A stretch of 64,000 bases of DNA from Sphingobium sp. Lineage in GTDB: Bacteria; Pseudomonadota; Alphaproteobacteria; Sphingomonadales; Sphingomonadaceae. The stretch lies in NCBI GenBank assembly GCA_020446425.1, contig JAGRES010000003.1, forward strand, positions 124,001 to 188,000, read 5' to 3'. Shown here in pieces: positions 1-64,000 of the stretch. The notes under the pieces are model-generated. The model saw only the letters and a list, made by a program, of their open reading frames with translations, ran no database searches and had not been told where the DNA came from. The translations under genes and the position numbers were made by a program. Positions within the stretch are counted from its first letter, which is position 1. Each line of letters opens with the position of its first letter.

Positions 1-267
1 CCGGCCAATGCGATCTGCGATCAGACCGCAACCCAGACCGCCGATCATCATCCCTGCGGTCCCTGCTGCAAATATATTGCCGAGCATCGCCGTGGTCAGA
101 TTCAGGTCATCCCGCATGTAAGGCGCGGTATACGATATCATCGACATATCGAGCCCATCGAAGAAGGTTAAAACCCATGAGAGTACGATAAGCCGGTAGT
201 TAAACGGCGAGAGCCGCCGCTGGTCTATCAGCGCAGCAACGTCGATCGTCCGTGCAGGCCGTGTCAT
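1..267 (-). CDS. MFS transporter, AAHS-like (partial, N-terminal 89 residues)
   Basis: The reverse strand reads from an ATG at 267 through the window edge without a stop. The visible part holds the first two or three membrane segments. It shows the sequence FFDGLDMSMISYTAPYM, which matches the D-G-x-D motif of helix 1 in aromatic acid:H+ symporters, followed by GMMIGGLGCGLIADRIGR, the G-x-L-a-D-r-x-G-R loop 2-3 signature of the major facilitator superfamily. The family imports small carboxylates or aromatic acids across the inner membrane by proton symport. The substrate cannot be told from this fragment; the catabolic genes nearby fit an aromatic or alicyclic acid. The C-terminal part lies outside the window. 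Confidence 0.8.
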   Translation of the reverse strand, partial: MTRPARTIDVAALIDQRRLSPFNYRLIVLSWVLTFFDGLDMSMISYTAPYMRDDLNLTTAMLGNIFAAGTAGMMIGGLGCGLIADRIGR

Positions 268-484
268 CTGTCTCACCTCTCCGTCGCCAGGCCACAGGAG
301 CAAAGAGCAAGCGGCACAAGACTTATGATTCAGGCGACAGTGCAAAGCCAAAGCAAGACTGTCGCTGATCATACAGTCTCACGCTATTCTCCGCGCGAGA
401 AGAACACGACTTCTGAGTAGTGATACCCTTTTACGTATCGACATCGCGCTTCGGCAATTTCAGCGCGACGGCTGGGATCGGGTC

Positions 485-1246
485 CTAATTCCCAGCCGTG
501 AAGCGATAATAATGCGAGACCAGGGCAGACCGGTTCTTGACCCCAACCTTTGCGTAAATCCGGCGCAGGTAATTCTCGACGGTATATTCGGGCAACGCGA
601 GGTCGAAGCCAATCTGCTTGTTGAGCGCGCCATCGAGCAGCAACTCCACTATCTCTGCTTCGATTTCATTCAGTTTATAGACGTCCCGGAAACCCTTGGC
701 ACACCCGGTACTGAGCGCTGCGTTCTGAATATCTGCGGCGCTTGCAGCCGATAATATGAGTGCGGTCGCCGCACTGTCGACAACGGAAATCATGGATCCG
801 GCTACGTCAGAGAAGCGAGCGCCCCTCTGGGATCGCGGTCTATGGAGGCTTGCCACAACAAACAGCTCTCGCGTGATCTGCTTGATGACCGCCCCGGCTA
901 TTCCCGATTTCCTGTTGGATATGAATGCCCAATAATCCGAGGTGCTCTCATCACGACAGATATCGGGATCGTTATCGTCCAGCACGGCAACACCCGGCCC
1001 CTGAGCACATCGCTGCAATATCACGGGCGACAGAAAAGGATCATTGGGAAAGGCCCTCGCATCATACTCCTTAATGCCCTGTTGGAGGGCCTCGTCGCCG
1101 CGCTGATGATATCCAAGCAAGTGATGAGTGCGTGGAACGGGGCCTGTCCAATAGACCGAAATTATCGCCCCATGAGATCGCGTGTCCTCAATTGACCGGT
1201 TCCATCGTGCAAGCGCGCGCGGATCAAGAACCGAGCCAATATTCAC
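485..1246 (-). CDS. LuxR-family transcriptional regulator
   Basis: A 253-residue protein with a C-terminal LuxR-type helix-turn-helix at about residues 190-250: LNEIEAEIVELLLDG, then NKQIGFDLALPEYTVENYLR and a K-x-G-V-K-N-R-S turn. The N-terminal 180 residues match no domain I can name with confidence; no receiver motif or autoinducer-binding pattern was seen, so the effector is unknown. The chosen start is a GTG preceded by GGAGAG at a good distance; no ATG fits as well. It lies divergent from the CmcJ-type oxygenase gene and shares a 270-base intergenic region with it, so control of that operon is plausible. Confidence 0.8.
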   Translation of the reverse strand: MNIGSVLDPRALARWNRSIEDTRSHGAIISVYWTGPVPRTHHLLGYHQRGDEALQQGIKEYDARAFPNDPFLSPVILQRCAQGPGVAVLDDNDPDICRDESTSDYWAFISNRKSGIAGAVIKQITRELFVVASLHRPRSQRGARFSDVAGSMISVVDSAATALILSAASAADIQNAALSTGCAKGFRDVYKLNEIEAEIVELLLDGALNKQIGFDLALPEYTVENYLRRIYAKVGVKNRSALVSHYYRFTAGN

Positions 1247-1520
1247 CTGGGCACTCTCCTATGGGCGCGTCGCTTGGGTTGGAGCGCCTCGGTTCAAATT
1301 TAACTACCCCCGCCCTGCCACGTCAAGCGAACTACTCCCTTCGGACAGCTGCGTTCAGGGTCAATCGCCTCTGCCGGATTACTGTATTCAGTATATTTGA
1401 GCCGTCGCGACCTGCCCTTAGTAAATGTCATCACTCTCATCATCTGAACGGTGATGCGCCAGCCGCATGCCATAATGGCAGCGACGACAGGATTAAAATA
1501 TCAGAGGAATATGCTCACCC
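1247..1520. promoter_or_regulatory. Divergent intergenic region with a small palindrome
   Basis: This 274-base region separates the LuxR gene from the CmcJ-type oxygenase gene. It contains a perfect inverted repeat TACTG-TATT-CAGTA at 1380-1393, a plausible binding site for a dimeric regulator such as the neighbouring LuxR protein. That pairing is inference from position only. No convincing sigma-70 pair was picked out. Confidence 0.35.
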
Positions 1521-2360
1521 ATGGTCTCTACACAAACAGAAAGCGATGCTCCGGCGAGCGAAAGGTCTTTCACTGCCGACATGAACTTTCTCGCGCGGAG
1601 CTGCAGTGCGCCCAAGGTCAATAATGGCGACTATTCGCAAAACATATTTCCTTTGGAAACGATGCGCGTCACGATGTGGGACGGCGAAACGCTTGCGAGC
1701 CCACCCCGGCTTGAGCGGGAAGGTTTTTGCCGCACCACTCATAAGGTCAATCTGGATGGCCTGGGTGAGGATCCATCGGTCATTCCCACCTATAACGCGA
1801 CGCTCTCGCACCTTCTGAAAGAGCTGACCGGCGCTGACGAAGTGGTGGTCATGCCAGTCGCCATGATACGTAACCAGAGCGATACGAAGGTTACTCAAGA
1901 ACGAGTACGAGGCGTCCCGGCAAATTTCGCGCATTCGGATTCCACACGGCAAGGCGGGTATGAGCTGGAGGAACATTTCTTCGAGCCCCCGGGCAGGCCC
2001 AACCCGCGCCGCATCGCGCAGTTCAACATATGGCGGCTGCTGTCCCCTGCCCCGGCAAACATGCCGCTGGCGCTGTGCGATGCACGGTCGGTGCAGCCGG
2101 ACGACATCGTGGCCGGCCCCGCATATTTTCCAAGCAAGGACATTTCGGTCGACACGGCCTTCTTCCACGCCAATGACCATTTCCGCTGGGTCTACTTTTC
2201 CAAACTGACCAGTGAGCAGGTTCTGGTTTTCAAGCAGTTCGATACCGACCCCGGCCAGCCTCAGCGCGTGCCGCATGCCGCCTTCCTGGATCCGACAGCC
2301 CAAAACGCACATTCGCGGATCAGCGTCGAGAGCCGCTGCTCGGCCCGCTGGTATGACTAA
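1521..2360 (+). CDS. CmcJ/NvfI family oxidoreductase
   Basis: A 279-residue protein with the block pattern of the CmcJ/NvfI family, relatives of the cephamycin 7-alpha-methoxylase P8 component and fungal NvfI-type oxygenases. It shows YNATLSHLLKELTGADEVVV near residue 90, an HSD motif near 138 followed by a family-typical NIWR segment, and near the C-terminus RWVYFSKLTSEQVLVFKQFD, PHAAF.DP and SRISVESR. Members studied act on secondary metabolites as nonheme-iron oxygenases or are of unknown function; the substrate here is not known. The SDR gene that follows overlaps the stop by eight bases, so the two are translationally coupled and probably act in sequence. Confidence 0.8.
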   Translation: MVSTQTESDAPASERSFTADMNFLARSCSAPKVNNGDYSQNIFPLETMRVTMWDGETLASPPRLEREGFCRTTHKVNLDGLGEDPSVIPTYNATLSHLLKELTGADEVVVMPVAMIRNQSDTKVTQERVRGVPANFAHSDSTRQGGYELEEHFFEPPGRPNPRRIAQFNIWRLLSPAPANMPLALCDARSVQPDDIVAGPAYFPSKDISVDTAFFHANDHFRWVYFSKLTSEQVLVFKQFDTDPGQPQRVPHAAFLDPTAQNAHSRISVESRCSARWYD

Positions 2361-3147
2361 ACAGCAGGGCGCGGATTGGCGCTATGACGGCAAGGTAGCG
2401 CTGGTTGTAGGCGCCAGTTCGGGGATCGGCCTCGCAATCGCGGAACGTCTGATAGCGTCGGGTGCGAAGGTCGGCCTTGCCGCCCGCCGGGCCGATGAAC
2501 TTGAGGCGCTATGTAAGCGTCTGGGCGAGAGAGCCATTGCGCTGCCAACCGATACCGGGGACAATGATCAGGTCGCGCAAATGGTGGACCGCGTTGCTCA
2601 GACATTCGGCCAACTCGACGTCGCGTTCAATGTGGCCGGTGTGCTGCGCCTCGGTTCAATCATCGACCTGAGCGCAGAGGATTGGGACACGGTGCAGGAC
2701 AGCGTGCTGCGCGGGACATTCTTTTGCCTGAAGCACCAGGCCGCGCAGATGATCTGTCAGGGCACAGGCGGCGCGATCGTCAACATCACCTCGGTAAGCG
2801 CACAAATTCCGGCTCATGGGGCATGCGCCTATTCGGCGGCAAAGGCGGGACTGGAGTCATTGACGCGTACAGCCGCACTGGAACTGGCTGACCACGACAT
2901 TCGCGTGAACGCGCTATCGCCCGGTCTGGTCACTACGCCGCTGACCGAGAAGACGCTGTCTCGCGGCCCAATCATTGAGGCGTATAATCGGCGCATAGCG
3001 ATGGGGCGGCCCGCCGAGACTTTGGAAATGACCGGCCCTGCCCTGTTCCTGGGCAGTGACGAGGCTTCCTATATCACCGGATCGTCGCTGGTCGCCGACG
3101 GCGGCTGGAGCATCACCGGCTATCCCGATCTTCGGGCACTACGCTGA
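2353..3147 (+). CDS. SDR family NAD(P)-dependent oxidoreductase
   Basis: A classical short-chain dehydrogenase of 264 residues. The Rossmann glycine motif GASSGIGLA lies near residue 20, the catalytic serine in NITSVSAQ near 144 and the Y-x3-K pair in YSAAKAG near 157; the C-terminal ITGSSLVADGGW segment is typical. The start at 2353 is an ATG lying inside the end of the preceding oxygenase gene; an upstream ATG in the same frame at 2212 only adds residues read from the wrong frame of that gene. It probably oxidises a hydroxyl group on the product of the coupled CmcJ-type enzyme, but the substrate is unknown. Confidence 0.9.
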   Translation: MTKQQGADWRYDGKVALVVGASSGIGLAIAERLIASGAKVGLAARRADELEALCKRLGERAIALPTDTGDNDQVAQMVDRVAQTFGQLDVAFNVAGVLRLGSIIDLSAEDWDTVQDSVLRGTFFCLKHQAAQMICQGTGGAIVNITSVSAQIPAHGACAYSAAKAGLESLTRTAALELADHDIRVNALSPGLVTTPLTEKTLSRGPIIEAYNRRIAMGRPAETLEMTGPALFLGSDEASYITGSSLVADGGWSITGYPDLRALR

Positions 3148-3164
3148 TGCCTAGAGCCCCGACC

Positions 3165-3584
3165 CTAAGGCAAGGTTTTGATGAGAGAACCGTCGGAGAA
3201 TTTCATTGCCAGCAGCCGGCTGTCGGCCACCGCCGCCTTGCGATGATGCGCTATCGCCTGATAATCGGGATTGTCGATCAGCGACCAAAATGCGTGAACC
3301 GTGGGATAGCGGGCGACAAAGGCCAAATCCCACTCGTTGTCAGGCCCGATAAGTTCTTGCGCACCCACCAGCATGATAGACGCATCCATGCCGTCCAGCA
3401 CGGTGCTTACCCCCGCGCCATAACGCCGGTAAGCCTCCTCACCAGAGCATGACGGTTCCGACGCGGAGTCAGGATATTCCGCCTCCGCACGAAATTTGAT
3501 CAGGTTGAGCATTGCAATCGGCTGTTCAAAATCCAGACCTTCCAACAGCTCCCGCATCGTTCGATCATCATTCCTCAAATTCAT
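3165..3584 (-). CDS. DUF1330 domain-containing protein
   Basis: A 139-residue protein of the DUF1330 family, small dimeric alpha-beta barrel proteins related to the EthD/monooxygenase fold. Diagnostic parts are MLNLIKFRAEA near residue 24, YRRYGAG near 52, WDLAFVARYPTVHAFWSLIDNPDYQ near 85-110 and the HHRKAAVADSRLLAM tail. Function is unknown in most family members; they turn up often in catabolic clusters. It converges on the SDR gene with 17 bases between the stops and diverges from the ferredoxin operon, whose promoter region it shares. Confidence 0.8.
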   Translation of the reverse strand: MNLRNDDRTMRELLEGLDFEQPIAMLNLIKFRAEAEYPDSASEPSCSGEEAYRRYGAGVSTVLDGMDASIMLVGAQELIGPDNEWDLAFVARYPTVHAFWSLIDNPDYQAIAHHRKAAVADSRLLAMKFSDGSLIKTLP

Positions 3585-3662
3585 TTATTCCTCACTCGCT
3601 GGGAGACATTTTTTGCGGAAATTCCCTCTTCATTCCGGGAAACTATCCGAACGCAGCAAACG

Positions 3663-3702
3663 TTGACAATCAATATCCAATATGACGATAATAGTTCATT
3701 AT
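3663..3702 (+). promoter_or_regulatory. Sigma-70-like promoter with overlapping palindrome
   Basis: TTGACA at 3663-3668 and GATAAT at 3687-3692 are separated by 18 bases, about 80 bases before the ferredoxin start. The -10 element overlaps an inverted repeat ATAAT-AGTTC-ATTAT at 3688-3702, a position where a repressor could block transcription. The surrounding sequence is much richer in A+T than the flanking genes. Confidence 0.45.
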
Positions 3703-3771
3703 TGAATAAATGCGCACTCACTAACATTTGTGCGCGGGCGACCGCCCTGTGAGAGGAAAAGGCGATCTACC

Positions 3772-4041
3772 ATGACCTTCGTAATAGCCGCACCTTGCGT
3801 TGCCGACTATTCATGCGTGGATATTTGCCCGGTGAACTGCATCGGACCGGGGCCGGAAGAACAGGGTTTCGACGATGCGGAGCAGCTCTACATTGATCCA
3901 GTCAAATGTGTCGATTGCGGGGCCTGCGTTGATGCCTGTCCGGTGTTGGCGATATATGAAGAAGCCTCCCTGCCTGACCGATGGAAACATTATGCAAAGG
4001 TGAACCGCGACTATTTCCATCGCGATAGCGTTACGGCATGA
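3772..4041 (+). CDS. Ferredoxin (FprB N-terminal domain type)
   Basis: An 89-residue ferredoxin with two cluster motifs: C9-x5-C15-x3-C19-P-V-N-C23 and C-V-D-C-G-A-C-V-D-A-C-P near residues 45-56. The unusual first spacing, and the GPGPEEQGFDDAEQLYIDP stretch between the motifs, match the ferredoxin part of mycobacterial FprB rather than ordinary 7Fe ferredoxins. The start at 3772 is preceded by GAGAGGAAAAGG; a further upstream ATG would add 14 unrelated residues. The stop overlaps the start of the reductase gene in an ATGA, so this is a split form of the FprB fusion. It probably carries electrons between the reductase and the molybdoenzyme that follows, or to the P450 of this window. Confidence 0.88.
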   Translation: MTFVIAAPCVADYSCVDICPVNCIGPGPEEQGFDDAEQLYIDPVKCVDCGACVDACPVLAIYEEASLPDRWKHYAKVNRDYFHRDSVTA

Positions 4042-5378
4042 CCGGGCTGCGCATTGCCGTCGTAGGGGCCGGGCCGGCGGGCATGTATGCGATCGGCTAT
4101 CTGCTCGATCACGGTGGACCGGATGTCGTCATCGACCTCTATGAGCGGCTTGCTACTCCATGGGGTCTGGTTCGCTCCGGCGTCGCGCCAGATCATCCGG
4201 AAAAGAAGCTGGTTGCGGATCGGTTGTTCGACTTCAGCCTGCATGACTCTCGCGTCCGTTTCCTTGGCAATGTCGAGATCGGGACGGACATATCCCACGC
4301 CGACCTGTCGGCCAGCTATCATGCGGTCATCTACGCTGTCGGCGCAGGCGACGACCTCAAAATGAATATACCGGGTGAAGACTTGCCCGGCTGCTTCGCT
4401 GCGCGCTCCTTTGTCGCTTTCTATAACGGCCATCCAGACTATCAGCATCTCGATTTCGACCTCTCGAGCGAGCGAGCCGTGATCGTCGGTAACGGCAATG
4501 TCGCGCTCGATATTGCCCGTATTCTGTGCACCCCGATCGAAGAATTGGCCCGCACCGACATTACAGACCGCGCGCTGGAGAAACTGGCGGCCAGCGCCAT
4601 TCGCGAGGTAGTCGTGCTGGGCCGGCGCGGCCCCGCCGAGGCAGCCTACAACAACCCCGAGCTTGAGGAGTTGGGCCACATACCCGGCGTCGATATAGCT
4701 GTCGGTGGCGCGGCGATGCCCGATTCAACCAAAGGCTGCAGCTGGGAAACGAAGCGCAAGCTGGAGATGCTGGCGCATCTTGCCGCACGCCCCGCCAATC
4801 CCGCGAACAAGCGCATCCTCTTCCGTTTCCTGGCATCGCCCTTGGAAGTTGTCGGAACTGATTCCGTTAATGGATTGAAAATAGGAGAGAATGCTCTCCA
4901 GGCTGATGCCTCCGGCGCCTTGCGGCCGCTTCCGACCGGACGGGACGAGATTATCGGTACAGGCCTGATCTTCCGCGCGATCGGTTATCGCGGCACCCCC
5001 TTCCCGGGCCTGCCATTTGACGACCGTTCGGGCACGATACCCAATGATGCCGGGCGTGTCCTCGGAGAGACCAACACCTATGTCACCGGCTGGATCAAGC
5101 GCGGCTGTCGCGGCATCATCGGCACCAACCGCCGCTGCGCACAACAAACCGTGGATCGCTTGCTGGCCGACCTTGGGACCGGTTCTCTGCCTCCGCTACC
5201 GGGTGCCGCCGCGTTGCTGCCCGGCAAACGCATAGATCTTGCCGGATGGAAACGGATTGACCGCCACGAAAGAGACATGGGCCGCCGGCAGAACCGTCCG
5301 CGCGTGAAGATCGTCGATCGAGAGGCGCAACTGGGGCTCGCCATGTCTGAACCGGCCACAGTCGAGGCATGTACATGA
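4038..5378 (+). CDS. FprA-type ferredoxin-NADP+ reductase (adrenodoxin reductase family)
   Basis: A 446-residue flavoprotein. The FAD-binding motif VVGAGPAGMYA is at residues 8-18, followed by the family signature ATPWGLVRSGVAPDHPEKK near 45 and a second dinucleotide motif VIVGNGNVALDIARIL near 150 for NADP(H). The C-terminal GWIKRGCRGIIGTNRR segment is also conserved in this family. It moves electrons between NADPH and ferredoxin. The gene overlaps the ferredoxin gene before it (ATGA) and the molybdopterin oxidoreductase after it, so the three form one coupled transcription unit and probably one electron-transfer chain. Confidence 0.9.
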   Translation: MTGLRIAVVGAGPAGMYAIGYLLDHGGPDVVIDLYERLATPWGLVRSGVAPDHPEKKLVADRLFDFSLHDSRVRFLGNVEIGTDISHADLSASYHAVIYAVGAGDDLKMNIPGEDLPGCFAARSFVAFYNGHPDYQHLDFDLSSERAVIVGNGNVALDIARILCTPIEELARTDITDRALEKLAASAIREVVVLGRRGPAEAAYNNPELEELGHIPGVDIAVGGAAMPDSTKGCSWETKRKLEMLAHLAARPANPANKRILFRFLASPLEVVGTDSVNGLKIGENALQADASGALRPLPTGRDEIIGTGLIFRAIGYRGTPFPGLPFDDRSGTIPNDAGRVLGETNTYVTGWIKRGCRGIIGTNRRCAQQTVDRLLADLGTGSLPPLPGAAALLPGKRIDLAGWKRIDRHERDMGRRQNRPRVKIVDREAQLGLAMSEPATVEACT

Positions 5379-7504
5379 CCGAACGCCGCTACAGTTTCTG
5401 CCGGATCTGCGAACCGCATTGCCCGCTGGTGGCGGAAATCGAGGGCGGGCAAATAGCCGCTCTGCTGCCGGACCATGATCACCCGGTGGGCGGAACGGCC
5501 TGCCACAAAGGGCTGACCTTTCTCGATGTGCACCGGGATCCTGATCGGGTCGACTGGCCGCTCCGGCGGACCAACGCAAAGACCGAGCCTGCGCGGTTCG
5601 AGCGCGCTGACTGGACCATGTCAATTGCTGACATCGGTGCGCGGCTGACCGCCATTCGCAACGAACATGGCCCAAACGCCATCGCCACCTATGTCGGCAA
5701 TCCCGCTGCCTTCAATACGACGCTCGGTATGTCGCTGGCGCATCTGCTGGGCACACTTGATACGCGGATGACCTTCTCGGCATCAACACAGGATTGCACC
5801 AACAAGGGAACCGGCGCTTGGGCGGTTTACGGCTCCTACGGTTCTCAGCCGATTCCTGATATTTACAATACGCACTATCTGCTTTGCCTCGGCGCCAACC
5901 CCCGGGTCTCACACTGGACACTGGTCGCCACGCCCAGCGACCCAGATATTCTCAGGCAGATCAAGCGCCGCGGTGGCAAGGTGCTTTTCGTCAACCCCCG
6001 CAAAATCGAAACATCGACCGAAGAGACAGGCGAAACGCTACGCATAATACCCGGCACCGATGTCTATTTTTTGGCAGCGTTGCTCAATGAGATCGACAGT
6101 CGGACAGGGTTTGCAAACCCGATGATCGAGCAGTTCGGGAAAAATCTGGACGCGCTGCGCGAATTCGTCAGCCGTTATCCAGCCGAACGTGTTGCGCCGG
6201 TTGTCGGCGTCAATGCGGACGCGATCCGGCAGGTCGCCGCCGACATCATCGCTGCCCCATCCGCAGCAGTCTATATTTCCATCGGCGTCAACCAGAGCCG
6301 GCAGGGCCAGCTTTGCTATTGGCTGGCGGAGATGATCAATTTCGTCACCGGCAATCTGGGCAAGAGAGGAGGTACGTCGAAACCAGCCGGCCTGTTCGAC
6401 AAATATAATATCCAGAGCCTCGCCAACCTGGATACATCAATCGGGTCTTTCGACATATTCGACCCGCCCCTCTTCCCCGCCTCCTTGCCCGCCACCATCT
6501 TGCCCGAGTTGATTGAGGCGGGTGATATCAAGGCGCTGCTCGTCTTTTCAGGAAACCCGTTATTGACCGTGGGGGGCGAGGACAAGCTCCGCGCCGCTTT
6601 CGAGAAGCTCGACCTGCTCGTAACGCTCGACCTCTTTCGCAACGCGACCGGAGAACTGGCGGATTATGTCCTGCCCACGACCGACTGGCTCGAACGTGAG
6701 GACATTATATCCTTCAGCTCAGGGATGCAGACTATTCCCTATGTTCAATATACCGAGGCCTTAGCGAAACGTAGCGGAGAACGCCGTACCGAGGCATGGA
6801 TCATCGCGCATATGATGCAGGCAATGGACCTGCCGCCGCTGATCGAGCCGGCCGACGGAGAAGTCCCGCAGGATATGCTGCTGGATCGGATTCTGGCGGG
6901 ACGGGGACTTTCAGCGGAGCAGATGAAGGCGCTGCCGCACCAGACAATGCGGTTCGATAATGTGCCGCCGGAAAGCTTCTACGAACGCTGCCTGCATCAC
7001 CCGGATGGCAAGATAGACTGCTATCCCGATATCTTTGTCAGAACAGGGCTGATCAAGCGTTGCGACGATATCTTCACCGGGCTGGCGGCAGAAGCGCCAG
7101 ACAGCCTGAAGCTTGTTACATTGCGCACGCCCTATATGCACAACAGCTGGATGGCGAACGTCGAACGGCTGCGTAGCGGCAAGCACGCAATTAATCCGCT
7201 CCATATGTGCGAGGCCGATGCCGCTTCACGCGGATTGCACAATGGTGACCTGGTACGTGTGCACAATGAAAATGGTGAGGTCGTCACTCGGCTGGAGATC
7301 AACAACGAACTGCGTACCGGTGTCGTCGCAATGAGCCATGGTTATGGTCATGCGACCGCGACCGGCCTCAGGACCGGTTCAGCCAAACCCGGTGTAAACT
7401 ACAACCGCCTGGTGCCCACCGGGCTGGATGCCTTTGAACCTGTCAGCAATATGTCGTGGATGTCGGGATTACCGGTCGCAGTGGAACGCTGCACTACGCC
7501 GTGA
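5369..7504 (+). CDS. Molybdopterin-dependent oxidoreductase with N-terminal [4Fe-4S] site
   Basis: A 711-residue member of the DMSO reductase family. The N-terminus carries C11-x2-C14-x3-C18-x26-C45 for one [4Fe-4S] cluster, followed by a stretch with QDCTNKGTGAWAVYG where such enzymes bring their molybdenum ligand, LCLGANPRVSH, and a C-terminal molydopterin dinucleotide-binding domain with NPLHMCEADAASRGLHNGD. No Tat or Sec signal is visible, so it should be cytoplasmic. There is no membrane or beta subunit; the coupled ferredoxin and FprA reductase are the natural partners. Substrate unknown. The start could be either of two ATG codons two codons apart (5369, 5375); both overlap the reductase stop. 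It converges with the next gene, overlapping it by 11 bases. Confidence 0.85.
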   Translation: MYMTERRYSFCRICEPHCPLVAEIEGGQIAALLPDHDHPVGGTACHKGLTFLDVHRDPDRVDWPLRRTNAKTEPARFERADWTMSIADIGARLTAIRNEHGPNAIATYVGNPAAFNTTLGMSLAHLLGTLDTRMTFSASTQDCTNKGTGAWAVYGSYGSQPIPDIYNTHYLLCLGANPRVSHWTLVATPSDPDILRQIKRRGGKVLFVNPRKIETSTEETGETLRIIPGTDVYFLAALLNEIDSRTGFANPMIEQFGKNLDALREFVSRYPAERVAPVVGVNADAIRQVAADIIAAPSAAVYISIGVNQSRQGQLCYWLAEMINFVTGNLGKRGGTSKPAGLFDKYNIQSLANLDTSIGSFDIFDPPLFPASLPATILPELIEAGDIKALLVFSGNPLLTVGGEDKLRAAFEKLDLLVTLDLFRNATGELADYVLPTTDWLEREDIISFSSGMQTIPYVQYTEALAKRSGERRTEAWIIAHMMQAMDLPPLIEPADGEVPQDMLLDRILAGRGLSAEQMKALPHQTMRFDNVPPESFYERCLHHPDGKIDCYPDIFVRTGLIKRCDDIFTGLAAEAPDSLKLVTLRTPYMHNSWMANVERLRSGKHAINPLHMCEADAASRGLHNGDLVRVHNENGEVVTRLEINNELRTGVVAMSHGYGHATATGLRTGSAKPGVNYNRLVPTGLDAFEPVSNMSWMSGLPVAVERCTTP

Positions 7505-8795
7505 CCGGTTGCTCCTCAGCCTTCAACACGCGGTAGGCCCGCCAGTAACAGAAGGCGGCACCGATGTTGCTGAGCGCCACCAACGTCAACGCATAGCCCA
7601 TGCTTCGTTTGCCTCCAACTGGTCCCAGCGCATCGCTTGCCGCACCAACGATTAGCGGCCCGAGAGCCGCGCCAATCAGATAGCCGGCGGTGATCAGGAT
7701 TGCCGCAGCCTGTGACCGCATATGTGGCGGCGCCATTGTCTGGGCAAGGGCATAGGTCGGCGCGCCATAGGTCATCGCCATCATCAGTGGGATGGCACCA
7801 GCGATAATCGAGAGTTCAAAACCAGGCGCCAGATAGAAGATCAGAACAAACGGCACCGTGATGCCATAACTTATTGTCGGCACCAGCATGGTCATCGCCC
7901 AACTGCGTTTTCCGAGACGGTCGGCCAAGGCACCGGCTGTAAGGGTCGCGATCATGCCGAGAACACCGCAGTAAAAGGCGAGTATGAAGCCGACGCGACT
8001 GGCGGACAGGCCATGCGTCTGGGCCAGGAATAGCGGCGTGAAGGCAAACATTGCCGACATGGACCAGACCACCAAGGCGGAACCCGCCGTGATCCATCGG
8101 AAAGCCGGGATCGCCCACATATGGCGAAACGCCTCCGTAAACGAGACGCTATTCTTTTCCCCGGCAGCTGAGTGCGAAGCGCGATTCTCCCTCACCGTCG
8201 TGAAAAACAGGATGCTAAGCAGGACACCTGGAGCCCCCGCAATCAGGAAACCGGTGCGCCAGCCATAGGCGTCCGCGATCATGCCGCCAGCGAAATAGCT
8301 GACCAGCAGGCCTATATTGACGCCGGTGCTCTGCACCGCCATGGCACGGGCACGCCGTTCCGGCGGAAAAAGGTCGGTAAGGATGGAGGTGCCCGCAGGC
8401 AGCGTTCCCGCTTCACCGATCCCGACACCGAAGCGCGCCAGACATAGCTGCCAAAATGACGCTGCCATGCCGCAAAGCGCGGTCATCATGCTGAAAAACA
8501 TTGTGCAGATGGCAATGACATTCTTGCGGCTGGTACGGTCGGCTATGATCGCGATCGGCAGGGTCATGGAGACGAAGATCACGCTGAATACCGGTCCCGT
8601 GAGAACGCCAAGCTGCGAGTCCTGCAGCCCGAATTCGGTTTTGATCTGTATTAGAAAAATACCGAGGATCTGCCTGTCGACAACGTTGAGTACCGCAGTC
8701 AGAGTCAGCAGCGAAAGCACGTAATAGCTGTAAAGCGGGCGAAAGCTGCTATCGGCATCGCCTGTCGGCGATGCGCCCAAAGTTTCGTCCTTCAC
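7494..8795 (-). CDS. MFS transporter (spinster-like)
   Basis: A 433-residue inner-membrane protein with about 12 hydrophobic segments. Features of the spinster-like branch of the major facilitator superfamily are VLNVVDRQILGIFLIQIKTEFGL in helix 1, the ADRTSRKNVI loop between helices 2 and 3, and RFGVGIGEAGTLPAGTSILTDLFPPERRARAMA in helices 4-5. A middle ADRLGKRSW loop repeats the motif in the second half. It probably takes up or exports a small organic substrate of the nearby catabolic genes. Its 3' end overlaps that of the molybdopterin oxidoreductase gene by 11 bases in convergent orientation. Confidence 0.85.
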   Translation of the reverse strand: MKDETLGASPTGDADSSFRPLYSYYVLSLLTLTAVLNVVDRQILGIFLIQIKTEFGLQDSQLGVLTGPVFSVIFVSMTLPIAIIADRTSRKNVIAICTMFFSMMTALCGMAASFWQLCLARFGVGIGEAGTLPAGTSILTDLFPPERRARAMAVQSTGVNIGLLVSYFAGGMIADAYGWRTGFLIAGAPGVLLSILFFTTVRENRASHSAAGEKNSVSFTEAFRHMWAIPAFRWITAGSALVVWSMSAMFAFTPLFLAQTHGLSASRVGFILAFYCGVLGMIATLTAGALADRLGKRSWAMTMLVPTISYGITVPFVLIFYLAPGFELSIIAGAIPLMMAMTYGAPTYALAQTMAPPHMRSQAAAILITAGYLIGAALGPLIVGAASDALGPVGGKRSMGYALTLVALSNIGAAFCYWRAYRVLKAEEQPVTA

Positions 8796-9017
8796 GCAAA
8801 TCCTCCCCGGATTTTATGACTTTAATTCTATCGTGAATTTCAAGTTACACATTAATCGTCAATTTGAAAATGGCAAATAGCGACTCCACCGCCGCACAGC
8901 CCTCTTCTGGCAATGGAGCTATCGACAGCATCGGCAACGCGGCAATCATTGCGCGAAGTTCACGCTACAGCTGGGTGCTCTGCAAATGGGTTAGCCGAAA
9001 CAGAGAAACGTCTTCGC

Positions 9018-10004
9018 TCAGCTCCGCTCGGGCGGCAGTGTCCAATAGGGTGCCCCCGAGGGAATATGCTTGACCGGAAGGCCGGAAGCCATCGGTTTCA
9101 GCCATGTCTTAAGCACAGCACTGGCCTGTTCTTCGAACGCTTCATGGGAAATGGCAATGATGCCCTTCGGTGATGGTAGCCCAAGGCTGATCGCGTCGCG
9201 CACATAATCGAAGGTATCAATTTCCTGCACTTCACTGAAGAGGACAACGTCCGCGTCCTGAAGCCGTTCCAGGCTCTCCCGGAGAAGGTGAGCTGTGACG
9301 CCGATGCGCTGCACCATCAAATCCGGATCGCCGATCACACGAATGTCGCATGTGCCTAGCTTTTCCCGCATATGCCGAGCGACATCCTTCAGCTTCATTG
9401 CAGGAATCTGATAGCCACGTTGAACGAAGCCCCCCGGCATCGTGGTATAGTATTTCGCCCAGTTGAGCTGCTCGCTGAAGCTTCCCAAAATGGGGTCGAC
9501 CGGCTGAGCCTTGCCATCGCGCACCCCTGGAATCAGCGTCTGATGATGATAATCATGGAACCGCCAGACAACGAGATTATTATCCTCGCAAAGCTTGCGC
9601 TTGGCTATCGTCACCGGATCCATCGCCAGCGATCCGGGGACAAGATAAGGAGCGTCGTCCTGGAGCGTAGTGACCTCGTCCTGATAATCCCAGAACATGC
9701 GCTCGTGGGTAATAATGAGGTTCAGTTTCGCCGCAGCCGCGCGTTGTAACACATCATGCGTGGCCTGAAATGTCGTCGCAACGCCAGTCACCGGCGTATC
9801 CGGGTTTCCGATCTTGAAACCGTCCGACCCCGGATAGCTCCAGATCACTCCCTGCTGTGCCATGCGCTGCTTGATGCGATCGACGACCTGCGCTGCAGTG
9901 AGCGGCGCGCCGGCCGCCAAGGCCTGACGAGCGCTTGCTGCGCCGAACAACAAGGCCGCACTGATGCACTTGTTTAAGTCGCGCCGCGATATCCCGGTTT
10001 TCAT
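9018..10004 (-). CDS. NIF3-like protein with Tat signal peptide
   Basis: A 328-residue protein of the NIF3/DUF34 family. Family blocks are VTGVATTFQATHDVLQRAAA followed by LNLIITHER near residue 80-105, and near the C-terminus VVLFSEVQEIDTFDYVRDA and IAISHEAFEEQ, corresponding to the second metal-binding half. The N-terminus SRRDLNKCISAALLFGAASA with a following AQALAAG-like cleavage region is a twin-arginine signal, which is unusual because NIF3 proteins are normally cytoplasmic. The start at 10004 is chosen for GAGAGGAAGG just before it; an in-frame ATG further upstream would bury the signal. A paralogue lies directly upstream with a 29-base gap. Substrate unknown; the family binds two metal ions and some members are hydrolases. 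Confidence 0.75.
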   Translation of the reverse strand: MKTGISRRDLNKCISAALLFGAASARQALAAGAPLTAAQVVDRIKQRMAQQGVIWSYPGSDGFKIGNPDTPVTGVATTFQATHDVLQRAAAAKLNLIITHERMFWDYQDEVTTLQDDAPYLVPGSLAMDPVTIAKRKLCEDNNLVVWRFHDYHHQTLIPGVRDGKAQPVDPILGSFSEQLNWAKYYTTMPGGFVQRGYQIPAMKLKDVARHMREKLGTCDIRVIGDPDLMVQRIGVTAHLLRESLERLQDADVVLFSEVQEIDTFDYVRDAISLGLPSPKGIIAISHEAFEEQASAVLKTWLKPMASGLPVKHIPSGAPYWTLPPERS

Positions 10005-10033
10005 ATGCCTTCCTCTCATGATGCGGCGGCGGC

Positions 10034-10933
10034 TCAACCCAGCCACACAAGTTCTTTGGTTTGCGGCTGCACATCAACCGGGATGCCCGGAAAGGCCGGT
10101 TTCAGCCACTCGGCCACTTCGACCGCGCCCGGATAATCTGACTTTTCATATCCCACCTGGACCATGCCGATCTGCCGCCCCTGTGCGATCGCATCACGGA
10201 CATAAGTCGTACAATAGTCGACTTCCGGCGTGGAACCGACGACCAGAGCATCTACATCAGGGTCTTTCAGCGCATGGCTAAGCACCAGTGTCGGGAATGC
10301 GAAGCCGTGTATTACGCCGACCCGCGACACTGGCAACTTCGGATCGCCCGTTATCCGGAGCGCATGCGCCTGCAGGGTGCTAGAGGCGTTTTGCGCCAGC
10401 TCGGTAAGAGTTGTGCCCGGGATATCGCAATAGACGACGCTCCAGTCGTCATCCGGATCTACGGGCTCCGGCTGCCACCCGAGAGTTCGGGCCAGCGCGC
10501 TGGAAAACCATTTCGGACGAGCCGTATCCCAAAGGCTTGCGAGGCGGATGATAACGAGGCGATTGTCCTCAATCAGCTTGCGCTTTGCCTGCACAACCGG
10601 GTCTTTGGCGATTTCCAGCCTCTTCTCTAGTCCCTTAGACCACCCGCTGCCGTAAAGATAATAAGGATGCTGCCTGGATATAATGCAATTTCTACCCATC
10701 TCGATCGCCAGCCGGATGGCATCGACCGATGGCTCGTTGGCGACGAGAATGCCTGAAACCGGTATATGGCTATCCACCGTCAGCAGGCCCTCAATGGCCC
10801 CATACATCTCGGGGGCCAAGGGGGTGATAATGTCTTCATAGGCTGCGTGCGTGGGCTGCACACCCAGCATCGCATATACGCGGTTCACGATCTCCCAAGC
10901 CGTCATGGTTGGTAATTTGGTCATCAGTGCCAC
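10034..10933 (-). CDS. NIF3-like protein, cytoplasmic paralogue
   Basis: A 299-residue NIF3/DUF34-type protein, paralogous to the one downstream. It has PVSGILVANEPSVDAIRLAI and CIISRQHPYYLYG near residues 57-95 and a C-terminal DALVVGSTPEVDYCTTYVRDAI with GYEKSD. In canonical members the last block carries G-H with a following E; here it reads G-Y-E, so one usual metal ligand seems to be replaced. There is no signal peptide. The start may be the GTG at 10933, with GGGAG five bases before it, or the ATG at 10924. Together with the Tat-bearing copy it forms a two-gene unit of unknown function beside catabolic genes. Confidence 0.72.
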   Translation of the reverse strand: MALMTKLPTMTAWEIVNRVYAMLGVQPTHAAYEDIITPLAPEMYGAIEGLLTVDSHIPVSGILVANEPSVDAIRLAIEMGRNCIISRQHPYYLYGSGWSKGLEKRLEIAKDPVVQAKRKLIEDNRLVIIRLASLWDTARPKWFSSALARTLGWQPEPVDPDDDWSVVYCDIPGTTLTELAQNASSTLQAHALRITGDPKLPVSRVGVIHGFAFPTLVLSHALKDPDVDALVVGSTPEVDYCTTYVRDAIAQGRQIGMVQVGYEKSDYPGAVEVAEWLKPAFPGIPVDVQPQTKELVWLG

Positions 10934-11357
10934 ACTCCCAGGAAATCAAGAAACAACAATTTTCTTATACCTCATGCTACCGATTGCGGCGCGGATCGGA
11001 TTCCAGGTCAGACCCCAATTCTGTTCTACCGGTGCCGGTTGAGGATGCACACCCGCCGAGTGCAACACATGATACAAGGATCGCGATCATTGAAACGCGT
11101 CCCCTCTGGGGGCCTTTGGCGGCTGCTCGCCGAGAAATCACTAACCCTCTCCACATAAACCACCTGCCATGGGCGGCCCAATTCACAACTTGGTGAAATA
11201 TATATTCTGTATTGAGATCAATTGGAATGAAAAATTTTTAAGGCCGTACATCGGTGTTGCTGTTCACGCATATGATTATCATGGTCGCTGCCAGCATGGA
11301 TGCCATGCATCCGCGCCAACCCGATATCTGATGCGAAAATTCGCAACGCTCCGGGCG
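10934..11357. other. Intergenic region between NIF3-like gene and folD
   Basis: About 420 bases with no clear gene apart from the possible short lipoprotein listed separately. It contains an A+T-rich part at 11190-11250 and an inverted repeat GCATGG-ATG-CCATGC at 11294-11308. Nothing else is recognised. Confidence 0.4.
10977..11090 (-). CDS. Possible 37-residue lipoprotein
   Basis: A short reading frame starting at an ATG at 11090 encodes MIAILVSCVALGGCASS followed by a hydrophilic tail with charged residues. The LGGC lipobox and short hydrophobic leader are those of a small secreted lipoprotein. A GAGGGG sequence lies about ten bases before the start. It fills a gap that otherwise holds no gene. 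Codon support is weak because the frame is so short, and it could be a chance frame or the remains of a longer gene. Confidence 0.3.
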   Translation of the reverse strand: MIAILVSCVALGGCASSTGTGRTELGSDLESDPRRNR

Positions 11358-12263
11358 TCAATTGCTCGAAACGGCCTCTTGATCGACAGGCATGGGCGCC
11401 AAGGCCCTGTATTGATGACGCGCAGCCTTCATCGTATTGCTGAGTAAGCAGGCAACCGTCATCGGGCCGACCCCGCCCGGCACCGGGGTGTAAGCCCCTG
11501 CATGCGACAGTTCTTCGCTACAGGCGTCTCCCACTATATATGTTTCGCCCCGTTCATTGGTGATCCGGTTGATACCAACGTCAATGATGATCGCTCCGGG
11601 TTTGATCCAGCTTCCTCTCACCAACCCTGGACTACCGGCTGCAACCACAATGATGTCCGCCGCTCTCACAATGCGATCCAGATCACGCGTCAATATGTGG
11701 GTAACGGTCACGGTGCATTCCCGCTCCAGCAACAGTAATGCAACGGGCTTTCCAACGATATTGGATTTGCCGATGACCACGGCTTGCATCCCGCGGAAAT
11801 CCTCCACAACAGTCTCAAGCAACATCATGCAGCCGAGCGGGGTACAGGGGATCAAGCCTTCTGTACCCGTCGATAAACGGCCGACATTGACTGGGTGAAA
11901 GCCATCAACGTCTTTGGCCGGGTCGATACGGTTCAGCAATTCATTGGCATTCAGGCCAGGGGGCAAGGGCAACTGAACCAGTATCCCATGGACGCAATCA
12001 TCTGCGTTGAGCCGGTCGATAAGGGTGAGCAGTTCTTCCTGTGTCGTATCGACGGCAAGGCGGTGCTCGATCGAATTGATACCGGCCTTGCGGCAAGCGG
12101 CAAGCTTCCGGCCGACATAGATCTGGCTGGCCGGATCCTCACCGATCAAAACAACAGCCAGAGTAGGCGCGATTCCGGTTTCATCCGAAAAATCCGCTGC
12201 CTGCTCAGCGACATTTTCCCGCAAAGAAAGAGCCAATGACTTCCCGTCAATTATTTTCGCCAT
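11358..12263 (-). CDS. folD: Bifunctional methylene-THF dehydrogenase/methenyl-THF cyclohydrolase
   Basis: A 301-residue FolD. It interconverts 5,10-methylene-, methenyl- and 10-formyl-tetrahydrofolate with NADP(H). Family signatures are VGRKLAACRKAGI with the catalytic lysine region Y-V-x-x-K near residue 50, GILVQLPLPPGLN near 95, DVDGFHPVNVGRL near 120, VIGKSNIVGKPVALLLL near 165, and PGGVGPMTVACLLSNT near 275. The start at 12263 gives the usual MAKIIDGK N-terminus; an upstream in-frame ATG adds 24 residues that look non-coding. FolD is usually housekeeping, but its place between catabolic genes suggests a role in handling one-carbon units released by a degradative step such as demethylation; that is inference. 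Confidence 0.93.
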   Translation of the reverse strand: MAKIIDGKSLALSLRENVAEQAADFSDETGIAPTLAVVLIGEDPASQIYVGRKLAACRKAGINSIEHRLAVDTTQEELLTLIDRLNADDCVHGILVQLPLPPGLNANELLNRIDPAKDVDGFHPVNVGRLSTGTEGLIPCTPLGCMMLLETVVEDFRGMQAVVIGKSNIVGKPVALLLLERECTVTVTHILTRDLDRIVRAADIIVVAAGSPGLVRGSWIKPGAIIIDVGINRITNERGETYIVGDACSEELSHAGAYTPVPGGVGPMTVACLLSNTMKAARHQYRALAPMPVDQEAVSSN

Positions 12264-12582
12264 GAAGCTACCCTGGTGGCTGGAGACTAACATCTTGCCC
12301 CCGCTGGTGAGGACATGCGCTAAAGACAGTCGCACATGTCATCTGAAACAGCAGGCAAGAATGAGCTGATGCGCGCCGACCTAGCACTCTCCGGCGATGT
12401 CGGGATGAGCGCAAATTTCTAGCTCCGATACCAGTTTATACATCACCGAAATGCTCCGCCAGGAATTCAGGAGATGACCATATTGGTATCACAACGCGAA
12501 AAATGCAGTCTCGTTAGTGTGTCTGAGCCCTAGCATGTCATCGCCCATTGGCTACTGTGACCATTATGGAATTGAGGAAATT
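12264..12582. promoter_or_regulatory. Divergent intergenic region, folD and NTF2-like gene
   Basis: About 320 bases without a gene. Two seven-base arms, GATACCA at 12427-12433 and TGGTATC at 12484-12490, form a widely spaced inverted repeat that could be a pair of regulator half-sites. No regulator gene lies beside it and no clear promoter was identified. Confidence 0.25.
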
Positions 12583-13200
12583 ATGACGGACCCCGCTACC
12601 TTACTCATGGATGAGAGAAACATCAGGGCACTGGTTGCAGGATTTGTATATAGAGATCAGGAAAAGTGGGAACAGTTGGCCGACATATTCTGGCCGGACG
12701 GCCGATTGGCATTGAGCTGGTTTTCGGGCACGATTGACGAGTTTCTCGTACAATCCCGTGGCCTCGCGGCATCCGGGAAAGTGATGCTCAAGCATCAGAT
12801 AGGCAGGCCCCGCGTACAAGTGCACGGAGACCGCGCAATAGGCGAAACGGATATCATCATCATGCTTCGCGTTCGGATCGGTGAAAATTCGACTCTTGTC
12901 GACACGACATCCTGGGCCCGCTTCAATGACCGTTATGAGAAACGTGACGGAAAATGGAAGATACTGCTCAGAACCGCCATTTACGAGAAAGACAGGGTCG
13001 ATCCTGTAGAGCCCGGTGATACGGTCCAGTGGACTATCAGCGAAGACGTCAGGAATGCATTTCCGCATCAGTATAAACGGCTAGCGTCCACAATGATGGA
13101 ACTGGGCCGCACGCAAATGCCTCCCGCCATTGTCAACGCCAGTGAAGATCAGGATCAGTTGGAGCAGGAAGCGCAGCTATGGCTGGCTGGCGGCGCCTGA
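12583..13200 (+). CDS. NTF2-like (SnoaL-type) protein
   Basis: A 205-residue protein with the alpha+beta cone pattern of the NTF2/SnoaL superfamily: helices with RALVAGFVYRDQEKWEQLADIFWPDG near residues 15-40, a strand with LSWFSGTIDEF, KHQIGRPRVQVHGDRAIGETDI near 85, and WARFNDRYEKRDGKWKILLRTAIYEKD near 130. Members include polyketide cyclases, ketosteroid isomerases and ring-hydroxylase small subunits; this one is most like single-domain catabolic members of unknown activity. The start at 12583 is chosen because GAGG stands five bases before it. It is followed closely by the MBL-fold gene and probably shares its transcript. Confidence 0.7.
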   Translation: MTDPATLLMDERNIRALVAGFVYRDQEKWEQLADIFWPDGRLALSWFSGTIDEFLVQSRGLAASGKVMLKHQIGRPRVQVHGDRAIGETDIIIMLRVRIGENSTLVDTTSWARFNDRYEKRDGKWKILLRTAIYEKDRVDPVEPGDTVQWTISEDVRNAFPHQYKRLASTMMELGRTQMPPAIVNASEDQDQLEQEAQLWLAGGA

Positions 13201-13225
13201 AGAGGTTCTGCCTTTAAGGAGTCTG

Positions 13226-14302
13226 ATGAACACGCCTGTTGTTAAAGACACATATTTGGCACAGGAGCGGCCTCAAAACCTGTACATATTGTTGGTCCGC
13301 TTCCTGCGCGGCGGCGTGCTGCCCATCAGTATATTCTGCCTCGTCGCAACCGCTTTCGCCAGTGCGCCGAAAGCGCAGATACAGTCAGCTGATAACAGGC
13401 CGTCATCGGAAGCCATCGTCGTCACCCTCGGCACCGCCGGTGGCCCGCGGCCCAGGGTGGATCGTCATCAGTCGGCAAACCTGCTCATCGTCAATGGCAC
13501 GCCTTATCTGATTGATGCTGGCGATGGCGTGGTAGGTCAGATCAACAGGGCGGGTTTTGATTTCCGGAAAATCGGGCATATTTTCATTACGCATAATCAC
13601 AGCGACCACACTATGGGACTGCCTGCGCTGCTCGCTACTCAATGGGAGTTCCAACGACGCGACCCCGTTACGATCCATGGCCCGCTGGGCACCGCAAAAC
13701 TAATGAAGGGAGCCATGGCCTTTCTTGCGGTCAATTCAGAAATTCGGTCGGCAGAGGGTTTTCCCAGTTCGCTTTCCGCGTTGGTGAAGACCAATGAAAG
13801 TGAGCCTGGCGTGATCTACCGCGATGACAATGTAACGGTCACGGCGGCTGAGAACGCGCATTATAATTTTCCACGAGAAAGCGCCCCCTATGGCAGGCAC
13901 AAATCCTTCGCCTATCGCTTCGACACAGCAGAGCGGAGCATCGTCTTTTCAGGCGACACAGGCCCCTCCAAGGGACTGGCCAAGCTGGCCCATGGCGCCG
14001 ACATATTGGTGACTGAGGTTTCCGACGTCGATGAGTTGATGCAGCTCTACAAGCAGAACGGCATATGGGACAACAAGACGCCGGAAGAACGGCAGCAATG
14101 GCTCTTTCACCAGCGGAACGAGCATATGTCGCCGGCGCAAGTCGCCGAATTGGCGATCTCCGCGGGTATAAAGACCATTATCCTGACGCATTTCCCGCCA
14201 GCAGGGGGAAAAGACGATGATTTTGCCCGGCGTGTAGAACAGGTCAAGGCCGCGGGATTTGACGGCGAGGTGTTTGCCGCTCATGATCTCGATCGGTTCT
14301 AA
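13226..14302 (+). CDS. MBL-fold metallo-hydrolase
   Basis: A 358-residue metallo-beta-lactamase-fold protein. The metal motif HNHSDH lies in IFITHNHSDHTMGLPAL near residue 123, the third-ligand Asp in IVFSGDTGPS near 240, and the last His in IILTHFPP near 325, an arrangement like arylsulfatase/RNase Z-type hydrolases. A hydrophobic segment near residues 20-45 (LVRFLRGGVLPISIFCLVATAFA) suggests export or a membrane anchor. The start at 13226 is preceded by AAGGAG; a further upstream start would overlap the NTF2-like gene. It resembles the lipoprotein at 56896-57918 and may hydrolyse an ester or lactone intermediate outside the cytoplasm; substrate unknown. Confidence 0.82.
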   Translation: MNTPVVKDTYLAQERPQNLYILLVRFLRGGVLPISIFCLVATAFASAPKAQIQSADNRPSSEAIVVTLGTAGGPRPRVDRHQSANLLIVNGTPYLIDAGDGVVGQINRAGFDFRKIGHIFITHNHSDHTMGLPALLATQWEFQRRDPVTIHGPLGTAKLMKGAMAFLAVNSEIRSAEGFPSSLSALVKTNESEPGVIYRDDNVTVTAAENAHYNFPRESAPYGRHKSFAYRFDTAERSIVFSGDTGPSKGLAKLAHGADILVTEVSDVDELMQLYKQNGIWDNKTPEERQQWLFHQRNEHMSPAQVAELAISAGIKTIILTHFPPAGGKDDDFARRVEQVKAAGFDGEVFAAHDLDRF

Positions 14303-14436
14303 AAATTCATCGAACACGTCGACGTTCTGACGAAAGATACAAGCCGTTCAGGAGATCAGGACGCACCTTCGGCAGCCCTCTGCTGGCTGCAACGCCCGCG
14401 TGTCAGTTTAATTCCCACACTATAGCATAGAGGAAA

Positions 14437-14456
14437 GCGGGCCGGTTTCGGCCCGC
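14437..14456. terminator. Hairpin between convergent genes
   Basis: A perfect eight-base stem, GCGGGCCG with CGGCCCGC, and a four-base loop. It sits between the convergent MBL-fold and FAH-family genes. On the minus strand it is followed by TTTCCTC, so it fits best as the end of the FAH gene, and may serve both directions. Confidence 0.6.
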
Positions 14457-14480
14457 GTTATCGCCCTGAAACCAAGAGCG

Positions 14481-15314
14481 CTACACGACCTTCTGCCGCT
14501 GCTCACCAAGGCCTTCGATCCAGAGGTGCATCTCATCTCCCACTTTCAGGAACACGGGCGGCTTCATTCCCAGCCCTACCCCGCTCGGTGTTCCGGTGAT
14601 AATCACATCTCCCGGATGGAGCGTGAAATATTCGCTCAGCTTGGAGACGAGCTGCGGCACATTGAATACAAGATCATCGGTACGCGCATCCTGCATCACT
14701 TTGCCGTTCACACTCAGGCGCATTCCAAGCGTATGCGGGTCCGTAATCTCATCGGTTGTCACCAGCCAGGGACCGGTCGGGCCGAATGTGTCGCATGACT
14801 TGCCCTTCGTCCATTGAGCACCGCGTTCCAACTGAAACTCACGTTCTGAAACGTCATTGACGATGCAATAGCCCGCTACATAATCCATAGCTTCGCTTTC
14901 GGTCACATAGCTCGCTTTTTTGCCGATCACGACGCCCAGCTCGATCTCCCAATCGCCTTTGACTGAGTTGCGGGGCAGCACCACATCATCGTTGGGCCCG
15001 CATATTGCTGACGTTGCCTTCATGAAAAAAATAGGCTCTGGCGGAAGCGCCATCCCGGACTCTTCGGCATGAGCCCGGTAGTTGAGGCCAATGCATACCA
15101 TCTTGCCGATCCCGGCAACCGGCGGACCATAGCGAAACGCGCCCTCGATCACCGGCAACTTGGCGATATCGGCATCAGCAAGACAGCGTAAGGCTCCAGA
15201 CAGATTCTTTGATGTAATATCGGCAACTATAGTGCTTGCATCTCTGACCTGGCCCTCAGAGTCTATCAATGCCGGTCTCTCAGATCCTTCCGGGCCAACA
15301 CGTGCAACTTTCAT
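14481..15314 (-). CDS. Fumarylacetoacetate hydrolase family protein
   Basis: A 277-residue FAH-superfamily enzyme. The core lies at residues 70-275: GIGKMVCIGLNYRAHAEESG, then EPIFFMKATSAICGPNDDVV, a DWEIELGVVIGKKA segment with two of the metal-binding acidic residues, GYCIVNDVSERE and the C-terminal GDVIITGTPSGVGLG. Relatives include ureidoglycolate lyase-like, acylpyruvase and oxaloacetate tautomerase enzymes that cleave or rearrange 2,4-diketo acids. The start at 15314 follows GGGAG and drops 31 unrelated residues. It probably handles a ring-cleavage product; the exact reaction is not known. A second FAH-family enzyme lies at 44474-45385. Confidence 0.85.
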   Translation of the reverse strand: MKVARVGPEGSERPALIDSEGQVRDASTIVADITSKNLSGALRCLADADIAKLPVIEGAFRYGPPVAGIGKMVCIGLNYRAHAEESGMALPPEPIFFMKATSAICGPNDDVVLPRNSVKGDWEIELGVVIGKKASYVTESEAMDYVAGYCIVNDVSEREFQLERGAQWTKGKSCDTFGPTGPWLVTTDEITDPHTLGMRLSVNGKVMQDARTDDLVFNVPQLVSKLSEYFTLHPGDVIITGTPSGVGLGMKPPVFLKVGDEMHLWIEGLGEQRQKVV

Positions 15315-15977
15315 ACTACTCTCCCAAATCACCGCCGGTCCGCATTCTATCAGACCTGCCCCATAATGATCGCCGATCGGCACATGCTGACCAGCACAAC
15401 TTTCCAATTATTGAAGACTGCCGCCAGGCTGATACTGAGCGACAGTCCGGATCAGCCGGATGCTCTAAAAAATGCACCAATGCGCAAACCTCTGGCGGAT
15501 ACCATCTATAGCGATGGGTGAATGACGCCAACGATGTCCGCACTGGTCATTGAGCACTCGCATGCGCTGGCGCCGCACCGCGCTGGTGAAACAACCAGCT
15601 GCCAACGTCATGTTCTGCTCCTGCAACTGCATTTTTACGGGCTTCCGAATTTCATAATTAATCAGAATGGAAATATAATGACCTTTTAGTTCACAGTGAT
15701 TTATATGTCCATAGCAATGGACAGGGAAAAACTCTGGTGGGCCAAGTGCAATGTAGTTGGGAAGGCCATTCTCTGAGCGCTCCGCCGACAGCGTCCAGAC
15801 CATTGGCGATTTCGGATGTTCGTGCACTAAAAAGCGCATTCCGACGAGCTGCGGTGAGCAGCAGCAGAAGGGTGCCGCGGCGATAGACAGGTTCTTCGTC
15901 AGCGAGCGAGCGCCCAGGACAACCTTTTGATTTCATCTGCGCTCAGAAAACGCGCAGCTGCCTTTCGACCGTTTATG
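15315..15977. other. Gene-poor stretch of about 660 bases
   Basis: No gene can be supported here. Short reading frames exist on both strands, including one of 124 codons at 15465-15839 on the minus strand, but none has a credible ribosome site or a recognisable motif. The stretch separates the FAH gene from the aldolase gene, so the two are probably not one tight operon. It may hold the remains of a decayed gene, which I cannot identify. Confidence 0.4.
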
Positions 15978-17018
15978 TCAACTCGCCGGCTCCGTCTGAT
16001 CGCGAACCATATCGAGGGCGACATCAACGATCATGTCCTCCTGTCCGCCGACCATACGGCGGCGGCCAAGCTCGACGAGGATCGCGCGGGTATCGACGCC
16101 ATAGTCGGCGCTGGCCTTTTCCGCATGGCGTAGGAAGGAAGAGTAGACCCCGGCATAGCCGAGGCTGAGCGTTTCGCGATCGACGCGGACCGGGCGGTCC
16201 TGAAGCGGACGGACCAGTTCTTCCGCCGCATCCATCAGGGCGAAGACATCGCAGCCATGGTTCCAGCCCTTGCGGTCAGCAGCGGCGACGAACACTTCGA
16301 GCGGCGCATTGCCCGCACCCGCGCCCATCCCCGCGAGCGACGCGTCTACGCGGATCGCACCGGATTGTACCGCCACCATCGAGTTCGCAACGCCCAGCGA
16401 GAGGTTATGGTGCGCATGCACGCCGCGCTGCGTCTCTGGCTTCAATACCCGGTCATAGGCTTCGAGGCGCGCGCGATAATCGTCCATATCCATCGCGCCG
16501 CCACTGTCGGTTACATAGACGCAGGTAGCACCATAGCTTTCCATCAGCTTGGCCTGCTCCGCCAGTTGCTCCGGCTCGATCATATGGCTCATCATCAGAA
16601 AGCCGATGGTGTCCATGCCGAGGTTGCGCGCCGCCTCGATATGCTGCTTCGAGACGTCCGCTTCGGTGCAGTGTGTCGCGATGCGCACGGAACGCGCGCC
16701 CAGCGCATAGGCCTGCTTGAGGTCATGTACCGTGCCAATGCCCGGCAGCAGCAGCGTGGTGACCACGGCGTTTTCCACTGCGTCGGCCACAGCCTCAATC
16801 CATTCCCAGTCAGTATGCGCGCCAAAGCCATAGTTGAACGAGCTGCCCTGCAGGCCGTCGCCATGCGCGACCTCGATTGCGTCCACGCCCGCATCGTCAA
16901 GCGCTTTGGCGATGGTGCGCACATGCTCGATGCCATATTGGTGGCGAATGGCGTGCATGCCGTCACGCAGCGTGACGTCCTGGATATAGAGCTTGGTATC
17001 TTTAGGGTCGAAAGCCAT
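15978..17018 (-). CDS. dmpG: 4-hydroxy-2-oxovalerate aldolase
   Basis: A 346-residue class II pyruvate aldolase of the DmpG/BphI type, which splits 4-hydroxy-2-oxovalerate into pyruvate and acetaldehyde. The N-terminal [18 protein letters not shown] carries the metal-binding Asp and catalytic Arg/His region, followed by [21 protein letters not shown] near residue 47, a [10 protein letters not shown] segment near 170 and [14 protein letters not shown] with two metal-binding His near 200. The start overlaps the acetaldehyde dehydrogenase stop by one base. The two proteins form a complex in this family that passes acetaldehyde through a channel. Lower pathway step for catechols, also used in phenylpropanoid and steroid breakdown. 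Confidence 0.95.
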
Positions 17019-17956
17019 TATGCCGCCTCCTTCTGGAACCGCTTCGCGGCAATTTTCTCGGCGGTGGCAAGACCGGCCGAGGTCATGATGTCGAGATTAC
17101 CTGCATAGGCGGGCAGATAATGGGCGGCGCCCTCCACTTCGAGAAATACGCTGGTCTTGATGCCTTCGAATGCGCCCATGCCGGGAATCTTGACCGGGTT
17201 GTTGGAGCCGAAGCGCTCGAACTGCACCTTCTGTTTCAGGCGATAGCCGGGGACATAAGCGTTCACCTTTGCCACCATGTCCTCAATCGCTTTCTCGATG
17301 GTTGCTTCGTCCGCGCCGCTCGACAGCGTGAACACCGTATCGCGCATGATCATCGGCGGCTCGGCAGGGTTGAGGATGATGATCGCCTTGCCCTTTTTCG
17401 CGCCGCCAACCTGCTCGATGCCCGCGCTGGTCGTCTCGGTGAACTCGTCGATATTGGCGCGCGTGCCGGGACCAGCCGACTTGGACGAGATGGAAGCGAC
17501 GATTTCGCCATAATGCACATCGGCGACCGAGGAGACGGCTGCGACGATCGGGATCGTCGCCTGTCCGCCGCAGGTGACCATGTTGACATTGTCGGCATCG
17601 AGATGCGCATCGCCATTGACGACCGGAATAACATAGGGGCCGATTGCGGCGGGGGTCAGGTCGATCATCACCTTGCCTGCACCCGTCACAACATCGCTAT
17701 GCTTTTTGTGCGCGCCCGCCGAAGTCGCATCGAACACCACACCGATCTCCGGCCAGACATCGAGCTTCTGCAGTCCCTCGATGCCCTCATGCGTCGTTGC
17801 CACGCCCATGCGCTGCGCACGCGCAAGGCCATCCGATGCCGGGTCGATACCCACCATGGCACCCATTTCCAGCACGTCGGATGCGCGCATGATCTTGATC
17901 ATCAGGTCGGTGCCGATATTGCCCGACCCGATAATCGCTGCTTTTACCTTAGCCAT
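17018..17956 (-). CDS. dmpF: Acetaldehyde dehydrogenase (acetylating)
   Basis: A 312-residue DmpF/BphJ-type enzyme that turns acetaldehyde, NAD+ and CoA into acetyl-CoA. The N-terminal [18 protein letters not shown] is the NAD-binding motif, and the catalytic cysteine lies in [13 protein letters not shown] near residue 130. [16 protein letters not shown] segment near 255 is family-typical. The start at 17956 is chosen because GGGAG lies seven bases before it; an in-frame start upstream would reach into the hydratase gene. It is one base from the end of the hydratase gene and one base overlapping the aldolase gene, so all three form a tight operon. Confidence 0.95.
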
Positions 17957-17957
17957 A

Positions 17958-18758
17958 TCAGGCTCCCTTGCCATAAGTGAATGAGACACTGCCCAGCCCG
18001 CCGATACTGGCCTTTACCCTGTCACCGGGGGTAATCGCCGCCATCGGGCCGAGTGCGCCTGTGAGAAGAATATCTCCCGCTTTCAGCGGTGTACCGTTAG
18101 CAATCATGACTCGCGCCAGCCATGCTGCGGCATTGAGAGGATGGCCGAGGCAGGCCGCACCTGCGCCAACGGAGACGATCTGATCATTTATCTCCAGCGC
18201 CATGCCGCAAGTGTAAAGATCGAGACCATCAAGCGGTTTCTTATCATTGCCCAGAACGAAGAAGGCGGATGATCCATTGTCCGCCACGGTATCGGCGAAG
18301 GTGATCTTCCAGTCTGCGATGCGGCTGTCCACGATTTCAATGGCAGCAACGGCATAGTCAGTCGCAGCGGCGATATCTTCCGGCGTCGCAGAAGCTTTGG
18401 TGATGTCGTGGGCCAGAACCAGCGCGACTTCCGCTTCCGCCTTGGGCTGAATTACCTTTTCGGTGGATAGCACACCGCCGTTTTCGATCTGCATGTCATC
18501 GAACAGCGCGCCATAATCCGGCTGGTCGACGCCAAGTTGAGCCTGAACCGCCTTGGCCGTCAGCCCGATCTTGCGGCCCACGATGCGGCGGCCCTGCTCA
18601 ATCCAGTATTTTATATTAATATCTTGCACCGCATAGGCACCGGCCCCGTCTGTCGGGTCCAGTCCATCGCGCAACGGTTCAATTGCCCCGTTGGCATATG
18701 CATTGCTAAGGCGTTTTGCCAAAGCTGCTGGGGAAGTTTTACTGGCAAGCTCATCCAT
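17958..18758 (-). CDS. dmpE: 2-keto-4-pentenoate hydratase
   Basis: A 266-residue hydratase of the DmpE/MhpD/BphH family, within the FAH-like fold, that adds water to 2-hydroxypenta-2,4-dienoate to give 4-hydroxy-2-oxovalerate. Signature parts are [30 protein letters not shown] near residue 62, [14 protein letters not shown] near 103 with metal-binding acidic residues, [13 protein letters not shown] near 145 and [15 protein letters not shown] near the C-terminus. It is the first gene of a three-gene operon ending with the aldolase. A close paralogue lies at 40039-40836 within the long catabolic operon. Confidence 0.93.
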
Positions 18759-18853
18759 CCGTGTGGCACCCTATCGTTGTTTCGTTGGAACTTATCTCTC
18801 ATGCCGCGAGAATAGAACCTTGCGTTATCCTCAAACGCTCATATTGTGAGCAT
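18759..18853. promoter_or_regulatory. Divergent promoter region with inverted repeat
   Basis: This 95-base region lies between the hydratase operon and the IclR gene. It holds a perfect inverted repeat GCTCA-TATTG-TGAGC at 18837-18851, just before the IclR start, and a weaker TCTC-ATGCCGC-GAGA further left. Dyads of this size suit an IclR dimer, and the position suits autoregulation and control of the hydratase operon. Confidence 0.45.
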
Positions 18854-19642
18854 ATGAGAGAAATATCGTCCATCAGTGGCAGTCAGGCATTCGATAGAGG
18901 GTTGAAGCTTTTAGCGGAGATTGTCGCCAATGATGGGCAGCAGCTAACGTCCGTCATTGCCGGCGAGATAGGCTTGGCTCCATCCACGGCCAGGCGCCTG
19001 ACCTCAGTTCTGCTTCGTCATCACCTGATAGAGCGTATTGGACACGGATATCATGCAGGCGGCCCTGGCCTTGTCCAGCTTGCAGCAAGCGTTCACCCTC
19101 ATCGTAAGCTAATTGAAATCAGCAGACCGCTCCTCAGAACCCTCGCGCGAAGAGAAGGGCTGGTCGCTCATTTAGGAATATATGTCGACGATATGGTCAC
19201 CTATCTTGTCAGGGAAGGTGGCAAGGGCCTTTTTACGCAAGAGGGAGCCCAACTCGAGGCATATTGCACAGGCATCGGCAAGGCGTTGCTGGCTCAATTG
19301 CCGGAGAACGAACTGGAGCACTACCTTACGGGCAACTTTATCCAACTTACACCGCATACCCTGACCACACCCGAAGCATTGCGTGCTGACATCAAGCGGG
19401 TGCGCGATCGGGGATACGCGCTGGACAACCGCGAGATGGATGAACAAATCGCATGCGTCGCAATCCCGCTTGGAAAATCGGGTGACACGATGGTGGCCTT
19501 GTCAATTTCCGGCACCGATATGCAATTGTCTCCGGAACGGGCTGAGCGCATGGCGAGAAAATTGCGCAAGATCGCCACACATATTGAAGCGAACACTTCT
19601 GTGCTTGCCGTTCGTCATACAGGAAGGCCTGAGATTGAATGA
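18854..19642 (+). CDS. IclR-family transcriptional regulator
   Basis: A 262-residue regulator. The N-terminal winged helix-turn-helix covers about residues 8-70 with AFDRGLKLLAEIV, TSVIAGEIGLAPSTARRLTSVLLRHHLIER; the C-terminal effector domain includes AYCTGIGKALLAQLPENELEHYL and RDRGYALDNREMDEQIACVAIPLG. IclR proteins commonly control aromatic-acid pathways. The start at 18854 is the ATG just after the inverted repeat; a longer reading frame upstream would overlap the divergent hydratase gene. It is divergent from the hydratase, dehydrogenase and aldolase genes, the most likely targets. Confidence 0.88.
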   Translation: MREISSISGSQAFDRGLKLLAEIVANDGQQLTSVIAGEIGLAPSTARRLTSVLLRHHLIERIGHGYHAGGPGLVQLAASVHPHRKLIEISRPLLRTLARREGLVAHLGIYVDDMVTYLVREGGKGLFTQEGAQLEAYCTGIGKALLAQLPENELEHYLTGNFIQLTPHTLTTPEALRADIKRVRDRGYALDNREMDEQIACVAIPLGKSGDTMVALSISGTDMQLSPERAERMARKLRKIATHIEANTSVLAVRHTGRPEIE

Positions 19643-19775
19643 GCAATCAATTCTGGCGTGACGGTCCATTGTAACAATTATGGCAGTCACAAATTCATTT
19701 TGTAAACATATTGCAACGCAACATACATCAGCCTGACTCATGACGCTGTCATAGCGCCGCCCAAAGGGGGCACGC

Positions 19776-20879
19776 ATGATTGTTCATGTTCGATATGCCA
19801 TCATGGTTACGGCTATCAATATGGCTGGCGGCGTCTCACCCGCAGCCGACATCGTCCCCCTCGCCTCCTATCGCGCTGTGCAAACCGATATTGCAGGTCT
19901 GGCACCCAACCGGCTTTCGGTCATGACCTATAATATCAAAGGCCTTCCCTGGCCGATCGCCAGTGACCGGGCGCAAGCCATTGACGAGATCGGCGCGCGT
20001 TTGCGCCGCGCCCGCGAACAAGGCAACCAACCCGATGTCATCATGCTTCAGGAGGCATTTGGCGACACGGCGCAGCGTATCGCGGACCGTGCGGGCTATC
20101 GCTTTGTGGCGATAGGGCCGGACGCCGCTGAGCAGGCTCGTTACAGATTCAGCACACCAATCCCGCGCGACTGGAGCCGGGGTGAGAATATCGGCAAGAG
20201 CCTCAACAGTGGGCTGGCGATATTGTCCGATTTCCCATTGAGCGATGTGGAAACGCTCGCTTTCGGCGATCAGGCCTGTGCAGGTTTCGATTGTCTCGCC
20301 AATAAGGGGATCGTGAAAGCCTCAGTCGATGTGCCGGGCTACGCCGCGCCAGTGCGGCTGTTCAACACCCATCTCAATTCACGCAAGGCATCGGGAGTCG
20401 AAATCGGCAAGGCCAATCGCGCCTTCCGCCGTCAGCTCATGATTGCTGCGCGGTTCGTTGACGATGCGACTGATCCCGCATCGCCCATGATCTTTGCTGG
20501 CGATTTCAATATCGGCAAGGACAAGGATCGCCGCGCCACATTCGCCAGCCTGTCCACATCGGGCCGGTTGCCGGAGTTCATCGCGCTGGAAGATGCATCC
20601 GGCAGCCATGCGGTACGCGCCCGCTTGATCCGTGACCAGCGTCAGTGGGACGATATGACCGCCACGGTTCGCCGGTCCAAGGACCTGATCTTTGCTGACC
20701 CGGCGCTGAAACCGGTAGCTGCTCAAGTCCGCTTTGGCACCGAAGCGGACGGATCCTCGCTATCCGATCATATCGGTTACCAGATCGACTATGCGCTGCC
20801 CCCGGCACTGCGCAACGCACCAACACATCTGGCCGCCAATGAAGCGGGCCATCCATTTCAAAGGGATAGTCGAAGATGA
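19776..20879 (+). CDS. Endonuclease/exonuclease/phosphatase-family phosphodiesterase
   Basis: A 367-residue EEP-superfamily protein. The catalytic blocks are in order: LSVMTYNIKG (metal Asn) near residue 47, VIMLQEAFG (metal Glu) near 89, RLFNTHLNS near 195, IFAGDFNIGKD near 243 and SLSDHIGYQIDY near 333. The order and a G-P-D-A-A stretch fit sphingomyelinase-like or DNase I-like phosphodiesterases. The N-terminus is only weakly hydrophobic, so export is uncertain. AGGGGG lies before the start. The next gene overlaps by an ATGA. A single CTGTCAT element at 19746-19752 before the gene resembles half a Pho box. Together with PhoD nearby it may release phosphate from lipid or nucleic acid. Confidence 0.75.
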   Translation: MIVHVRYAIMVTAINMAGGVSPAADIVPLASYRAVQTDIAGLAPNRLSVMTYNIKGLPWPIASDRAQAIDEIGARLRRAREQGNQPDVIMLQEAFGDTAQRIADRAGYRFVAIGPDAAEQARYRFSTPIPRDWSRGENIGKSLNSGLAILSDFPLSDVETLAFGDQACAGFDCLANKGIVKASVDVPGYAAPVRLFNTHLNSRKASGVEIGKANRAFRRQLMIAARFVDDATDPASPMIFAGDFNIGKDKDRRATFASLSTSGRLPEFIALEDASGSHAVRARLIRDQRQWDDMTATVRRSKDLIFADPALKPVAAQVRFGTEADGSSLSDHIGYQIDYALPPALRNAPTHLAANEAGHPFQRDSRR

Positions 20880-22090
20880 AACATTCCCTCTGCCTTACCC
20901 TGTCGTTGCCTTTGAGTTTCTTTCCCGCCGCTGCACTGGCGCAGCCACCGGCACCCGGCGTCGCAATACGGCAGATAGATTTTACATTGCAGCCCCGGTC
21001 ATCGAGCGCGGTATGGACATCGGCCCTGAAGGGACCGCACGCGACACTGCCGCAAACCCAGAAATACCGGATAAAGGACCGGCAGCGCCCGGCTACGGCG
21101 GGTGAGGAAGAGCGGAAAGTCTCTGTCTATCGCCTGAAACTGGCGTTCGAGCCATTGTTTCTGCCCGGCAGCAGCACCACGCAATCTCCCGCCAGCAAGA
21201 TACGCGACATGCATGCAGCCATCGCCATTCACCGGCCACTATCGAAAATCGCTGCATTGTCGATGGAATGGCAAGCGGCGCGCCTCGCCAGCTATGACGG
21301 CAATGTCACCGCGGATGGCAGCAAGGCCTATCGCGACAAGACATCGGATTATTTCCTGCCGCAACTGGCGCTCAGCGCGCGGCTCGCGCCCGGGCTGACT
21401 ATGCGCGCAAGCCATCGTGAGAGCCTGCAAATCAATATGGACGCCGCCATCTTCGGCCCACGCGCTATGCCTATGGAAGAATGGACGGCCACGGGGCGCG
21501 GCATTGATTTTCAACGCCGTACCACCAATAGCGTAGCGCTTTCATGGAATGTCACGGACGCTTTGGCGTTTCGGGGCCACGCCGCAGACATCCGCTATCG
21601 CAACCGCATAATGGCCAATCATCGCGGGTTGCTGCGGCCATTGCCGGGGACATCGCGCGCGCAAGAATATGGCGGCGGTGCCGAATGGCGGATCGCTCCA
21701 AAACTGCGCCTGAATGTCGAGGCGATGCGAGAGAATATGCGCGACACATCCGCGCTGAACATCGCCGGCCATCGCGACAAATGGTCCGTCGGCATGGAGC
21801 GGTCGGGACAATCGCACAGTCTGCGTATTGCCGTCGGCCGCCAGTCCGCAGCTCATTTCGGCCAGACGGTATCAGCAGCAGCCACGCAGATCACATTCCG
21901 GCCCGAATGGACCATTGAAGCCAGCGCCGATCAGCGCCTGTCTCTGATAGATGGTTTGCCGGAGATGGCGATGCGGCTCGAAGCGCGCACCGCACCCGAT
22001 TTCGGGTCGTCGTCAACCGATCAGATGGCGGGGCTTTCCAGCCGCGAGATACAGCCGCAAATCAGGCTTAGCCTGAATACGCGCTGGTAA
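20876..22090 (+). CDS. Outer-membrane beta-barrel protein, TonB-receptor-like without a plug
   Basis: A 404-residue protein with a clear Sec signal peptide (SLCLTLSLPLSFFPAAALAQ). The rest is rich in alternating hydrophobic strands with RASHRESLQINMDAAIF, GGGAEWRIAPKLRLNVEAMREN and IQPQIRLSLNTRW; the final aromatic W matches the C-terminal outer-membrane insertion signal. It resembles the barrel half of TonB-dependent receptors, but no plug domain or TonB box is visible, and it is short for that family. It is translationally coupled to the EEP phosphodiesterase gene, which suggests a matched pair, for instance a porin or surface partner for that enzyme. I cannot name the family. Confidence 0.6.
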   Translation: MKHSLCLTLSLPLSFFPAAALAQPPAPGVAIRQIDFTLQPRSSSAVWTSALKGPHATLPQTQKYRIKDRQRPATAGEEERKVSVYRLKLAFEPLFLPGSSTTQSPASKIRDMHAAIAIHRPLSKIAALSMEWQAARLASYDGNVTADGSKAYRDKTSDYFLPQLALSARLAPGLTMRASHRESLQINMDAAIFGPRAMPMEEWTATGRGIDFQRRTTNSVALSWNVTDALAFRGHAADIRYRNRIMANHRGLLRPLPGTSRAQEYGGGAEWRIAPKLRLNVEAMRENMRDTSALNIAGHRDKWSVGMERSGQSHSLRIAVGRQSAAHFGQTVSAAATQITFRPEWTIEASADQRLSLIDGLPEMAMRLEARTAPDFGSSSTDQMAGLSSREIQPQIRLSLNTRW

Positions 22091-22103
22091 CTGCAAACCG
22101 GAT

Positions 22104-22922
22104 TCAAAAATCCTGCGGTGCAATCGTGCTGGCAATCACAGTCTTTGTCGCGCGATCAATCGACCACAACAGATCCGCCTCTACGGGATCCACGTCTATC
22201 GCCTGCCCGTTCGATATGACGGGGATGGTCGCGGCATGGCGCAGCACGGTTCCAGCCTCGGGCAGTGACAGCACATAGACTTCCGGCTTGTCATGCCCGC
22301 TGGCAAGCAGCGCGCCCGCATCTGTCCAAGCCATGCCGGAGCAACTGGACGGCGCAAATCGCGCGAGCACATCTTCGGGAAAAGTCCATGCCTTCAGCGG
22401 CTGAAACGCATCGTCCAACTTGACCAGATAGGTGTCGCGATGGTCCTTGCCTGCCGGGCTGCCTTTCGTGTCATAATTGGCGAACACGCCCCACCAATGA
22501 CCGTCATGCCTGTCCATCGCGGTCAGTGATCCGGGCATGTCAGCTAGTGCGACCGAGCGCAGATGCTGTAGAGGGCTCAGACTGAAAAACTCGACCAAGC
22601 TGGTCTGCGGCACGGCCGGGTAATTGGACGTAGCACATGCCAGCTCCGTTCCAATGACGGTGCAGCTGTTGATATGCGGAAAGGCTTCCGCGTCGCCCTG
22701 CCACTCTGCCACCTTCTCGCCGGTATCAATGCGGTATTTACCGATACGGCTATTGTCGATGGCATAGAAATAGGCGCCGTCGGACGCTACGCCCTGCCGC
22801 GCTTCATCGGCAGTGAAGCGTTTGACCACCGGGGCTGGTTCACTTGTGGCACCGGACGCCCGGTCATCGGTGAGCAGGCAGCTGGCGACCGCAATCGAGA
22901 CGATGATGAGCTCTCTCAACAC
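22104..22922 (-). CDS. Lipoprotein with YncE-like beta-propeller pattern
   Basis: A 272-residue protein of no named family. The N-terminus MLRELIIVSIAVASC carries a lipobox (VASC), so it is probably attached to a membrane by lipid. The remainder shows repeated strand-rich units, such as AYFYAIDNSRIGKYRIDTGEKVAEW, with DHRDTYLVKLDDAFQPLKAW and GHDKPEVYVLSLPEAG, which suggests a beta-propeller. The start is a GTG at 22922 with AAGGACG before it. It lies 76 bases after PhoD on the same strand and is probably part of that operon, perhaps as a surface partner of the phosphatase. Confidence 0.55.
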   Translation of the reverse strand: MLRELIIVSIAVASCLLTDDRASGATSEPAPVVKRFTADEARQGVASDGAYFYAIDNSRIGKYRIDTGEKVAEWQGDAEAFPHINSCTVIGTELACATSNYPAVPQTSLVEFFSLSPLQHLRSVALADMPGSLTAMDRHDGHWWGVFANYDTKGSPAGKDHRDTYLVKLDDAFQPLKAWTFPEDVLARFAPSSCSGMAWTDAGALLASGHDKPEVYVLSLPEAGTVLRHAATIPVISNGQAIDVDPVEADLLWSIDRATKTVIASTIAPQDF

Positions 22923-22998
22923 GGAATCGTCCTTGGGATGGGATATCCGGTTCGCGCCATGCGCGCTTTTGATGACAGTGCGATGAAACGCCCCTCCC

Positions 22999-24672
22999 CT
23001 AGCCGCGCAGATGCACCTCTCCATCCTGACGGGCGATGGCATAACGGCGCAGCGACAGCGGCTTGTAGCGCTGGCTGGTCACCGTCGACATGCCGATAAA
23101 ATTGGCCTGCGCCGCATCGGGCCTGAGATCCAGCCGCACATAGCCCTGATGAAAATTGTCGGTCCACAGCACTTCGGGAAGCATATCGGCAAAAGCCTTG
23201 TCGAGCTTGGCGGCGAGCTTGGGCTCAAACCCGCTCTCCAGAAAATCGCCGGGCGAGCTGACGCCTGCCGTGCCCAGCTCTATGCCCATCGGCTTGCCCG
23301 TGCCATCGGCGAGCTGGTTCGCCCAGAAGCTATGGCTGTCGCCGGTCAGCACGATCAGATCGCGCGCACCCGCCTTCTTGCACAGGTCGTAAAAGCGCTC
23401 GCGTGCCCAGGGGTAGCCGTCCCATGTGTCGGTATAGAAAGGCAGGTTCCACATCGCTTTCCACGCCAGCGCACGAGTGGCGAATGGCAGGTCTTTGTCG
23501 GAAGGGTCGGGCAGCAGGCCCGCGCCGAGCAAGTCCGGCACCGGCATGCGCGCCATCGGGATGGCATTGCCGATCACGCGCCATGGCTGGCCCGCTTTCA
23601 CCGACTGCGTGAGTTCGGCGGCAAGAAAATCCTCCATCGCGGCGCTCAGCATCGGACGGTCGGGCGCACCGATCACGTCGTCACGCAGCTTCGCCGCATC
23701 CTCCTTGCTGGCGATCTTGTCCGCATAGTGCATATAGTCGATCTGTTCGGCGCGCGCGGTATGGCGGGTCTCAAGCGTCACCAGCGTGGCAAGATTGCCG
23801 AACCGGTAGCTGCGCCAGAACTCGGCGCGGTTGCGGCCCATGCCGGGCTCACGCACCGGCATCCATTCATAATAGGCGCGGATCGAAGCAGCGCGGCGGG
23901 CGAGCCAGCTGCCTTCCTTGTCGCTCTGGTGGTTCTGCGCGCCGCCGATCCACGGGTTGTTCGCGCTTTCATGATCGTCCCAGCATGCGACCAGTGGATG
24001 CGCCGCCGTCATCGCCTGCAAGCCCGCATCTGTGCGATATTGCGCATGGCGGGTGCGATAATCGGACAGGCTGACGATCTCATGCGCGGGCTGATGCTCA
24101 CGGCCCAGCTTGAGGCCGGTTTCATGGCCCCAGCCATCCGCACCGCCATATTCGTATATATAGTCGCCAGTGTGCAGCACGATATCGACCAGCGGGTCTT
24201 TCGAAATCGCATCATAGGCGTTGAAATAGCCGAAGGGGAAGTTGGAGCAGCTCACCAGCGCGATGCCGAGCTTGTCCATTGCACCGTCGGCCAGCGTCAT
24301 CGTGCGGCCAGCGGGCGATGTCATGCCGCGTGCCCTGAAACGATAATGATAGCGCGTACCGGGTTTCAGCCCCTCAACCAGTATCTTGACTGTGAAGTCC
24401 TGATCCGCCGAGGTCACAGCTTTTCCCGATTTGACGACAGAAGCGAAGGCGCTATCCGAAGCAAGTTCCCATTCCACCTCTTCGCGCTCACCCGCCGGTT
24501 CCACGCGGGTCCACAGGATGAGGCTGGTCTGGTCCGGGTCGCCACTGGCGATGCCATGGCGGAAAATCTCGTTATCGGCAGCAGCGGCAGCCGGAGAAGG
24601 AAGCGCGGCTGCAACGCCGCTCAAACCCAGAGCCGTAACCGCTTCGCGCCTGCTCCATCTGTTCATGCTCAT
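22999..24672 (-). CDS. phoD: PhoD-like alkaline phosphatase, Tat-exported
   Basis: A 557-residue phosphatase of the PhoD family with a twin-arginine signal (SRREAVTALGLSGVAAALP) at the N-terminus. Blocks seen are FRHGIASGDPDQTSLILWTRVEP near residue 36, LGIALVSCSN and HTGDYIYEYGG near 150-175 with metal ligands, LVACWDDHESANN near 235 and VLTGDSHSFWANQ near 425. PhoD hydrolyses phosphomonoesters or diesters outside the cytoplasm using calcium and iron. The start at 24672 follows GGAGG by five bases. It lies downstream of a TonB receptor and upstream of a lipoprotein gene, all on the minus strand. A terminator-like hairpin precedes it. Confidence 0.9.
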   Translation of the reverse strand: MSMNRWSRREAVTALGLSGVAAALPSPAAAAADNEIFRHGIASGDPDQTSLILWTRVEPAGEREEVEWELASDSAFASVVKSGKAVTSADQDFTVKILVEGLKPGTRYHYRFRARGMTSPAGRTMTLADGAMDKLGIALVSCSNFPFGYFNAYDAISKDPLVDIVLHTGDYIYEYGGADGWGHETGLKLGREHQPAHEIVSLSDYRTRHAQYRTDAGLQAMTAAHPLVACWDDHESANNPWIGGAQNHQSDKEGSWLARRAASIRAYYEWMPVREPGMGRNRAEFWRSYRFGNLATLVTLETRHTARAEQIDYMHYADKIASKEDAAKLRDDVIGAPDRPMLSAAMEDFLAAELTQSVKAGQPWRVIGNAIPMARMPVPDLLGAGLLPDPSDKDLPFATRALAWKAMWNLPFYTDTWDGYPWARERFYDLCKKAGARDLIVLTGDSHSFWANQLADGTGKPMGIELGTAGVSSPGDFLESGFEPKLAAKLDKAFADMLPEVLWTDNFHQGYVRLDLRPDAAQANFIGMSTVTSQRYKPLSLRRYAIARQDGEVHLRG

Positions 24673-24699
24673 GACCGCCTCCGCTTTGATTGGAAAAAG

Positions 24700-24724
24700 G
24701 GGCGGAGCCGCCATGGCCCCGCCC
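24700..24724 (-). terminator. Rho-independent terminator after the TonB receptor gene
   Basis: On the minus strand a ten-base stem (one G-U pair) with a five-base loop is followed by CTTTTTCC. It ends 16 bases after the receptor stop and stands just before the PhoD ribosome site, so it may terminate most receptor transcripts while letting some read through into phoD. Confidence 0.6.
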
Positions 24725-24739
24725 ATTTGGGGGTTAGGT

Positions 24740-27133
24740 TCAGAAGTCCGCCGTCAGGGTGAAGACGACGGTGCGCGGTGCGCCGATCCAGGCACCACCG
24801 CCGGAGATACCGCCCAGATAATCCTCGTCGAACATATTGTTGACTGTGAGGCTGAGATCGAGCGCTTTGAAGGCCTCACTGATCGCTTCGCCCTTCACGC
24901 CGACGTAAAGGTCGGTGAGGAAGTAGCTCTCGGCAACGAAGCTGTTGGCGACATCAACGTAGCGATCATCGGTATATTTGCCCGAAATACCGAAGCGGAA
25001 CGGACCATCGGCCCAGTTGAGCGACAGCACGGCCATATTTTCCGGAATACCCGTCACACGGTTGCCGGGAATGATGCCAACCGCCGCATCGACCAGTGGA
25101 TCGCCCGAGCCGATATATTTGGCGTCCGTGTAGGTATAGGACATATAGGCGTTCAGCTGCTCGGTGATGTCCACATTGGCCACCAGTTCGATGCCTTCGG
25201 ATTCGATACCGCCCGCATTGAAATAGCTGCCATTGGTGCCGATCAGATAGTCGGGACCGGCGGTCGTATTGTTCGACAGGAAGATGATGTGATTGTCGAA
25301 CTCGATATTGAAATAGGTCGCCGAAGCCGAGAATGGACCCCGGTTATAGCGAACACCGACGTCTATATTGCGCGCCGTTTCCGGCTCGATATTGAGGTCG
25401 GAATCAGGGCGCTCAAGAATGTCGTCAGTGATCGACTTGAAATTCTCGGCATAACCCGCGAACAGCTCCAGACCGCTCACCGGTTCATATTGCAGGCCGC
25501 CGGAAAGCAGCACGTCAGAGTCAGAGTCGACCTTCACATCGCTGGTTTCTCCAAACAGGTCCACACGCTCCACATCATTGAGGAACTGCTTTACACCGAA
25601 AGTGGCTGTGAAACCCGCGAAGCTGAGCTGATCCTCGACATACCATTTGAAGGTCGTCTGCGGATATTTGCGATCATATTGCGTCCAATAGGGAACAGCC
25701 TCGTTGAACTCGAAACCGACGCGGGTATCGACGATCTTGTGCCAGTCGCGATGCTCATAACGAGTGGTGTCTTCATACCAGACACCGCCGCGCAGCACAT
25801 TGCTGACCGAGCCGAAATCCTTCTCCCAGTTGAAATTGGCGGCAAAACCCAGCCGGTCCTTTTCATAATGGGTGTGGCGATAGGACTGCACACCGACCGC
25901 ACCGGCGGGGTAGCAGGCGGGATCATATTCCGCACCACCGCCGCCATAGGGAAACGTCAGGCTGGAGATGCAACCTGCAGTCGGCGCAAGAGCGAGACCG
26001 TTGGCATCAACGAAATAGATGCGGCCCAGCGGCGCTCCACCCGAAACGGTATTGTTGCCGAGCTCGCTTTCCGGGTTGCCGGCGCCGTCATCGGTCACAT
26101 CGACGAGATAGGGCGGCACCCAGTCACCGCGGCCCGTATTCTTGTGATAATAGACCGCACCATTGAGTGTCAGGCCCTCGGTCACTTCGCCGTCGGCCTT
26201 CAGATAGGTGAAGAAATTCTCGCGCAGCGTCGACCAGCCCTTGCGGTAGCTCTGGTCGATATAGGGAATGCCGGTCCATTCGGCGGTCAGCTGGTCCCAT
26301 TCGGGATAGAGGATGAAATCAGCCGCCGAAAAGACACGTTGGTAATTGTCTTCATGCGTATCGTCATAAGACATATAGCCGGTCAGGCGCAGGCCGCTCA
26401 GATCGCTCTCGAACTTCGCGGCGATATGGTCGCGCTCATTTTCAGCCGAACCGTTGATCCAGTCACTCGCTTCCTGATGCGAGATGGAAATCCACGCCTT
26501 GGTCGTGTCACCCAGGATACGGCCCGTATCATAACGCGCATAATAGCGCATCGCGTCGAATTCGCCGATGGATGCGGAGAAGCGGATGCGGCGATCGTCT
26601 TCCGGGCTGGCTGTGGCGAAATCTATCGTGCCGCCCAGCGCTTCGTTGGAGAGCGAGGCGATGTCTGACGTGCCCTGCGACACCGAAACGGTGCCGATGT
26701 TCGCGCTGTCGATATAGCGGTTGGCCTTGGCGCCACCGCCATAGCCGCTGTTACCGTTAGGCAGGCCGTCGATGGTGATGCCGATCTGCTGTTCATCGAG
26801 ATTGGTCTGGAAACCGCGGATCGAGATGGTGGTCGACCAGTCGTCGAAACCGAACGTGTCGCCTTCCTGCACGGAAACACCCGGCAGATTGTCGATAGTG
26901 GCGAGCGCACTTGTAAGCGGTGCCTGCTGCATCAGCATCGGTGCGCTGACTTCGCTGTTGTTATAGGTCGTCGCGCGGCCGGTGACGACGATGCTTTCTG
27001 CACCATAGGCATCTGCGGCGGCATCAGGCGCAGCCTCTTCGGCAACCGCCGGGCTGGCGAGAACGGTGGCCATGGCGGCGAAGGATACAAACGCCATCAT
27101 GCGTTTGGTCGTGTGCGGGAGAGAATCGGACAT
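24740..27133 (-). CDS. TonB-dependent receptor (phosphate-associated locus)
   Basis: A 797-residue outer-membrane receptor. The signal peptide is MAFVSFAAMATVLASPAVA. A TonB box-like SIVVTGRAT follows, then a plug domain (residues about 60-170) with LTSALATIDNLPGVSVQ, TTISIRGFQTNLDEQQIGI and ALGGTIDF, and a long 22-strand barrel ending in VFTLTADF. The sister genes are phoD and a lipoprotein gene, so it probably imports a phosphorus compound. A candidate Pho box lies about 93 bases upstream of the start on the minus strand. The exact ligand is unknown. Confidence 0.88.
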   Translation of the reverse strand: MSDSLPHTTKRMMAFVSFAAMATVLASPAVAEEAAPDAAADAYGAESIVVTGRATTYNNSEVSAPMLMQQAPLTSALATIDNLPGVSVQEGDTFGFDDWSTTISIRGFQTNLDEQQIGITIDGLPNGNSGYGGGAKANRYIDSANIGTVSVSQGTSDIASLSNEALGGTIDFATASPEDDRRIRFSASIGEFDAMRYYARYDTGRILGDTTKAWISISHQEASDWINGSAENERDHIAAKFESDLSGLRLTGYMSYDDTHEDNYQRVFSAADFILYPEWDQLTAEWTGIPYIDQSYRKGWSTLRENFFTYLKADGEVTEGLTLNGAVYYHKNTGRGDWVPPYLVDVTDDGAGNPESELGNNTVSGGAPLGRIYFVDANGLALAPTAGCISSLTFPYGGGGAEYDPACYPAGAVGVQSYRHTHYEKDRLGFAANFNWEKDFGSVSNVLRGGVWYEDTTRYEHRDWHKIVDTRVGFEFNEAVPYWTQYDRKYPQTTFKWYVEDQLSFAGFTATFGVKQFLNDVERVDLFGETSDVKVDSDSDVLLSGGLQYEPVSGLELFAGYAENFKSITDDILERPDSDLNIEPETARNIDVGVRYNRGPFSASATYFNIEFDNHIIFLSNNTTAGPDYLIGTNGSYFNAGGIESEGIELVANVDITEQLNAYMSYTYTDAKYIGSGDPLVDAAVGIIPGNRVTGIPENMAVLSLNWADGPFRFGISGKYTDDRYVDVANSFVAESYFLTDLYVGVKGEAISEAFKALDLSLTVNNMFDEDYLGGISGGGAWIGAPRTVVFTLTADF

Positions 27134-27225
27134 CAGGAAACCCCTTTTTCAATGTTGCGGCGCGGCAACTGCACGCAAAATTGAACAGGGGCTTTTCCAA
27201 ATGATGATGATGCAAAGACAATATG

Positions 27226-27243
27226 ATGACGGGTTTTTGACGG
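27226..27243 (-). promoter_or_regulatory. Candidate Pho box before the TonB receptor
   Basis: On the minus strand two seven-base elements, CCGTCAA and CCGTCAT, are separated by AAAC. PhoB boxes consist of CTGTCAT repeats with a four-base spacer, so this is a close match with the right geometry, facing the TonB receptor gene. Confidence 0.5.
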
Positions 27244-27292
27244 TGCCCTTCAATGTGTCACATATGCGCATCGCCCCTGAAAAGTCGTGATT

Positions 27293-27332
27293 TTGCAATC
27301 AAAGTGCAATCAATCTGCGATCCGTATGTAAC
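27293..27332 (+). promoter_or_regulatory. Four direct repeats at 11-base pitch
   Basis: Units TTGCAAT, GTGCAAT, CTGCGAT and ATGTAAC begin at 27293, 27304, 27315 and 27326, each separated by four bases. The 7+4 spacing is that of response regulators of the OmpR/PhoB group, and the units fit the CTGTAAY version of the Pho repeat at five or six of seven positions. They stand just before the deacetylase/glycosyltransferase operon. Confidence 0.5.
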
Positions 27333-27358
27333 CAAAGGCTGGCAGGGGCAGGCCAGCC

Positions 27359-28165
27359 ATGTCGAGTATTGCTGCGATAGCGAAGAATACGGGAACCTCT
27401 ACCGGGGAACCATTGAGCCGTATCGGCGAGGCTAGCGCCCGCAGGCTCGCCGTTTCCATTCATGACGTTGCCCCCGGCTTCGAGGGAGAGGTCGACCGGC
27501 TGATGGCACTGGCTGGTTCCATCACCGGCGAACACAGGCTCGCCATGCTGGTCGTGCCGGATCATTGGCGGGGTGGAGCGATCCAGACCGGAAGCCCATT
27601 TGCCCGGCAGCTACGGTGCTGGTCCGACACCGGTGTGGAAATGATCCTGCACGGATGGTCACACCGTGACGATGCGAGCCATGAAGGATGGAAAAACCGC
27701 CTGCGCGCGAAGCATATGACGGCAGGCGAAGGAGAATTTCTCGGTCTTTCCCGCATGGAGGCGCATGCGCGGCTGACGCGTGGCCGTGCATTGCTGGAAG
27801 ATATCATCGGCAAGCCCGTTACCGCTTTCATCGCACCGGCATGGCTCTATGGCGATGGCGCGCGCGAGGCGCTGGGCGAATGTGGCTTCTCGATAGCCGA
27901 GGACCATATGCGGGTGTGGAACCCGATGACTGGTGAGCGCTTGGCGCAAGGCCCCGTGATCAGCTGGGCCAGCCGCTCGCGCACGCGGATCGCATCATCG
28001 CTGCTGTTCGCCACCGTCGCACCTGCGCTGCTCGCACGCCAGCCGCTGGTTCGCATCGCGCTGCATCCCGGCGATGCAACGGTGCCGAGCCTGATGCGCT
28101 CCATCGAGAAAACGCTGCAGCATTTCGCGCAGCACAGAGAGGTAGTGCGCTATGCCGACCTCTGA
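27359..28165 (+). CDS. DUF2334 / polysaccharide deacetylase-like protein
   Basis: A 268-residue protein of the DUF2334 family, a branch of the polysaccharide deacetylase (carbohydrate esterase 4) fold. It shows RRLAVSIHDVAPG near residue 27 with the metal-binding Asp, LHGWSHRDD near 99 with metal-binding His, VTAFIAPAWLYGDGAREAL near 155 and a C-terminal VRIALHPGD. No signal peptide is evident. The ATG at 27359 has a weak ribosome site; a TTG at 27413 preceded by GGGGAA would start just before the conserved domain and leave more room after the repeat array. It is the first gene of a five-gene run with two glycosyltransferases. Confidence 0.75.
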   Translation: MSSIAAIAKNTGTSTGEPLSRIGEASARRLAVSIHDVAPGFEGEVDRLMALAGSITGEHRLAMLVVPDHWRGGAIQTGSPFARQLRCWSDTGVEMILHGWSHRDDASHEGWKNRLRAKHMTAGEGEFLGLSRMEAHARLTRGRALLEDIIGKPVTAFIAPAWLYGDGAREALGECGFSIAEDHMRVWNPMTGERLAQGPVISWASRSRTRIASSLLFATVAPALLARQPLVRIALHPGDATVPSLMRSIEKTLQHFAQHREVVRYADL

Positions 28166-29336
28166 AAACAGACCCGCTGCACTGGTATTCCTGCACAGCT
28201 TCGAGCCCGGTGGCGTGGAGCGCGTCGCATTACGCCTCGTCGCCAGATGGCAGGAAACAGGGCAACCCGTTTCCCTGTTCATGGGGCGCATGGATGGCGC
28301 GATGCGCGAACAGTTCGCCGATGCCGTTTATATGTCCTGCGCGCCGGAAACCCGGCTTCCCATCCGCCACTTCGAAACGCTGTGGATGATCGTGCAGCTC
28401 GCGCGCCACATCGTGAAGACGCGGCCACGAGCGCTGTTTGCCGCCGGCAACAGCTATGCGGTGGTCGCTGTCGCAATGAAATGGCTGCTGGGCCAACGCT
28501 GCCCGCCCATAGTTATGAAGATCAGCAACGACCTGATCCGGCCCGATATGATCGCGCCCTATGCCGTTCTCTATCGGCTGTGGCTGCGCATTCAGGGCCG
28601 CAGCATCGACCGCCTGATCGCTATGTCCGAGCCGCTCGCCGCACAGATCGCGCGTGAGATGAAGGTTCCGCCAAGCCGTATAGAGATTATCGCCAATCCG
28701 TCACTCGATGCTATTTCTCGTGGCAACGCCGCGAGACCCGCAACGCCGGAAAGCGGACGATCCTTTTGCATTGTGGGCCGCCTGACGCGGCAGAAAAACC
28801 TCGCGCTGGCTCTTCGTGCCTTCGCTTCCGGGGCAGGCGAAACCGATACACTCACCTTTTATGGTGACGGCCCGGAGCGGAGCTGTCTTGAGAAGCTGGC
28901 ACGGCACTTCGGTATTCAAGCGCGCGTTCGGTTTGCAGGCTTTGTCCCTGATCCGCGCGCCCACATGCGCCACCACCATGTGCTGCTGCTCACCAGCCAG
29001 TATGAGGGCCTCCCGTCGGTCGTGGTCGAGGCGCTGGACGCGGGGCTCCATATCGTAACCACAGATTGCTGCTGTTCCATGCGCTGGCTGCTTGATGACG
29101 GGCAGCTGGGCATGATCGTACCGTCCGATGATGAGGCCGCACTTGCCCGAGCCATCGAACAGGCCCCCGCCGGTCAACAAAATATGGCCGGTGCCCGCGC
29201 AAAGGCTGCGCAACATCGCATCGAGCCGGTGGCTCAGGACTATCTTCGCGCTTTTGAACGAGCAGCCCGGGCAGAGGCCGCAACCGCCAGCGCCGCCACG
29301 CACGAGATGAAACCCATCACAGGATATGTCCAGTGA
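28152..29336 (+). CDS. Glycosyltransferase, GT4-type
   Basis: A 394-residue retaining glycosyltransferase with the GT-B fold. The N-terminal domain shows LHSFEPGGVERVALRLVARW near residue 15; the C-terminal donor-binding domain has FCIVGRLTRQKNLALALRAFA near 212, FYGDGPERSCLEKLA and SQYEGLPSVVVEALDAG near 285 with the two glutamates of the E-x7-E motif. The gene begins 14 bases before the end of the deacetylase gene and ends with a GTGA overlap with the next gene. The acceptor is not known; a membrane lipid or surface glycan is likely from its neighbours. Confidence 0.87.
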   Translation: MPTSENRPAALVFLHSFEPGGVERVALRLVARWQETGQPVSLFMGRMDGAMREQFADAVYMSCAPETRLPIRHFETLWMIVQLARHIVKTRPRALFAAGNSYAVVAVAMKWLLGQRCPPIVMKISNDLIRPDMIAPYAVLYRLWLRIQGRSIDRLIAMSEPLAAQIAREMKVPPSRIEIIANPSLDAISRGNAARPATPESGRSFCIVGRLTRQKNLALALRAFASGAGETDTLTFYGDGPERSCLEKLARHFGIQARVRFAGFVPDPRAHMRHHHVLLLTSQYEGLPSVVVEALDAGLHIVTTDCCCSMRWLLDDGQLGMIVPSDDEAALARAIEQAPAGQQNMAGARAKAAQHRIEPVAQDYLRAFERAARAEAATASAATHEMKPITGYVQ

Positions 29337-30268
29337 ACGCAGAGAACCCCACCCTATCCATGGACACCAGCGCTGCATTGCCCGAAGTGCCGGATCTGAA
29401 CCCGGCCCGGTTGTGGCGCGGCTGGACCTTCTGGTTCGGCCCGCTCATTTCCATCGCGATACTCGGCGCGACGTTGCTTGCGCTGCGCCATTTCGACACC
29501 ACACCCATCCGCGACATGCTGCCTGCGAACCCGATTTTCTGGCTTGTCTTCGTACTGTCCTATATGCTGACGCCGCTCAGCGAATTCATGATATTCAACC
29601 GGCTATGGTCTTTGCCTGCCGCAGGCATGGGCGCATTGCTGCGCAAGCGCCTGAGTAATGAAATGCTCGTCGGCTATTCCGGCGAAGTCTATTTCTACAG
29701 CTGGGCGCGTGAACATGGTTCGGTCACCAACACGCCCTATGGCGCGATCAAGGATGTCGCCATCCTTTCCGCGCTGGCGGGAAATCTGGTCACATTATTC
29801 CTGCTACTTCCCGCGCTGCCACTGCTCGCCACGCATGAGGGCGTTATCGACGCGCAGCTCATGACATGGTCCATCGCCATAGTCGGCGGCACGTCGGCTA
29901 TCGCCGTACTCTTCCGCAAACGCCTGTTCAGCCTGCCGCGCGAGGAACGCCGCTTTGTACTGGCCGTTCATTTCGTGCGCATTATCGGCAGCCTCGCGCT
30001 GACCGCCCTGCTCTGGCACCTGGTGCTGCCCGATGTGGGGTTGAGCTGGTGGTTCCTGCTGGTGACATTGCGGCAATTGCTGTCCCGCCTGCCGCTGCTG
30101 CCCAACAAGGATGTCGTCTTTGCCGGGCTCGCTATTCTGCTCATCGGCCCGCATGTCGCGATCACATCGCTGATGGCGCTGATGGCCGGGCTCATCCTCG
30201 CCGCGCACCTGCTGACCGGCCTGCTCTTCGGCGGCGGCGACCTTGTGCAGAAGCTGGCGCGCAGATGA
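29333..30268 (+). CDS. Integral membrane protein, unknown (flippase-like)
   Basis: A 311-residue protein with about eight hydrophobic segments, such as WFGPLISIAILGATLLAL, FWLVFVLSYMLTPLSEFMIF and VTLFLLLPALPLLA. The layout recalls the membrane half of lysylphosphatidylglycerol synthase/flippase-type proteins, but the match is too weak to assign. It starts at a GTG overlapping the glycosyltransferase stop (GTGA) and overlaps the DUF2141 gene (ATGA), so it is firmly in the operon. A role in moving a glycolipid made by the neighbours is inference. Confidence 0.6.
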   Translation: MNAENPTLSMDTSAALPEVPDLNPARLWRGWTFWFGPLISIAILGATLLALRHFDTTPIRDMLPANPIFWLVFVLSYMLTPLSEFMIFNRLWSLPAAGMGALLRKRLSNEMLVGYSGEVYFYSWAREHGSVTNTPYGAIKDVAILSALAGNLVTLFLLLPALPLLATHEGVIDAQLMTWSIAIVGGTSAIAVLFRKRLFSLPREERRFVLAVHFVRIIGSLALTALLWHLVLPDVGLSWWFLLVTLRQLLSRLPLLPNKDVVFAGLAILLIGPHVAITSLMALMAGLILAAHLLTGLLFGGGDLVQKLARR

Positions 30269-30804
30269 GGTATATCACCACTCTCCTTCCGCTCGCCGCC
30301 CTGCTGGTCCCGGCCAGCGCCCATGCGGGCCTTCGTTCCACGCCAGACCTCGGCACGTCCAACGCCCGCTGCCGCTCCGGCGAGACGGGGCCGGCGCTGC
30401 GCGTTACCGTAACCGGCCTCAAGGACCGTCAGGGCGTACTCAAGCTGGAAGTATACCCGGCCAACGACCGGGACTTTCTGGAAGACGACAACAAGCTCAT
30501 CGAAGCAGGCAAGGTGTTCCGCCGCATCATCCGGAATGTGCCATCGTCCGGCGAAGCGCAGCTTTGCGTTCGGGTGCCGGAACCGGGGCTCTATGCCGTC
30601 TCGATCCTGCATGACCGCAACGACAACCGTAAATTCGATCTCTCCAAGGATGGCGTGGGCTTCACGCAAAACCCGAAGCTGGGCCTCTCCAAACCCAGGG
30701 CCGACAGCGTCGCCGTCAGCATCGGCCGGGGCATAGATGCGGAAACCGTCATCATGAACTACCGCCGCGGGCTGTTTTCCTTCGGGCCGATAAGGGGACG
30801 CTAG
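30265..30804 (+). CDS. DUF2141 domain-containing secreted protein
   Basis: A 179-residue protein with a Sec signal peptide (YITTLLPLAALLVPASAHAG). The DUF2141 domain begins at about residue 45 with LRVTVTGLKDRQGVLKLEVYP and continues with VRVPEPGLYAVSILHDRNDNRKFD, whose D-x-N-x-N-x-K-F-D is the family's hallmark, and DGVGFTQNPKLG. The family is periplasmic and has no known biochemical role. The start overlaps the preceding stop by an ATGA, and the second glycosyltransferase gene follows after three bases. Confidence 0.8.
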   Translation: MRYITTLLPLAALLVPASAHAGLRSTPDLGTSNARCRSGETGPALRVTVTGLKDRQGVLKLEVYPANDRDFLEDDNKLIEAGKVFRRIIRNVPSSGEAQLCVRVPEPGLYAVSILHDRNDNRKFDLSKDGVGFTQNPKLGLSKPRADSVAVSIGRGIDAETVIMNYRRGLFSFGPIRGR

Positions 30805-30807
30805 ACC

Positions 30808-31983
30808 ATGCGGATTGTCGACATATGCGCATTCTACTCACCGGCGGGCGGCGGGGTAAAAACCTATATCGACCGCAAGCTGCGTGCGGCGGATGCAGCA
30901 GGGCATGAGATGATCATCGTGGCGCCCTCCACACAGCCGCGCGTGGAATATGCCGGACGGCAGGGCCGCATCCTCTACATAGCGGGCAAACGCTTTCCGC
31001 TCGATCCACGCTATTACATGTTTTCCGACGAGGAAGCGCTTCATGCCCAGCTGGATGCGCTTGCGCCCGATCTGGTTGAGATGTCGTCGCCCTGGCAGAG
31101 CGCATCCATGGTGGCGCGCTGGCGCTCGGCCACGCCCCGCACGCTGGTGATGCATGCCGATCCGCTCTCCGCCTATGCCTATCGCTGGTTCGGCAGCTTC
31201 GCCAGCCGCGAGACCATAGATCGCGGTTTCGGCTGGTTCTGGCGGCATTTGCGGCGGCTGCAACACAGCTATGATCATTTCATCGTCGCCAACAGCGGTC
31301 TGGCCCAGCGCCTGAGACAGGGGGGCATATCCAATGTCGTGCTCAATCCGATGGGCGTGGCGGAAGGCATATTCTCACCGGACCTGCGCTCAATCGAGCT
31401 GCGCCGCCACATGCTCTCGCTCTGCAATCTAGGCGAGGATGCGACCCTGCTCGTAGCCGCGGGACGTCTGGCCGCAGAGAAACGCCTACCCATGCTGATC
31501 GAAGCGGTAACCCAGGCGGGATATGACCGGCCCGTGGGCCTGCTGTTGCTGGGTGAAGGACGCGCACAGGCCGACGTGCTGCGCGCTATCGGCGGCAACC
31601 CGCATATTCGCCTGCTACCCCCTATCCGGGATCGCGCAGTCTTTGCCCAGTGGCTCGCCAGCGCCGACGCCCTTCTGCATGGGTGCGAAGCGGAAACCTT
31701 CGGCATGGTGGCGGTAGAAGCGCGCGCCAGCGGCCTGCCGCTCATTGTGCCAGACAGCGGCGGCGCGCCAGACCAGCTGAGGCCCGGTGCGGGTGTCACC
31801 TATCGCTCTGCCGATCCGGCTTCGCTGCTCCGGGCGCTCAACGATTTCCTGCTCACGGATCATGAGGCGATACGCACCGCTGCCCGTTCCGCCGCGCACA
31901 ATGTTCGCCCGATGGGTGCGCATTTCGACATGCTGTTCAACCATTATTCCCAGCTGACAAAGGATAGATCCTATGCTGCATGA
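30808..31983 (+). CDS. Glycosyltransferase, GT4-type
   Basis: A 391-residue GT-B-fold enzyme. The N-terminal half begins IVDICAFYSPAGGGVKTYID, a glycine-rich acceptor loop; the C-terminal half has LLVAAGRLAAEKRLPMLIEAV near residue 210, LLLLGEGRAQADVLRAI and HGCEAETFGMVAVEARASGLPLIV near 290-315 with the E-x7-E motif. It is the last clear gene of the operon that starts with the DUF2334 protein. With the first glycosyltransferase it could build a two-sugar head group. If the operon is induced by low phosphate, replacement of phospholipids by glycolipids is a reasonable guess, not shown by the sequence. Confidence 0.85.
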   Translation: MRIVDICAFYSPAGGGVKTYIDRKLRAADAAGHEMIIVAPSTQPRVEYAGRQGRILYIAGKRFPLDPRYYMFSDEEALHAQLDALAPDLVEMSSPWQSASMVARWRSATPRTLVMHADPLSAYAYRWFGSFASRETIDRGFGWFWRHLRRLQHSYDHFIVANSGLAQRLRQGGISNVVLNPMGVAEGIFSPDLRSIELRRHMLSLCNLGEDATLLVAAGRLAAEKRLPMLIEAVTQAGYDRPVGLLLLGEGRAQADVLRAIGGNPHIRLLPPIRDRAVFAQWLASADALLHGCEAETFGMVAVEARASGLPLIVPDSGGAPDQLRPGAGVTYRSADPASLLRALNDFLLTDHEAIRTAARSAAHNVRPMGAHFDMLFNHYSQLTKDRSYAA

Positions 31984-32185
31984 GACCCACCCCTGCGGCC
32001 TGCGCGTCATCAGGCACGAGCCATCTGCCACTGAAGACGGACTGCGCCATACAGGCAGTGCGGGGCCAGCCTGGAGCTTCACCTGCGCCGTGTTTCATCT
32101 GTTGCTCCGCACCCGCACGCAGCCCTCCAGCCGCAATGCAAAGCCGGTTGCCATGCCATCGGAGGTTTACGCCCTCCCGAGCAAT

Positions 32186-32782
32186 TTATAGCTTGTCGAC
32201 GTAAATCAGGCTGCCTTGGGGCAGCGACGTCAATACGCCATCGAGATCGTCACGCGATACCGCCAGGCACCCCTGGCTGCGGCCAACCTTGCCATGATCG
32301 CGCACCATCGACGGGCTGACATACCATGCACCATGGATAACGATGGCGCGGGCCTCCGCATTGCTGTTGCTGGCGTCGAGACCAGCCAGCCGACGCGAAC
32401 GACCATGTTTGCCTTCGTATAACGCGCCAGCCAGATAGGCCCCTTCCGAAGTCGCCTCCGACCCCGGCACATTGGAAAACCGTTCCAGCCAGCCGCAATG
32501 ATCGGGGTCCGATCCCTTGCCATGAGCAACCAGCATCGCCTGCCGCTCGCCGCTCGCCAGATCGAGAATATGGAAACGGGGCGAGCGGGAAGGCCGCGAA
32601 AAATCGACTATGCCGATGCGGTCGCGGTTCGTAATTATCTCTTTATGGCGATCCATCGCCTTCAGCGCGCGCTCGTGCAGCGCATCGAACCCATCAGGCG
32701 ACACCTTTCGAGCCAGCGCGGAAGTCGCCGGGAGAAGCGCGCCCAGCGCGCCGCCAATACAGAATCTGCGTCGTGAAATCAT
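32186..32782 (-). CDS. Murein L,D-transpeptidase catalytic domain protein (YkuD_2 type)
   Basis: A 198-residue protein with a Tat-like signal (MISRRRFCIGGALGALLPATSALA). The catalytic region near the C-terminus reads AIVIHGAWYVSPSM and GRSQGCLAV, the H-G and S-x-G-C motifs of the YkuD_2 branch, with the nucleophilic cysteine in the latter. These enzymes act on peptidoglycan stem peptides in the periplasm. The start at 32782 places the twin arginine at residues 4-5; an alternative ATG at 32800 adds six residues. It is divergent from a second L,D-transpeptidase of a different subfamily, with 111 bases between. Confidence 0.82.
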   Translation of the reverse strand: MISRRRFCIGGALGALLPATSALARKVSPDGFDALHERALKAMDRHKEIITNRDRIGIVDFSRPSRSPRFHILDLASGERQAMLVAHGKGSDPDHCGWLERFSNVPGSEATSEGAYLAGALYEGKHGRSRRLAGLDASNSNAEARAIVIHGAWYVSPSMVRDHGKVGRSQGCLAVSRDDLDGVLTSLPQGSLIYVDKL

Positions 32783-32893
32783 TGCGATATGGTAGCGCAT
32801 ATTATGATAAAAGTCCTAAATCGGTGCGCAACGGATTCGATATACGTGATATTACGGATCGCACAGCAGGCTTTCTTGCCTCCATCTGCCGGC

Positions 32894-34057
32894 ATGCTTC
32901 GTCGCTTGCTGCTCCTGTTGGCCTATTGGTTCGCGCTCGCGTTTTCCCTCCCCTCATTTGCCCAGACACCGGCGCCCCACTGGAGCCCGGCCCAGGTCGA
33001 GCGCCTGATCGCATGGCTCGATTTCTCGCGCGCGGACGCGCTCAACATCGCCGAGAGCGAAGTGCCGAAGCTGCGCATGGCGCAATCGGCTGGAGACTCC
33101 GCCCAGATTGACCGGCTGGCGACCGGCGCCGCGGAAAAATTGCTCGATGGATTTTACCGGGGATGCTGCGATGCATCGCTCAAGACAGGCTGGCACATTG
33201 CCGGAGACCGCCCAGAAATCGACCCGCAGACCCTGATCGCCGACGCACTCACCCGCAACCGGCTCGATCAGCTATTCATCGCTGCCGAGCCGCACCATCC
33301 CTATTATCGCGCCATGCGGCGCGCTTATGTGAAGGAAACCGATCCGGCACGCCGGGCGACGCTCGCCGCCAATATGGACCGTTGGCGATGGATGCCACGC
33401 ACCCTCGGGCGGAGGTACCTGCTGGTGAACGCCGCGTCGTTCGAGGCGATGCTGTGGCAGGACGGAGAGCTTGCCGGGCGCTGGGCTGTCATCGTCGGCA
33501 AGACGAAATCACCGACTCCCATATTCGCCGCGCAGGTTACCGGCGTCATTCTCAACCCCTGGTGGGAGATCCCGTCGTCAATTGCAGCCGAAGGCATAGC
33601 GGCCATGGTGCGCCGCAACCCCGCCGCTGCCGCCAAGCGGGGTTATATATATGAAAACGGCCGATATCGTCAGCGCCCGGGCCCCAACAACGCGCTAGGG
33701 CGGATGAAGCTGATGATGCCCAACCCCTATTCCGTCTATCTGCACGATACGCCAGCCCAAGGGCTGTTCGAGGAAAATATACGCGCCTTCAGCCATGGGT
33801 GCGTGCGGGTGGGCGATGCGCTGGGCCTTGCAACCGCGCTGCTTGAGCCGACCGGAGCATGGGACCGGGAGCAGGTCGATGCCGCTGTCGCCACGAACAA
33901 AACGCAGACCGTATCCCTTGCCGAACCCATTCCGGTCTATGTCACCTATTTTACAGCCGAACCGGATGATGACGGTAATATGCGTTACTTCCCCGACATC
34001 TATAAGCGCGACAAAGCCGCCGTTGCGCCGGACGATGGCAAACCGTGCGGGGTATGA
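32894..34057 (+). CDS. L,D-transpeptidase, YcbB/LdtD-like
   Basis: A 387-residue protein with a Sec signal (RRLLLLLAYWFALAFSLPSFAQ). After a helical N-terminal part with MDRWRWMPRTLGRRYLLVNAASFEAMLW, a typical lead-in for YcbB-type enzymes, the catalytic domain includes VIVGKTKSPTPIFAAQVTGV, LGRMKLMMPNPYSVYLHDTP and FSHGCVRVGDA near residue 300, where the H-G-C-x-R motif carries the catalytic cysteine. It forms 3-3 crosslinks in peptidoglycan or removes terminal residues. The start at 32894 is the ATG beginning the signal peptide; upstream sequence in frame belongs to the divergent promoter region. Confidence 0.87.
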   Translation: MLRRLLLLLAYWFALAFSLPSFAQTPAPHWSPAQVERLIAWLDFSRADALNIAESEVPKLRMAQSAGDSAQIDRLATGAAEKLLDGFYRGCCDASLKTGWHIAGDRPEIDPQTLIADALTRNRLDQLFIAAEPHHPYYRAMRRAYVKETDPARRATLAANMDRWRWMPRTLGRRYLLVNAASFEAMLWQDGELAGRWAVIVGKTKSPTPIFAAQVTGVILNPWWEIPSSIAAEGIAAMVRRNPAAAAKRGYIYENGRYRQRPGPNNALGRMKLMMPNPYSVYLHDTPAQGLFEENIRAFSHGCVRVGDALGLATALLEPTGAWDREQVDAAVATNKTQTVSLAEPIPVYVTYFTAEPDDDGNMRYFPDIYKRDKAAVAPDDGKPCGV

Positions 34058-34136
34058 GCAACCGCCAAGGGATAATGCGTAATTCCTGAGGCAAGACTAT
34101 CGGTTAAACTGTCCGTAGAGAGTGGAGATGTAGCCC

Positions 34137-34358
34137 ATGAACGCAGACAATTCTCAGACCGCCGGCGGCTATTCCAACCCATGGGGTATGTGGCTGAATT
34201 TCTATCAGGCCCTTCATACCATCCATGTGGAGTGGTGCCATCTGTGGGCGCATCACTGCCTGCCCTCGCTTTTTCCGCCTCATCCTCATGTGGGGCATCA
34301 TCAGCTTGAAATACCCGATCCGCTGGTGGAAGCGGAAGAACCAGAGCTGTTTGCCTGA
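34137..34358 (+). CDS. Small hypothetical protein (73 residues)
   Basis: A short protein rich in His and Trp: SNPWGMWLNFYQALHTIHVEWCHLWAHHCLPSLFPPHPH, then an acidic tail ending EEPELFA. TGGAG lies before the ATG at a fitting distance. No family was recognised. It stands between the L,D-transpeptidase and the universal stress protein in an island that also carries FixL/FixJ and a phasin, so a stress or low-oxygen role is possible. A CGTAATTCC element precedes it at 34078-34086. Confidence 0.5.
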   Translation: MNADNSQTAGGYSNPWGMWLNFYQALHTIHVEWCHLWAHHCLPSLFPPHPHVGHHQLEIPDPLVEAEEPELFA

Positions 34359-34448
34359 TCTCGGTTCTGAAGCGCGCTCATAAGCGGGCTGAGCGATGCA
34401 CCTGCTAACTTCACCCTGTGCCAGCGCTTCGTTGGCGACATGGCTCTA

Positions 34449-34460
34449 CGTAGCTTTCCC
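34449..34460 (+). promoter_or_regulatory. CGTA-N2-TTTCCC element before the universal stress gene
   Basis: CGTAGCTTTCCC lies about 62 bases before the start, inside CTACGTAGCTTTCCC. It resembles the FixJ target element GTAMGTAG and may be bound by the FixJ encoded nearby. A similar CGTATATTCCC occurs on the minus strand at 35884-35894 before the BLUF gene. Confidence 0.3.
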
Positions 34461-34521
34461 AATATCATGACGCTCATCCGCAGTTAGTCTTCGATGGCCA
34501 ATCCCTATAAGGACCAAGACG

Positions 34522-35328
34522 ATGAAGAACATTCTTCTGCTGGTGCACGAAGACGATGGGCAAGAGGCCCGTTTACAGGCGGCGCTGGATATAACGCGCG
34601 CCACGGGCGGCCATCTGACATGTCTGGATGTCTTCACCCCGCCGACAATCTATGTCGACATGTATGGCGGCGGCGGTGGTGCCGTGCTGATCGAGCAGGA
34701 TGCCCAACAGCAGGCCGGGCAAAATCGAACCGCTCTGAAAGAACGGCTGGCGCATGAGGATGTCAGCTGGAGCTGGCAGGAGGCGCGAGGAGACCTGGCG
34801 CGGGAGGTGACGAGCGCCGCTGAGCTAGCAGATCTCATTGTCCTCAACAGCCATTTCGAGAATTTCGATTATCCCGATCCGGTTCGCGTGGCGACAAATG
34901 TCGTAATACAATCCGGTCGGCCGGTGCTTGCCGTACCGGATAGTTGCAACGGCATCGTGGCGGCAGGCCGCGCCATGATCGCCTGGGACGGATCCGGACC
35001 CGCCGCCAACGCCATGAAGGCCGCATTGCCCCTGCTGAAGCTGGCCAGCGACGTTACACTGTTCGAAGTCGGGGAACCGGACGCCAACTACCCCGCCACA
35101 GAAGCAGCCACCTATTTGTCACGTCATGAAGTTCACGCCAAAGTTTTGGGCGGAGACAGAGACAGAACGACGGTTGCCGAGGCGATATTGGAGCGTGGCC
35201 ATCATGCCGATGCGGCCTATATCGTGATGGGCGCATTCGGTCACAGCCCGGCCACCGAAGCAATTTTCGGCGGTGTAACCCGAAGCATGCTGACAATGAG
35301 CGATATGCCGCTTCTGCTGGCCCATTAA
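34522..35328 (+). CDS. Universal stress protein (two UspA domains)
   Basis: A 268-residue protein with two tandem UspA domains, at about residues 1-140 and 145-268. The first starts MKNILLLVHEDD; the second ends with VMGAFGHSPATEAIFGGVTRSML, the G-x2-G-x9-G pattern for ATP binding, followed by MSDMPLLLAH. AAGGA stands before the start. Double-domain USPs of this kind are often induced under low oxygen, which fits the FixLJ genes and the CGTA-type element upstream. Confidence 0.88.
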   Translation: MKNILLLVHEDDGQEARLQAALDITRATGGHLTCLDVFTPPTIYVDMYGGGGGAVLIEQDAQQQAGQNRTALKERLAHEDVSWSWQEARGDLAREVTSAAELADLIVLNSHFENFDYPDPVRVATNVVIQSGRPVLAVPDSCNGIVAAGRAMIAWDGSGPAANAMKAALPLLKLASDVTLFEVGEPDANYPATEAATYLSRHEVHAKVLGGDRDRTTVAEAILERGHHADAAYIVMGAFGHSPATEAIFGGVTRSMLTMSDMPLLLAH

Positions 35329-35336
35329 TAGGCTAT

Positions 35337-35360
35337 CAGGGCCGGATGAATTCGGTCCTG
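35337..35360. terminator. Hairpin between convergent genes
   Basis: CAGGGCCG and CGGTCCTG pair over eight bases with one G-U and an eight-base loop. It lies between the universal stress and BLUF genes, but there is no T-run, so the assignment is tentative. Confidence 0.35.
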
Positions 35361-35369
35361 CGCTGTCCA

Positions 35370-35822
35370 CTATCCGTGCCTGCCTGTTACAGCTGATTTC
35401 GGCTGCTGCTCATGCCCGCCCATCAGTATATGCTCGATCAGCCGGTCGAGCTGGCGAAGCGGTTCGCTTTCCGTGCCGTCATGCGCACACGCCAGTGCAG
35501 GGCGAACATAGGTACTCTCAAACATGCCATGCTCAAATTTGGCCAGGCGCCATAAGGGGCAACGCCGTGCCGTTTTGGCCTCGCGTCTTACGATCCTCAC
35601 ATCGCGATGACGCGGGTCCGCAAGAATGCTGATCATGACGAGGTCGATATTCTCTGCTGGCCCCTCCAGCAATTGCGCGAACCACTCCGGCGTCGCGACC
35701 AGCAGCCCGGTAATGTCGAGCCCGCCGTTGCGCGCGGTCGAAACTGTCTGAATATCAATCAGAGCCGTTTCCCACAGGGCCGGGGCTACCGCGACCCGGC
35801 TGATGTAAAGCAAGGACAACAT
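35370..35822 (-). CDS. BLUF-domain blue-light sensor protein
   Basis: A 150-residue protein made of one BLUF domain plus a short tail. Flavin-site residues of the family are visible: the tyrosine in LLYISRV at residue 6, Asn in TARNGGLDITGLL near 32, Gln in FAQLLEGP near 50, and a tryptophan near 93. Such short BLUF proteins sense blue light through FAD and pass the signal by contact with a partner. The gene lies between the universal stress protein and the FixJ gene; a CGTATATTCCC element lies upstream. Confidence 0.85.
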   Translation of the reverse strand: MLSLLYISRVAVAPALWETALIDIQTVSTARNGGLDITGLLVATPEWFAQLLEGPAENIDLVMISILADPRHRDVRIVRREAKTARRCPLWRLAKFEHGMFESTYVRPALACAHDGTESEPLRQLDRLIEHILMGGHEQQPKSAVTGRHG

Positions 35823-35939
35823 TGCATTCCACCCCTACCCTTCCATAGTGGAGAGTCGCATGGATGGCGCTTCCTTGAAATGCGGGAATATACGATATTG
35901 AGCGCATGGCGGGCGGTTGGTGGCTGGTGAGAGACTTCC

Positions 35940-36671
35940 TCACCCCGGGTGCTGGTACTGGGTGTCGCGCTGCTTTTCACCATGGTCGTCGTGCCATTGC
36001 TCATCTGTTGCCCGAAGCGCATCGCCCTCGTTCCGGCGCCCCTTTCGCCACTCCCGGCCACTGCCCATACCCGCGGCAAAAGCGATGCGCAAGGCGTCCG
36101 CAAAGTTCGTCACTTCCAGCTTCGCCATAAGGTTAGCGCGATGAACCTCGACAGTGCGGGAACTGATGCCCAGATCGAAGGCAATGGTCTTGTTGGGGAA
36201 GCCATATGCCAGACCTTCCAGTACTTCGCGTTCACGCGGCGTCAGGGCCGCAATCTGCACTTGCGCCGCGTCCATCTGGTCTCGGCGCGCTTCGGCATCC
36301 GCCAACTGGGCGAATGCGCGGTCGATCGCATTCAGAAGTTTCTGCCGGTCGAACGGCTTTTCAAGAAAATCGACCGCTCCTGCCTTCATCGCCCTGACCG
36401 CGAGCGACACATCGCCATGTCCCGTCAACATGATGACCGGCAGGCCGATACCATGCCCATTCATCTTTTCCTGGAGTTCGATGCCGTCCATATCCGGCAT
36501 GCGTATATCGAGCAGCACGCAGGCGGGCTCCGATCTGTCGACATCCTTGAGAAAGGCGGAACCTGACGCCCAGCACTGGGCGCGATAATGTGATGTCTTC
36601 AACAGAAAACTCAGTGATTTACGCACCGACTCCTCGTCATCGACAACATGAACCAGCGGCAAGTCATCCAT
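35940..36671 (-). CDS. fixJ: Response regulator FixJ
   Basis: A 243-residue response regulator. The receiver domain (1-120) begins LVHVVDDEESVRKSLSFLL and has the phosphoacceptor D55 in VLLDIRMPDMDG, with MLTGHGD and FLEKPFD further on. The LuxR-type DNA-binding domain (about 145-205) reads LTPREREVLEGLAYGFPNKTIAFDLGISSRTVEVHRANLM. Unlike standard FixJ (about 205 residues) it has a charged tail of nearly 40 residues. The start at 36671 has AAGGAGG before it and overlaps the FixL stop by eight bases. It should be phosphorylated by the neighbouring heme kinase under low oxygen. Confidence 0.9.
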   Translation of the reverse strand: MDDLPLVHVVDDEESVRKSLSFLLKTSHYRAQCWASGSAFLKDVDRSEPACVLLDIRMPDMDGIELQEKMNGHGIGLPVIMLTGHGDVSLAVRAMKAGAVDFLEKPFDRQKLLNAIDRAFAQLADAEARRDQMDAAQVQIAALTPREREVLEGLAYGFPNKTIAFDLGISSRTVEVHRANLMAKLEVTNFADALRIAFAAGMGSGREWRKGRRNEGDALRATDEQWHDDHGEKQRDTQYQHPG

Positions 36672-38547
36672 GAGATTCCTCCTTTTCGATGCACGGAAGG
36701 GTGAAATGAAAGGCAGTACCACCACCCGGCCGGGGTTCCGCCCAAATGCGTCCGCCATGCGCTTCCACAATCGTGCGGCAGATGGACAGTCCAAGGCCCA
36801 TCCCCTGAGATTTGGTGCTGACGAAGGCATCGAACAGCAAGGGCGCAATATTCGGATCAATGCCTGGGCCATTGTCGCTCACCGAAAACCGCATCATGTC
36901 ATCGTCGCGTTGTACAGAAAGGTCGATGCGCCTTTCGCCTTCGTCGGGCATTGCCTCAACAGAATTACGAATAAGGTTCAGAAGCACCTGTTGAACCTGG
37001 ACCGGATCGACAAGAACATGGCCAGCGGGTTCGGCAAGATCGACCGTGAAATTCACGCCTTTGACCCTTGCGCCGACAGTGCCCAGCGTGCAGGCATCCC
37101 GAACCAGATTCTCGACCGGTTCGATCTTCCTCTCCATATCACCGCGTGCAACAAACTCGCGCAAACGCTGCACAATCGCGCCAGCCCGCAGTGCTTCCCT
37201 GCCCGCCTCCTCCAGCGCTTCGCGCACCAGTTCGTCACTGTTTCTCTGGGAATCGGCCAGCACCGCCGCCGATGTCTGGACATAGTTGGCGATAGCGGTC
37301 AGCGGCTGGTTGAGTTCGTGCGCCAGTGTGGACGCCATGGTGCCGACGGCGCTGACTCGGGAAATATGGATGAGTTCAGCCTGCAACTGCTGAAGCTGCT
37401 CTTCGGCGGCCTCGCGCTCGGTCAGATCCCGCAGGAAACCCGTGAACAGACGCTTACCTCCGCCATTGGCCTCACCCACCGTCAGTTCATGCGGAAAAGT
37501 GGAGCCATCCTTGCGCAGCCCGATCACCCGCCGCGCCATACCGATGACCCGCTTTTCATGACTAGAGCAATACCGCTTGATATAGGCGTCATGCTCTTCC
37601 CGATCCGGTGAGCACATCAAAAGCGACACATTCTGGCCCACGACTTCGTCTTCTTCATATCCGAAGAGTTTCTCAGCGGCGGCACTGAACGACTGAATGA
37701 TGCCATGCTCGTCGATCACGATCATGGCGTCAGGAACGGTGGACAGGATCGAACGCATCAGCATTTCGCGCGCCTCGATCTCTCTGGAATGAGTCTGCTC
37801 CTCGGTTATATCGCGCACCACTTTACCGAAGCCAAGCAAGCGCCCCCGATCATCGTCAATGCGGCTCAAAACGGCTTCCGCGAGGAACCGGCTGCCATCC
37901 TTGCGCACCCGCCAGCCCCGCCTGGTGCTCTGGCCCCGTTTCCGGGCCTCCCCCAGTTCCTGGACGGGCTCACCGCTTGTCACATCCTCGTTGGAGAAGA
38001 ACAGCGAATGATATTGGCCTATCACCTCTTTTTCCGTCCATCCGAACAGGCGCTCCGCTCCGGCGTTCCAGATGACGACTTTGCCCTCCCGGTCGAGCAG
38101 ACAGATTGCATGCTGCACGGCGCTGTCGATGAGCAGGTCCAGTTCACGCGCCAGGGTGAATTCCCTGCTGGTGGCCGCACGCACGGCCCTGTCGCGCTTG
38201 CTCACCAACCCGGTCAGATAAATGAGGGTGGCCGACGCTATCAGGAAGAGAGCAAGGCCGTTCCAGTCCGTTGTCGAAAACCGGTTGTCCCAGGGAAAAT
38301 AGAAACTCAGTACCGCCGACAGCAAGGCAACCAGGACGCCCACCCGCCATCCGGCGAAATAGGCGCCGAAAAACACCGCGAGAAGGAAAGGAATATAGGG
38401 CGACCCGTCATCCAGGACGTCATTGAATATGACACGCAGCACATAGGCCGCTGCCACGGCTAACACAGCCAGCACTATGCCCGTCCACCAGCCTCTCTCA
38501 CCGTTGAGAGGGCTGATGAGATTGCGCAGCCTCATGGCAACCTTCAT
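36664..38547 (-). CDS. fixL: Oxygen-sensing histidine kinase FixL
   Basis: A 627-residue kinase. The N-terminus holds about four membrane segments (residues 20-115), a first PAS domain (140-250) and a second PAS domain (265-378) that matches FixL heme PAS closely: the heme-binding H319 stands in DREEHDAYIKRY, and the arginine of IGMARRVIGLRKDG fits the ligand-sensing arginine. The kinase domain has H410 in TLAHELNQPL, then NLIRNSVEAM, SDNGPGID and GMGLGLSI. Oxygen bound to heme turns the kinase off. GGAAGG precedes the start. It is coupled to fixJ, and the phasin, stress and BLUF genes around it are likely targets. Confidence 0.92.
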   Translation of the reverse strand: MKVAMRLRNLISPLNGERGWWTGIVLAVLAVAAAYVLRVIFNDVLDDGSPYIPFLLAVFFGAYFAGWRVGVLVALLSAVLSFYFPWDNRFSTTDWNGLALFLIASATLIYLTGLVSKRDRAVRAATSREFTLARELDLLIDSAVQHAICLLDREGKVVIWNAGAERLFGWTEKEVIGQYHSLFFSNEDVTSGEPVQELGEARKRGQSTRRGWRVRKDGSRFLAEAVLSRIDDDRGRLLGFGKVVRDITEEQTHSREIEAREMLMRSILSTVPDAMIVIDEHGIIQSFSAAAEKLFGYEEDEVVGQNVSLLMCSPDREEHDAYIKRYCSSHEKRVIGMARRVIGLRKDGSTFPHELTVGEANGGGKRLFTGFLRDLTEREAAEEQLQQLQAELIHISRVSAVGTMASTLAHELNQPLTAIANYVQTSAAVLADSQRNSDELVREALEEAGREALRAGAIVQRLREFVARGDMERKIEPVENLVRDACTLGTVGARVKGVNFTVDLAEPAGHVLVDPVQVQQVLLNLIRNSVEAMPDEGERRIDLSVQRDDDMMRFSVSDNGPGIDPNIAPLLFDAFVSTKSQGMGLGLSICRTIVEAHGGRIWAEPRPGGGTAFHFTLPCIEKEESHG

Positions 38548-38734
38548 GGCGCCTTCCAGATCACAAACGGCGCGCGCCGCCGAACATCATCGCGCCCTCC
38601 CAAAATGCGACAAGCAAGCTCTTGGTTCCAGAAGATATATAACCGATTTTTCGAATGAAGTCAGCGGACTGGATCGGCACTCCCCCACATCTGCCGATCC
38701 GTCATACAAGTGGTACAGCCGTGCCAGCCTGTAG

Positions 38735-39100
38735 TCAGGCCGCCATCTTTGGCGTGTCGGTCTGGATGTCCTTGATCTGCTCGACCATTTCAGCCGCCGA
38801 GCGAGAGCCAACGTCTACGCACTTGCGTGCTTCGTCGGCGTAATCCTGCGACGCGCCCTGCACGAATTTCGACCACAGGCCGGGTACTTTCGACGCATCG
38901 TCCACTTTCCCGAGGCGCTCGATAAACTCCAGATCGCGCTCGCAGCGGTGTGACAGAAACTCGAAAATTTCCTTCTGCTGTTTCAATATCATCGAAGCAG
39001 CCGTTGCCTGCATGCGCGGGACAGCCATGAACAACCCGCCCAACGGGCCGAAAGCGTCTGCGCCGGAGGCTACCGATTCCGCCTTGCTTTTCTGCGGCAT
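38735..39100 (-). CDS. Phasin family protein
   Basis: A 121-residue, mostly helical protein with the phasin pattern: FMAVPRMQATAASMILKQQKEIFEFLSHRCERDLEFIERLG and LWSKFVQGASQDYADEARKCVDVG. Phasins coat polyhydroxyalkanoate granules; no synthase gene is in this window. GGAG lies before the start. A CGTAGAATTGC element is found on the minus strand at 39167-39177. Its position next to fixL suggests induction at low oxygen, when storage polymer is made. Confidence 0.78.
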   Translation of the reverse strand: MPQKSKAESVASGADAFGPLGGLFMAVPRMQATAASMILKQQKEIFEFLSHRCERDLEFIERLGKVDDASKVPGLWSKFVQGASQDYADEARKCVDVGSRSAAEMVEQIKDIQTDTPKMAA

Positions 39101-39265
39101 GATGATTCTCCTGCAATGTCCGATTGTTCGGACCCTTGTGTTGAACCCGTTGGCGCAGGGATATCCGCAATTCTACGGATGAGGCATGAGAACGCACCGT
39201 CAGCCGGAGCGGACAGATCGCCGCCACGGCGCGAGCCGCGACCGAAGGAAAGCACAGAGAAGCGG

Positions 39266-40027
39266 CTATTCCGCGACCCGGAACTCGACCAGCCCGAGCC
39301 CCTGCACAGAGAGGCGAACATGGTTGCCTACCGCCAGCGCTTCGGCAGCAGTGGCGCCGCCCGCCATGATGACATCGCCCGCGCGCAAGGGTTCACCCGC
39401 GGCACTGGCCAGACGTGCGGCAGCGACCAGCGAACGCAGCGGATTGCCCAATATCGCCGCGCTCGAACCGATCTGCCGCGGGGCTCCGTCAATTTCCATC
39501 AGCATGCCGAGGTTGGAAATATCCTGCCTCGGATCATTCCAGGGCCCGATGACAAAACCGGATGACGAACTGTTGTCGGCGACCACATCGGTCCACGAGA
39601 ATTTGAAATTCTCATAGCGGCTGTCGATAATCTCCAGCGCCGGCGCCACACCGTCCAGCGCAGCGGCAGCAGCCATCATCGTCACCGGACCGGGCAGATC
39701 ATCTTTCAGCAGGAAGGCGATTTCCGGCTCAACGCGCGGGTGCACATATCTGGCGAAACTGATGCTGTCGCCATCCTCGACCATCATGCCATCGGTCAGG
39801 CGGCCCCAGATCATTTCATCGACGCCCATCTGCGCCATCTTCGCGCGGCTGGTAAAGCCCATCTTGATGCCCACGCGCCTTTCGCCACGGGAATAACGCC
39901 GGGCCATTGATGCCGCCTGCACGGCATAGGCGTCATCGACGCTCAACGGCTCCGAAAGCTGCGGCGTGGCCGAGGCATTAAGCTGTGCGCTATCCAGCCG
40001 TTCGGCAATTGCGGCAATATCCACCAT
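39266..40027 (-). CDS. dmpH: 2-oxo-3-hexenedioate (4-oxalocrotonate) decarboxylase
   Basis: A 253-residue enzyme of the DmpH/NahK type, in the hydratase/decarboxylase family. Key parts are RRVGIKMGFTSRAKMAQMGVDEMIWGRLTDGM near residue 50, VHPRVEPEIAFLL near 100 with the metal-binding glutamates, ALEIIDSRYENFKFSW and GPWNDPRQDISNLGM. It removes CO2 from 4-oxalocrotonate to give 2-hydroxypenta-2,4-dienoate. The start at 40027 follows a strong AGGGAGG; the longer frame to 40228 runs into the hydratase gene. It ends the long catabolic operon and lies 11 bases after the hydratase, with which it forms a complex in this family. Confidence 0.93.
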   Translation of the reverse strand: MVDIAAIAERLDSAQLNASATPQLSEPLSVDDAYAVQAASMARRYSRGERRVGIKMGFTSRAKMAQMGVDEMIWGRLTDGMMVEDGDSISFARYVHPRVEPEIAFLLKDDLPGPVTMMAAAAALDGVAPALEIIDSRYENFKFSWTDVVADNSSSSGFVIGPWNDPRQDISNLGMLMEIDGAPRQIGSSAAILGNPLRSLVAAARLASAAGEPLRAGDVIMAGGATAAEALAVGNHVRLSVQGLGLVEFRVAE

Positions 40028-40038
40028 ATTTTCCTCCC

Positions 40039-40836
40039 TTATTCGCCGAACGCCACGCGCACCGCGCCCAGCCCCTCGATACGCGCTTCGACATAATCGC
40101 CGCCCGAAACAGCCGCCATCGGTCCCAGCGCGCCGGAGAGAACCACATCTCCCTCGCCCAGCGGTGCCCCGTTGTCGGCCATAGTTTTGGCAAGCCAGCC
40201 AAGCGCATGCAGCGGATGACCAAGGCACGCCGCGCCTGCGCCGAAAGAAACCGGGTCGCCATTCACTTCAAGCACCATTCCGCACAAACGCAAATCGAGC
40301 TCTTCCAGCTTATGCGGCGTGGTGCCCAGCACGAACAGTCCGGACGAAGCGTTGTCCGCAATGGTATCGACAATGCCAATGTCCCAGTTTGCCACACGGC
40401 TGTCGACAATTTCTATCGCGGGCAGCGCATAAGCCACGGAGTTCAACAGCTCAGCCGTCGTCAATCGGGCAATGTCCGGCCTACGCGCCATAACGAACGC
40501 CACCTCGGCCTCCACCTTGGGTTGCAGCAAAGCCCCGATGGAGGCGATATCGCCATCCTTGATCTCCATGTCCGTGAACAGCGTCCCGAAGTCAGGCTGG
40601 TCGACACCGAGCTGTTTTTGTACCGCCTTGGCTGTCAAACCGATTTTGGCGCCCGCGCGCACCCGGCCCTGCCGCATCCAATATTCGGTATTGAACGCCT
40701 GTATCGCATAGGCATCAGCGATCGTTGCGGTCGTCTGTCTCTCCCGGATGGGGCTGACGGTCTGCCCCCCATAGGCTTCACGCAGCCGAGCCGCCTCACC
40801 CTCGATATCTTCCTTGCTCAGCACGGCCTTGGTCAC
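40039..40836 (-). CDS. dmpE: 2-keto-4-pentenoate hydratase
   Basis: A 265-residue hydratase, paralogous to the one at 17958-18758. It has [29 protein letters not shown] near residue 60, KVEAEVAFVMARRP near 103, IEIVDSRVANWDIG and [15 protein letters not shown]. It converts 2-hydroxypenta-2,4-dienoate to 4-hydroxy-2-oxovalerate. The start is placed at a GTG (40836) which overlaps the preceding stop in a GTGA and has GGAGG seven bases before it; an ATG at 40851 lies within that ribosome site. The next step's aldolase is encoded at the other locus. Confidence 0.92.
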   Translation of the reverse strand: MTKAVLSKEDIEGEAARLREAYGGQTVSPIRERQTTATIADAYAIQAFNTEYWMRQGRVRAGAKIGLTAKAVQKQLGVDQPDFGTLFTDMEIKDGDIASIGALLQPKVEAEVAFVMARRPDIARLTTAELLNSVAYALPAIEIVDSRVANWDIGIVDTIADNASSGLFVLGTTPHKLEELDLRLCGMVLEVNGDPVSFGAGAACLGHPLHALGWLAKTMADNGAPLGEGDVVLSGALGPMAAVSGGDYVEARIEGLGAVRVAFGE

Positions 40837-41510
40837 GCCTGCCCCTCCCATTCTTCATCTTCAAAGCATAGATATTGCCACATGCGCTCGAACAGCATGC
40901 CCGCTTTCACGGCACGCTGTCTGACTTCCTCTACGGTATATTCACGTGGTGCTCCATCGGTCGCCCGCACAGCCAGTTCAAGCCGCGCCGCGTCCTCCAG
41001 AAAATATGTCAGGCCAGCGGCCTCCTCCAACGTCTCGCCCGCCACAACGCATCCATTACCGGACAGAATGATGGCCGCATTATCGCCCATCATCGCCGCG
41101 ACCCTGACCGCCTGTTCATCGTCCCGCACCAGAGCCACGCCGGGCCAAAGCGGCGGTTTTGGCGCGAAATAGGTGCCCAGCCCGTGCAAGGCGCGCGGTG
41201 TTTCACCCATGGCAGAGAGCGCCATGATCGCTGGCGGCTGGACCCGCACCACACCGCCAATTTCTGGCCGGTTGCGATAGACTTCGCGATGAATGCGCAC
41301 CTCCGGCAACGCACCCGCGGGCAGGTCGCCATCCAGAGGCACGATAACGCCAGCCTCCTGCGCCGATACGGTGCCGAGCGGCTGAGCCGGGCTCACCAGA
41401 AAACGCGCTCCATCAAGGCGCGTGCTGACATGCCCATAAGCATGGGCGAGCCCGTGGCGGTGCATGGCGCGCGCCGCGAGCCGGAGTATTTGCGCGGGAT
41501 TGGGCTGCAC
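40833..41510 (-). CDS. Class II aldolase/adducin-family protein lacking zinc histidines
   Basis: A 225-residue protein of the class II aldolase/adducin fold, with MHRHGLAHAYGHVSTRLDGARFLV near residue 17, LPEVRIHREVYRNRPEIGGVV near 68 and IILSGNGCVVAGETLEEAAGLTYFLEDAA near 150. The usual zinc-binding H-x-H after the VV strand reads R-V-Q, and the later L-x-x-H-G histidine reads S-G-N-G, so all three zinc histidines seem replaced while the acidic residue in E-x3-H stays. It is therefore unlikely to work as a standard metal-dependent aldolase. The start is a GTG. It sits between VOC and hydratase genes in the operon. Confidence 0.78.
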   Translation of the reverse strand: MQPNPAQILRLAARAMHRHGLAHAYGHVSTRLDGARFLVSPAQPLGTVSAQEAGVIVPLDGDLPAGALPEVRIHREVYRNRPEIGGVVRVQPPAIMALSAMGETPRALHGLGTYFAPKPPLWPGVALVRDDEQAVRVAAMMGDNAAIILSGNGCVVAGETLEEAAGLTYFLEDAARLELAVRATDGAPREYTVEEVRQRAVKAGMLFERMWQYLCFEDEEWEGQA

Positions 41511-41521
41511 TTGTGCGAACC

Positions 41522-42049
41522 TTAACCCTTATCGCCGGACGTCTCCGGACGCTCGAAATCGCGCGCCATATGGCCCTTGCCTTCCTGGTCGCCACGCTCG
41601 AAGCCCCAGGCATAACCGCCCTTGGGGTTGGACAGGATTTCCCATGCGTTACCGTCCAAGTCCCAGAAATAGAAACAATAGGTGCCATGCTGCACAATGG
41701 GCCGGGTGATCTTCTTGATGCCCCATTTCTCGGCATCACGTTTCACGATCTTGTAGGCCTCATCGACATCGGCGTCGGTTTCGACATCAAGGCCGTTATG
41801 ATACAGAAAATCCATATCGGCCTTTTTGTTGGTCGGACTCTTGACGACGACAATTACCTGATTGCCGCCCATGCGCGCCCAGAAGGACACGTCGGCCATC
41901 TGAACCGTCTCGAACCCCAGAAATTCCTCGAAAAACTTACGGGTCTTCTGGATATCGAGACATTCCAGCGTGGCATGCGAATAAAACTGGGTCTTGAGCG
42001 GGTTAGCGCGCTGAAAGCCTGCAGATTGTGCGTCGGGTGCTGTCGCCAT
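41522..42049 (-). CDS. VOC family protein (glyoxalase/dioxygenase superfamily)
   Basis: A 175-residue protein with one VOC module. Possible metal ligands are the His of YSHATLECLDI near residue 25, the His of FLYHNGLDV near 84 and the Glu of FYFWDLDGNAWEIL near 135, a 2-His-1-Glu arrangement. Single-module VOC proteins include glyoxalases and some ring-cleaving dioxygenases; standard catechol 2,3-dioxygenases are about twice as long. It lies 14 bases after the semialdehyde dehydrogenase and 11 before the aldolase-like gene. It may process a ring-cleavage product or be a second cleavage enzyme. Confidence 0.78.
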   Translation of the reverse strand: MATAPDAQSAGFQRANPLKTQFYSHATLECLDIQKTRKFFEEFLGFETVQMADVSFWARMGGNQVIVVVKSPTNKKADMDFLYHNGLDVETDADVDEAYKIVKRDAEKWGIKKITRPIVQHGTYCFYFWDLDGNAWEILSNPKGGYAWGFERGDQEGKGHMARDFERPETSGDKG

Positions 42050-42063
42050 GATTTCTCTCCTGC

Positions 42064-43569
42064 CTATAGCTTAATGCAGATATTGGTGGGTTCCGAATAG
42101 AAATTTATCGAATGCACGCCGCCTTCGCGGCCGATGCCGGACATTTTGACGCCGCCAAACGCCGTCCGCAAATCGCGCAGGAACCAGCAGTTTACCCAGC
42201 TGATCCCCACCTCCATCGCCTGGCCGACACGATGCGCCCGAGAAAGGTTGGTCGTCCATATGGATGAAGCGAGCCCATAGTCGCTGTCGTTGGCCAAGCG
42301 GACGGCTTCCTCCTCGGTGTCGAAAGGAATGACCGCACAGCACGGACCGAAAATTTCCTCCCGGCAGATACGCGCATCCTGAGACAGGCCTGTCCAGATC
42401 GTGGGCTCGACAAAGAACCCGTTTGCGGCGGCTCCACTGAGTTGCGGCGTGCCGCCCCCGGTTACCACGGTCGCGCCTTCGGCCACCGCCAACGCATAAT
42501 AATCCAGTACCTTGCGGCGATGCTCGTCAGAAATCAGCGGTCCGAAATCCACGCCCTCATCGTTCGGCAAGCCGGGCTTCAACGCTTCGGCTTTTGCTTT
42601 CATGCCCGCGACGAACGCATCGAATACGGGTCGCTCCACATAGATGCGCTCCGGCGCGAGGCAGACCTGGCCTGTATTGAGGAACACCGCTCTCGACAGC
42701 CCGGCGACTGCCGCATCCATGTCCGCATCGGCGAAAACGATCGCCGAATTCTTCCCGCCCAACTCAAAAGACAGCGCCTTCACATAGGGCGCAGCGGTTT
42801 TCATGATGGCGGTACCGGTGCGCGTTTCGCCGGTGAAGGTGAGCGCGCGAACACCGGGATGCGCAACCAGCTTCTCACCCGCTGAGCCGGGCCCGAAGCC
42901 GTGGATCACGTTAAACGCCCCTGCCGGCATCCCAACCTCGTTCATCACTTCACCCAACAGCGTGGTGGTGGACGGCGTTTCCTCCGATGGTTTCACGATC
43001 ACGGCATTGCCGCAGGCCATGGCCGGTGCAACTTTCCATGTCATCAGCAGCAAGGGAAGGTTCCACGGCGAGATGACGCCGACCACGCCCAGCGGCTTAC
43101 GCACCGCATAGTTCAGCGCCTTGCCACCATCCGGCGTATCCATTTCAAATGTTTCGGTCGAAAGGCTGGCAATCACATCGGAAAATATGCGAAAATTGGC
43201 CGCGCCGCGCGGGATATCGAGATGATGGGCAAGGCTGTGCGGCTTACCGGTGTCGGCGATCTCGGCCTCAAGAAACTCATCGAACCGTTCCTCGATCCGG
43301 TCAGCAACACGCATCAGCAATGCGCGCCGCTTGGCAAGCGTCATATTGCCCCACTCACCTTCGACCGCAGCCCGGGCGGCCTTGACGGCTTGATCGACGA
43401 TATCGGCATCGGCCTCATGCGCTATGGCATGAACCTCGCCTGTTGCCGGATTAACAACATCGAACGGCTTGCCGCCCTCGACAAATTTTCCGCCCACGAA
43501 GTTCTGCAATTTTCTGACATGCGTATCCGCAGATGCCGTATCGAGCGGACGCGTATATGTGGTCGCCAT
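42064..43569 (-). CDS. dmpC: 2-hydroxymuconic semialdehyde dehydrogenase
   Basis: A 501-residue aldehyde dehydrogenase most like DmpC/XylG. Blocks include QNFVGGKFVEGGKPFDVVNPATGEV, VISPWNLPLLLMTWKVAPAMACGN, the catalytic Glu in SFELGGKN and the catalytic Cys in NTGQVCLAPERIYV, ending SINFYSEPTNICIKL. It oxidises 2-hydroxymuconic semialdehyde with NAD+ to 4-oxalocrotonate enol. The start at 43569 follows GGAG; a longer frame upstream covers the promoter. A 100-base gap separates it from gntR and holds a predicted operator, so the genes from here to dmpH may have their own promoter. Confidence 0.9.
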   Translation of the reverse strand: MATTYTRPLDTASADTHVRKLQNFVGGKFVEGGKPFDVVNPATGEVHAIAHEADADIVDQAVKAARAAVEGEWGNMTLAKRRALLMRVADRIEERFDEFLEAEIADTGKPHSLAHHLDIPRGAANFRIFSDVIASLSTETFEMDTPDGGKALNYAVRKPLGVVGVISPWNLPLLLMTWKVAPAMACGNAVIVKPSEETPSTTTLLGEVMNEVGMPAGAFNVIHGFGPGSAGEKLVAHPGVRALTFTGETRTGTAIMKTAAPYVKALSFELGGKNSAIVFADADMDAAVAGLSRAVFLNTGQVCLAPERIYVERPVFDAFVAGMKAKAEALKPGLPNDEGVDFGPLISDEHRRKVLDYYALAVAEGATVVTGGGTPQLSGAAANGFFVEPTIWTGLSQDARICREEIFGPCCAVIPFDTEEEAVRLANDSDYGLASSIWTTNLSRAHRVGQAMEVGISWVNCWFLRDLRTAFGGVKMSGIGREGGVHSINFYSEPTNICIKL

Positions 43570-43589
43570 GAACGAATCTCCAATCAAAA

Positions 43590-43607
43590 TAGGTTGTATA
43601 CGTCCTA
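43590..43607. promoter_or_regulatory. Predicted GntR operator before the semialdehyde dehydrogenase
   Basis: TAGGTTGTATACGTCCTA matches the palindrome TARGAYGTATACRTCYTA with one mismatch. It lies 20 bases before the start codon, between gntR and the dehydrogenase gene, and occurs again near the TonB receptor start and twice before the LigB-type gene. Confidence 0.65.
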
Positions 43608-43669
43608 AATAAAAAACGCAAGGTAATCTCTTATATTTTGCTGCCAGTGCAAAACTACTGCGGACGAAC

Positions 43670-44455
43670 CTAAACCGCTTTCGCGCCCTCGATTGCGAAA
43701 CGAAGAGCGGTACGCAACCTGACCGTGTCAAACTCTGGCGCGAGCGCCGCCAGCAGCTCCAGCGCAGTTCTCGCTAGGTGCCGCGCGGCCAGTTCCCCCG
43801 CCAGCGCAGCATTGCGGTCTGAAATTGCGGCAAAAAGCTCCCGGTGCTCCATCTCGCCACGCTGCCACCAGCCCGGCAAGTGCGCGCCCTTATATGCCGA
43901 TTGATAGCGTTCGCTTCGCATCTCCAGCTGGTCAAGTTCGTTCACGATCACCGTCCCGGCCCCGACAGCAATGGCGCGATGCAATTTACGGTGCAGCTGC
44001 TGCCACTCGTGAAAATCGCCATGCGCGCCCGGTCCCTCCAACGCATGAATGATGTTCTCAAGCTCCTGCAGCGTTTCATCGCTGATCTGGCTGGCGGTGA
44101 GCGCGACACCCATCGACTCCATAATGATGCGCTTTACATATAAAGCCTCGATGTCGACCGGATCAAAACCGACAACCCGGCTGCGATAATTGGGCTCGCC
44201 GACCAGCAGTCCGCTTTCCTGCAGCATCCGCATCGCTTCGCGAACTGGTGTCCTGCTTACGTGGAGCGCTTTGGCGATCGCCACCTGCGAAATGATGGTC
44301 CCAGGCTTGAGCTGACCGCTCAATATGTAGGACTGAAGGATATCATATACTTCTATCGCAGTACGGCGGCCTGCGCTGCGGTCGATTGGCTTGAGTATGT
44401 CTGCGAGCGATGACTTCATGCTATTGTCGTTAGGCGGGACGGAGAAACTGGTCAA
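43670..44455 (-). CDS. GntR-family transcriptional regulator (FadR/FCD type)
   Basis: A 261-residue regulator. The winged helix-turn-helix (about residues 30-100) reads YDILQSYILSGQLKPGTIISQVAIAKALHVSRTPVREAMRMLQESGLL, and the C-terminal FCD domain includes LYVKRIIMESMGVALTA and FHEWQQLHRKLHRAIAVG with possible metal-binding His. The start is a TTG at 44455 because GGAGG lies seven bases before it; the next ATG (44419) has no ribosome site. It sits inside the catabolic operon and is the best candidate for binding the TARGAYGTATACRTCYTA palindromes; the effector would be a pathway intermediate. Confidence 0.87.
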   Translation of the reverse strand: MTSFSVPPNDNSMKSSLADILKPIDRSAGRRTAIEVYDILQSYILSGQLKPGTIISQVAIAKALHVSRTPVREAMRMLQESGLLVGEPNYRSRVVGFDPVDIEALYVKRIIMESMGVALTASQISDETLQELENIIHALEGPGAHGDFHEWQQLHRKLHRAIAVGAGTVIVNELDQLEMRSERYQSAYKGAHLPGWWQRGEMEHRELFAAISDRNAALAGELAARHLARTALELLAALAPEFDTVRLRTALRFAIEGAKAV

Positions 44456-44473
44456 TGTCCCGCCTCCTCTTTA

Positions 44474-45385
44474 TCAGACTACCGGCGTGACAAGCATACC
44501 GAGAGATCCGATTTCCATCCGAACCTCATCTCCTGGTTTGAGATATTCTGGTGGTTTGCGCCCATGCCCAACCCCCGCTGCTGTTCCCGTCCCGATCAGG
44601 TCGCCTGGCGACAGAGTCATGATCGTGCTGAGATGGGCAATGATCTCCGCAACGCCGTAAATCATCTGCCCGGTCGTCGATTGCTGTTTGACCTCTCCGT
44701 TTACGGTCAGCATGACCGGCAGGTCCTGCGGATCGGGTATGAATTGGGCGGGCACGAAATAGGGCCCGGTCGGCGCAAAGCCATCATGGCCCTTGTGCAG
44801 CACCCAGTCGATGCCCACGCCCGGCCTGTCGGCGATCCAGTCCCGCGCGGAAAGATCGTTGAAATTGATATATCCAGCCACCTGATCGAGCGCTTCCTCG
44901 ACCGGCACATGTTTGCAGGCCCGCCCGATCACGACTGCCAACTCGGCTTCCCAGTCCATCATCTTGACATGCCGGGGCGCCTCGACGGATTCGCCGGTGG
45001 CGCGCAACGTGTTCCTGACCGGCTTCAGAAAGGCGTATGGATAGGTCGGTGTCATCGGCACAGGCATTTCGGCCACATGGTCGTGATAATTCGCACCAAT
45101 GCAAATCAAGTTTCCGGGGTGGGAAAAAGGCAGCGCGAATGTGGCGTGCGCAGCGTCCATTGCGCTTTCGTCAAACAAATCGGACTTCGCAGCAACGGCT
45201 TCATTGAGGCGCGCCTGCCATGTCGCCCAATCTTCCACCAACGGGCCAAGATCGTGCCAGCAAGGATTATCGTTCGTACCTTCCAGAAGGAGAGGCAGCG
45301 GCACCAGCTTGCCGTTCCGCTCGACAACCGTCAGATTGCCATCCTCGGTCTTGATGACAGCCAATCTGTAAAATGGGTGGGTCAT
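44474..45385 (-). CDS. Fumarylacetoacetate hydrolase family protein
   Basis: A 303-residue FAH-superfamily protein: LICIGANYHDHVAEM near residue 98, YAFLKPVRNTLRATGESVEAP, a metal-binding MMDWEAELAVVIGRACK near 148, GYINFNDLSARDWIADRPG and SPGDLIGTGTAAGVGHGRKPP. It may cleave or hydrate a diketo acid derived from ring opening. The start at 45385 has GGGAGG before it and overlaps the tautomerase stop in an ATGA. It differs clearly from the FAH protein at 14481-15314 and need not share its substrate. Confidence 0.85.
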   Translation of the reverse strand: MTHPFYRLAVIKTEDGNLTVVERNGKLVPLPLLLEGTNDNPCWHDLGPLVEDWATWQARLNEAVAAKSDLFDESAMDAAHATFALPFSHPGNLICIGANYHDHVAEMPVPMTPTYPYAFLKPVRNTLRATGESVEAPRHVKMMDWEAELAVVIGRACKHVPVEEALDQVAGYINFNDLSARDWIADRPGVGIDWVLHKGHDGFAPTGPYFVPAQFIPDPQDLPVMLTVNGEVKQQSTTGQMIYGVAEIIAHLSTIMTLSPGDLIGTGTAAGVGHGRKPPEYLKPGDEVRMEIGSLGMLVTPVV

Positions 45386-45579
45386 GCGCCACCTCCCTGG
45401 TCCGCCTTGCTGACGCCGCCAGTGCCCCAATGCTCCGGCGCGACTTCGTTGATGATGACACGCACCTGACTGGGCTGAACGTCGATCGTACGCACGGCGG
45501 CATCGGTCAGCTCACGGATCAGTGCCCGTTTTTGATCGACCGTCCTGCCGCTCAGAATATTCACATTGATAATCGGCAT
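45382..45579 (-). CDS. dmpI: 4-oxalocrotonate tautomerase
   Basis: A 65-residue tautomerase. The catalytic Pro-1 follows the initiator Met (MPIINVNILSGRT), and arginine residues near 11 and 39 (QVRVIINEV) fit the active site; DQKRALIRELTDAAV is the conserved helix. It isomerises 2-hydroxymuconate to 4-oxalocrotonate between the semialdehyde dehydrogenase and decarboxylase steps. It overlaps the FAH gene (ATGA). Confidence 0.93.
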   Translation of the reverse strand: MPIINVNILSGRTVDQKRALIRELTDAAVRTIDVQPSQVRVIINEVAPEHWGTGGVSKADQGGGA

Positions 45580-45608
45580 TATGTTTCCTTGCTTCCCTCT
45601 ATCTCCGC

Positions 45609-46139
45609 TCAGACCTTCGCCGCAGCGGCAATATTGTCGGGGCTGAATACCCGCTGCATGCAGTCGACAAGCTGCGGCTCGGTCATGTCGAACAGCGCAT
45701 TATTTCCATCCACCCACCGAAAATCATGCTTGATGAAAGACATCTTCCAATCGCCATTTTCTCTAATGAAATCAGCGTTATACCAGCCATATTGATTATA
45801 GACCGAGCCCCCCATATCGGTCGCTTTCCAATGCCGCGCGGTCATGTACCAGAGGCCGGTCGCAACATCGCCATCCAGGTCGATATGAAAATTGGTATAA
45901 ACATGGTGGCGGCGAACCGGAGACAGGATCAGGTCCGCAAAGCGCGTCCATTCATCCGCGTCGACCAGAACCTTCGGCTGCCCCGTCAGCCGCTCGAAAT
46001 CGACCAGCAGCTTGTCCGTAAAGCAGGACCGATAGCCCGGCCAATCCCCCAGATCGAGCGACCGGCCAAAGCGCAGCATGACCTTCTTGATAGCCTCTTC
46101 GTCCAGCAACCGCCGGAGTTCCGCTTCGACATCCATCAC
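45609..46139 (-). CDS. NTF2-like (SnoaL-type) protein
   Basis: A 176-residue protein of the NTF2/SnoaL superfamily, starting EAELRRLLDEEAIKKVMLRFGRSLDLGDWPGYRSCFTDKLLVDF, then RHHVYTNFHIDLDGDVATGLWYMTARHWKA and WYNADFIRENGDWKMSFIKHDFRWVDG. The start is a GTG at 46139 or an ATG at 46136; either overlaps the stop of the preceding NTF2-like gene. No catalytic residues can be assigned. Three such proteins are encoded in this operon. Confidence 0.78.
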   Translation of the reverse strand: MMDVEAELRRLLDEEAIKKVMLRFGRSLDLGDWPGYRSCFTDKLLVDFERLTGQPKVLVDADEWTRFADLILSPVRRHHVYTNFHIDLDGDVATGLWYMTARHWKATDMGGSVYNQYGWYNADFIRENGDWKMSFIKHDFRWVDGNNALFDMTEPQLVDCMQRVFSPDNIAAAAKV

Positions 46140-46591
46140 AGAAACTCCGGCTCGGGCGCGAGGCCCAGCGCCTTGCGCGCGGACGGGATGTCATCGATCC
46201 AGTGATCCTTGTAGACATGCTCGCCGGTTGACAGGTCGGCGAAAATTGCCGTCTGATCGAGATAGGCGCGCTGTTCGACAAGCAGGCTGCCATTATGCCG
46301 CACCACATCGCAGCATGGAACCAGAACGACATTACCGTCCAGACGTTCATATTCGATCAGCGCCTCGACATAGACGATGTCGCCAGCCTCGCGCACGCGC
46401 CATATATTGTGGCGCAGGCGCCCGATCAGCGTCCAGAAATAGTTCACGACATCGCGCGCATCGTCCTTGCCTACTACCGGTGGGCGCGCTCCGAAGATGA
46501 ACTGATGATCCTCGCTCAGCATATCAATGAAACCATTGATATCCTTGCGGTCAACGGCTGCGAAACGTTCCAGGACCCAACGGTTCTTCAT
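46136..46591 (-). CDS. NTF2-like (SnoaL-type) protein
   Basis: A 151-residue NTF2-like protein: VLERFAAVDRKDINGFIDMLSEDHQFIFGARPPVVGKDDARDVVNYFWTLI, then DIVYVEALIEYERLDGNVVLVPCCDVVRHNG and a final ARKALGLAPEPEFL. It overlaps the P450 stop (ATGA) and the next NTF2-like start. It resembles the copy at 48578-48988 in the YxRLDG strand, which suggests a duplication. The role, perhaps an isomerase or cyclase on the P450 product, is unknown. Confidence 0.78.
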   Translation of the reverse strand: MKNRWVLERFAAVDRKDINGFIDMLSEDHQFIFGARPPVVGKDDARDVVNYFWTLIGRLRHNIWRVREAGDIVYVEALIEYERLDGNVVLVPCCDVVRHNGSLLVEQRAYLDQTAIFADLSTGEHVYKDHWIDDIPSARKALGLAPEPEFL

Positions 46592-47799
46592 CCCAGCTTC
46601 TCCCTTGGTTCGAAACGAACCTTCAATTCCGGAATGAAGGCATAATCGCCTCCACCGAACGCATATTCCGGCGGATCGCCGGCAAGGCGCAGATCGGGGA
46701 TGAGCTCAAGCAGCTCCTCAAGCAGTATCCGAAGCTCCATCCGGGCAAGAGGCGCTCCCGGGCAATTGTGAACACCGAAACCGAAGCTCATATGCCGCAG
46801 GTTTGGCCGGTCGATGTGAAGCTCTGAGGGGGCATCGAAGACATTGGGATCGCGATTGGCGGCGGCCCACCCGACATACACATCCTGTCCCTGCCCGATG
46901 TCGACGCCCTGAACATCCACCTCCTTTGTCGTACGCCGGAAAAAGCCAAAGAAAGGCGGATGAAGGCGCAGAACCTCCTCGATTGCGCGGGGGATTTTTG
47001 CAGAGTCCGCCTTCAACTGATCACGAAGTTCCGGTCGCGAGAAAACCTCGTAGATCAGGCTCGCCATCGCCGATGTCGTGCTGTGATGGCCAGCACCAAG
47101 AAAAGCGGCCAGCAACACCACATAATCATCATCGTCGAGCTTTCGGCCCTCGACCTCGATGTCCGCCAGATAAGTCAGAAAGTCGTCGCGGGGCGCATCC
47201 CGCCGCGCGTGTATCTCACCGACGGTAACTGCGCCGAATTCGGCCTGACGTTTGCCAAATGCCTCCGGGTCGCCCATCGCTGCGAACATGGCAATGGCCG
47301 TGCGCCGCACTTCCATCACAGTGTCGGGCTCGTCTATGCCCATCAGGTGACAGATGGTTTCCGCGGGCACAGGTTCACACAATTCGGCGACGATGTCGCA
47401 TTCTCCGCGCCCGATAAAGGCGGCGATATGGCGCCGGATATCCCCGCGTATCAGAGGATCCATCACTTCCGGCTTCGCACGCCGTATCGCCTCGTCATAG
47501 ATCGCTCGCCATTCCTTGTGCCGTGGCGGATCCATGTCCAGCCCGGGTATGGGCTTTCGCGGCAGCATAGGGCGCAACACCTGGGGTTCTGAAGAGAAAG
47601 TACGATAATCGCTCATGGCGGACCGCACATCCGGCCAATTGAGCAACATGTGGAAGCCGTCATGTTCGTCGCTGTGAGCAACCGGACATTTCGACCGCGC
47701 CGCCTCGAACAGCTCAAGGCTCTCTGCTGGCGTCGCGGTGTAACAGCTCCAACCTTCTGCTTCCGGACATTTGCTTTTCAACGTACTCCGCTTGTTCAT
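46588..47799 (-). CDS. Cytochrome P450
   Basis: A 403-residue soluble bacterial P450 of the class I type. The heme-binding motif is FGFGVHNCPGAPLAR with C346; the K-helix E-x-x-R is E275-V-L-R278; and the I-helix LGAGHHSTTS (234-243) has a His where an acidic residue is usual before the conserved Thr pair. It hydroxylates or demethylates an unknown substrate and needs a ferredoxin and reductase, which are not in this operon; the ferredoxin/FprA pair at 3772-5378 could serve. GAGGAAA precedes the start, and the gene overlaps the following NTF2-like gene by an ATGA. Confidence 0.92.
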   Translation of the reverse strand: MNKRSTLKSKCPEAEGWSCYTATPAESLELFEAARSKCPVAHSDEHDGFHMLLNWPDVRSAMSDYRTFSSEPQVLRPMLPRKPIPGLDMDPPRHKEWRAIYDEAIRRAKPEVMDPLIRGDIRRHIAAFIGRGECDIVAELCEPVPAETICHLMGIDEPDTVMEVRRTAIAMFAAMGDPEAFGKRQAEFGAVTVGEIHARRDAPRDDFLTYLADIEVEGRKLDDDDYVVLLAAFLGAGHHSTTSAMASLIYEVFSRPELRDQLKADSAKIPRAIEEVLRLHPPFFGFFRRTTKEVDVQGVDIGQGQDVYVGWAAANRDPNVFDAPSELHIDRPNLRHMSFGFGVHNCPGAPLARMELRILLEELLELIPDLRLAGDPPEYAFGGGDYAFIPELKVRFEPREKLG

Positions 47800-47809
47800 G
47801 ATTATTTCC

Positions 47810-48577
47810 TCACCACGCTCTCACTCCGCCATCGACCGCGATATCCGCGCCCGTCACATAAGACGCGTCGTCGCTTGCCAAGAAGGCTACAGCCGCAGCC
47901 ACTTCTTCCGGCTGGCCCATTCGATTGATCATCGCGCGGCCAAGCTGGATACGACTCCATTCCGGATCCTCCAGAATGAAGCGCGTCTGGTTCGTCTCAA
48001 TCGTACCGGGCGAAACAGTGTTGGCGCGAACGCCATGTTTGCGCCCTTCCATTGCGAGCTGGCGCGTCATAGCCAGCACCCCGCCCTTGGCCGCCGTATG
48101 CGCCAGGCCCGGCAGCAATTCGATGCCCGCCCAGGCCGAAAGTGACGCCGTGTTGACTATATTGCCCTTGCTTTTCTTCAGCTCAGGCCATGCCGCGCGG
48201 GTCATCAGGAAAACGAGATTCAGCTCTTCATTGATCGTTTTCGACCACATGTCGTCTGTCATGTCCTCGATCCAGGCGAAATAGGCCATCGCGCCGTTAT
48301 TGAAGAGGACATCTACACCGCCGAAGCGTTCGACCGTTGTCGCCACGACCCTGTCGCACTCGGCCTTGTCGGTCAGGTCGGCGGGATGAACAGAAATCAT
48401 CGTACCGCCAGCAGCTTCGACCAGCCGAACGGTCTCCTCCGCACCGGGGGCCGCTATATCGACGCCTACTACGTTCGCACCCTCTTCGGCGAAACGCAGA
48501 CATGCCGCCCGGCCTATGCTGCCGCCCGATCCGGTTATGATGCAGGTTTTTCCACGCAGGCGATCACTGAAAGCCAT
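47810..48577 (-). CDS. SDR family oxidoreductase
   Basis: A 255-residue classical SDR: CIITGSGGSIGRAACLRFA carries the glycine motif, DVLFNNGAMAYFAWIED the NNG block, NTASLSAWAG the catalytic Ser and HTAAKGGVLAM a lysine where the catalytic pair normally reads Y-x3-K. Here the position of tyrosine is His-Thr-Ala-Ala-Lys, so the catalytic tyrosine appears to be replaced by histidine. If real this would alter activity. The start has GGAGG before it and touches the NTF2-like gene's stop. It lies 10 bases before the P450 gene. Confidence 0.87.
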   Translation of the reverse strand: MAFSDRLRGKTCIITGSGGSIGRAACLRFAEEGANVVGVDIAAPGAEETVRLVEAAGGTMISVHPADLTDKAECDRVVATTVERFGGVDVLFNNGAMAYFAWIEDMTDDMWSKTINEELNLVFLMTRAAWPELKKSKGNIVNTASLSAWAGIELLPGLAHTAAKGGVLAMTRQLAMEGRKHGVRANTVSPGTIETNQTRFILEDPEWSRIQLGRAMINRMGQPEEVAAAVAFLASDDASYVTGADIAVDGGVRAW

Positions 48578-48988
48578 TCAATCCTCCGAATATAGCGGGG
48601 CAAGGTCGATATAGATCCATAGGCGGTCGGACCGGCCTTCCGGGGTCAGGCGCAGATGGCTGGCCACGGGCATCGACACTTTTTTGCCGTCCAGCCGGGT
48701 GTAGGTGACGATACTGCCCTGAAAGGCGCAATTGCCCTCAAGCACCAGTTGTTGGCGCTCATGGCTCATGCCCGTGAGCGTAGACCAGAATTGCCTGAAC
48801 GCTTCTTCAGCGCCCTGCCGCCCTATGATCGGCGGCATATTCCCCAGTCGCAGATCAACATCATCAGTGAACCAGTTGAGCAGCTTTGCCAGATCCAGCT
48901 GGTCCGCGTCGCGGAAAAAGGCGGCGGGCCAGTCCTTCTCGCCGATGGCGGGACCGTCGGCCTGCAATGCTGTCGTTGATACACTCAT
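48578..48988 (-). CDS. NTF2-like (SnoaL-type) protein
   Basis: A 136-residue NTF2-like protein: FFRDADQLDLAKLLNWFTDDVDLRLGNMPPIIGRQGAEEAFRQFWSTLTG, then GSIVTYTRLDGKKVSMPVASHLRLTPEGRSDRLWIYIDLAPLY. The start at 48988 has GAAAGGG before it and removes eleven residues of a longer frame. It is followed without a gap by an SDR gene and preceded by 13 bases after the other SDR. Together the SDR/NTF2 pairs look like sequential dehydrogenase and isomerase or dehydratase steps; that is inference. Confidence 0.75.
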   Translation of the reverse strand: MSVSTTALQADGPAIGEKDWPAAFFRDADQLDLAKLLNWFTDDVDLRLGNMPPIIGRQGAEEAFRQFWSTLTGMSHERQQLVLEGNCAFQGSIVTYTRLDGKKVSMPVASHLRLTPEGRSDRLWIYIDLAPLYSED

Positions 48989-49001
48989 TGTTTCGGCCCT
49001 T

Positions 49002-49769
49002 TCAAATAGCCAGATAACCACCGTCGCAGGCGACCGCGGCTCCGTTCATGAATGACGCTGCATCCGACAATAGCCATGCGACCGCCTCGCCAATCTCGTG
49101 CGGCTCTCCAAATCGGCCTATCGGATGGCGGGCGATCAGCTTATCCTTGATCGCCGCGAAGGAGGGTTCTTCCATCAGGCGCTCAATAAGCGGCGTTTTT
49201 ACAATGCCGGGCAGCACCGCATTCACGCGAATGCCGCGCGCGCCATAATCGGCGCCCGCCGCGCGGGTGATGCCGACAACACCGTGCTTGGCGGCGACAT
49301 ATTCGCTTGCGCCCGGAATCGCGACTTGCCCCAGCGAAGAGGCGGTGTTGACGATTGCACCGCCGCCATTCGCCAACATCGTTTTCACCTGATATTTGAT
49401 GCACAGGAAAACAGCCGTCAGGTCGATGCGGATGGCCCGCTCCCATTCCTCAAGCGTCAGTTCATCGAGCGGCTTGTTCTGCTGTTCGACGCCCGCGTTG
49501 TTGAATGCCCCGTCGAGCCGCCCGAAATGGTTGACGGCTTTCGCCACCAGCGCTTCGATCTCGCTTTCCGAGGAAAGATCGGCGGGATGAAATATCGCCT
49601 CACCGCCGCCACTGACAAGGTCGGCGGCGAGTTGCTCGCCGCCTTCCTTTGCAACATCGGTCAGGACGAGCCGCGCACCATGTGCAGACAGCACGCGGCT
49701 CGCCCCGTTTCCGATGCCGCCAGCAGCACCGGTGATAATGATGACCTTATCTTCCAGCAAACGGGACAT
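49002..49769 (-). CDS. SDR family oxidoreductase
   Basis: A 255-residue classical SDR: IIITGAAGGIGNGASRVL, DGAFNNAGVEQ, NTASSLGQVAIPGASEYVAAKHGVVGITRAA with the catalytic Ser and the Y-x3-K pair, and GAAVACDGGYLAI at the end. Unlike its partner at 47810 its catalytic residues are all present. The start at 49769 lies immediately after the TonB receptor stop, so it is the second gene of the long operon. Confidence 0.9.
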   Translation of the reverse strand: MSRLLEDKVIIITGAAGGIGNGASRVLSAHGARLVLTDVAKEGGEQLAADLVSGGGEAIFHPADLSSESEIEALVAKAVNHFGRLDGAFNNAGVEQQNKPLDELTLEEWERAIRIDLTAVFLCIKYQVKTMLANGGGAIVNTASSLGQVAIPGASEYVAAKHGVVGITRAAGADYGARGIRVNAVLPGIVKTPLIERLMEEPSFAAIKDKLIARHPIGRFGEPHEIGEAVAWLLSDAASFMNGAAVACDGGYLAI

Positions 49770-49770
49770 T

Positions 49771-51999
49771 TCAAAAGTTGAAGCCCATGCGCACGCCATA
49801 GGTGCGCGGTTCGTCCATATATGCGGTCGCGGGGCCAGGAATACCGGCCGCCGCCGTAGCAGCGATAACGGCCTTGTCCGTGATATTGCGGCACCAGATT
49901 CCGGCGTTCCATGTACCGCTGTCGGAATACCAAGTTATCGAACCGTTCGCCTTGACGTAAGGAGCCTGACGTGTGCCCGGGTTGTGCACGAAATCGGCGA
50001 ACCACTCGCTTTCATAACGTGCATCGGCTTGCAGGCGCAGATAGCCGCTGTCGAACTGGAAATCATGGTAGACATTGGCGCCGATGGTCCAGTCCGCGGA
50101 ATAGGGACCGGAAATCCCATTATAGCTGATATTTGTCGTGGTATCGACAAAGTCCTTGTTCCGGTTATGCAAATAGCTGACATACGCAGTGATCATATCG
50201 TTCGGCGTCGGTCGGAAACTGATATCCAGCTGATTGCCATAGATTTCGACCTTCTTGGCGTTGAAGATCGTGTTGACCGGCGCGCCAACGTTATAGGCCT
50301 GCATCAACAGGTCCTTGTATATATAATAGAAGACCTCGTTGTTGATCTGCAGCCTGTTGTCCAGCGTGCGGAACTTGATGCCGGCCGTCCATGAGAAGAG
50401 CTTGGCAGGTTTTACGAGATTGTCCTGCGGCAGGTTCAATGAATTGTTGACGGGCGTGCCGGGCGCATATTCGTTGAACGTGCCCGGGCCATAGCCGGTC
50501 TGGTATGTGAAATAGGCCATCGCATTGCTGGCAACGTCATATTCCACGCCCAGCTTGTAATCGAAATGTTTGAAACTCCGTTTGAATGTATATTCCGGGA
50601 TCGGCCCCGTATAGGCGCCCACTGATGCCAGCACGCCTTCAGGCAGAGAGTTGCCTCGCGCCTTTTTGCGGGTGTAGCTGTATCGACCGCCCGCGACGAT
50701 ACGAAACTCCGGCGACACGCTGTATGTTGCCTCGCCAAAGATCGCGGCACCCTGATTGCGAAGGCGCGTGACGCTACTCTGCGGCAAATCGGAGGGCAGG
50801 CCGAAGGCCGCCCCGAGCGGTGTTGTATTGATGAAAATAACGTAGCTGCCGCTGCTGATCGCATGGAACCCGTTTACACCGACCAGCCAATCCAGCTTGT
50901 CGCCGCTGCCTGAGAGGCGGAGCTCGTGGTTGGTCTGGTCATATTTCGACCTGTAAGGACCAGACCGGATCGAACCGAGCCAATAGAAAGTGCGGTTATT
51001 CAGATAGAAATAGGAAGGAATATAGGTGAGCGTCACGTCATCAGCGACACCGATATCCACCTGAGCACCCACGGCATAATTGTCGAATATCTGGTTTTCG
51101 GCTTCCGGGGTGCCCAACAACGAAGATAGCGTTGGCCCGCCCGGGAAAAGCAGAGTGCGGTTTGGCCAGGATGTATCCCACGGATCGTTACCGAGAAAAG
51201 CGCCTTCATCATAGGCACCAGTGTCCGGGTTCGTTCCCTTGTTAACCAGGTTGGCCGGATGACCCCTCTTTTGCGCCGCATAACCCCACAGATATACATT
51301 CACGTCGTCTGCAGGATCATAAACCACACCAAGACGCGCGCCCCAGTTCTTCTTTGAGAATGAACCATCGCTCATCAGCCCATCGTTATATTCGAAATCC
51401 CCGGCGAACCGCATGGCCAGACTGTCACCCAGCGGCACATTCTGCGCGAACGACGCGTGGAAGAAATCGAAATTGCCCGCCTCCAGCAAACCGGTGGTTT
51501 CCCAATTATGCGAGGGTCGCCGGAAATTGACGTTGATCACGCCACCCAGCGCGCTGCGGCCGTAAAGAGTTCCCTGCGGCCCAGGAAGAACCTCGAGGGT
51601 TTCCAGGTCATATAGTCCGACGCTGGCGCCTTCACGCGGAATGAAAGTGCCATTGAAGTTGAAAGCCACAGTGGTCTCGACGTTGGCGAAATCAAGATTG
51701 GAGCCAACGCCGCGCAGGAATACTTGTATCGTATTGCCTTCCTGGTGAAAGCGCGCAGCTGGAACGATCGTCTGCACCTGCGCCAGGTCCTTGATGCCTG
51801 ATTGCTTCAGCGTCTCGTCAGAGAGCGCCGTGATAGCCGCCGCCGTTTTTTGCAGACTGGTGCTGCGCTTTTGCGCGGTCACAACAATGTCGGCAATACC
51901 GCCTGTACCTTCTGCAGATTCCTGGGCCTGCACAGCGACCGGAGCCGCCAGAGCAATGATGCTCAGCGTCGTATACAATGCGCCTGATCTCGATTTCAT
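49771..51999 (-). CDS. TonB-dependent receptor (head of catabolic operon)
   Basis: A 742-residue outer-membrane receptor. The signal peptide is SGALYTTLSIIALAAPVAVQA; the TonB box-like region ADIVVTAQKRSTSLQ and plug (about 45-155) with LAQVQTIVPAARFHQEGNTIQVFLRGVG and VLPGPQGTLYGRSALGGVINV follow; the barrel ends RTYGVRMGFNF. This layout is that of the VVTAQKR receptors of sphingomonads, thought to import aromatic or terpenoid compounds. AAGGAGGGG precedes the start at 51999. Being first in the operon, it presumably imports the pathway substrate. A GntR-type operator and a MarR-type dyad lie upstream. Confidence 0.9.
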   Translation of the reverse strand: MKSRSGALYTTLSIIALAAPVAVQAQESAEGTGGIADIVVTAQKRSTSLQKTAAAITALSDETLKQSGIKDLAQVQTIVPAARFHQEGNTIQVFLRGVGSNLDFANVETTVAFNFNGTFIPREGASVGLYDLETLEVLPGPQGTLYGRSALGGVINVNFRRPSHNWETTGLLEAGNFDFFHASFAQNVPLGDSLAMRFAGDFEYNDGLMSDGSFSKKNWGARLGVVYDPADDVNVYLWGYAAQKRGHPANLVNKGTNPDTGAYDEGAFLGNDPWDTSWPNRTLLFPGGPTLSSLLGTPEAENQIFDNYAVGAQVDIGVADDVTLTYIPSYFYLNNRTFYWLGSIRSGPYRSKYDQTNHELRLSGSGDKLDWLVGVNGFHAISSGSYVIFINTTPLGAAFGLPSDLPQSSVTRLRNQGAAIFGEATYSVSPEFRIVAGGRYSYTRKKARGNSLPEGVLASVGAYTGPIPEYTFKRSFKHFDYKLGVEYDVASNAMAYFTYQTGYGPGTFNEYAPGTPVNNSLNLPQDNLVKPAKLFSWTAGIKFRTLDNRLQINNEVFYYIYKDLLMQAYNVGAPVNTIFNAKKVEIYGNQLDISFRPTPNDMITAYVSYLHNRNKDFVDTTTNISYNGISGPYSADWTIGANVYHDFQFDSGYLRLQADARYESEWFADFVHNPGTRQAPYVKANGSITWYSDSGTWNAGIWCRNITDKAVIAATAAAGIPGPATAYMDEPRTYGVRMGFNF

Positions 52000-52091
52000 G
52001 ATTCCATCCCCTCCTTGGCTAACCACTGACAATTCAGTGCCGCCCGTTATTTCTGTATCCACTTATGCCGCTGGCCCACAGAATTGTCAAT

Positions 52092-52109
52092 TAGGATGAA
52101 TACGTCTTA
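52092..52109. promoter_or_regulatory. Predicted GntR operator before the TonB receptor
   Basis: TAGGATGAATACGTCTTA matches TARGAYGTATACRTCYTA with one mismatch in the core. It lies about 93 bases before the receptor start. Confidence 0.6.
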
Positions 52110-52337
52110 TCTGATTTTACAGCAGACGGAAATCGGAGAGGCGGCACACATAATATATGCCATTGGGCCGTCATCCGAAATTCAAAAGCTATGGTGCATT
52201 TGCATATTTATTGTTTATATACATATAGTTATATCTATTTTTTTGCAAAAGACCGCAGCGCAGGGGTCGAAAATCCAAATTATGCGAAGCGGGTTATAGC
52301 CGCGCAAAATTTGGCACATAAACACTGTGTTATAATG

Positions 52338-52366
52338 GATACACAATGGCACAATAATTGTGTATC
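52338..52366. promoter_or_regulatory. Perfect 10-base inverted repeat (probable MarR site)
   Basis: GATACACAAT and ATTGTGTATC flank nine bases. Each arm contains the GTGTATC element also found before the transhydroxylase gene (56825-56834) and in the third TonB receptor's upstream region (60416-60425, 60629-60638). The MarR gene ends 50 bases away. Confidence 0.55.
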
Positions 52367-52416
52367 ATCCGACTCTGCAATGGCGCCCGCACCGGACGCA
52401 CTTTGGCAATAGAGGG

Positions 52417-52878
52417 TCAGGCTTGTTCCAGCCCTGCCAATATCCGCAGGCAACGCAGGAACACGGAACGCAAATCTTCGGGCAAGGGCGCCAGAATTTC
52501 CTCCTGAACCAGACGAACCTTATCCATCTTCTCATCCAGCAAGGCCTCACCCTCAGGCGTGACATGCATTTTCCATGCACGTGAGTCCTCCGGGTCACGC
52601 TCACGCTCCACCCATTTCTTCGCGACCATGCGCCCCAGCATTTCCTTGAGCGTGCTTTTGTCAAAACCGGTCAGTCCGACCAGCTCATTCTGGGATGCCC
52701 CGGGCTTCTGGCTCAGCGCGATGAGCAAAGCGATTTGCTGGCGGGTTACGTCGGAGCCCACAATCTGGGTGAACAGTTCATAGGAACGTTGATGACTGCG
52801 CCGCAACAGATGGCCCGGCGCTTCCATCAGTTGAAACGCTGTATCCTGGCTGGTTTTGGATCGGGATGTGGCCATCAT
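52417..52878 (-). CDS. MarR-family transcriptional regulator
   Basis: A 153-residue winged-helix regulator: QLMEAPGHLLRRSHQRSYELFTQIVG for the dimer helix, VTRQQIALLIALSQKPGASQNELVGLTGFDKSTLKEMLGRMVAKKWVERERDPEDSRAWKMHVTPEGEAL for the DNA-binding part with the D-x-R wing. The start at 52878 is the first of two neighbouring ATG codons. It follows the transhydroxylase genes on the same strand and probably controls them and the TonB receptor operon through the GTGGATACAC element; phenolic compounds are common MarR effectors. Confidence 0.88.
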   Translation of the reverse strand: MMATSRSKTSQDTAFQLMEAPGHLLRRSHQRSYELFTQIVGSDVTRQQIALLIALSQKPGASQNELVGLTGFDKSTLKEMLGRMVAKKWVERERDPEDSRAWKMHVTPEGEALLDEKMDKVRLVQEEILAPLPEDLRSVFLRCLRILAGLEQA

Positions 52879-52988
52879 TCTGCCTGCTGTTTGCGAACAG
52901 GCATTTCTCGGGATGTTCGACCCAAAAATCAAGCGAAGCGTTAGCCGCCCCCTTTCGAGCAGTGGAATCGACAGCTTCTTTCAGGCCG

Positions 52989-53816
52989 TCAGTTCAGTAC
53001 AACCGTCACAACCCGGCTGGTTTCGACCGCACCTTCTATATCGACCTGTCCGGCGCCCTGCCCATCGCGCTTGGCATGCAGCGAATAGCCCGCACTACCA
53101 TTGGCGACCTGATCGAACCGAAAATCGCCGAAAGCATCTGTCTCGGTAGCGGCAATTTCCTTGCCATCACGCAATAGCCGCACATCAGCGCCTTCCACAT
53201 TGCCGCCATCAGCCGTCACGTTGCCACCGATAAATTGCGAGAGCGCCGGGCCCAGATTGCGATAATATACGCGCGGCCCAGTGTTCAGCTCCGGCTTCAG
53301 CACCGCCAGACCTTCTGCCTGGGCCAGCGCGCTCATCTCCGCATCTTCCAGCTTCAGCGCGCGCAGAGCCCGTGTCGGGCACACATGTGCGGCGCGCGGC
53401 TCGGTCCATCCCTGATCAATCAGGTGCGCATCAAATATCCAGTTTTGCGGCAGCTGCTCGGCGTCGTTCCACTTGATCGCGCCATAAGGACAGGCATCGA
53501 CCAGATCGTGACGCCCCTTCCCTTTTTCAGGGTCGATAATGACAATGCCGTCGTCGCGCTTCGATATCGCGTCGCCGCCCACCTTCATGCAGGGCGCGTC
53601 GTCGCAATGATTACACATGCGCGGCACATAATGCACATCGACCATCGCCCCTTCGCCGCGAACATGCCGGTCAACATCCAGCGTGCGCACATCAGGCGCC
53701 CCCGGCCCTGAATATCCGGGGAAGCTGTTTCCGGCAAATTCGTCCTGGGTGGCGACGGCGCAGTTATTGCAGTTCGTGCACGCGGCGACGTCGATCACCA
53801 GATTCCATTTTTTCAT
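52989..53816 (-). CDS. Transhydroxylase-like small subunit (BthL type) with reduced Fe-S sites
   Basis: A 275-residue protein that follows the small subunit of pyrogallol-phloroglucinol transhydroxylase along its whole length: ferredoxin-like part (1-150), YYRNLGPALSQF near 190, and a C-terminal immunoglobulin-like domain with GADVRLLRDGKEIAATETDAFGDF. Cysteines are at about 13, 16, 19, 68, 71, 76, 109 and 146: eight, against twelve in the Pelobacter protein as I recall it. The missing four are those of one cluster, so two remain. The start has GGGGGAGG before it and overlaps the large subunit by about 50 bases; an ATG one codon earlier is possible. Confidence 0.87.
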   Translation of the reverse strand: MKKWNLVIDVAACTNCNNCAVATQDEFAGNSFPGYSGPGAPDVRTLDVDRHVRGEGAMVDVHYVPRMCNHCDDAPCMKVGGDAISKRDDGIVIIDPEKGKGRHDLVDACPYGAIKWNDAEQLPQNWIFDAHLIDQGWTEPRAAHVCPTRALRALKLEDAEMSALAQAEGLAVLKPELNTGPRVYYRNLGPALSQFIGGNVTADGGNVEGADVRLLRDGKEIAATETDAFGDFRFDQVANGSAGYSLHAKRDGQGAGQVDIEGAVETSRVVTVVLN

Positions 53817-56784
53817 CATTCCTCCCCCAGAGACCGGACCATTTCTCGGCCTGCACGAGACAACTATTGGGTGCGATGGAGCTGGTGCCCTTCGCCTGTG
53901 TACGAGATGGCGTCAGCAGGTTCATGCATCCGCCACGATCGACGATATTCCCGTCGGCATCCTCAATAAAATCGAACTCGGCGCACGATTCGAACGTCTT
54001 GAGCGAACCGCGCGCAACCAATGGCGACACATCCACAGCGCAGATCACCGCCGCGCGTTCGTTATACAGCTTTACGAGGTCGCGCTGTGCCAGACCGCGC
54101 TCTCGCGCGTCCTCGCTGTTCATCCGCACGACCCAGTAATCATGACCATCAGCCCGCATTCTGTGATCCTCGATCGCGTTGATCGGGCCGGACTTGCCGT
54201 CTGCCTGCGTGTGAAAGCTGTAGCGCGGATGGGACGAGACGAGCTGCAACGGATAGGCCTTGGCCAAGTCTCCGCTGTGCCGCCCCTCCCATGCCGGGAC
54301 ATAGCGGTTAAGCACCGGGCGTTCCGGATTGTCCGGATCGCCACGCTTCAATGAGTTGGGGAGGAATTCGATCTTGCCGGACTGGGTCTGGAGCCCTTCC
54401 AGAAATCCGGTCTTGTAATCCGAAGGAAGCGGGTGCGGTTCCGGCGTTTCCTTCTTGCGCCCTTCATAGAACCAGCGCATCTCGACAGGATCCCGTGTTT
54501 CAGGAGCCTGAGGCGGCAACACCACATAACCCTTCTTCAGGAACTCGCTCCAGCTGATATAGCTTGGCAGGTCGGATGACTCGAATACCCGTTTGCACCA
54601 GTCGAGTTCATCGCAGCCCTCGGTGAACATCGCGCCGAAACCGAGGCGCGTCAGTATGTCGGCGAATATGCGATAGTCGGATTTGGACTCACCCAGCGGC
54701 TCAATGCACTTGTGCTGCATCACGACCATGCGGTGATTGACCTGGTTCTGGTTGTGGTGAGCAAAGCCCGCGCAGCCGCACACTTCGCTGATATCTGGGC
54801 GTTCCACAACCGTGCAGGCGGGCAGGATGATGTCGGCGAACTGGGTCTCGCCCTCCTGCCAGATTGCCTGGCTGACGACCATATCAATGGACGGGTCACG
54901 ATGCATCTTGATCAGGCGGGAGCTGTCCATCGTCGTACCGAAGGACGAAGCGCCATATTGATAGATCATGTGCGGGCGGGATTGTCCCGGCGAGGGATAA
55001 CTGATTTCTCCGAATTGCTGCTCCATCGCCGAGCCATCCCACGCATAATAGCTGGCGCTGCCTGTCGTCACTACTTCCGAGCTGCGCTCACGCGGGATAC
55101 GCTGGCTGGCCGAGTTCATCGTCACGACATGCGGCATGCGAACATAATTGTTGATGAAGCCCGCATTCTTTGTGACGTCGCCCGATATGCCGCCTTCCGC
55201 ATAGCCCGGAAAATAGGGCAGCAGGTCGAGCGGAACGCCGCATTGCATATTGCCGAAATTCACGCCGGGTTTGCCCCACCCCTGCATCGCCATCAGCAGT
55301 ATCATATTGCGCGCCCATTGCTGGCCGGTGGCGGCGCGGCATGCGCCGCCAAACCCAGTGCCCAGCCCCCCGGCCGACAGATAGGTCTTTTTCGTGCCCC
55401 ACAGCCGCGCAAGGGAAATTACATCCTTCGCTGGAATGCCTGTCTCGACCTCTTGCCACTCCGGCGTTTTGGCGACGCCATCTTCTTCGCCCAAGATATA
55501 GGCTTTCCACTCGTCGAAGCCGGTGGTGCAGCGCTCCACGAAATCCTTGTCATACAGCCCTTCGGTTATCCACACATGCATGATGGCCTGCGCCAGCGCA
55601 GAGTCAGTCGTCGGACGTACCGGCAGCCACTTGCCACCCAGCATCTGTGCCGTGCTGTTAAAATGCGGGTCGATATGTACGAACTGAATGCCCAGTTCTT
55701 TGGCCCACAGCCTGCGCTGGGATCCCTCGCCCCCCGCATAAAGGCCAGACGTCGCCTCCGGGTCGCTCGACCAGAACACGATCATGTCGCATTCCTGCAT
55801 ACAGTCTTCCATCGTGCCATAGGCGCCCGGCAGACCCAGCCGAAGCGAGTTGCCATAATGGTGCATCGCGCCCCAGTACCAGCCTTCCCAGCTGATCGGA
55901 GAGAACATCTGCATCGGCGCACCCAGTATATTGCTGAAGCGCATCAGCGAAGAGAGCCAGTAGCCGACATTGCCCATCTGGTGATGCGCGCCGTGCAAAA
56001 CAGTGATGGAGCCCGGGCCATATGTCTGCTTCTGCCGGGTCACTTCTCCAGCGACGATATCCAGCGCCTCATCCCAACTGATACGCTCATAGCCCGACTT
56101 GCCACGGTTCTGCGGATTGCGTTCGCCATTGGGATCGAAATCCACACGCTTCATCGGATAGAGCAGGCGGCGGTCGGAATAGACCAGAGATTTGGTCGCA
56201 AGTGCATGCACGTTTACCATGGACTGGCGATAGGGCTTGAAGCTTTTGCCGCGTGCCTCGACCGACCAGCTTTCCGGATCGTCTTCGGCCAGGTCGATGG
56301 GGCAAGTACGGACGATTCGTCCGTCCTTCACATAGACGAACAGCGGCCCGCCATTGGTGTTGGTGACGAAACGATGCGTTCCATCAGGCATCTTGGTGCC
56401 CTGTTTCCACATCCCGCTCTGCATCGTGTTAACCAGGCCGGAGAACCAGACGGCAACCGTGTCATCACCGTTCATCTCCACCAGATAATTCTTGATGAAA
56501 TGGATGATATCGCCCTGATCCGCGTCGGGTTTCAGGAACTGCAACGCAACCCCGGCGTCATGAAAAGCGATGTCGACATCGGGCTGGGCGTGAAGGCCGG
56601 CCGAGGTCGAAATAGCGCCATCGCGAAAAATATAATGACGCGCTACACTGTTGTCCTTCAGGCGCACCTGAATAACGCCGCCGCCACTGCGCAGGTGCCG
56701 CTCAAATGCCGGGTTCATGCGACGCGCTACACCCATGATCCGTGGCAGAGCGGCCAGAATGACCTTCAGCTTCGCCTTGCGCAT
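53764..56784 (-). CDS. Pyrogallol hydroxytransferase-like large subunit with N-terminal SCP2-like domain
   Basis: A 1006-residue molybdopterin enzyme. From about residue 140 it matches the transhydroxylase large subunit: GGPLFVYVKDGRIVRTCPID, FDPNGERNPQNRG, a GAHHQMGNVGYW block, SWEGWYWGAMH, FWSSDPEATSGLYAG (with the Ser and Asp of the molybdenum site), and PYFPGYAEGGISGD. As in that family there is no N-terminal Fe-S motif. Residues 20-115 form an extra domain with FRDGAISTSAGLHAQPDVDIAF and VEMNGDDTVAVWF, which fits an SCP2 sterol-carrier domain. The family moves hydroxyl groups between aromatic rings without oxygen; the substrate here is unknown. No signal peptide. GAGGGAAG precedes the start. 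Confidence 0.9.
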   Translation of the reverse strand: MRKAKLKVILAALPRIMGVARRMNPAFERHLRSGGGVIQVRLKDNSVARHYIFRDGAISTSAGLHAQPDVDIAFHDAGVALQFLKPDADQGDIIHFIKNYLVEMNGDDTVAVWFSGLVNTMQSGMWKQGTKMPDGTHRFVTNTNGGPLFVYVKDGRIVRTCPIDLAEDDPESWSVEARGKSFKPYRQSMVNVHALATKSLVYSDRRLLYPMKRVDFDPNGERNPQNRGKSGYERISWDEALDIVAGEVTRQKQTYGPGSITVLHGAHHQMGNVGYWLSSLMRFSNILGAPMQMFSPISWEGWYWGAMHHYGNSLRLGLPGAYGTMEDCMQECDMIVFWSSDPEATSGLYAGGEGSQRRLWAKELGIQFVHIDPHFNSTAQMLGGKWLPVRPTTDSALAQAIMHVWITEGLYDKDFVERCTTGFDEWKAYILGEEDGVAKTPEWQEVETGIPAKDVISLARLWGTKKTYLSAGGLGTGFGGACRAATGQQWARNMILLMAMQGWGKPGVNFGNMQCGVPLDLLPYFPGYAEGGISGDVTKNAGFINNYVRMPHVVTMNSASQRIPRERSSEVVTTGSASYYAWDGSAMEQQFGEISYPSPGQSRPHMIYQYGASSFGTTMDSSRLIKMHRDPSIDMVVSQAIWQEGETQFADIILPACTVVERPDISEVCGCAGFAHHNQNQVNHRMVVMQHKCIEPLGESKSDYRIFADILTRLGFGAMFTEGCDELDWCKRVFESSDLPSYISWSEFLKKGYVVLPPQAPETRDPVEMRWFYEGRKKETPEPHPLPSDYKTGFLEGLQTQSGKIEFLPNSLKRGDPDNPERPVLNRYVPAWEGRHSGDLAKAYPLQLVSSHPRYSFHTQADGKSGPINAIEDHRMRADGHDYWVVRMNSEDARERGLAQRDLVKLYNERAAVICAVDVSPLVARGSLKTFESCAEFDFIEDADGNIVDRGGCMNLLTPSRTQAKGTSSIAPNSCLVQAEKWSGLWGRNDEKMESGDRRRRVHELQ

Positions 56785-56824
56785 ATATCTTCCCTCTCCG
56801 TCGCTTGCCTGAGACACTGCAAAA

Positions 56825-56842
56825 GTGTATCCAATTTGTCAA
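56825..56842 (-). promoter_or_regulatory. Promoter element and MarR-type site before the transhydroxylase genes
   Basis: On the minus strand TTGACA (56842-56837) is followed at once by TTGGATACAC (56834-56825), placing the GTGTATCC-type element between the -35 and -10 positions. A repressor bound there would block transcription. No strong -10 was identified. Confidence 0.45.
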
Positions 56843-56895
56843 GGCGCGAGTAGGACAGCGTCGTCATCAATATCTATAATATCAGGAGATCTCAT

Positions 56896-57918
56896 GTGAG
56901 GCCGAAGGTGACAAGATTATTGATCGCCGCTCTGCTAATTCCGGCATGCAGCGGCGGCCATGCCATCACGGCCGTGAAGGACGCGCCCTTGCAATCGCCA
57001 GCCCCCCAAAGCACCGATGACCGCACGCCCATAATCAAGGTTGTCGTGCTCGGATCCGGAAACCCGGTTCCCAGCCGGACACAGGCCGGGACAGCGATAC
57101 TCGTCGAGGCTGGCGGGGACCGGTTTCTGTTCGATTGCGGCAGAGGCTGTACCACCCGGCTGGCGCAACATGATCCGCGTCTTGTCAGCAGCATCGACAA
57201 AATATTCCTCACACATTTGCACAGCGATCATGTCGTCGGCATCCCGGACCTGTGGCTGAATGGCTGGACTCAAGGTCGTGGTACGCCGCTCTCTGTCTGG
57301 GGCCCTACGGGAACCGGCGCAATGATGGAGGGGCTGCGCGCCGCCTATTCGGCCGACATCAGCTATCGCCTTCCAACTGGTACGACTGATCCAGCTGCGT
57401 TGACCCGAGAGATCCATCTTATTTCCGAAAACGGCGTCGTCTATGATCGGAAGGGCGTCAAGATCACCGCCTTTCGCGTCCACCATGCTGATATTCCCGC
57501 CTATGGCTATCGCATCGATTATGGTGGCAAGTCGGTGCTGCTATCCGGCGATACCAGCGTGGCACCCAATCTAGCACGCTATGGCCAAGGGACGGATATT
57601 GCGTTGTTGGAGGTCGCTTCGCCGCCCATGGTCGATTATGTTCAGCGCAGCTTTCCACCCGAGCAGGCGGACAAAATTCTGGCGCTGCATCTCACAGCCG
57701 ATCAGGCCGCTGAAACCTTCGCCGCGATGAGCCCCCGCCTGGGAATATATTACCATACCGTCAGCAACTGCGCCGCCGACAAGGCGCTGATGGCCATGAC
57801 GCGCGAGAGCTATTCAGGCCCGCTGACCATAGCCCGCGACCTCACCGTGATAGAGGTTACGCAGGATGGCATTCACATCGACGAGCCCGGCGCGCCTGAG
57901 GAATGCAGCGCGGAATAG
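56896..57918 (+). CDS. MBL-fold metallo-hydrolase, lipoprotein
   Basis: A 340-residue MBL-fold protein with a likely lipoprotein signal (TRLLIAALLIPACSGG, cysteine near residue 18). The metal motif HLHSDH is in FLTHLHSDHVVGIPDL near 107, the bridging Asp in VLLSGDTSVAPN near 218, and the last His in LALHLTADQ near 255. A GRGCTTRL motif near 83 resembles RNase Z/arylsulfatase-like hydrolases. The start is GTG at 56896, preceded by AGGAGA. It is divergent from the transhydroxylase genes and convergent with the third TonB receptor. It is related in type to the protein at 13226-14302. Confidence 0.85.
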   Translation: MRPKVTRLLIAALLIPACSGGHAITAVKDAPLQSPAPQSTDDRTPIIKVVVLGSGNPVPSRTQAGTAILVEAGGDRFLFDCGRGCTTRLAQHDPRLVSSIDKIFLTHLHSDHVVGIPDLWLNGWTQGRGTPLSVWGPTGTGAMMEGLRAAYSADISYRLPTGTTDPAALTREIHLISENGVVYDRKGVKITAFRVHHADIPAYGYRIDYGGKSVLLSGDTSVAPNLARYGQGTDIALLEVASPPMVDYVQRSFPPEQADKILALHLTADQAAETFAAMSPRLGIYYHTVSNCAADKALMAMTRESYSGPLTIARDLTVIEVTQDGIHIDEPGAPEECSAE

Positions 57919-57932
57919 CGCCTGATAACAAA

Positions 57933-57964
57933 GGGGCCTGCACCTGAATACAGGCGCAGGCCCC
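57933..57964. terminator. Strong bidirectional hairpin
   Basis: GGGGCCTGC and GCAGGCCCC form a perfect nine-base stem; the loop contains an inner CCTG-AATA-CAGG stem. It stands between the convergent MBL-fold and TonB receptor genes. Confidence 0.7.
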
Positions 57965-57988
57965 AAGCATGAACATGTTGCTCGCCGG

Positions 57989-60238
57989 TTAGAACCTGTA
58001 GTCCGCCCGGACCCCGAATGTACGCGGCTTGGTATAAGCCGTCGTGGCGTTCACGCCGACAAAACCGGGGCTGATATAGATATTTGTCTTTTCGACATCA
58101 TCCTCGAGGTTGGTGACATAACCGGTGACCTTCAGGCCGGTTTCGCCAACCTTGTACGTAACGGTAATATCGGTCTTTCCGTTGCTGCCAACGATATCCA
58201 CGGCGGGGTCGTTGAACTCGCGCAGGAAGAACTTCGAATGCCGGTTGTGATTGACAGCCAGCGTAAGCTCGCCTGCCGAACCCAGATCGACATCATATGT
58301 AGCGCCAATATTGAACGTGTGGCGCGCAACATAGGGCACCCTGTTGTCGTCCAGCAAAGCACCCGGCTGACCGCGCGTGGTGCAAACCGGGTCCAGATTG
58401 GCAGGCATCCGCGGATCAATGTTGCACAGCTCCGTAAACTTGGCGTTCGTATACGCATAGGAAGCCATCAGCAGCAGCCCTGAGGTGACCTTGAACTGAC
58501 CGTCAAGCTCCAGACCATAGATGCGGCTCTTACCGGCATTCACCGTGAACTGGCCAGGCGCATTGGTCGGACCATAGGTGCCCAGCGTCGTGAGCTGCAT
58601 GTCGGTATAGTCATAGTAGAAGCTGTCCAGGTTCAGCCGGACCCTGCGGTCGAACAGATCCGATTTCACACCGAATTCATAGGCGATGATCTTTTCAGGA
58701 TCATAGAGCGAACCGTCCGACGAGATGTTGAACCCGCCCGCCTTATATCCGCTCGAAATGCTGGCATAGACCAGCACATCACGCGCAGCATCCCATTCAA
58801 GCCCGGCTTTCCAGGTGAATTTGCTGAAGCCGGCGTCCTGAGGCGTGTCGGCGGGAAGAGGCGCACCGAAATTGAGGTTGGTGCGCTTGGTTCCGCTCTT
58901 CTTGTCCTTGGTATAGCGGCCGCCAGCCGTCACGCGGAATGTAGGCATTAGGCTGTACGTCGCCGATCCGAAAACCGCGCGCGTGCTGCTCTTGCCCCAT
59001 TCGTCGAGATCGAAATTGGGCAGCTGGATAACATTGCCGCCGCCAAGGCCGAAGAGGTTCACCACACGCTTGATGTAGGTATCCTCGGTATAATAATAGC
59101 CGCCGACGATCCAGCTGAAGGGACCTGAGCCTGTCGACGCCAGCCGTGCTTCCGCGCTGAACGCCTCGGTCTCCTCGGTCTTGCGGAAGCGGCTCACATT
59201 AACCGGCGAACCGTCGAAATCCTGCCGCAGGTCGCTGTTCTGCCACAGACCGCCAAGCTGCACCACGGCTTCCGCGCCACCGAAATCCTTGGTGATGCGC
59301 GCAGAGGTCATCGTCATTTCGGTGGTGTTGCTGCTGGGTGCATCGTTGCTGGTTTTCAGCGGATCGGGATCTTCCGCCGGTACGGTCGCCAGCAAGGCCT
59401 GTGCAGGGGGAGGACCACCGATGTTGCGCTCGAGGAACTGCATGGCGACGCCCGATCCCTTGAGCTTCATATGGCTACCCGAAACCAGAACCTCGACATC
59501 TTCGGGCGATCCCAGCAGGAACTGCCCGCGCAGGGTCAGGTCGCCATTGGTGCCGAAGAAATCCTGCGTACCCGGCGCGCCGGACAAGTTCTTCACATAG
59601 CCATCTTCCTCGGTGTACACGGCGGAAACGCGCGCGGCGGCGATGTCGCCGACCGGCACGTTGAGCACGCCGCGAACTTCCCAGAGATTACGCGATCCAT
59701 AGCTGGCGCCGACCTGCCCCTCGAAATTATGCTGCGGCGTTTTCGGTATCACATTGACGACGCCGCCCGTTGCGTTGCGGCCATAAAGCGTGCCCTGCGG
59801 CCCGCGCAGAACCTCGATACGGTCGATATCATAGAATACGGCCGCGCCGCCCGCCGGGCGGCTGACATAGAAATTGTCGATGTAGAAGGCCACACCAGAG
59901 TCATTGATTGATGTCGTACCCTGCAAACCGATACCGCGCAGGGAAATCTTGAAGCCATCCTGTTCCGAACCGATGTGCAGGTTGGGAACATAGGATTGCA
60001 GATTGGAAATATCGTCGATGCCGCGATCTTCCATCGTTTCGCCAGTAAAGGCGGAAATGGCGATCGGCGTATCCTGCAGGTTGGTCGCGCGCTTCTGCGC
60101 CGTCACGACTATTTCTTCCAGGCTATAGACGCCTGTCTCTTCCGGGCTATCCTGCGCTCCGGCAGGAGCTGCGCCGAATGCTGCCGCTGCCAATGCCGTT
60201 GTCACCAGAAGAACTGCTCTTTTCCCTTTAGCTACCAT
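57989..60238 (-). CDS. TonB-dependent receptor
   Basis: A 749-residue outer-membrane receptor. The signal peptide is KRAVLLVTTALAAAAFGAAPAGAQ; LEEIVVTAQKRATNLQDTPIAISAF begins the plug, with ISNLQSYVPNLHIG, FKISLRGIGLQGTTSINDSG and RIEVLRGPQGTLYGRNATGGVVNVI. The barrel ends TFGVRADYRF. It is of the same VVTAQKR group as the receptor at 49771 but distinct in sequence. The start at 60238 follows GGGAGAGAG. Two copies of the GTGGATACAC-like motif lie in the A+T-rich region upstream, so it is probably co-regulated with the transhydroxylase genes. Ligand unknown. Confidence 0.9.
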   Translation of the reverse strand: MVAKGKRAVLLVTTALAAAAFGAAPAGAQDSPEETGVYSLEEIVVTAQKRATNLQDTPIAISAFTGETMEDRGIDDISNLQSYVPNLHIGSEQDGFKISLRGIGLQGTTSINDSGVAFYIDNFYVSRPAGGAAVFYDIDRIEVLRGPQGTLYGRNATGGVVNVIPKTPQHNFEGQVGASYGSRNLWEVRGVLNVPVGDIAAARVSAVYTEEDGYVKNLSGAPGTQDFFGTNGDLTLRGQFLLGSPEDVEVLVSGSHMKLKGSGVAMQFLERNIGGPPPAQALLATVPAEDPDPLKTSNDAPSSNTTEMTMTSARITKDFGGAEAVVQLGGLWQNSDLRQDFDGSPVNVSRFRKTEETEAFSAEARLASTGSGPFSWIVGGYYYTEDTYIKRVVNLFGLGGGNVIQLPNFDLDEWGKSSTRAVFGSATYSLMPTFRVTAGGRYTKDKKSGTKRTNLNFGAPLPADTPQDAGFSKFTWKAGLEWDAARDVLVYASISSGYKAGGFNISSDGSLYDPEKIIAYEFGVKSDLFDRRVRLNLDSFYYDYTDMQLTTLGTYGPTNAPGQFTVNAGKSRIYGLELDGQFKVTSGLLLMASYAYTNAKFTELCNIDPRMPANLDPVCTTRGQPGALLDDNRVPYVARHTFNIGATYDVDLGSAGELTLAVNHNRHSKFFLREFNDPAVDIVGSNGKTDITVTYKVGETGLKVTGYVTNLEDDVEKTNIYISPGFVGVNATTAYTKPRTFGVRADYRF

Positions 60239-60784
60239 GGCTCTCTCTCCCAAAATGTTGCTTCGAGGGTAAACAGGCACGCCTTCCCACGCCCGCTGTT
60301 CATCCCGATTATAATGAGGGCCTTTTCGTGTCCGTTTTGGATCAATCCAGACACCCATCCTCTCCCGGCGCATCCATTTGCCACCCGGGTCATCGCGTGC
60401 GCGATACCCTAAATAGTGGATGCATTTTATATTTTTATCGTCAACTCTTTTTATCTTAAAGCAGCCCCAATCCGAGATCGGGTTACTGCGCCAAACAAAA
60501 CAACATTATAATATATTGATATTAAACTATAAAATATGGACCAAATCCATCTATCGAACCATCTTCGAAAACCTGTGGACACTGAACCCGACTTCTGATC
60601 TCGAGGCAGCGCCTCAAAAGCACAATTAGTGGATACACATTTTGATTACACTGTCAAGCACACACGATGGAAGCAGGTGCCTTCAGGTCGTTCGCAGCTT
60701 TCCGTAAAAGGCAAAGGCCGTTGCGCCTGCTGGCGAATGCGCAGGCCAGTCCTGCCACACGCCCTGAGACTGCACGCTGCCGGA
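60239..60784. promoter_or_regulatory. A+T-rich upstream region of the third TonB receptor
   Basis: About 545 bases without a supportable gene. The stretch 60410-60660 is very A+T-rich. It holds GTGGATGCAT at 60416-60425 and GTGGATACAC at 60629-60638, with TTGACA on the minus strand at 60657-60652 just before the second. These match the element near the MarR and transhydroxylase genes. Confidence 0.5.
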
Positions 60785-61804
60785 TCATGATTGAAAATCT
60801 ATACCGTGCGCCGCGAAAAAGGATCGCGCTACCGGATGCACAGCCTCGCTCTTCAGCCCCGGCCATATTGCCATGTCCTCTACCGAGCCGGGGTATCCCG
60901 GCAATGCGCCGCCCTTAGCCTCTATATAAGTGAGCATTTCTGTCAGCTGTGCAGGGTCGGCCTCATCCCACGCCGCCAATGCCTGAGCGAAAGACAGCAG
61001 AGGCGGCGCACCGTCGAGCAAATCTGTATGCGCCAGAGTAAACTGATTAGCCCCATTGATACGTGCAAGCGCCGCTTCGTCCACGGGCACAAACTGCTCT
61101 GGCGCAACAAGATCGGCGGGCAATATGGCAGCATACCCCGTCGCATTGGGCACGACCAGATTCCAGGACGTGCCATCTATCTCTCCCGCTGCTTTTGCTG
61201 CGGCGATAGCCGGTGGAACCATGTCGACCAGCGTGACTTCGTCCAATATGTTCCATCCGTCGCGCAGCAGAACTTCGGTCATGAGCCGAACGGCGCTGGG
61301 CCGGGGCGGGGCGGCGATCCTTTTACCGCGCAGATCATCGGGCCCGCGGACCGGGCCGTTCCAAAGCGCAATACCGAACCCGACATCGTAGAGCCGCGAA
61401 ACAAATTTGAGATCGGGACAGGGTCGAGGATAACCATGCCAATCGGGTCCTGCCCCCGCCCGGGCGAGCGCGAAATCGACAGTCGTGACGATAGGCCAGA
61501 AAGCGGCACGATCATGCGACGCGTTGGATGCTATTCCTGTGATGGATTGCGGCAACGCCAGTGGCGGAATATCCAGAACAGGCAGCGGCGACCGCTCATC
61601 CGCCACATCCGCCAGCAACAGGTTGAGCTTATGCATCGGGTTGGCCGGCGGCGCGGGCGAATAGATTGTCAGCTTTCCTGCTTTATCGCTCGTCATCGGT
61701 CCGGCCTCCTCGCCTCGGGCTACAGCGGCGCACCCGAACGAGACAGCCGCGCAGCCCGCCAGGAGGCTTCGGCGCGTCAAAAGCACCTGTGTGTCATCGC
61801 GCAT
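60785..61804 (-). CDS. TAXI-type TRAP transporter solute-binding protein, orphan
   Basis: A 339-residue exported protein with a twin-arginine signal (LTRRSLLAGCAAVSFGCAAVA). The mature part resembles TAXI-family binding proteins: TIYSPAPPANPMHKLN near residue 46, FVSRLYDVGFGIALWNGPVRGPDDLRGKRIAAPPRPSAVRLM near 135-175 and TLVDMVPPAIAAAKAAGEIDG near 193. No TRAP membrane subunits (DctQM-type) are encoded in this window, so it may work with a distant permease or only as a periplasmic binding or carrier protein. It lies beside the LigB-type gene and may bind the pathway substrate. Confidence 0.72.
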   Translation of the reverse strand: MRDDTQVLLTRRSLLAGCAAVSFGCAAVARGEEAGPMTSDKAGKLTIYSPAPPANPMHKLNLLLADVADERSPLPVLDIPPLALPQSITGIASNASHDRAAFWPIVTTVDFALARAGAGPDWHGYPRPCPDLKFVSRLYDVGFGIALWNGPVRGPDDLRGKRIAAPPRPSAVRLMTEVLLRDGWNILDEVTLVDMVPPAIAAAKAAGEIDGTSWNLVVPNATGYAAILPADLVAPEQFVPVDEAALARINGANQFTLAHTDLLDGAPPLLSFAQALAAWDEADPAQLTEMLTYIEAKGGALPGYPGSVEDMAIWPGLKSEAVHPVARSFFAAHGIDFQS

Positions 61805-61912
61805 CGCAAGCTCCTATCTCCTGATCAACATTATTCTTGCCCGGCCATCCAGGCTGCCGGGGCAGTCACCGGGGTGACTTTCATCCCCTTCCCTGACGCC
61901 CTGCCTGGCCGT

Positions 61913-62131
61913 CTAAGCTTTCTTGTCGTCGGACATGAACAGCATCTTGATCGCCTGAACGATCACCGGAAGACTCAGCATCTTGAGCGCTTCGCGCAGG
62001 TCGCCGGGCCGCAATACGACCGTCATCGGCACCTGCCCCATCATCTTGCCCTTGATGTTGATGTTCCTGTCATTTTTCGTAATCGCCTCCACTTCGATGA
62101 GCAGAAGGCCTTCAGATCCGTGTAATTTCAT
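61913..62131 (-). CDS. Small conserved-looking protein (72 residues)
   Basis: A 72-residue protein: MKLHGSEGLLLIEVEAITKN, a basic strand DRNINIKGKMMGQVPMTVVL, then a helix LREALKMLSLPVIVQAIKML and a charged end SDDKKA. AGGAG before 62131 marks this start; the longer frame upstream has no ribosome site. It is divergent from the LigB-type dioxygenase gene and has a copy of the 18-base GntR-type palindrome upstream, so it is likely part of the pathway. I do not recognise the family. Confidence 0.6.
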   Translation of the reverse strand: MKLHGSEGLLLIEVEAITKNDRNINIKGKMMGQVPMTVVLRPGDLREALKMLSLPVIVQAIKMLFMSDDKKA

Positions 62132-62259
62132 CGGAACTCCTATGATATTGACGTTGACCGCCGAACATCTGCCACGATTGTTCCGGGGCGCGCCACCCGT
62201 CATGCAAACGACTCCGCTGCCCGAGGACAACGTCATCGCTATATTTAGATCAATGCTTT

Positions 62260-62277
62260 TAAGATGTATACGTCCTT
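62260..62277. promoter_or_regulatory. Predicted GntR operator before the 72-residue protein
   Basis: TAAGATGTATACGTCCTT fits TARGAYGTATACRTCYTA with one mismatch at the edge. The 16 bases at 62261-62276 are the exact inverse complement of part of the operator at 62374-62391. Confidence 0.65.
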
Positions 62278-62373
62278 TTTTTGCTGCGCAACCCCACACA
62301 AATCTGCGCCCTACATATAGTCGCCCCTAATTTCCGAGCAGGCCGGATTGACACCAGCGCCGATAAAGGCATA

Positions 62374-62391
62374 TAGGACGTATACATCTTA
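62374..62391. promoter_or_regulatory. Predicted GntR operator before the LigB-type gene
   Basis: TAGGACGTATACATCTTA is a full match to TARGAYGTATACRTCYTA. It ends 16 bases before the dioxygenase start, overlapping the expected transcription start, which suits a repressor. Confidence 0.7.
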
Positions 62392-62407
62392 TTTAGGAGA
62401 GAGCGTC

Positions 62408-63502
62408 ATGGGCGACATATTGGGACTTGGCATTACGCATTACCCCCCGCTCAGCGGTAAGGACGAAGATATGGCCGGTATCCTGCGGGGCCGCCTCGCC
62501 GATCCCAACGTTCCCGCCGATGCGAAGGACCCTGCAAACTGGCCCGAAGCGATGCAAAAGGAATGGGGCGATGACCAGGGTGTTGCGGCGGCAGCCCATC
62601 ACCGTGAGCTGGTACTGAAGGGGGTTCGGAAAGCCCGGAAGGCGCTGGAAGATTTCGACCCCGATTTCGTCATCATATGGGGCGACGATCAATATGAGAA
62701 TTTCAAGGAAAGCATCATCCCGCCCTTCTGCGTTCTCGCCTATGATGACATGGACGTATACCCATGGCGCGACGCCACTGAATCAGCGATGTTTTCCAAC
62801 AAGGAAGACAAGTGGGGCGGCGGCAAGCCCAATTATTGGGGCGAAGGAAAGGACTATTCGATCCATATCAAGGGCAAGCGGGAGGTCGCCAAGGAGATCG
62901 TTACACGCCTGTTAGAAGAAGAGTTCGATATCTCCTATGCCTATGAGCCGTTGAACCACCCCGGACTGGCGCATGCTTTCCTCAACTCGGTGCTCTATCT
63001 CGATTACGACCGCACCGGTTTTCCGTGGCCGCTCATCCCGTTCCAGATCAATTGCTATGGCCGTGGCGTCATCAGCTATCGCGGCTATGTCAGCAGCATG
63101 GGTGAAGCAGGCCGCCCGCTCGATCCCCCGGCGCCATCGCCGCGCCGTGTCTTCAACCTGGGCGCGGCCGTAGCCCGCATCTGCAAGGAGAGCCCATGGC
63201 GCGTGGCACTGGTCGCCTCGTCGAGCTGGTCCCATGCATTCCTGAATGAAGCGACCTACCGGCTGCGCCCCAATATCGAGTTCGACCGCAAGATGTTCGA
63301 GGCTCTGCGCACCGGCAATCTGACCGCATTCCGCGACCTGCCACTCTCGGCGCTTGAGGAAACCGGCAATGCGGAAATGCTTAACTGGTGCGCGCTCGCT
63401 GGAGCCATGACCGAACTGGGAAGCGAATGCATCTGGGCCGACATGGTCGAAACCTATGTCCTCAATTCCAGCAAGGTAGCGGCTATCTTTGAGCCTGCCT
63501 GA
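62408..63502 (+). CDS. LigB-type (class III) extradiol ring-cleavage dioxygenase
   Basis: A 364-residue protein of the LigB/class III extradiol family. The expected iron ligands are H11 in LGLGITHYPPL and a His in AAAHHRELVL (64 or 65), with a later acidic residue; FVIIWGDDQYENFKE near 88, YEPLNHPGLAHAFLNSVLYL near 180 and VALVASSSWSHAFLNEATY near 275 are further family-like blocks. Such enzymes open catecholic rings next to a hydroxyl using Fe(II) and O2. AGGAGAGAG precedes the start. A predicted operator lies just upstream, shared with the long catabolic operon. The natural substrate is unknown. Confidence 0.82.
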   Translation: MGDILGLGITHYPPLSGKDEDMAGILRGRLADPNVPADAKDPANWPEAMQKEWGDDQGVAAAAHHRELVLKGVRKARKALEDFDPDFVIIWGDDQYENFKESIIPPFCVLAYDDMDVYPWRDATESAMFSNKEDKWGGGKPNYWGEGKDYSIHIKGKREVAKEIVTRLLEEEFDISYAYEPLNHPGLAHAFLNSVLYLDYDRTGFPWPLIPFQINCYGRGVISYRGYVSSMGEAGRPLDPPAPSPRRVFNLGAAVARICKESPWRVALVASSSWSHAFLNEATYRLRPNIEFDRKMFEALRTGNLTAFRDLPLSALEETGNAEMLNWCALAGAMTELGSECIWADMVETYVLNSSKVAAIFEPA

Positions 63503-64000
63503 GGCGGGCTTGCAGGAACTCAAGGAACCGCTGGGTCTTGGCGGGTAAGAGGCGCGTTTCTGTCATCGCATAAACGGGAAGCGCAATGCCCTGCCACTCC
63601 GGCAAGACCCGCACAAGCTCGCCGGAGGCAACCTGATCGGCGACGATCTGTTCGGGCATCAGCATGATTCCCTGTCCCAGCGCCGCGAGGCCGCGGATCA
63701 TCGAATTGCTATTGAGTGTGAACCGCCCCGCCACTTTGGCGTCCATGCTGTTCTTCCCATCCGTCAGGTGCCAGACCCCTGCCCTGGGCATATGCAGGCA
63801 TTCATGCCCGGCCAGGTCGCGGGGATGAGACGGCGCGCCGCGACGCGCCACATAGTCCGGGGAAGCAAAAAGCAGCGGCCGCAACTTGACCAGAGGCCGC
63901 GCGATCAGCATCGAGTCCTCCGGCTCGCCAATCCGGATGGCAACATCGAACGGCTCTGCAACAAGATCCACCAGACGGGGGGTGAGGTCGAGGTCAAAGC
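63483..64000 (-). CDS. LysR-family transcriptional regulator (partial, C-terminal)
   Basis: The C-terminal effector domain of a LysR regulator; the reading frame continues past the window edge, so the DNA-binding N-terminus is not seen. Visible parts are DLTPRLVDLVAEPFDVAIRIG, the RPLLFASPDYVARRGAPSHPRDLAGHECL block and LNSNSMIRGLAALGQGIMLMPEQIVADQV. Its 3' end overlaps that of the LigB-type gene by 20 bases in convergent orientation. Target genes cannot be told. Confidence 0.87.
   Translation of the reverse strand, partial: FDLDLTPRLVDLVAEPFDVAIRIGEPEDSMLIARPLVKLRPLLFASPDYVARRGAPSHPRDLAGHECLHMPRAGVWHLTDGKNSMDAKVAGRFTLNSNSMIRGLAALGQGIMLMPEQIVADQVASGELVRVLPEWQGIALPVYAMTETRLLPAKTQRFLEFLQARLRQAQR

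Follow-up and report, generated by a model that had tools for sequence, protein, structure and literature searches.

The gene pair analysed here, from a 64,000-nucleotide Sphingobium sp. window, is assigned, by sequence and predicted structure, to the bis-MGD molybdenum enzymes of the transhydroxylase (TH/RhL) family, and its product is probably cytoplasmic. By the same evidence, the large subunit begins with a predicted SCP2 fold and the small subunit has lost the ligands of one [4Fe-4S] cluster; a predicted subfamily shares the SCP2-like domain and, in the majority of its sampled members, this loss. At roughly even odds, the pair is best read as an SCP2-bearing member of the TH/RhL family, in which a greasy substrate would be held by the SCP2 domain and undergo a redox-neutral hydroxyl change, with the chemistry or substrate altered in this particular copy. 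Together with the altered active site and the oxygen-using breakdown genes nearby, these features suggest that the pair may act in the aerobic breakdown of hydrophobic cyclic compounds. TH refers throughout to the pyrogallol-phloroglucinol transhydroxylase of Pelobacter acidigallici (PDB 4v4c), which relocates phenolic hydroxyls in this anaerobic fermenter and whose residue numbers are used for active site and cysteine positions. The features of the window are collected in Table 1.

Table 1. Location of the gene pair, its notable elements and the surrounding genes in the window.
Feature	Position	Strand	Remark
Trio: HMGL-DmpG/acetaldehyde dehydrogenase/FAA-hydratase	15978-18758		
GntR regulator, aldehyde dehydrogenase, 175-aa VOC protein, two FAA-type genes	39266..44455	minus	
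FAH-family hydrolase	44474..45430	minus	related to FAH near TH-like genes elsewhere
SnoaL_4 protein	45609..46139	minus	
SDR, SnoaL_2, SDR, P450, SnoaL_2	46136..49799	minus	P450 at 46588-47799
TonB-dependent receptor	49771..52062	minus	
MarR-type regulator	52417..52932	minus	56 bases from small subunit
Small subunit	52989-53819	minus	276 aa; ferredoxin-like with C-terminal Ig-like domain
Large subunit	53764-56784	minus	1006 aa from ATG; TH-like bis-MGD molybdoenzyme with N-terminal SCP2-like domain
Active-site block S-P-I-S-W (residues 295-299)	55888..55902	minus	Ser retained; Ile in place of TH Asp174
SCP2-like domain (about residues 2-126 of large subunit)	56407..56781	minus	
Inverted repeat ACACT-N5-AGTGT	56814..56828		upstream of large subunit; possible MarR operator
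LigB-like gene	62348-63502	plus	

A phmmer search of the PDB aligned residues 149-995 of the 1017-aa large subunit reading frame, which mechanically starts at a GTG 33 bases upstream of the ATG, with residues 6-869 of 4v4c_A (E 2.2e-261, 873 bits), the second-best match being DMSO reductase at 226 bits. The small subunit matched 4v4c_B over residues 2-255 (E 4.3e-63), and pairwise alignments gave identities to TH of 407/842 (48%) for the large and 102/249 (41%) for the small subunit. Pfam matches comprised AhtL-like_1st (PF21423, 84.9 bits), Molybdopterin and Molydop_binding in the large subunit, and Fer4_11 in the small one. The predicted model superposed on TH with a TM score of 0.94 by target length, and tree reconstruction set the window and the TH-like rows on one side of a 100/100 branch from six other PF00384 proteins of the same genome; sequence and model together place the large subunit with TH rather than with other MopB enzymes. 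An earlier note on this DNA had proposed that both subunits follow TH along nearly their full length, which phmmer, the alignments and the model bear out. The C-terminal Ig-like domain it described in the small subunit is likewise present, as it is in TH, with a CarboxypepD_reg match over residues 197-275 that lies below the Pfam cut-off (28.2 against 32.3 bits).

The same searches bear on the reading of the pair as a reductive dehydroxylase, removing a hydroxyl group as the gut catechol dehydroxylases do although standing outside their clade. Dehydroxylation by bis-MGD enzymes is known, and the class to which the gut enzymes belong is placed near acetylene hydratase and away from TH (PMC7028382). 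The large subunit scored 64 bits with acetylene hydratase against 873 with TH (phmmer, PDB; scores only), and the electron relay of the pair is incomplete, as described below, which leaves this reading very unlikely.

The large subunit is set apart from TH by an N-terminal extension of about 130 residues that is absent from that enzyme. The first ~126 residues show an SCP2 fold with 16-19% identity to UbiJ-SCP2 chains. The Pfam SCP2 profile left the domain of the window unmatched and gave weak matches in 15 of 83 family members (best E 0.0022), while a profile of the N-terminal domain returned a single, chance-level match among PDB sequences. A genome scan found at least 573 relatives, and the 83 loci consist of the 80 among them most similar to the window together with three further loci (L013-L015); because of this selection, all fractions given for them describe the sample only and the rows are not independent.

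In the small subunit of TH, 12 cysteines form the sets 13/16/19/149, 68/71/76/109 and 23/126/129/145, which we take to be three [4Fe-4S] ligand sets according to the usual ferredoxin pattern. Seventy-nine small subunits were compared, from the window and 78 loci, none having been found at L017, L067, L070, L071 and L094; the first set is complete in 74 of them, the second in 78 and the third in 8. The third set reads T/W/D/A in the window and T, W, D, V in a paralogue from the same genome (L015), and Trp and Asp occupy positions 126/129 in 70/79 small subunits, L034 being truncated there. The eight complete sets belong to Deltaproteobacteria (2), Gracilibacter, Moorella, Sporomusa, Acidobacteria, a Burkholderiales MAG and one other bacterium. 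A strict link between cluster loss and aerobic life was rejected: two rows, one from Desulfovibrio and one from Deltaproteobacteria (L095, L091), have also lost the set, and the Burkholderiales MAG (L075) has kept it.

The small subunit, short of one cluster, is unlikely to act as a full electron relay, and since a cut relay would call for no electron entry or exit, a redox-neutral reaction is favoured. Two observations run against this reading. TH is itself redox-neutral and yet has all three cluster sets, so that the state of the relay and the kind of reaction may be independent of each other, and the two remaining clusters could still pass electrons. The missing set also weighs on a resorcinol-hydroxylase (RhL) type of reaction, in which a water-derived hydroxyl would be added to a phenol and two electrons passed on. 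Such a step would need no transfer partner, and RhL and PgtL are described as one family with Ser coordinating the molybdenum (PMC10100899). Nonetheless, the loss of one of three sets should interrupt the relay and no electron-acceptor subunit was seen among the annotated neighbours, making this type of reaction fairly improbable.

The active-site block of TH, N172-P-D174-S175-W, becomes S-P-I-S-W in the window, and in its general form it reads [N/S]-P-[D/I]-S-W-E-G-W. S175 is the molybdenum ligand; Asp174 has a catalytic role and, with Tyr560 and Arg153, lines the TH site. In the window the latter two are also exchanged, for Phe and Trp respectively. Ser175, His144 and Tyr404 are kept in 86/86 rows, and the column of TH 174 holds Asp in 74, Ile in 11 and Gln in one of these. 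The earlier note had pointed to FWSSDPE as the active-site block: the motif is present (window residues 337-343; exact in 49/86 rows), but was rejected as the molybdenum block, the ligand Ser being found in the different, altered block described above. Of the molybdenum-site Ser and Asp whose loss it regarded as decisive, the Ser is kept and Ile stands in place of the adjacent Asp (TH D174). It is inferred that the altered site serves a substrate or chemistry unlike pyrogallol transhydroxylation, and judging from its residues the window copy, lacking Asp174, probably does not perform the pyrogallol reaction.

The S-P-I-S block is no peculiarity of the window, as the 11 Ile rows comprise the window, a Rhodospirillaceae MAG (73% identical to the window), Xenophilus azovorans and eight Burkholderiaceae. 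Five columns passed the threshold for separating these from the other 75 rows. Among the 11, four of these columns do not vary, and three of the five correspond to TH 143, 172 and 174. When TH 170-177 was excluded, the Ile rows grouped together at 81/80 and in 84% of bootstrap trees built from 33 hand-chosen of the 86 rows (7 Ile rows), but with only 60% SH-aLRT in a quick tree of all 86. A degenerating, inactive copy, with the work done by the paralogue at C33:66166-69063 (L015), would fit the loss of both Asp and cluster set, as well as the presence of that second copy, with N-P-D-S kept, on the same contig. Ile174 is, however, common to 11 rows that span several families of bacteria, neither subunit is truncated, Ser175, His144 and Tyr404 are retained, and the second copy likewise lacks the cluster set; degeneration is therefore considered highly unlikely.

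The gene pair is followed downstream on the same strand by genes for MarR, a TonB receptor, SDR, SnoaL, SDR, P450, two SnoaL, FAH, GntR, aldehyde dehydrogenase, VOC and two FAA-type proteins, and the trio listed first in Table 1 is taken to be a lower meta-cleavage set. The nearest solved relatives of the P450 are CYP125 ancestor constructs (160 bits); as 15 P450s fall within 17 bits of each other, sterol- or terpenoid-like substrates are at most a hint from this comparison. The LigB-like gene, the sole PF02900 match in the window's genome, lies 5.5 kb from the pair, past an MBL-fold gene, a TonB receptor and an NMT1-like gene. In a weak local alignment its protein reads D-Q-Y against the D-H-Y of dihydroxyphenylpropionate dioxygenase, and since Gln replaces a His that we take to be an iron ligand, its dioxygenase activity is doubtful. 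No LigB-like homologue was found at E 1e-8 among the script-picked genes around the 83 relatives (the best 80 of at least 573, and L013-L015); the gene is a weak flag for ring cleavage. The placement of the pair between a P450 operon and a LigB-type gene, both called oxygen-dependent by the earlier note, is correct as to their presence. The 175-aa VOC protein (41522-42049) was rejected as a ring-cleaving dioxygenase, the second metal His being absent on reading the sequence.

TH-like genes are rare around the window's organism in the genomes sampled: matches were found in 3/61 relatives, 9/385 of the class and 2/397 of the family, and the Xenophilus protein as query matched 1/398 genomes of the phylum, the window's own genome being counted in each case. 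Many of the host genera are aerobes. Flanking genes were picked by a custom script rather than a gene finder, and VOC383 served as the query for a type-I extradiol-like (VOC) gene near TH-like genes. Within 10 kb, an extradiol-like VOC gene was found at 28/83 and an FAH hydrolase at 31/83 loci, with no VOC found at 55 and no FAH at 52, and more than half of the loci showing neither (again the best 80 of at least 573, and three more). All 29 VOC genes above 50 bits share the strand of the TH-like gene, as do 29 FAH genes, with 4 opposite. Hydrogenophaga, Curvibacter, Ramlibacter, Ideonella, Pelomonas and a Burkholderiaceae MAG show the order VOC-FAH-TH. Pseudomaricurvus alkylphenolicus and a Pseudomonas have TH-VOC-FAH, and 14 loci of Burkholderia, Paraburkholderia, Caballeronia and Trinickia have VOC-FAH-acyl-CoA synthetase-OmpW-TH. 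Background matches to FAH numbered 119 in ~144 Mb of 20 hand-chosen genomes, or ~0.02 expected per 23 kb, and 14/20 TH loci of the same genomes were FAH-positive, with score limits that differ between the two counts. The PROSITE extradiol signature, in a hand-typed form, had 0 exact matches in 30 VOC genes, and one VOC383 protein had a single weak relative in the PDB; the genes are therefore graded extradiol-like at most. A related stretch, [GS]RH...Y..D......E, occurs in 29/30, all but L065.

The earlier suggestion of a TH-like enzyme among oxygen-dependent genes is sustained to the extent that TH, extradiol-like and FAH genes recur together in part of the relatives, while its plain transhydroxylase is at odds with Ile at 174 and the lost cluster set. 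A true transhydroxylase would rearrange the hydroxyls of a trihydroxybenzene before ring cleavage, as in the conversion of pyrogallol to phloroglucinol. TH is the best solved relative across the whole shared length, His144, Ser175 and Tyr404 are invariant, and some relatives lie beside extradiol-like dioxygenase and FAH genes. Against this stand the exchanges of the site-lining residues Asp174, Tyr560 and Arg153, an SCP2-like domain without obvious use for small soluble trihydroxybenzenes, and a VOC383 query that found no match in the window's genome, in searches run without a positive control that also returned no match to the decarboxylase and cupin-like queries. This reading is unlikely, standing barely above the RhL type of reaction.

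A VOC383 neighbourhood shared by the S-P-I-S clade was rejected, as 0 of its loci are among the 28. Around its eight Burkholderiaceae, a MarR gene is found in 8/8, a homologue of 4,5-dihydroxyphthalate decarboxylase (PDB 9jp7, E 4.5e-133) in 7/8, and a weakly cupin-like and a Gfo/Idh/MocA gene in 6/8 each; the contig of one of them (L048) is just 7.2 kb. The name bicupin was dropped for the 357-aa cupin-like neighbour at six of these loci, its Cupin_2 match of 18.5 bits being under the 27.2 cut-off. The regulators of the window and of the eight Burkholderiaceae are all MarR by Pfam; a common MarR was nonetheless rejected, since that of the window matches L042 and only one of the eight (L054) at E 1e-6. 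Two SDRs are common to the Xenophilus locus and the surroundings of the window, as are a SnoaL at 48 bits, a pirin-like protein at 94 bits and, at 124 bits, a 196-aa protein that is putatively isochorismatase-like.

In the favoured redox-neutral reading, the SCP2-like domain would take up a hydrophobic intermediate, either a phenolic or a hydroxylated cyclic one, and present its ring to the molybdenum centre. There, with no electrons entering or leaving, a hydroxyl would be shifted, transferred, or removed and added, preparing the compound for the oxygen-dependent steps. A broader and more tentative proposal, possible but held with distinctly less confidence, is that of an SCP2-fused, relay-cut TH class in aerobic Pseudomonadota, in which the lipid-binding domain would pass greasy phenols to a molybdenum centre and a hydroxyl would be moved there without oxygen or net electrons, opening the ring to cleavage by a co-encoded dioxygenase. 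The S-P-I-S subclade would, in this proposal, carry out an additional chemistry that does not depend on Asp and acts on different substrates.

In aerobes, phenols are hydroxylated by oxygenases, and it is mainly anaerobes from which molybdenum chemistry on the aromatic ring is known. The recurrence of TH-like, extradiol-like and FAH genes in Burkholderiales, a Pseudomonas and Pseudomaricurvus, along with the fused lipid-carrier domain and the lost cluster, points to a mixed route that is testable in culturable soil bacteria, and the S-P-I-S subclade would reveal how far the transhydroxylase mechanism depends on Asp. No account of an SCP2-fused TH-like class in aerobes was found in the literature searched, whose coverage leaves out most subscription journals. 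The window pair resembles TH in its two subunits, fold, Ser175/His144/Tyr404 and the C-terminal domain of its small subunit, and differs in the added SCP2-like domain, the changes at Asp174, Tyr560 and Arg153, the lost [4Fe-4S] set and its oxygen-dependent gene neighbourhood. UbiJ, which is understood to hold ubiquinone intermediates, and the SCP2 lipid-binding proteins have the same fold as the N-terminal domain, here fused to a molybdoenzyme. The resorcinol hydroxylase RhLS of Azoarcus anaerobius, likened here by its description, belongs to the same Ser-coordinating family according to PMC10100899, and is anaerobic with a net oxidation. The gut catechol dehydroxylases Dadh and Hcdh are also bis-MGD enzymes acting on phenols, and form another clade, near acetylene hydratase (PMC7028382).

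A second pair resembling pyrogallol-phloroglucinol transhydroxylase (TH) has been detected on the contig that holds the window, with its active-site block retained. A gene for a 223-aa VOC protein lies downstream of this paralogous pair, with a thiolase more distant, and in a genome of the same genus (locus L013) a TH-like pair is likewise followed by a homologous VOC gene.

The LigB-like protein of the window is the sole PF02900 match in its genome. In this protein, Gln replaces the His of the D-H-Y motif, which is presumably an iron ligand. For the MBL-fold protein, encoded divergently to the window's TH-like pair, the top NCBIfam match is GntH (211 bits, cut-off 333), followed by ribonuclease Z models. 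An additional molybdopterin oxidoreductase of 711 aa in the window clusters with another from the same genome, and the adjoining 446-aa protein has, by eye, a flavoprotein-like N-terminal start. Two DUF34/NIF3 proteins are encoded side by side.

Features of the window and of related loci
Feature	Location	Strand	Remark
Paralogous TH-like pair	G000 (window's genome) C33:66166-69063; L009 8151-11108	- (L009)	N-P-D-S
LigB-like protein	window 62348-63502	+	D-Q-Y
MBL-fold protein	window 56896-57918	+	
Molybdopterin oxidoreductase	window 5369-7504	+	groups with G000 C8:247440-248579
446-aa protein	window 4038-5378		
DUF34/NIF3 proteins	window 9018-10933	-	
Xenophilus small subunit	L034 12856-13476		
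Pseudomaricurvus cluster	L023 9992-15715		

The small subunit of the Xenophilus azovorans S-P-I-S pair appears truncated or frameshifted near its midpoint, its C-terminal half not being found by eye in three forward frames. In Pseudomaricurvus alkylphenolicus, the TH-like large and small subunit, VOC and FAH-family hydrolase genes are tightly packed in that order, and this organism, going by its name, may offer a bench system.
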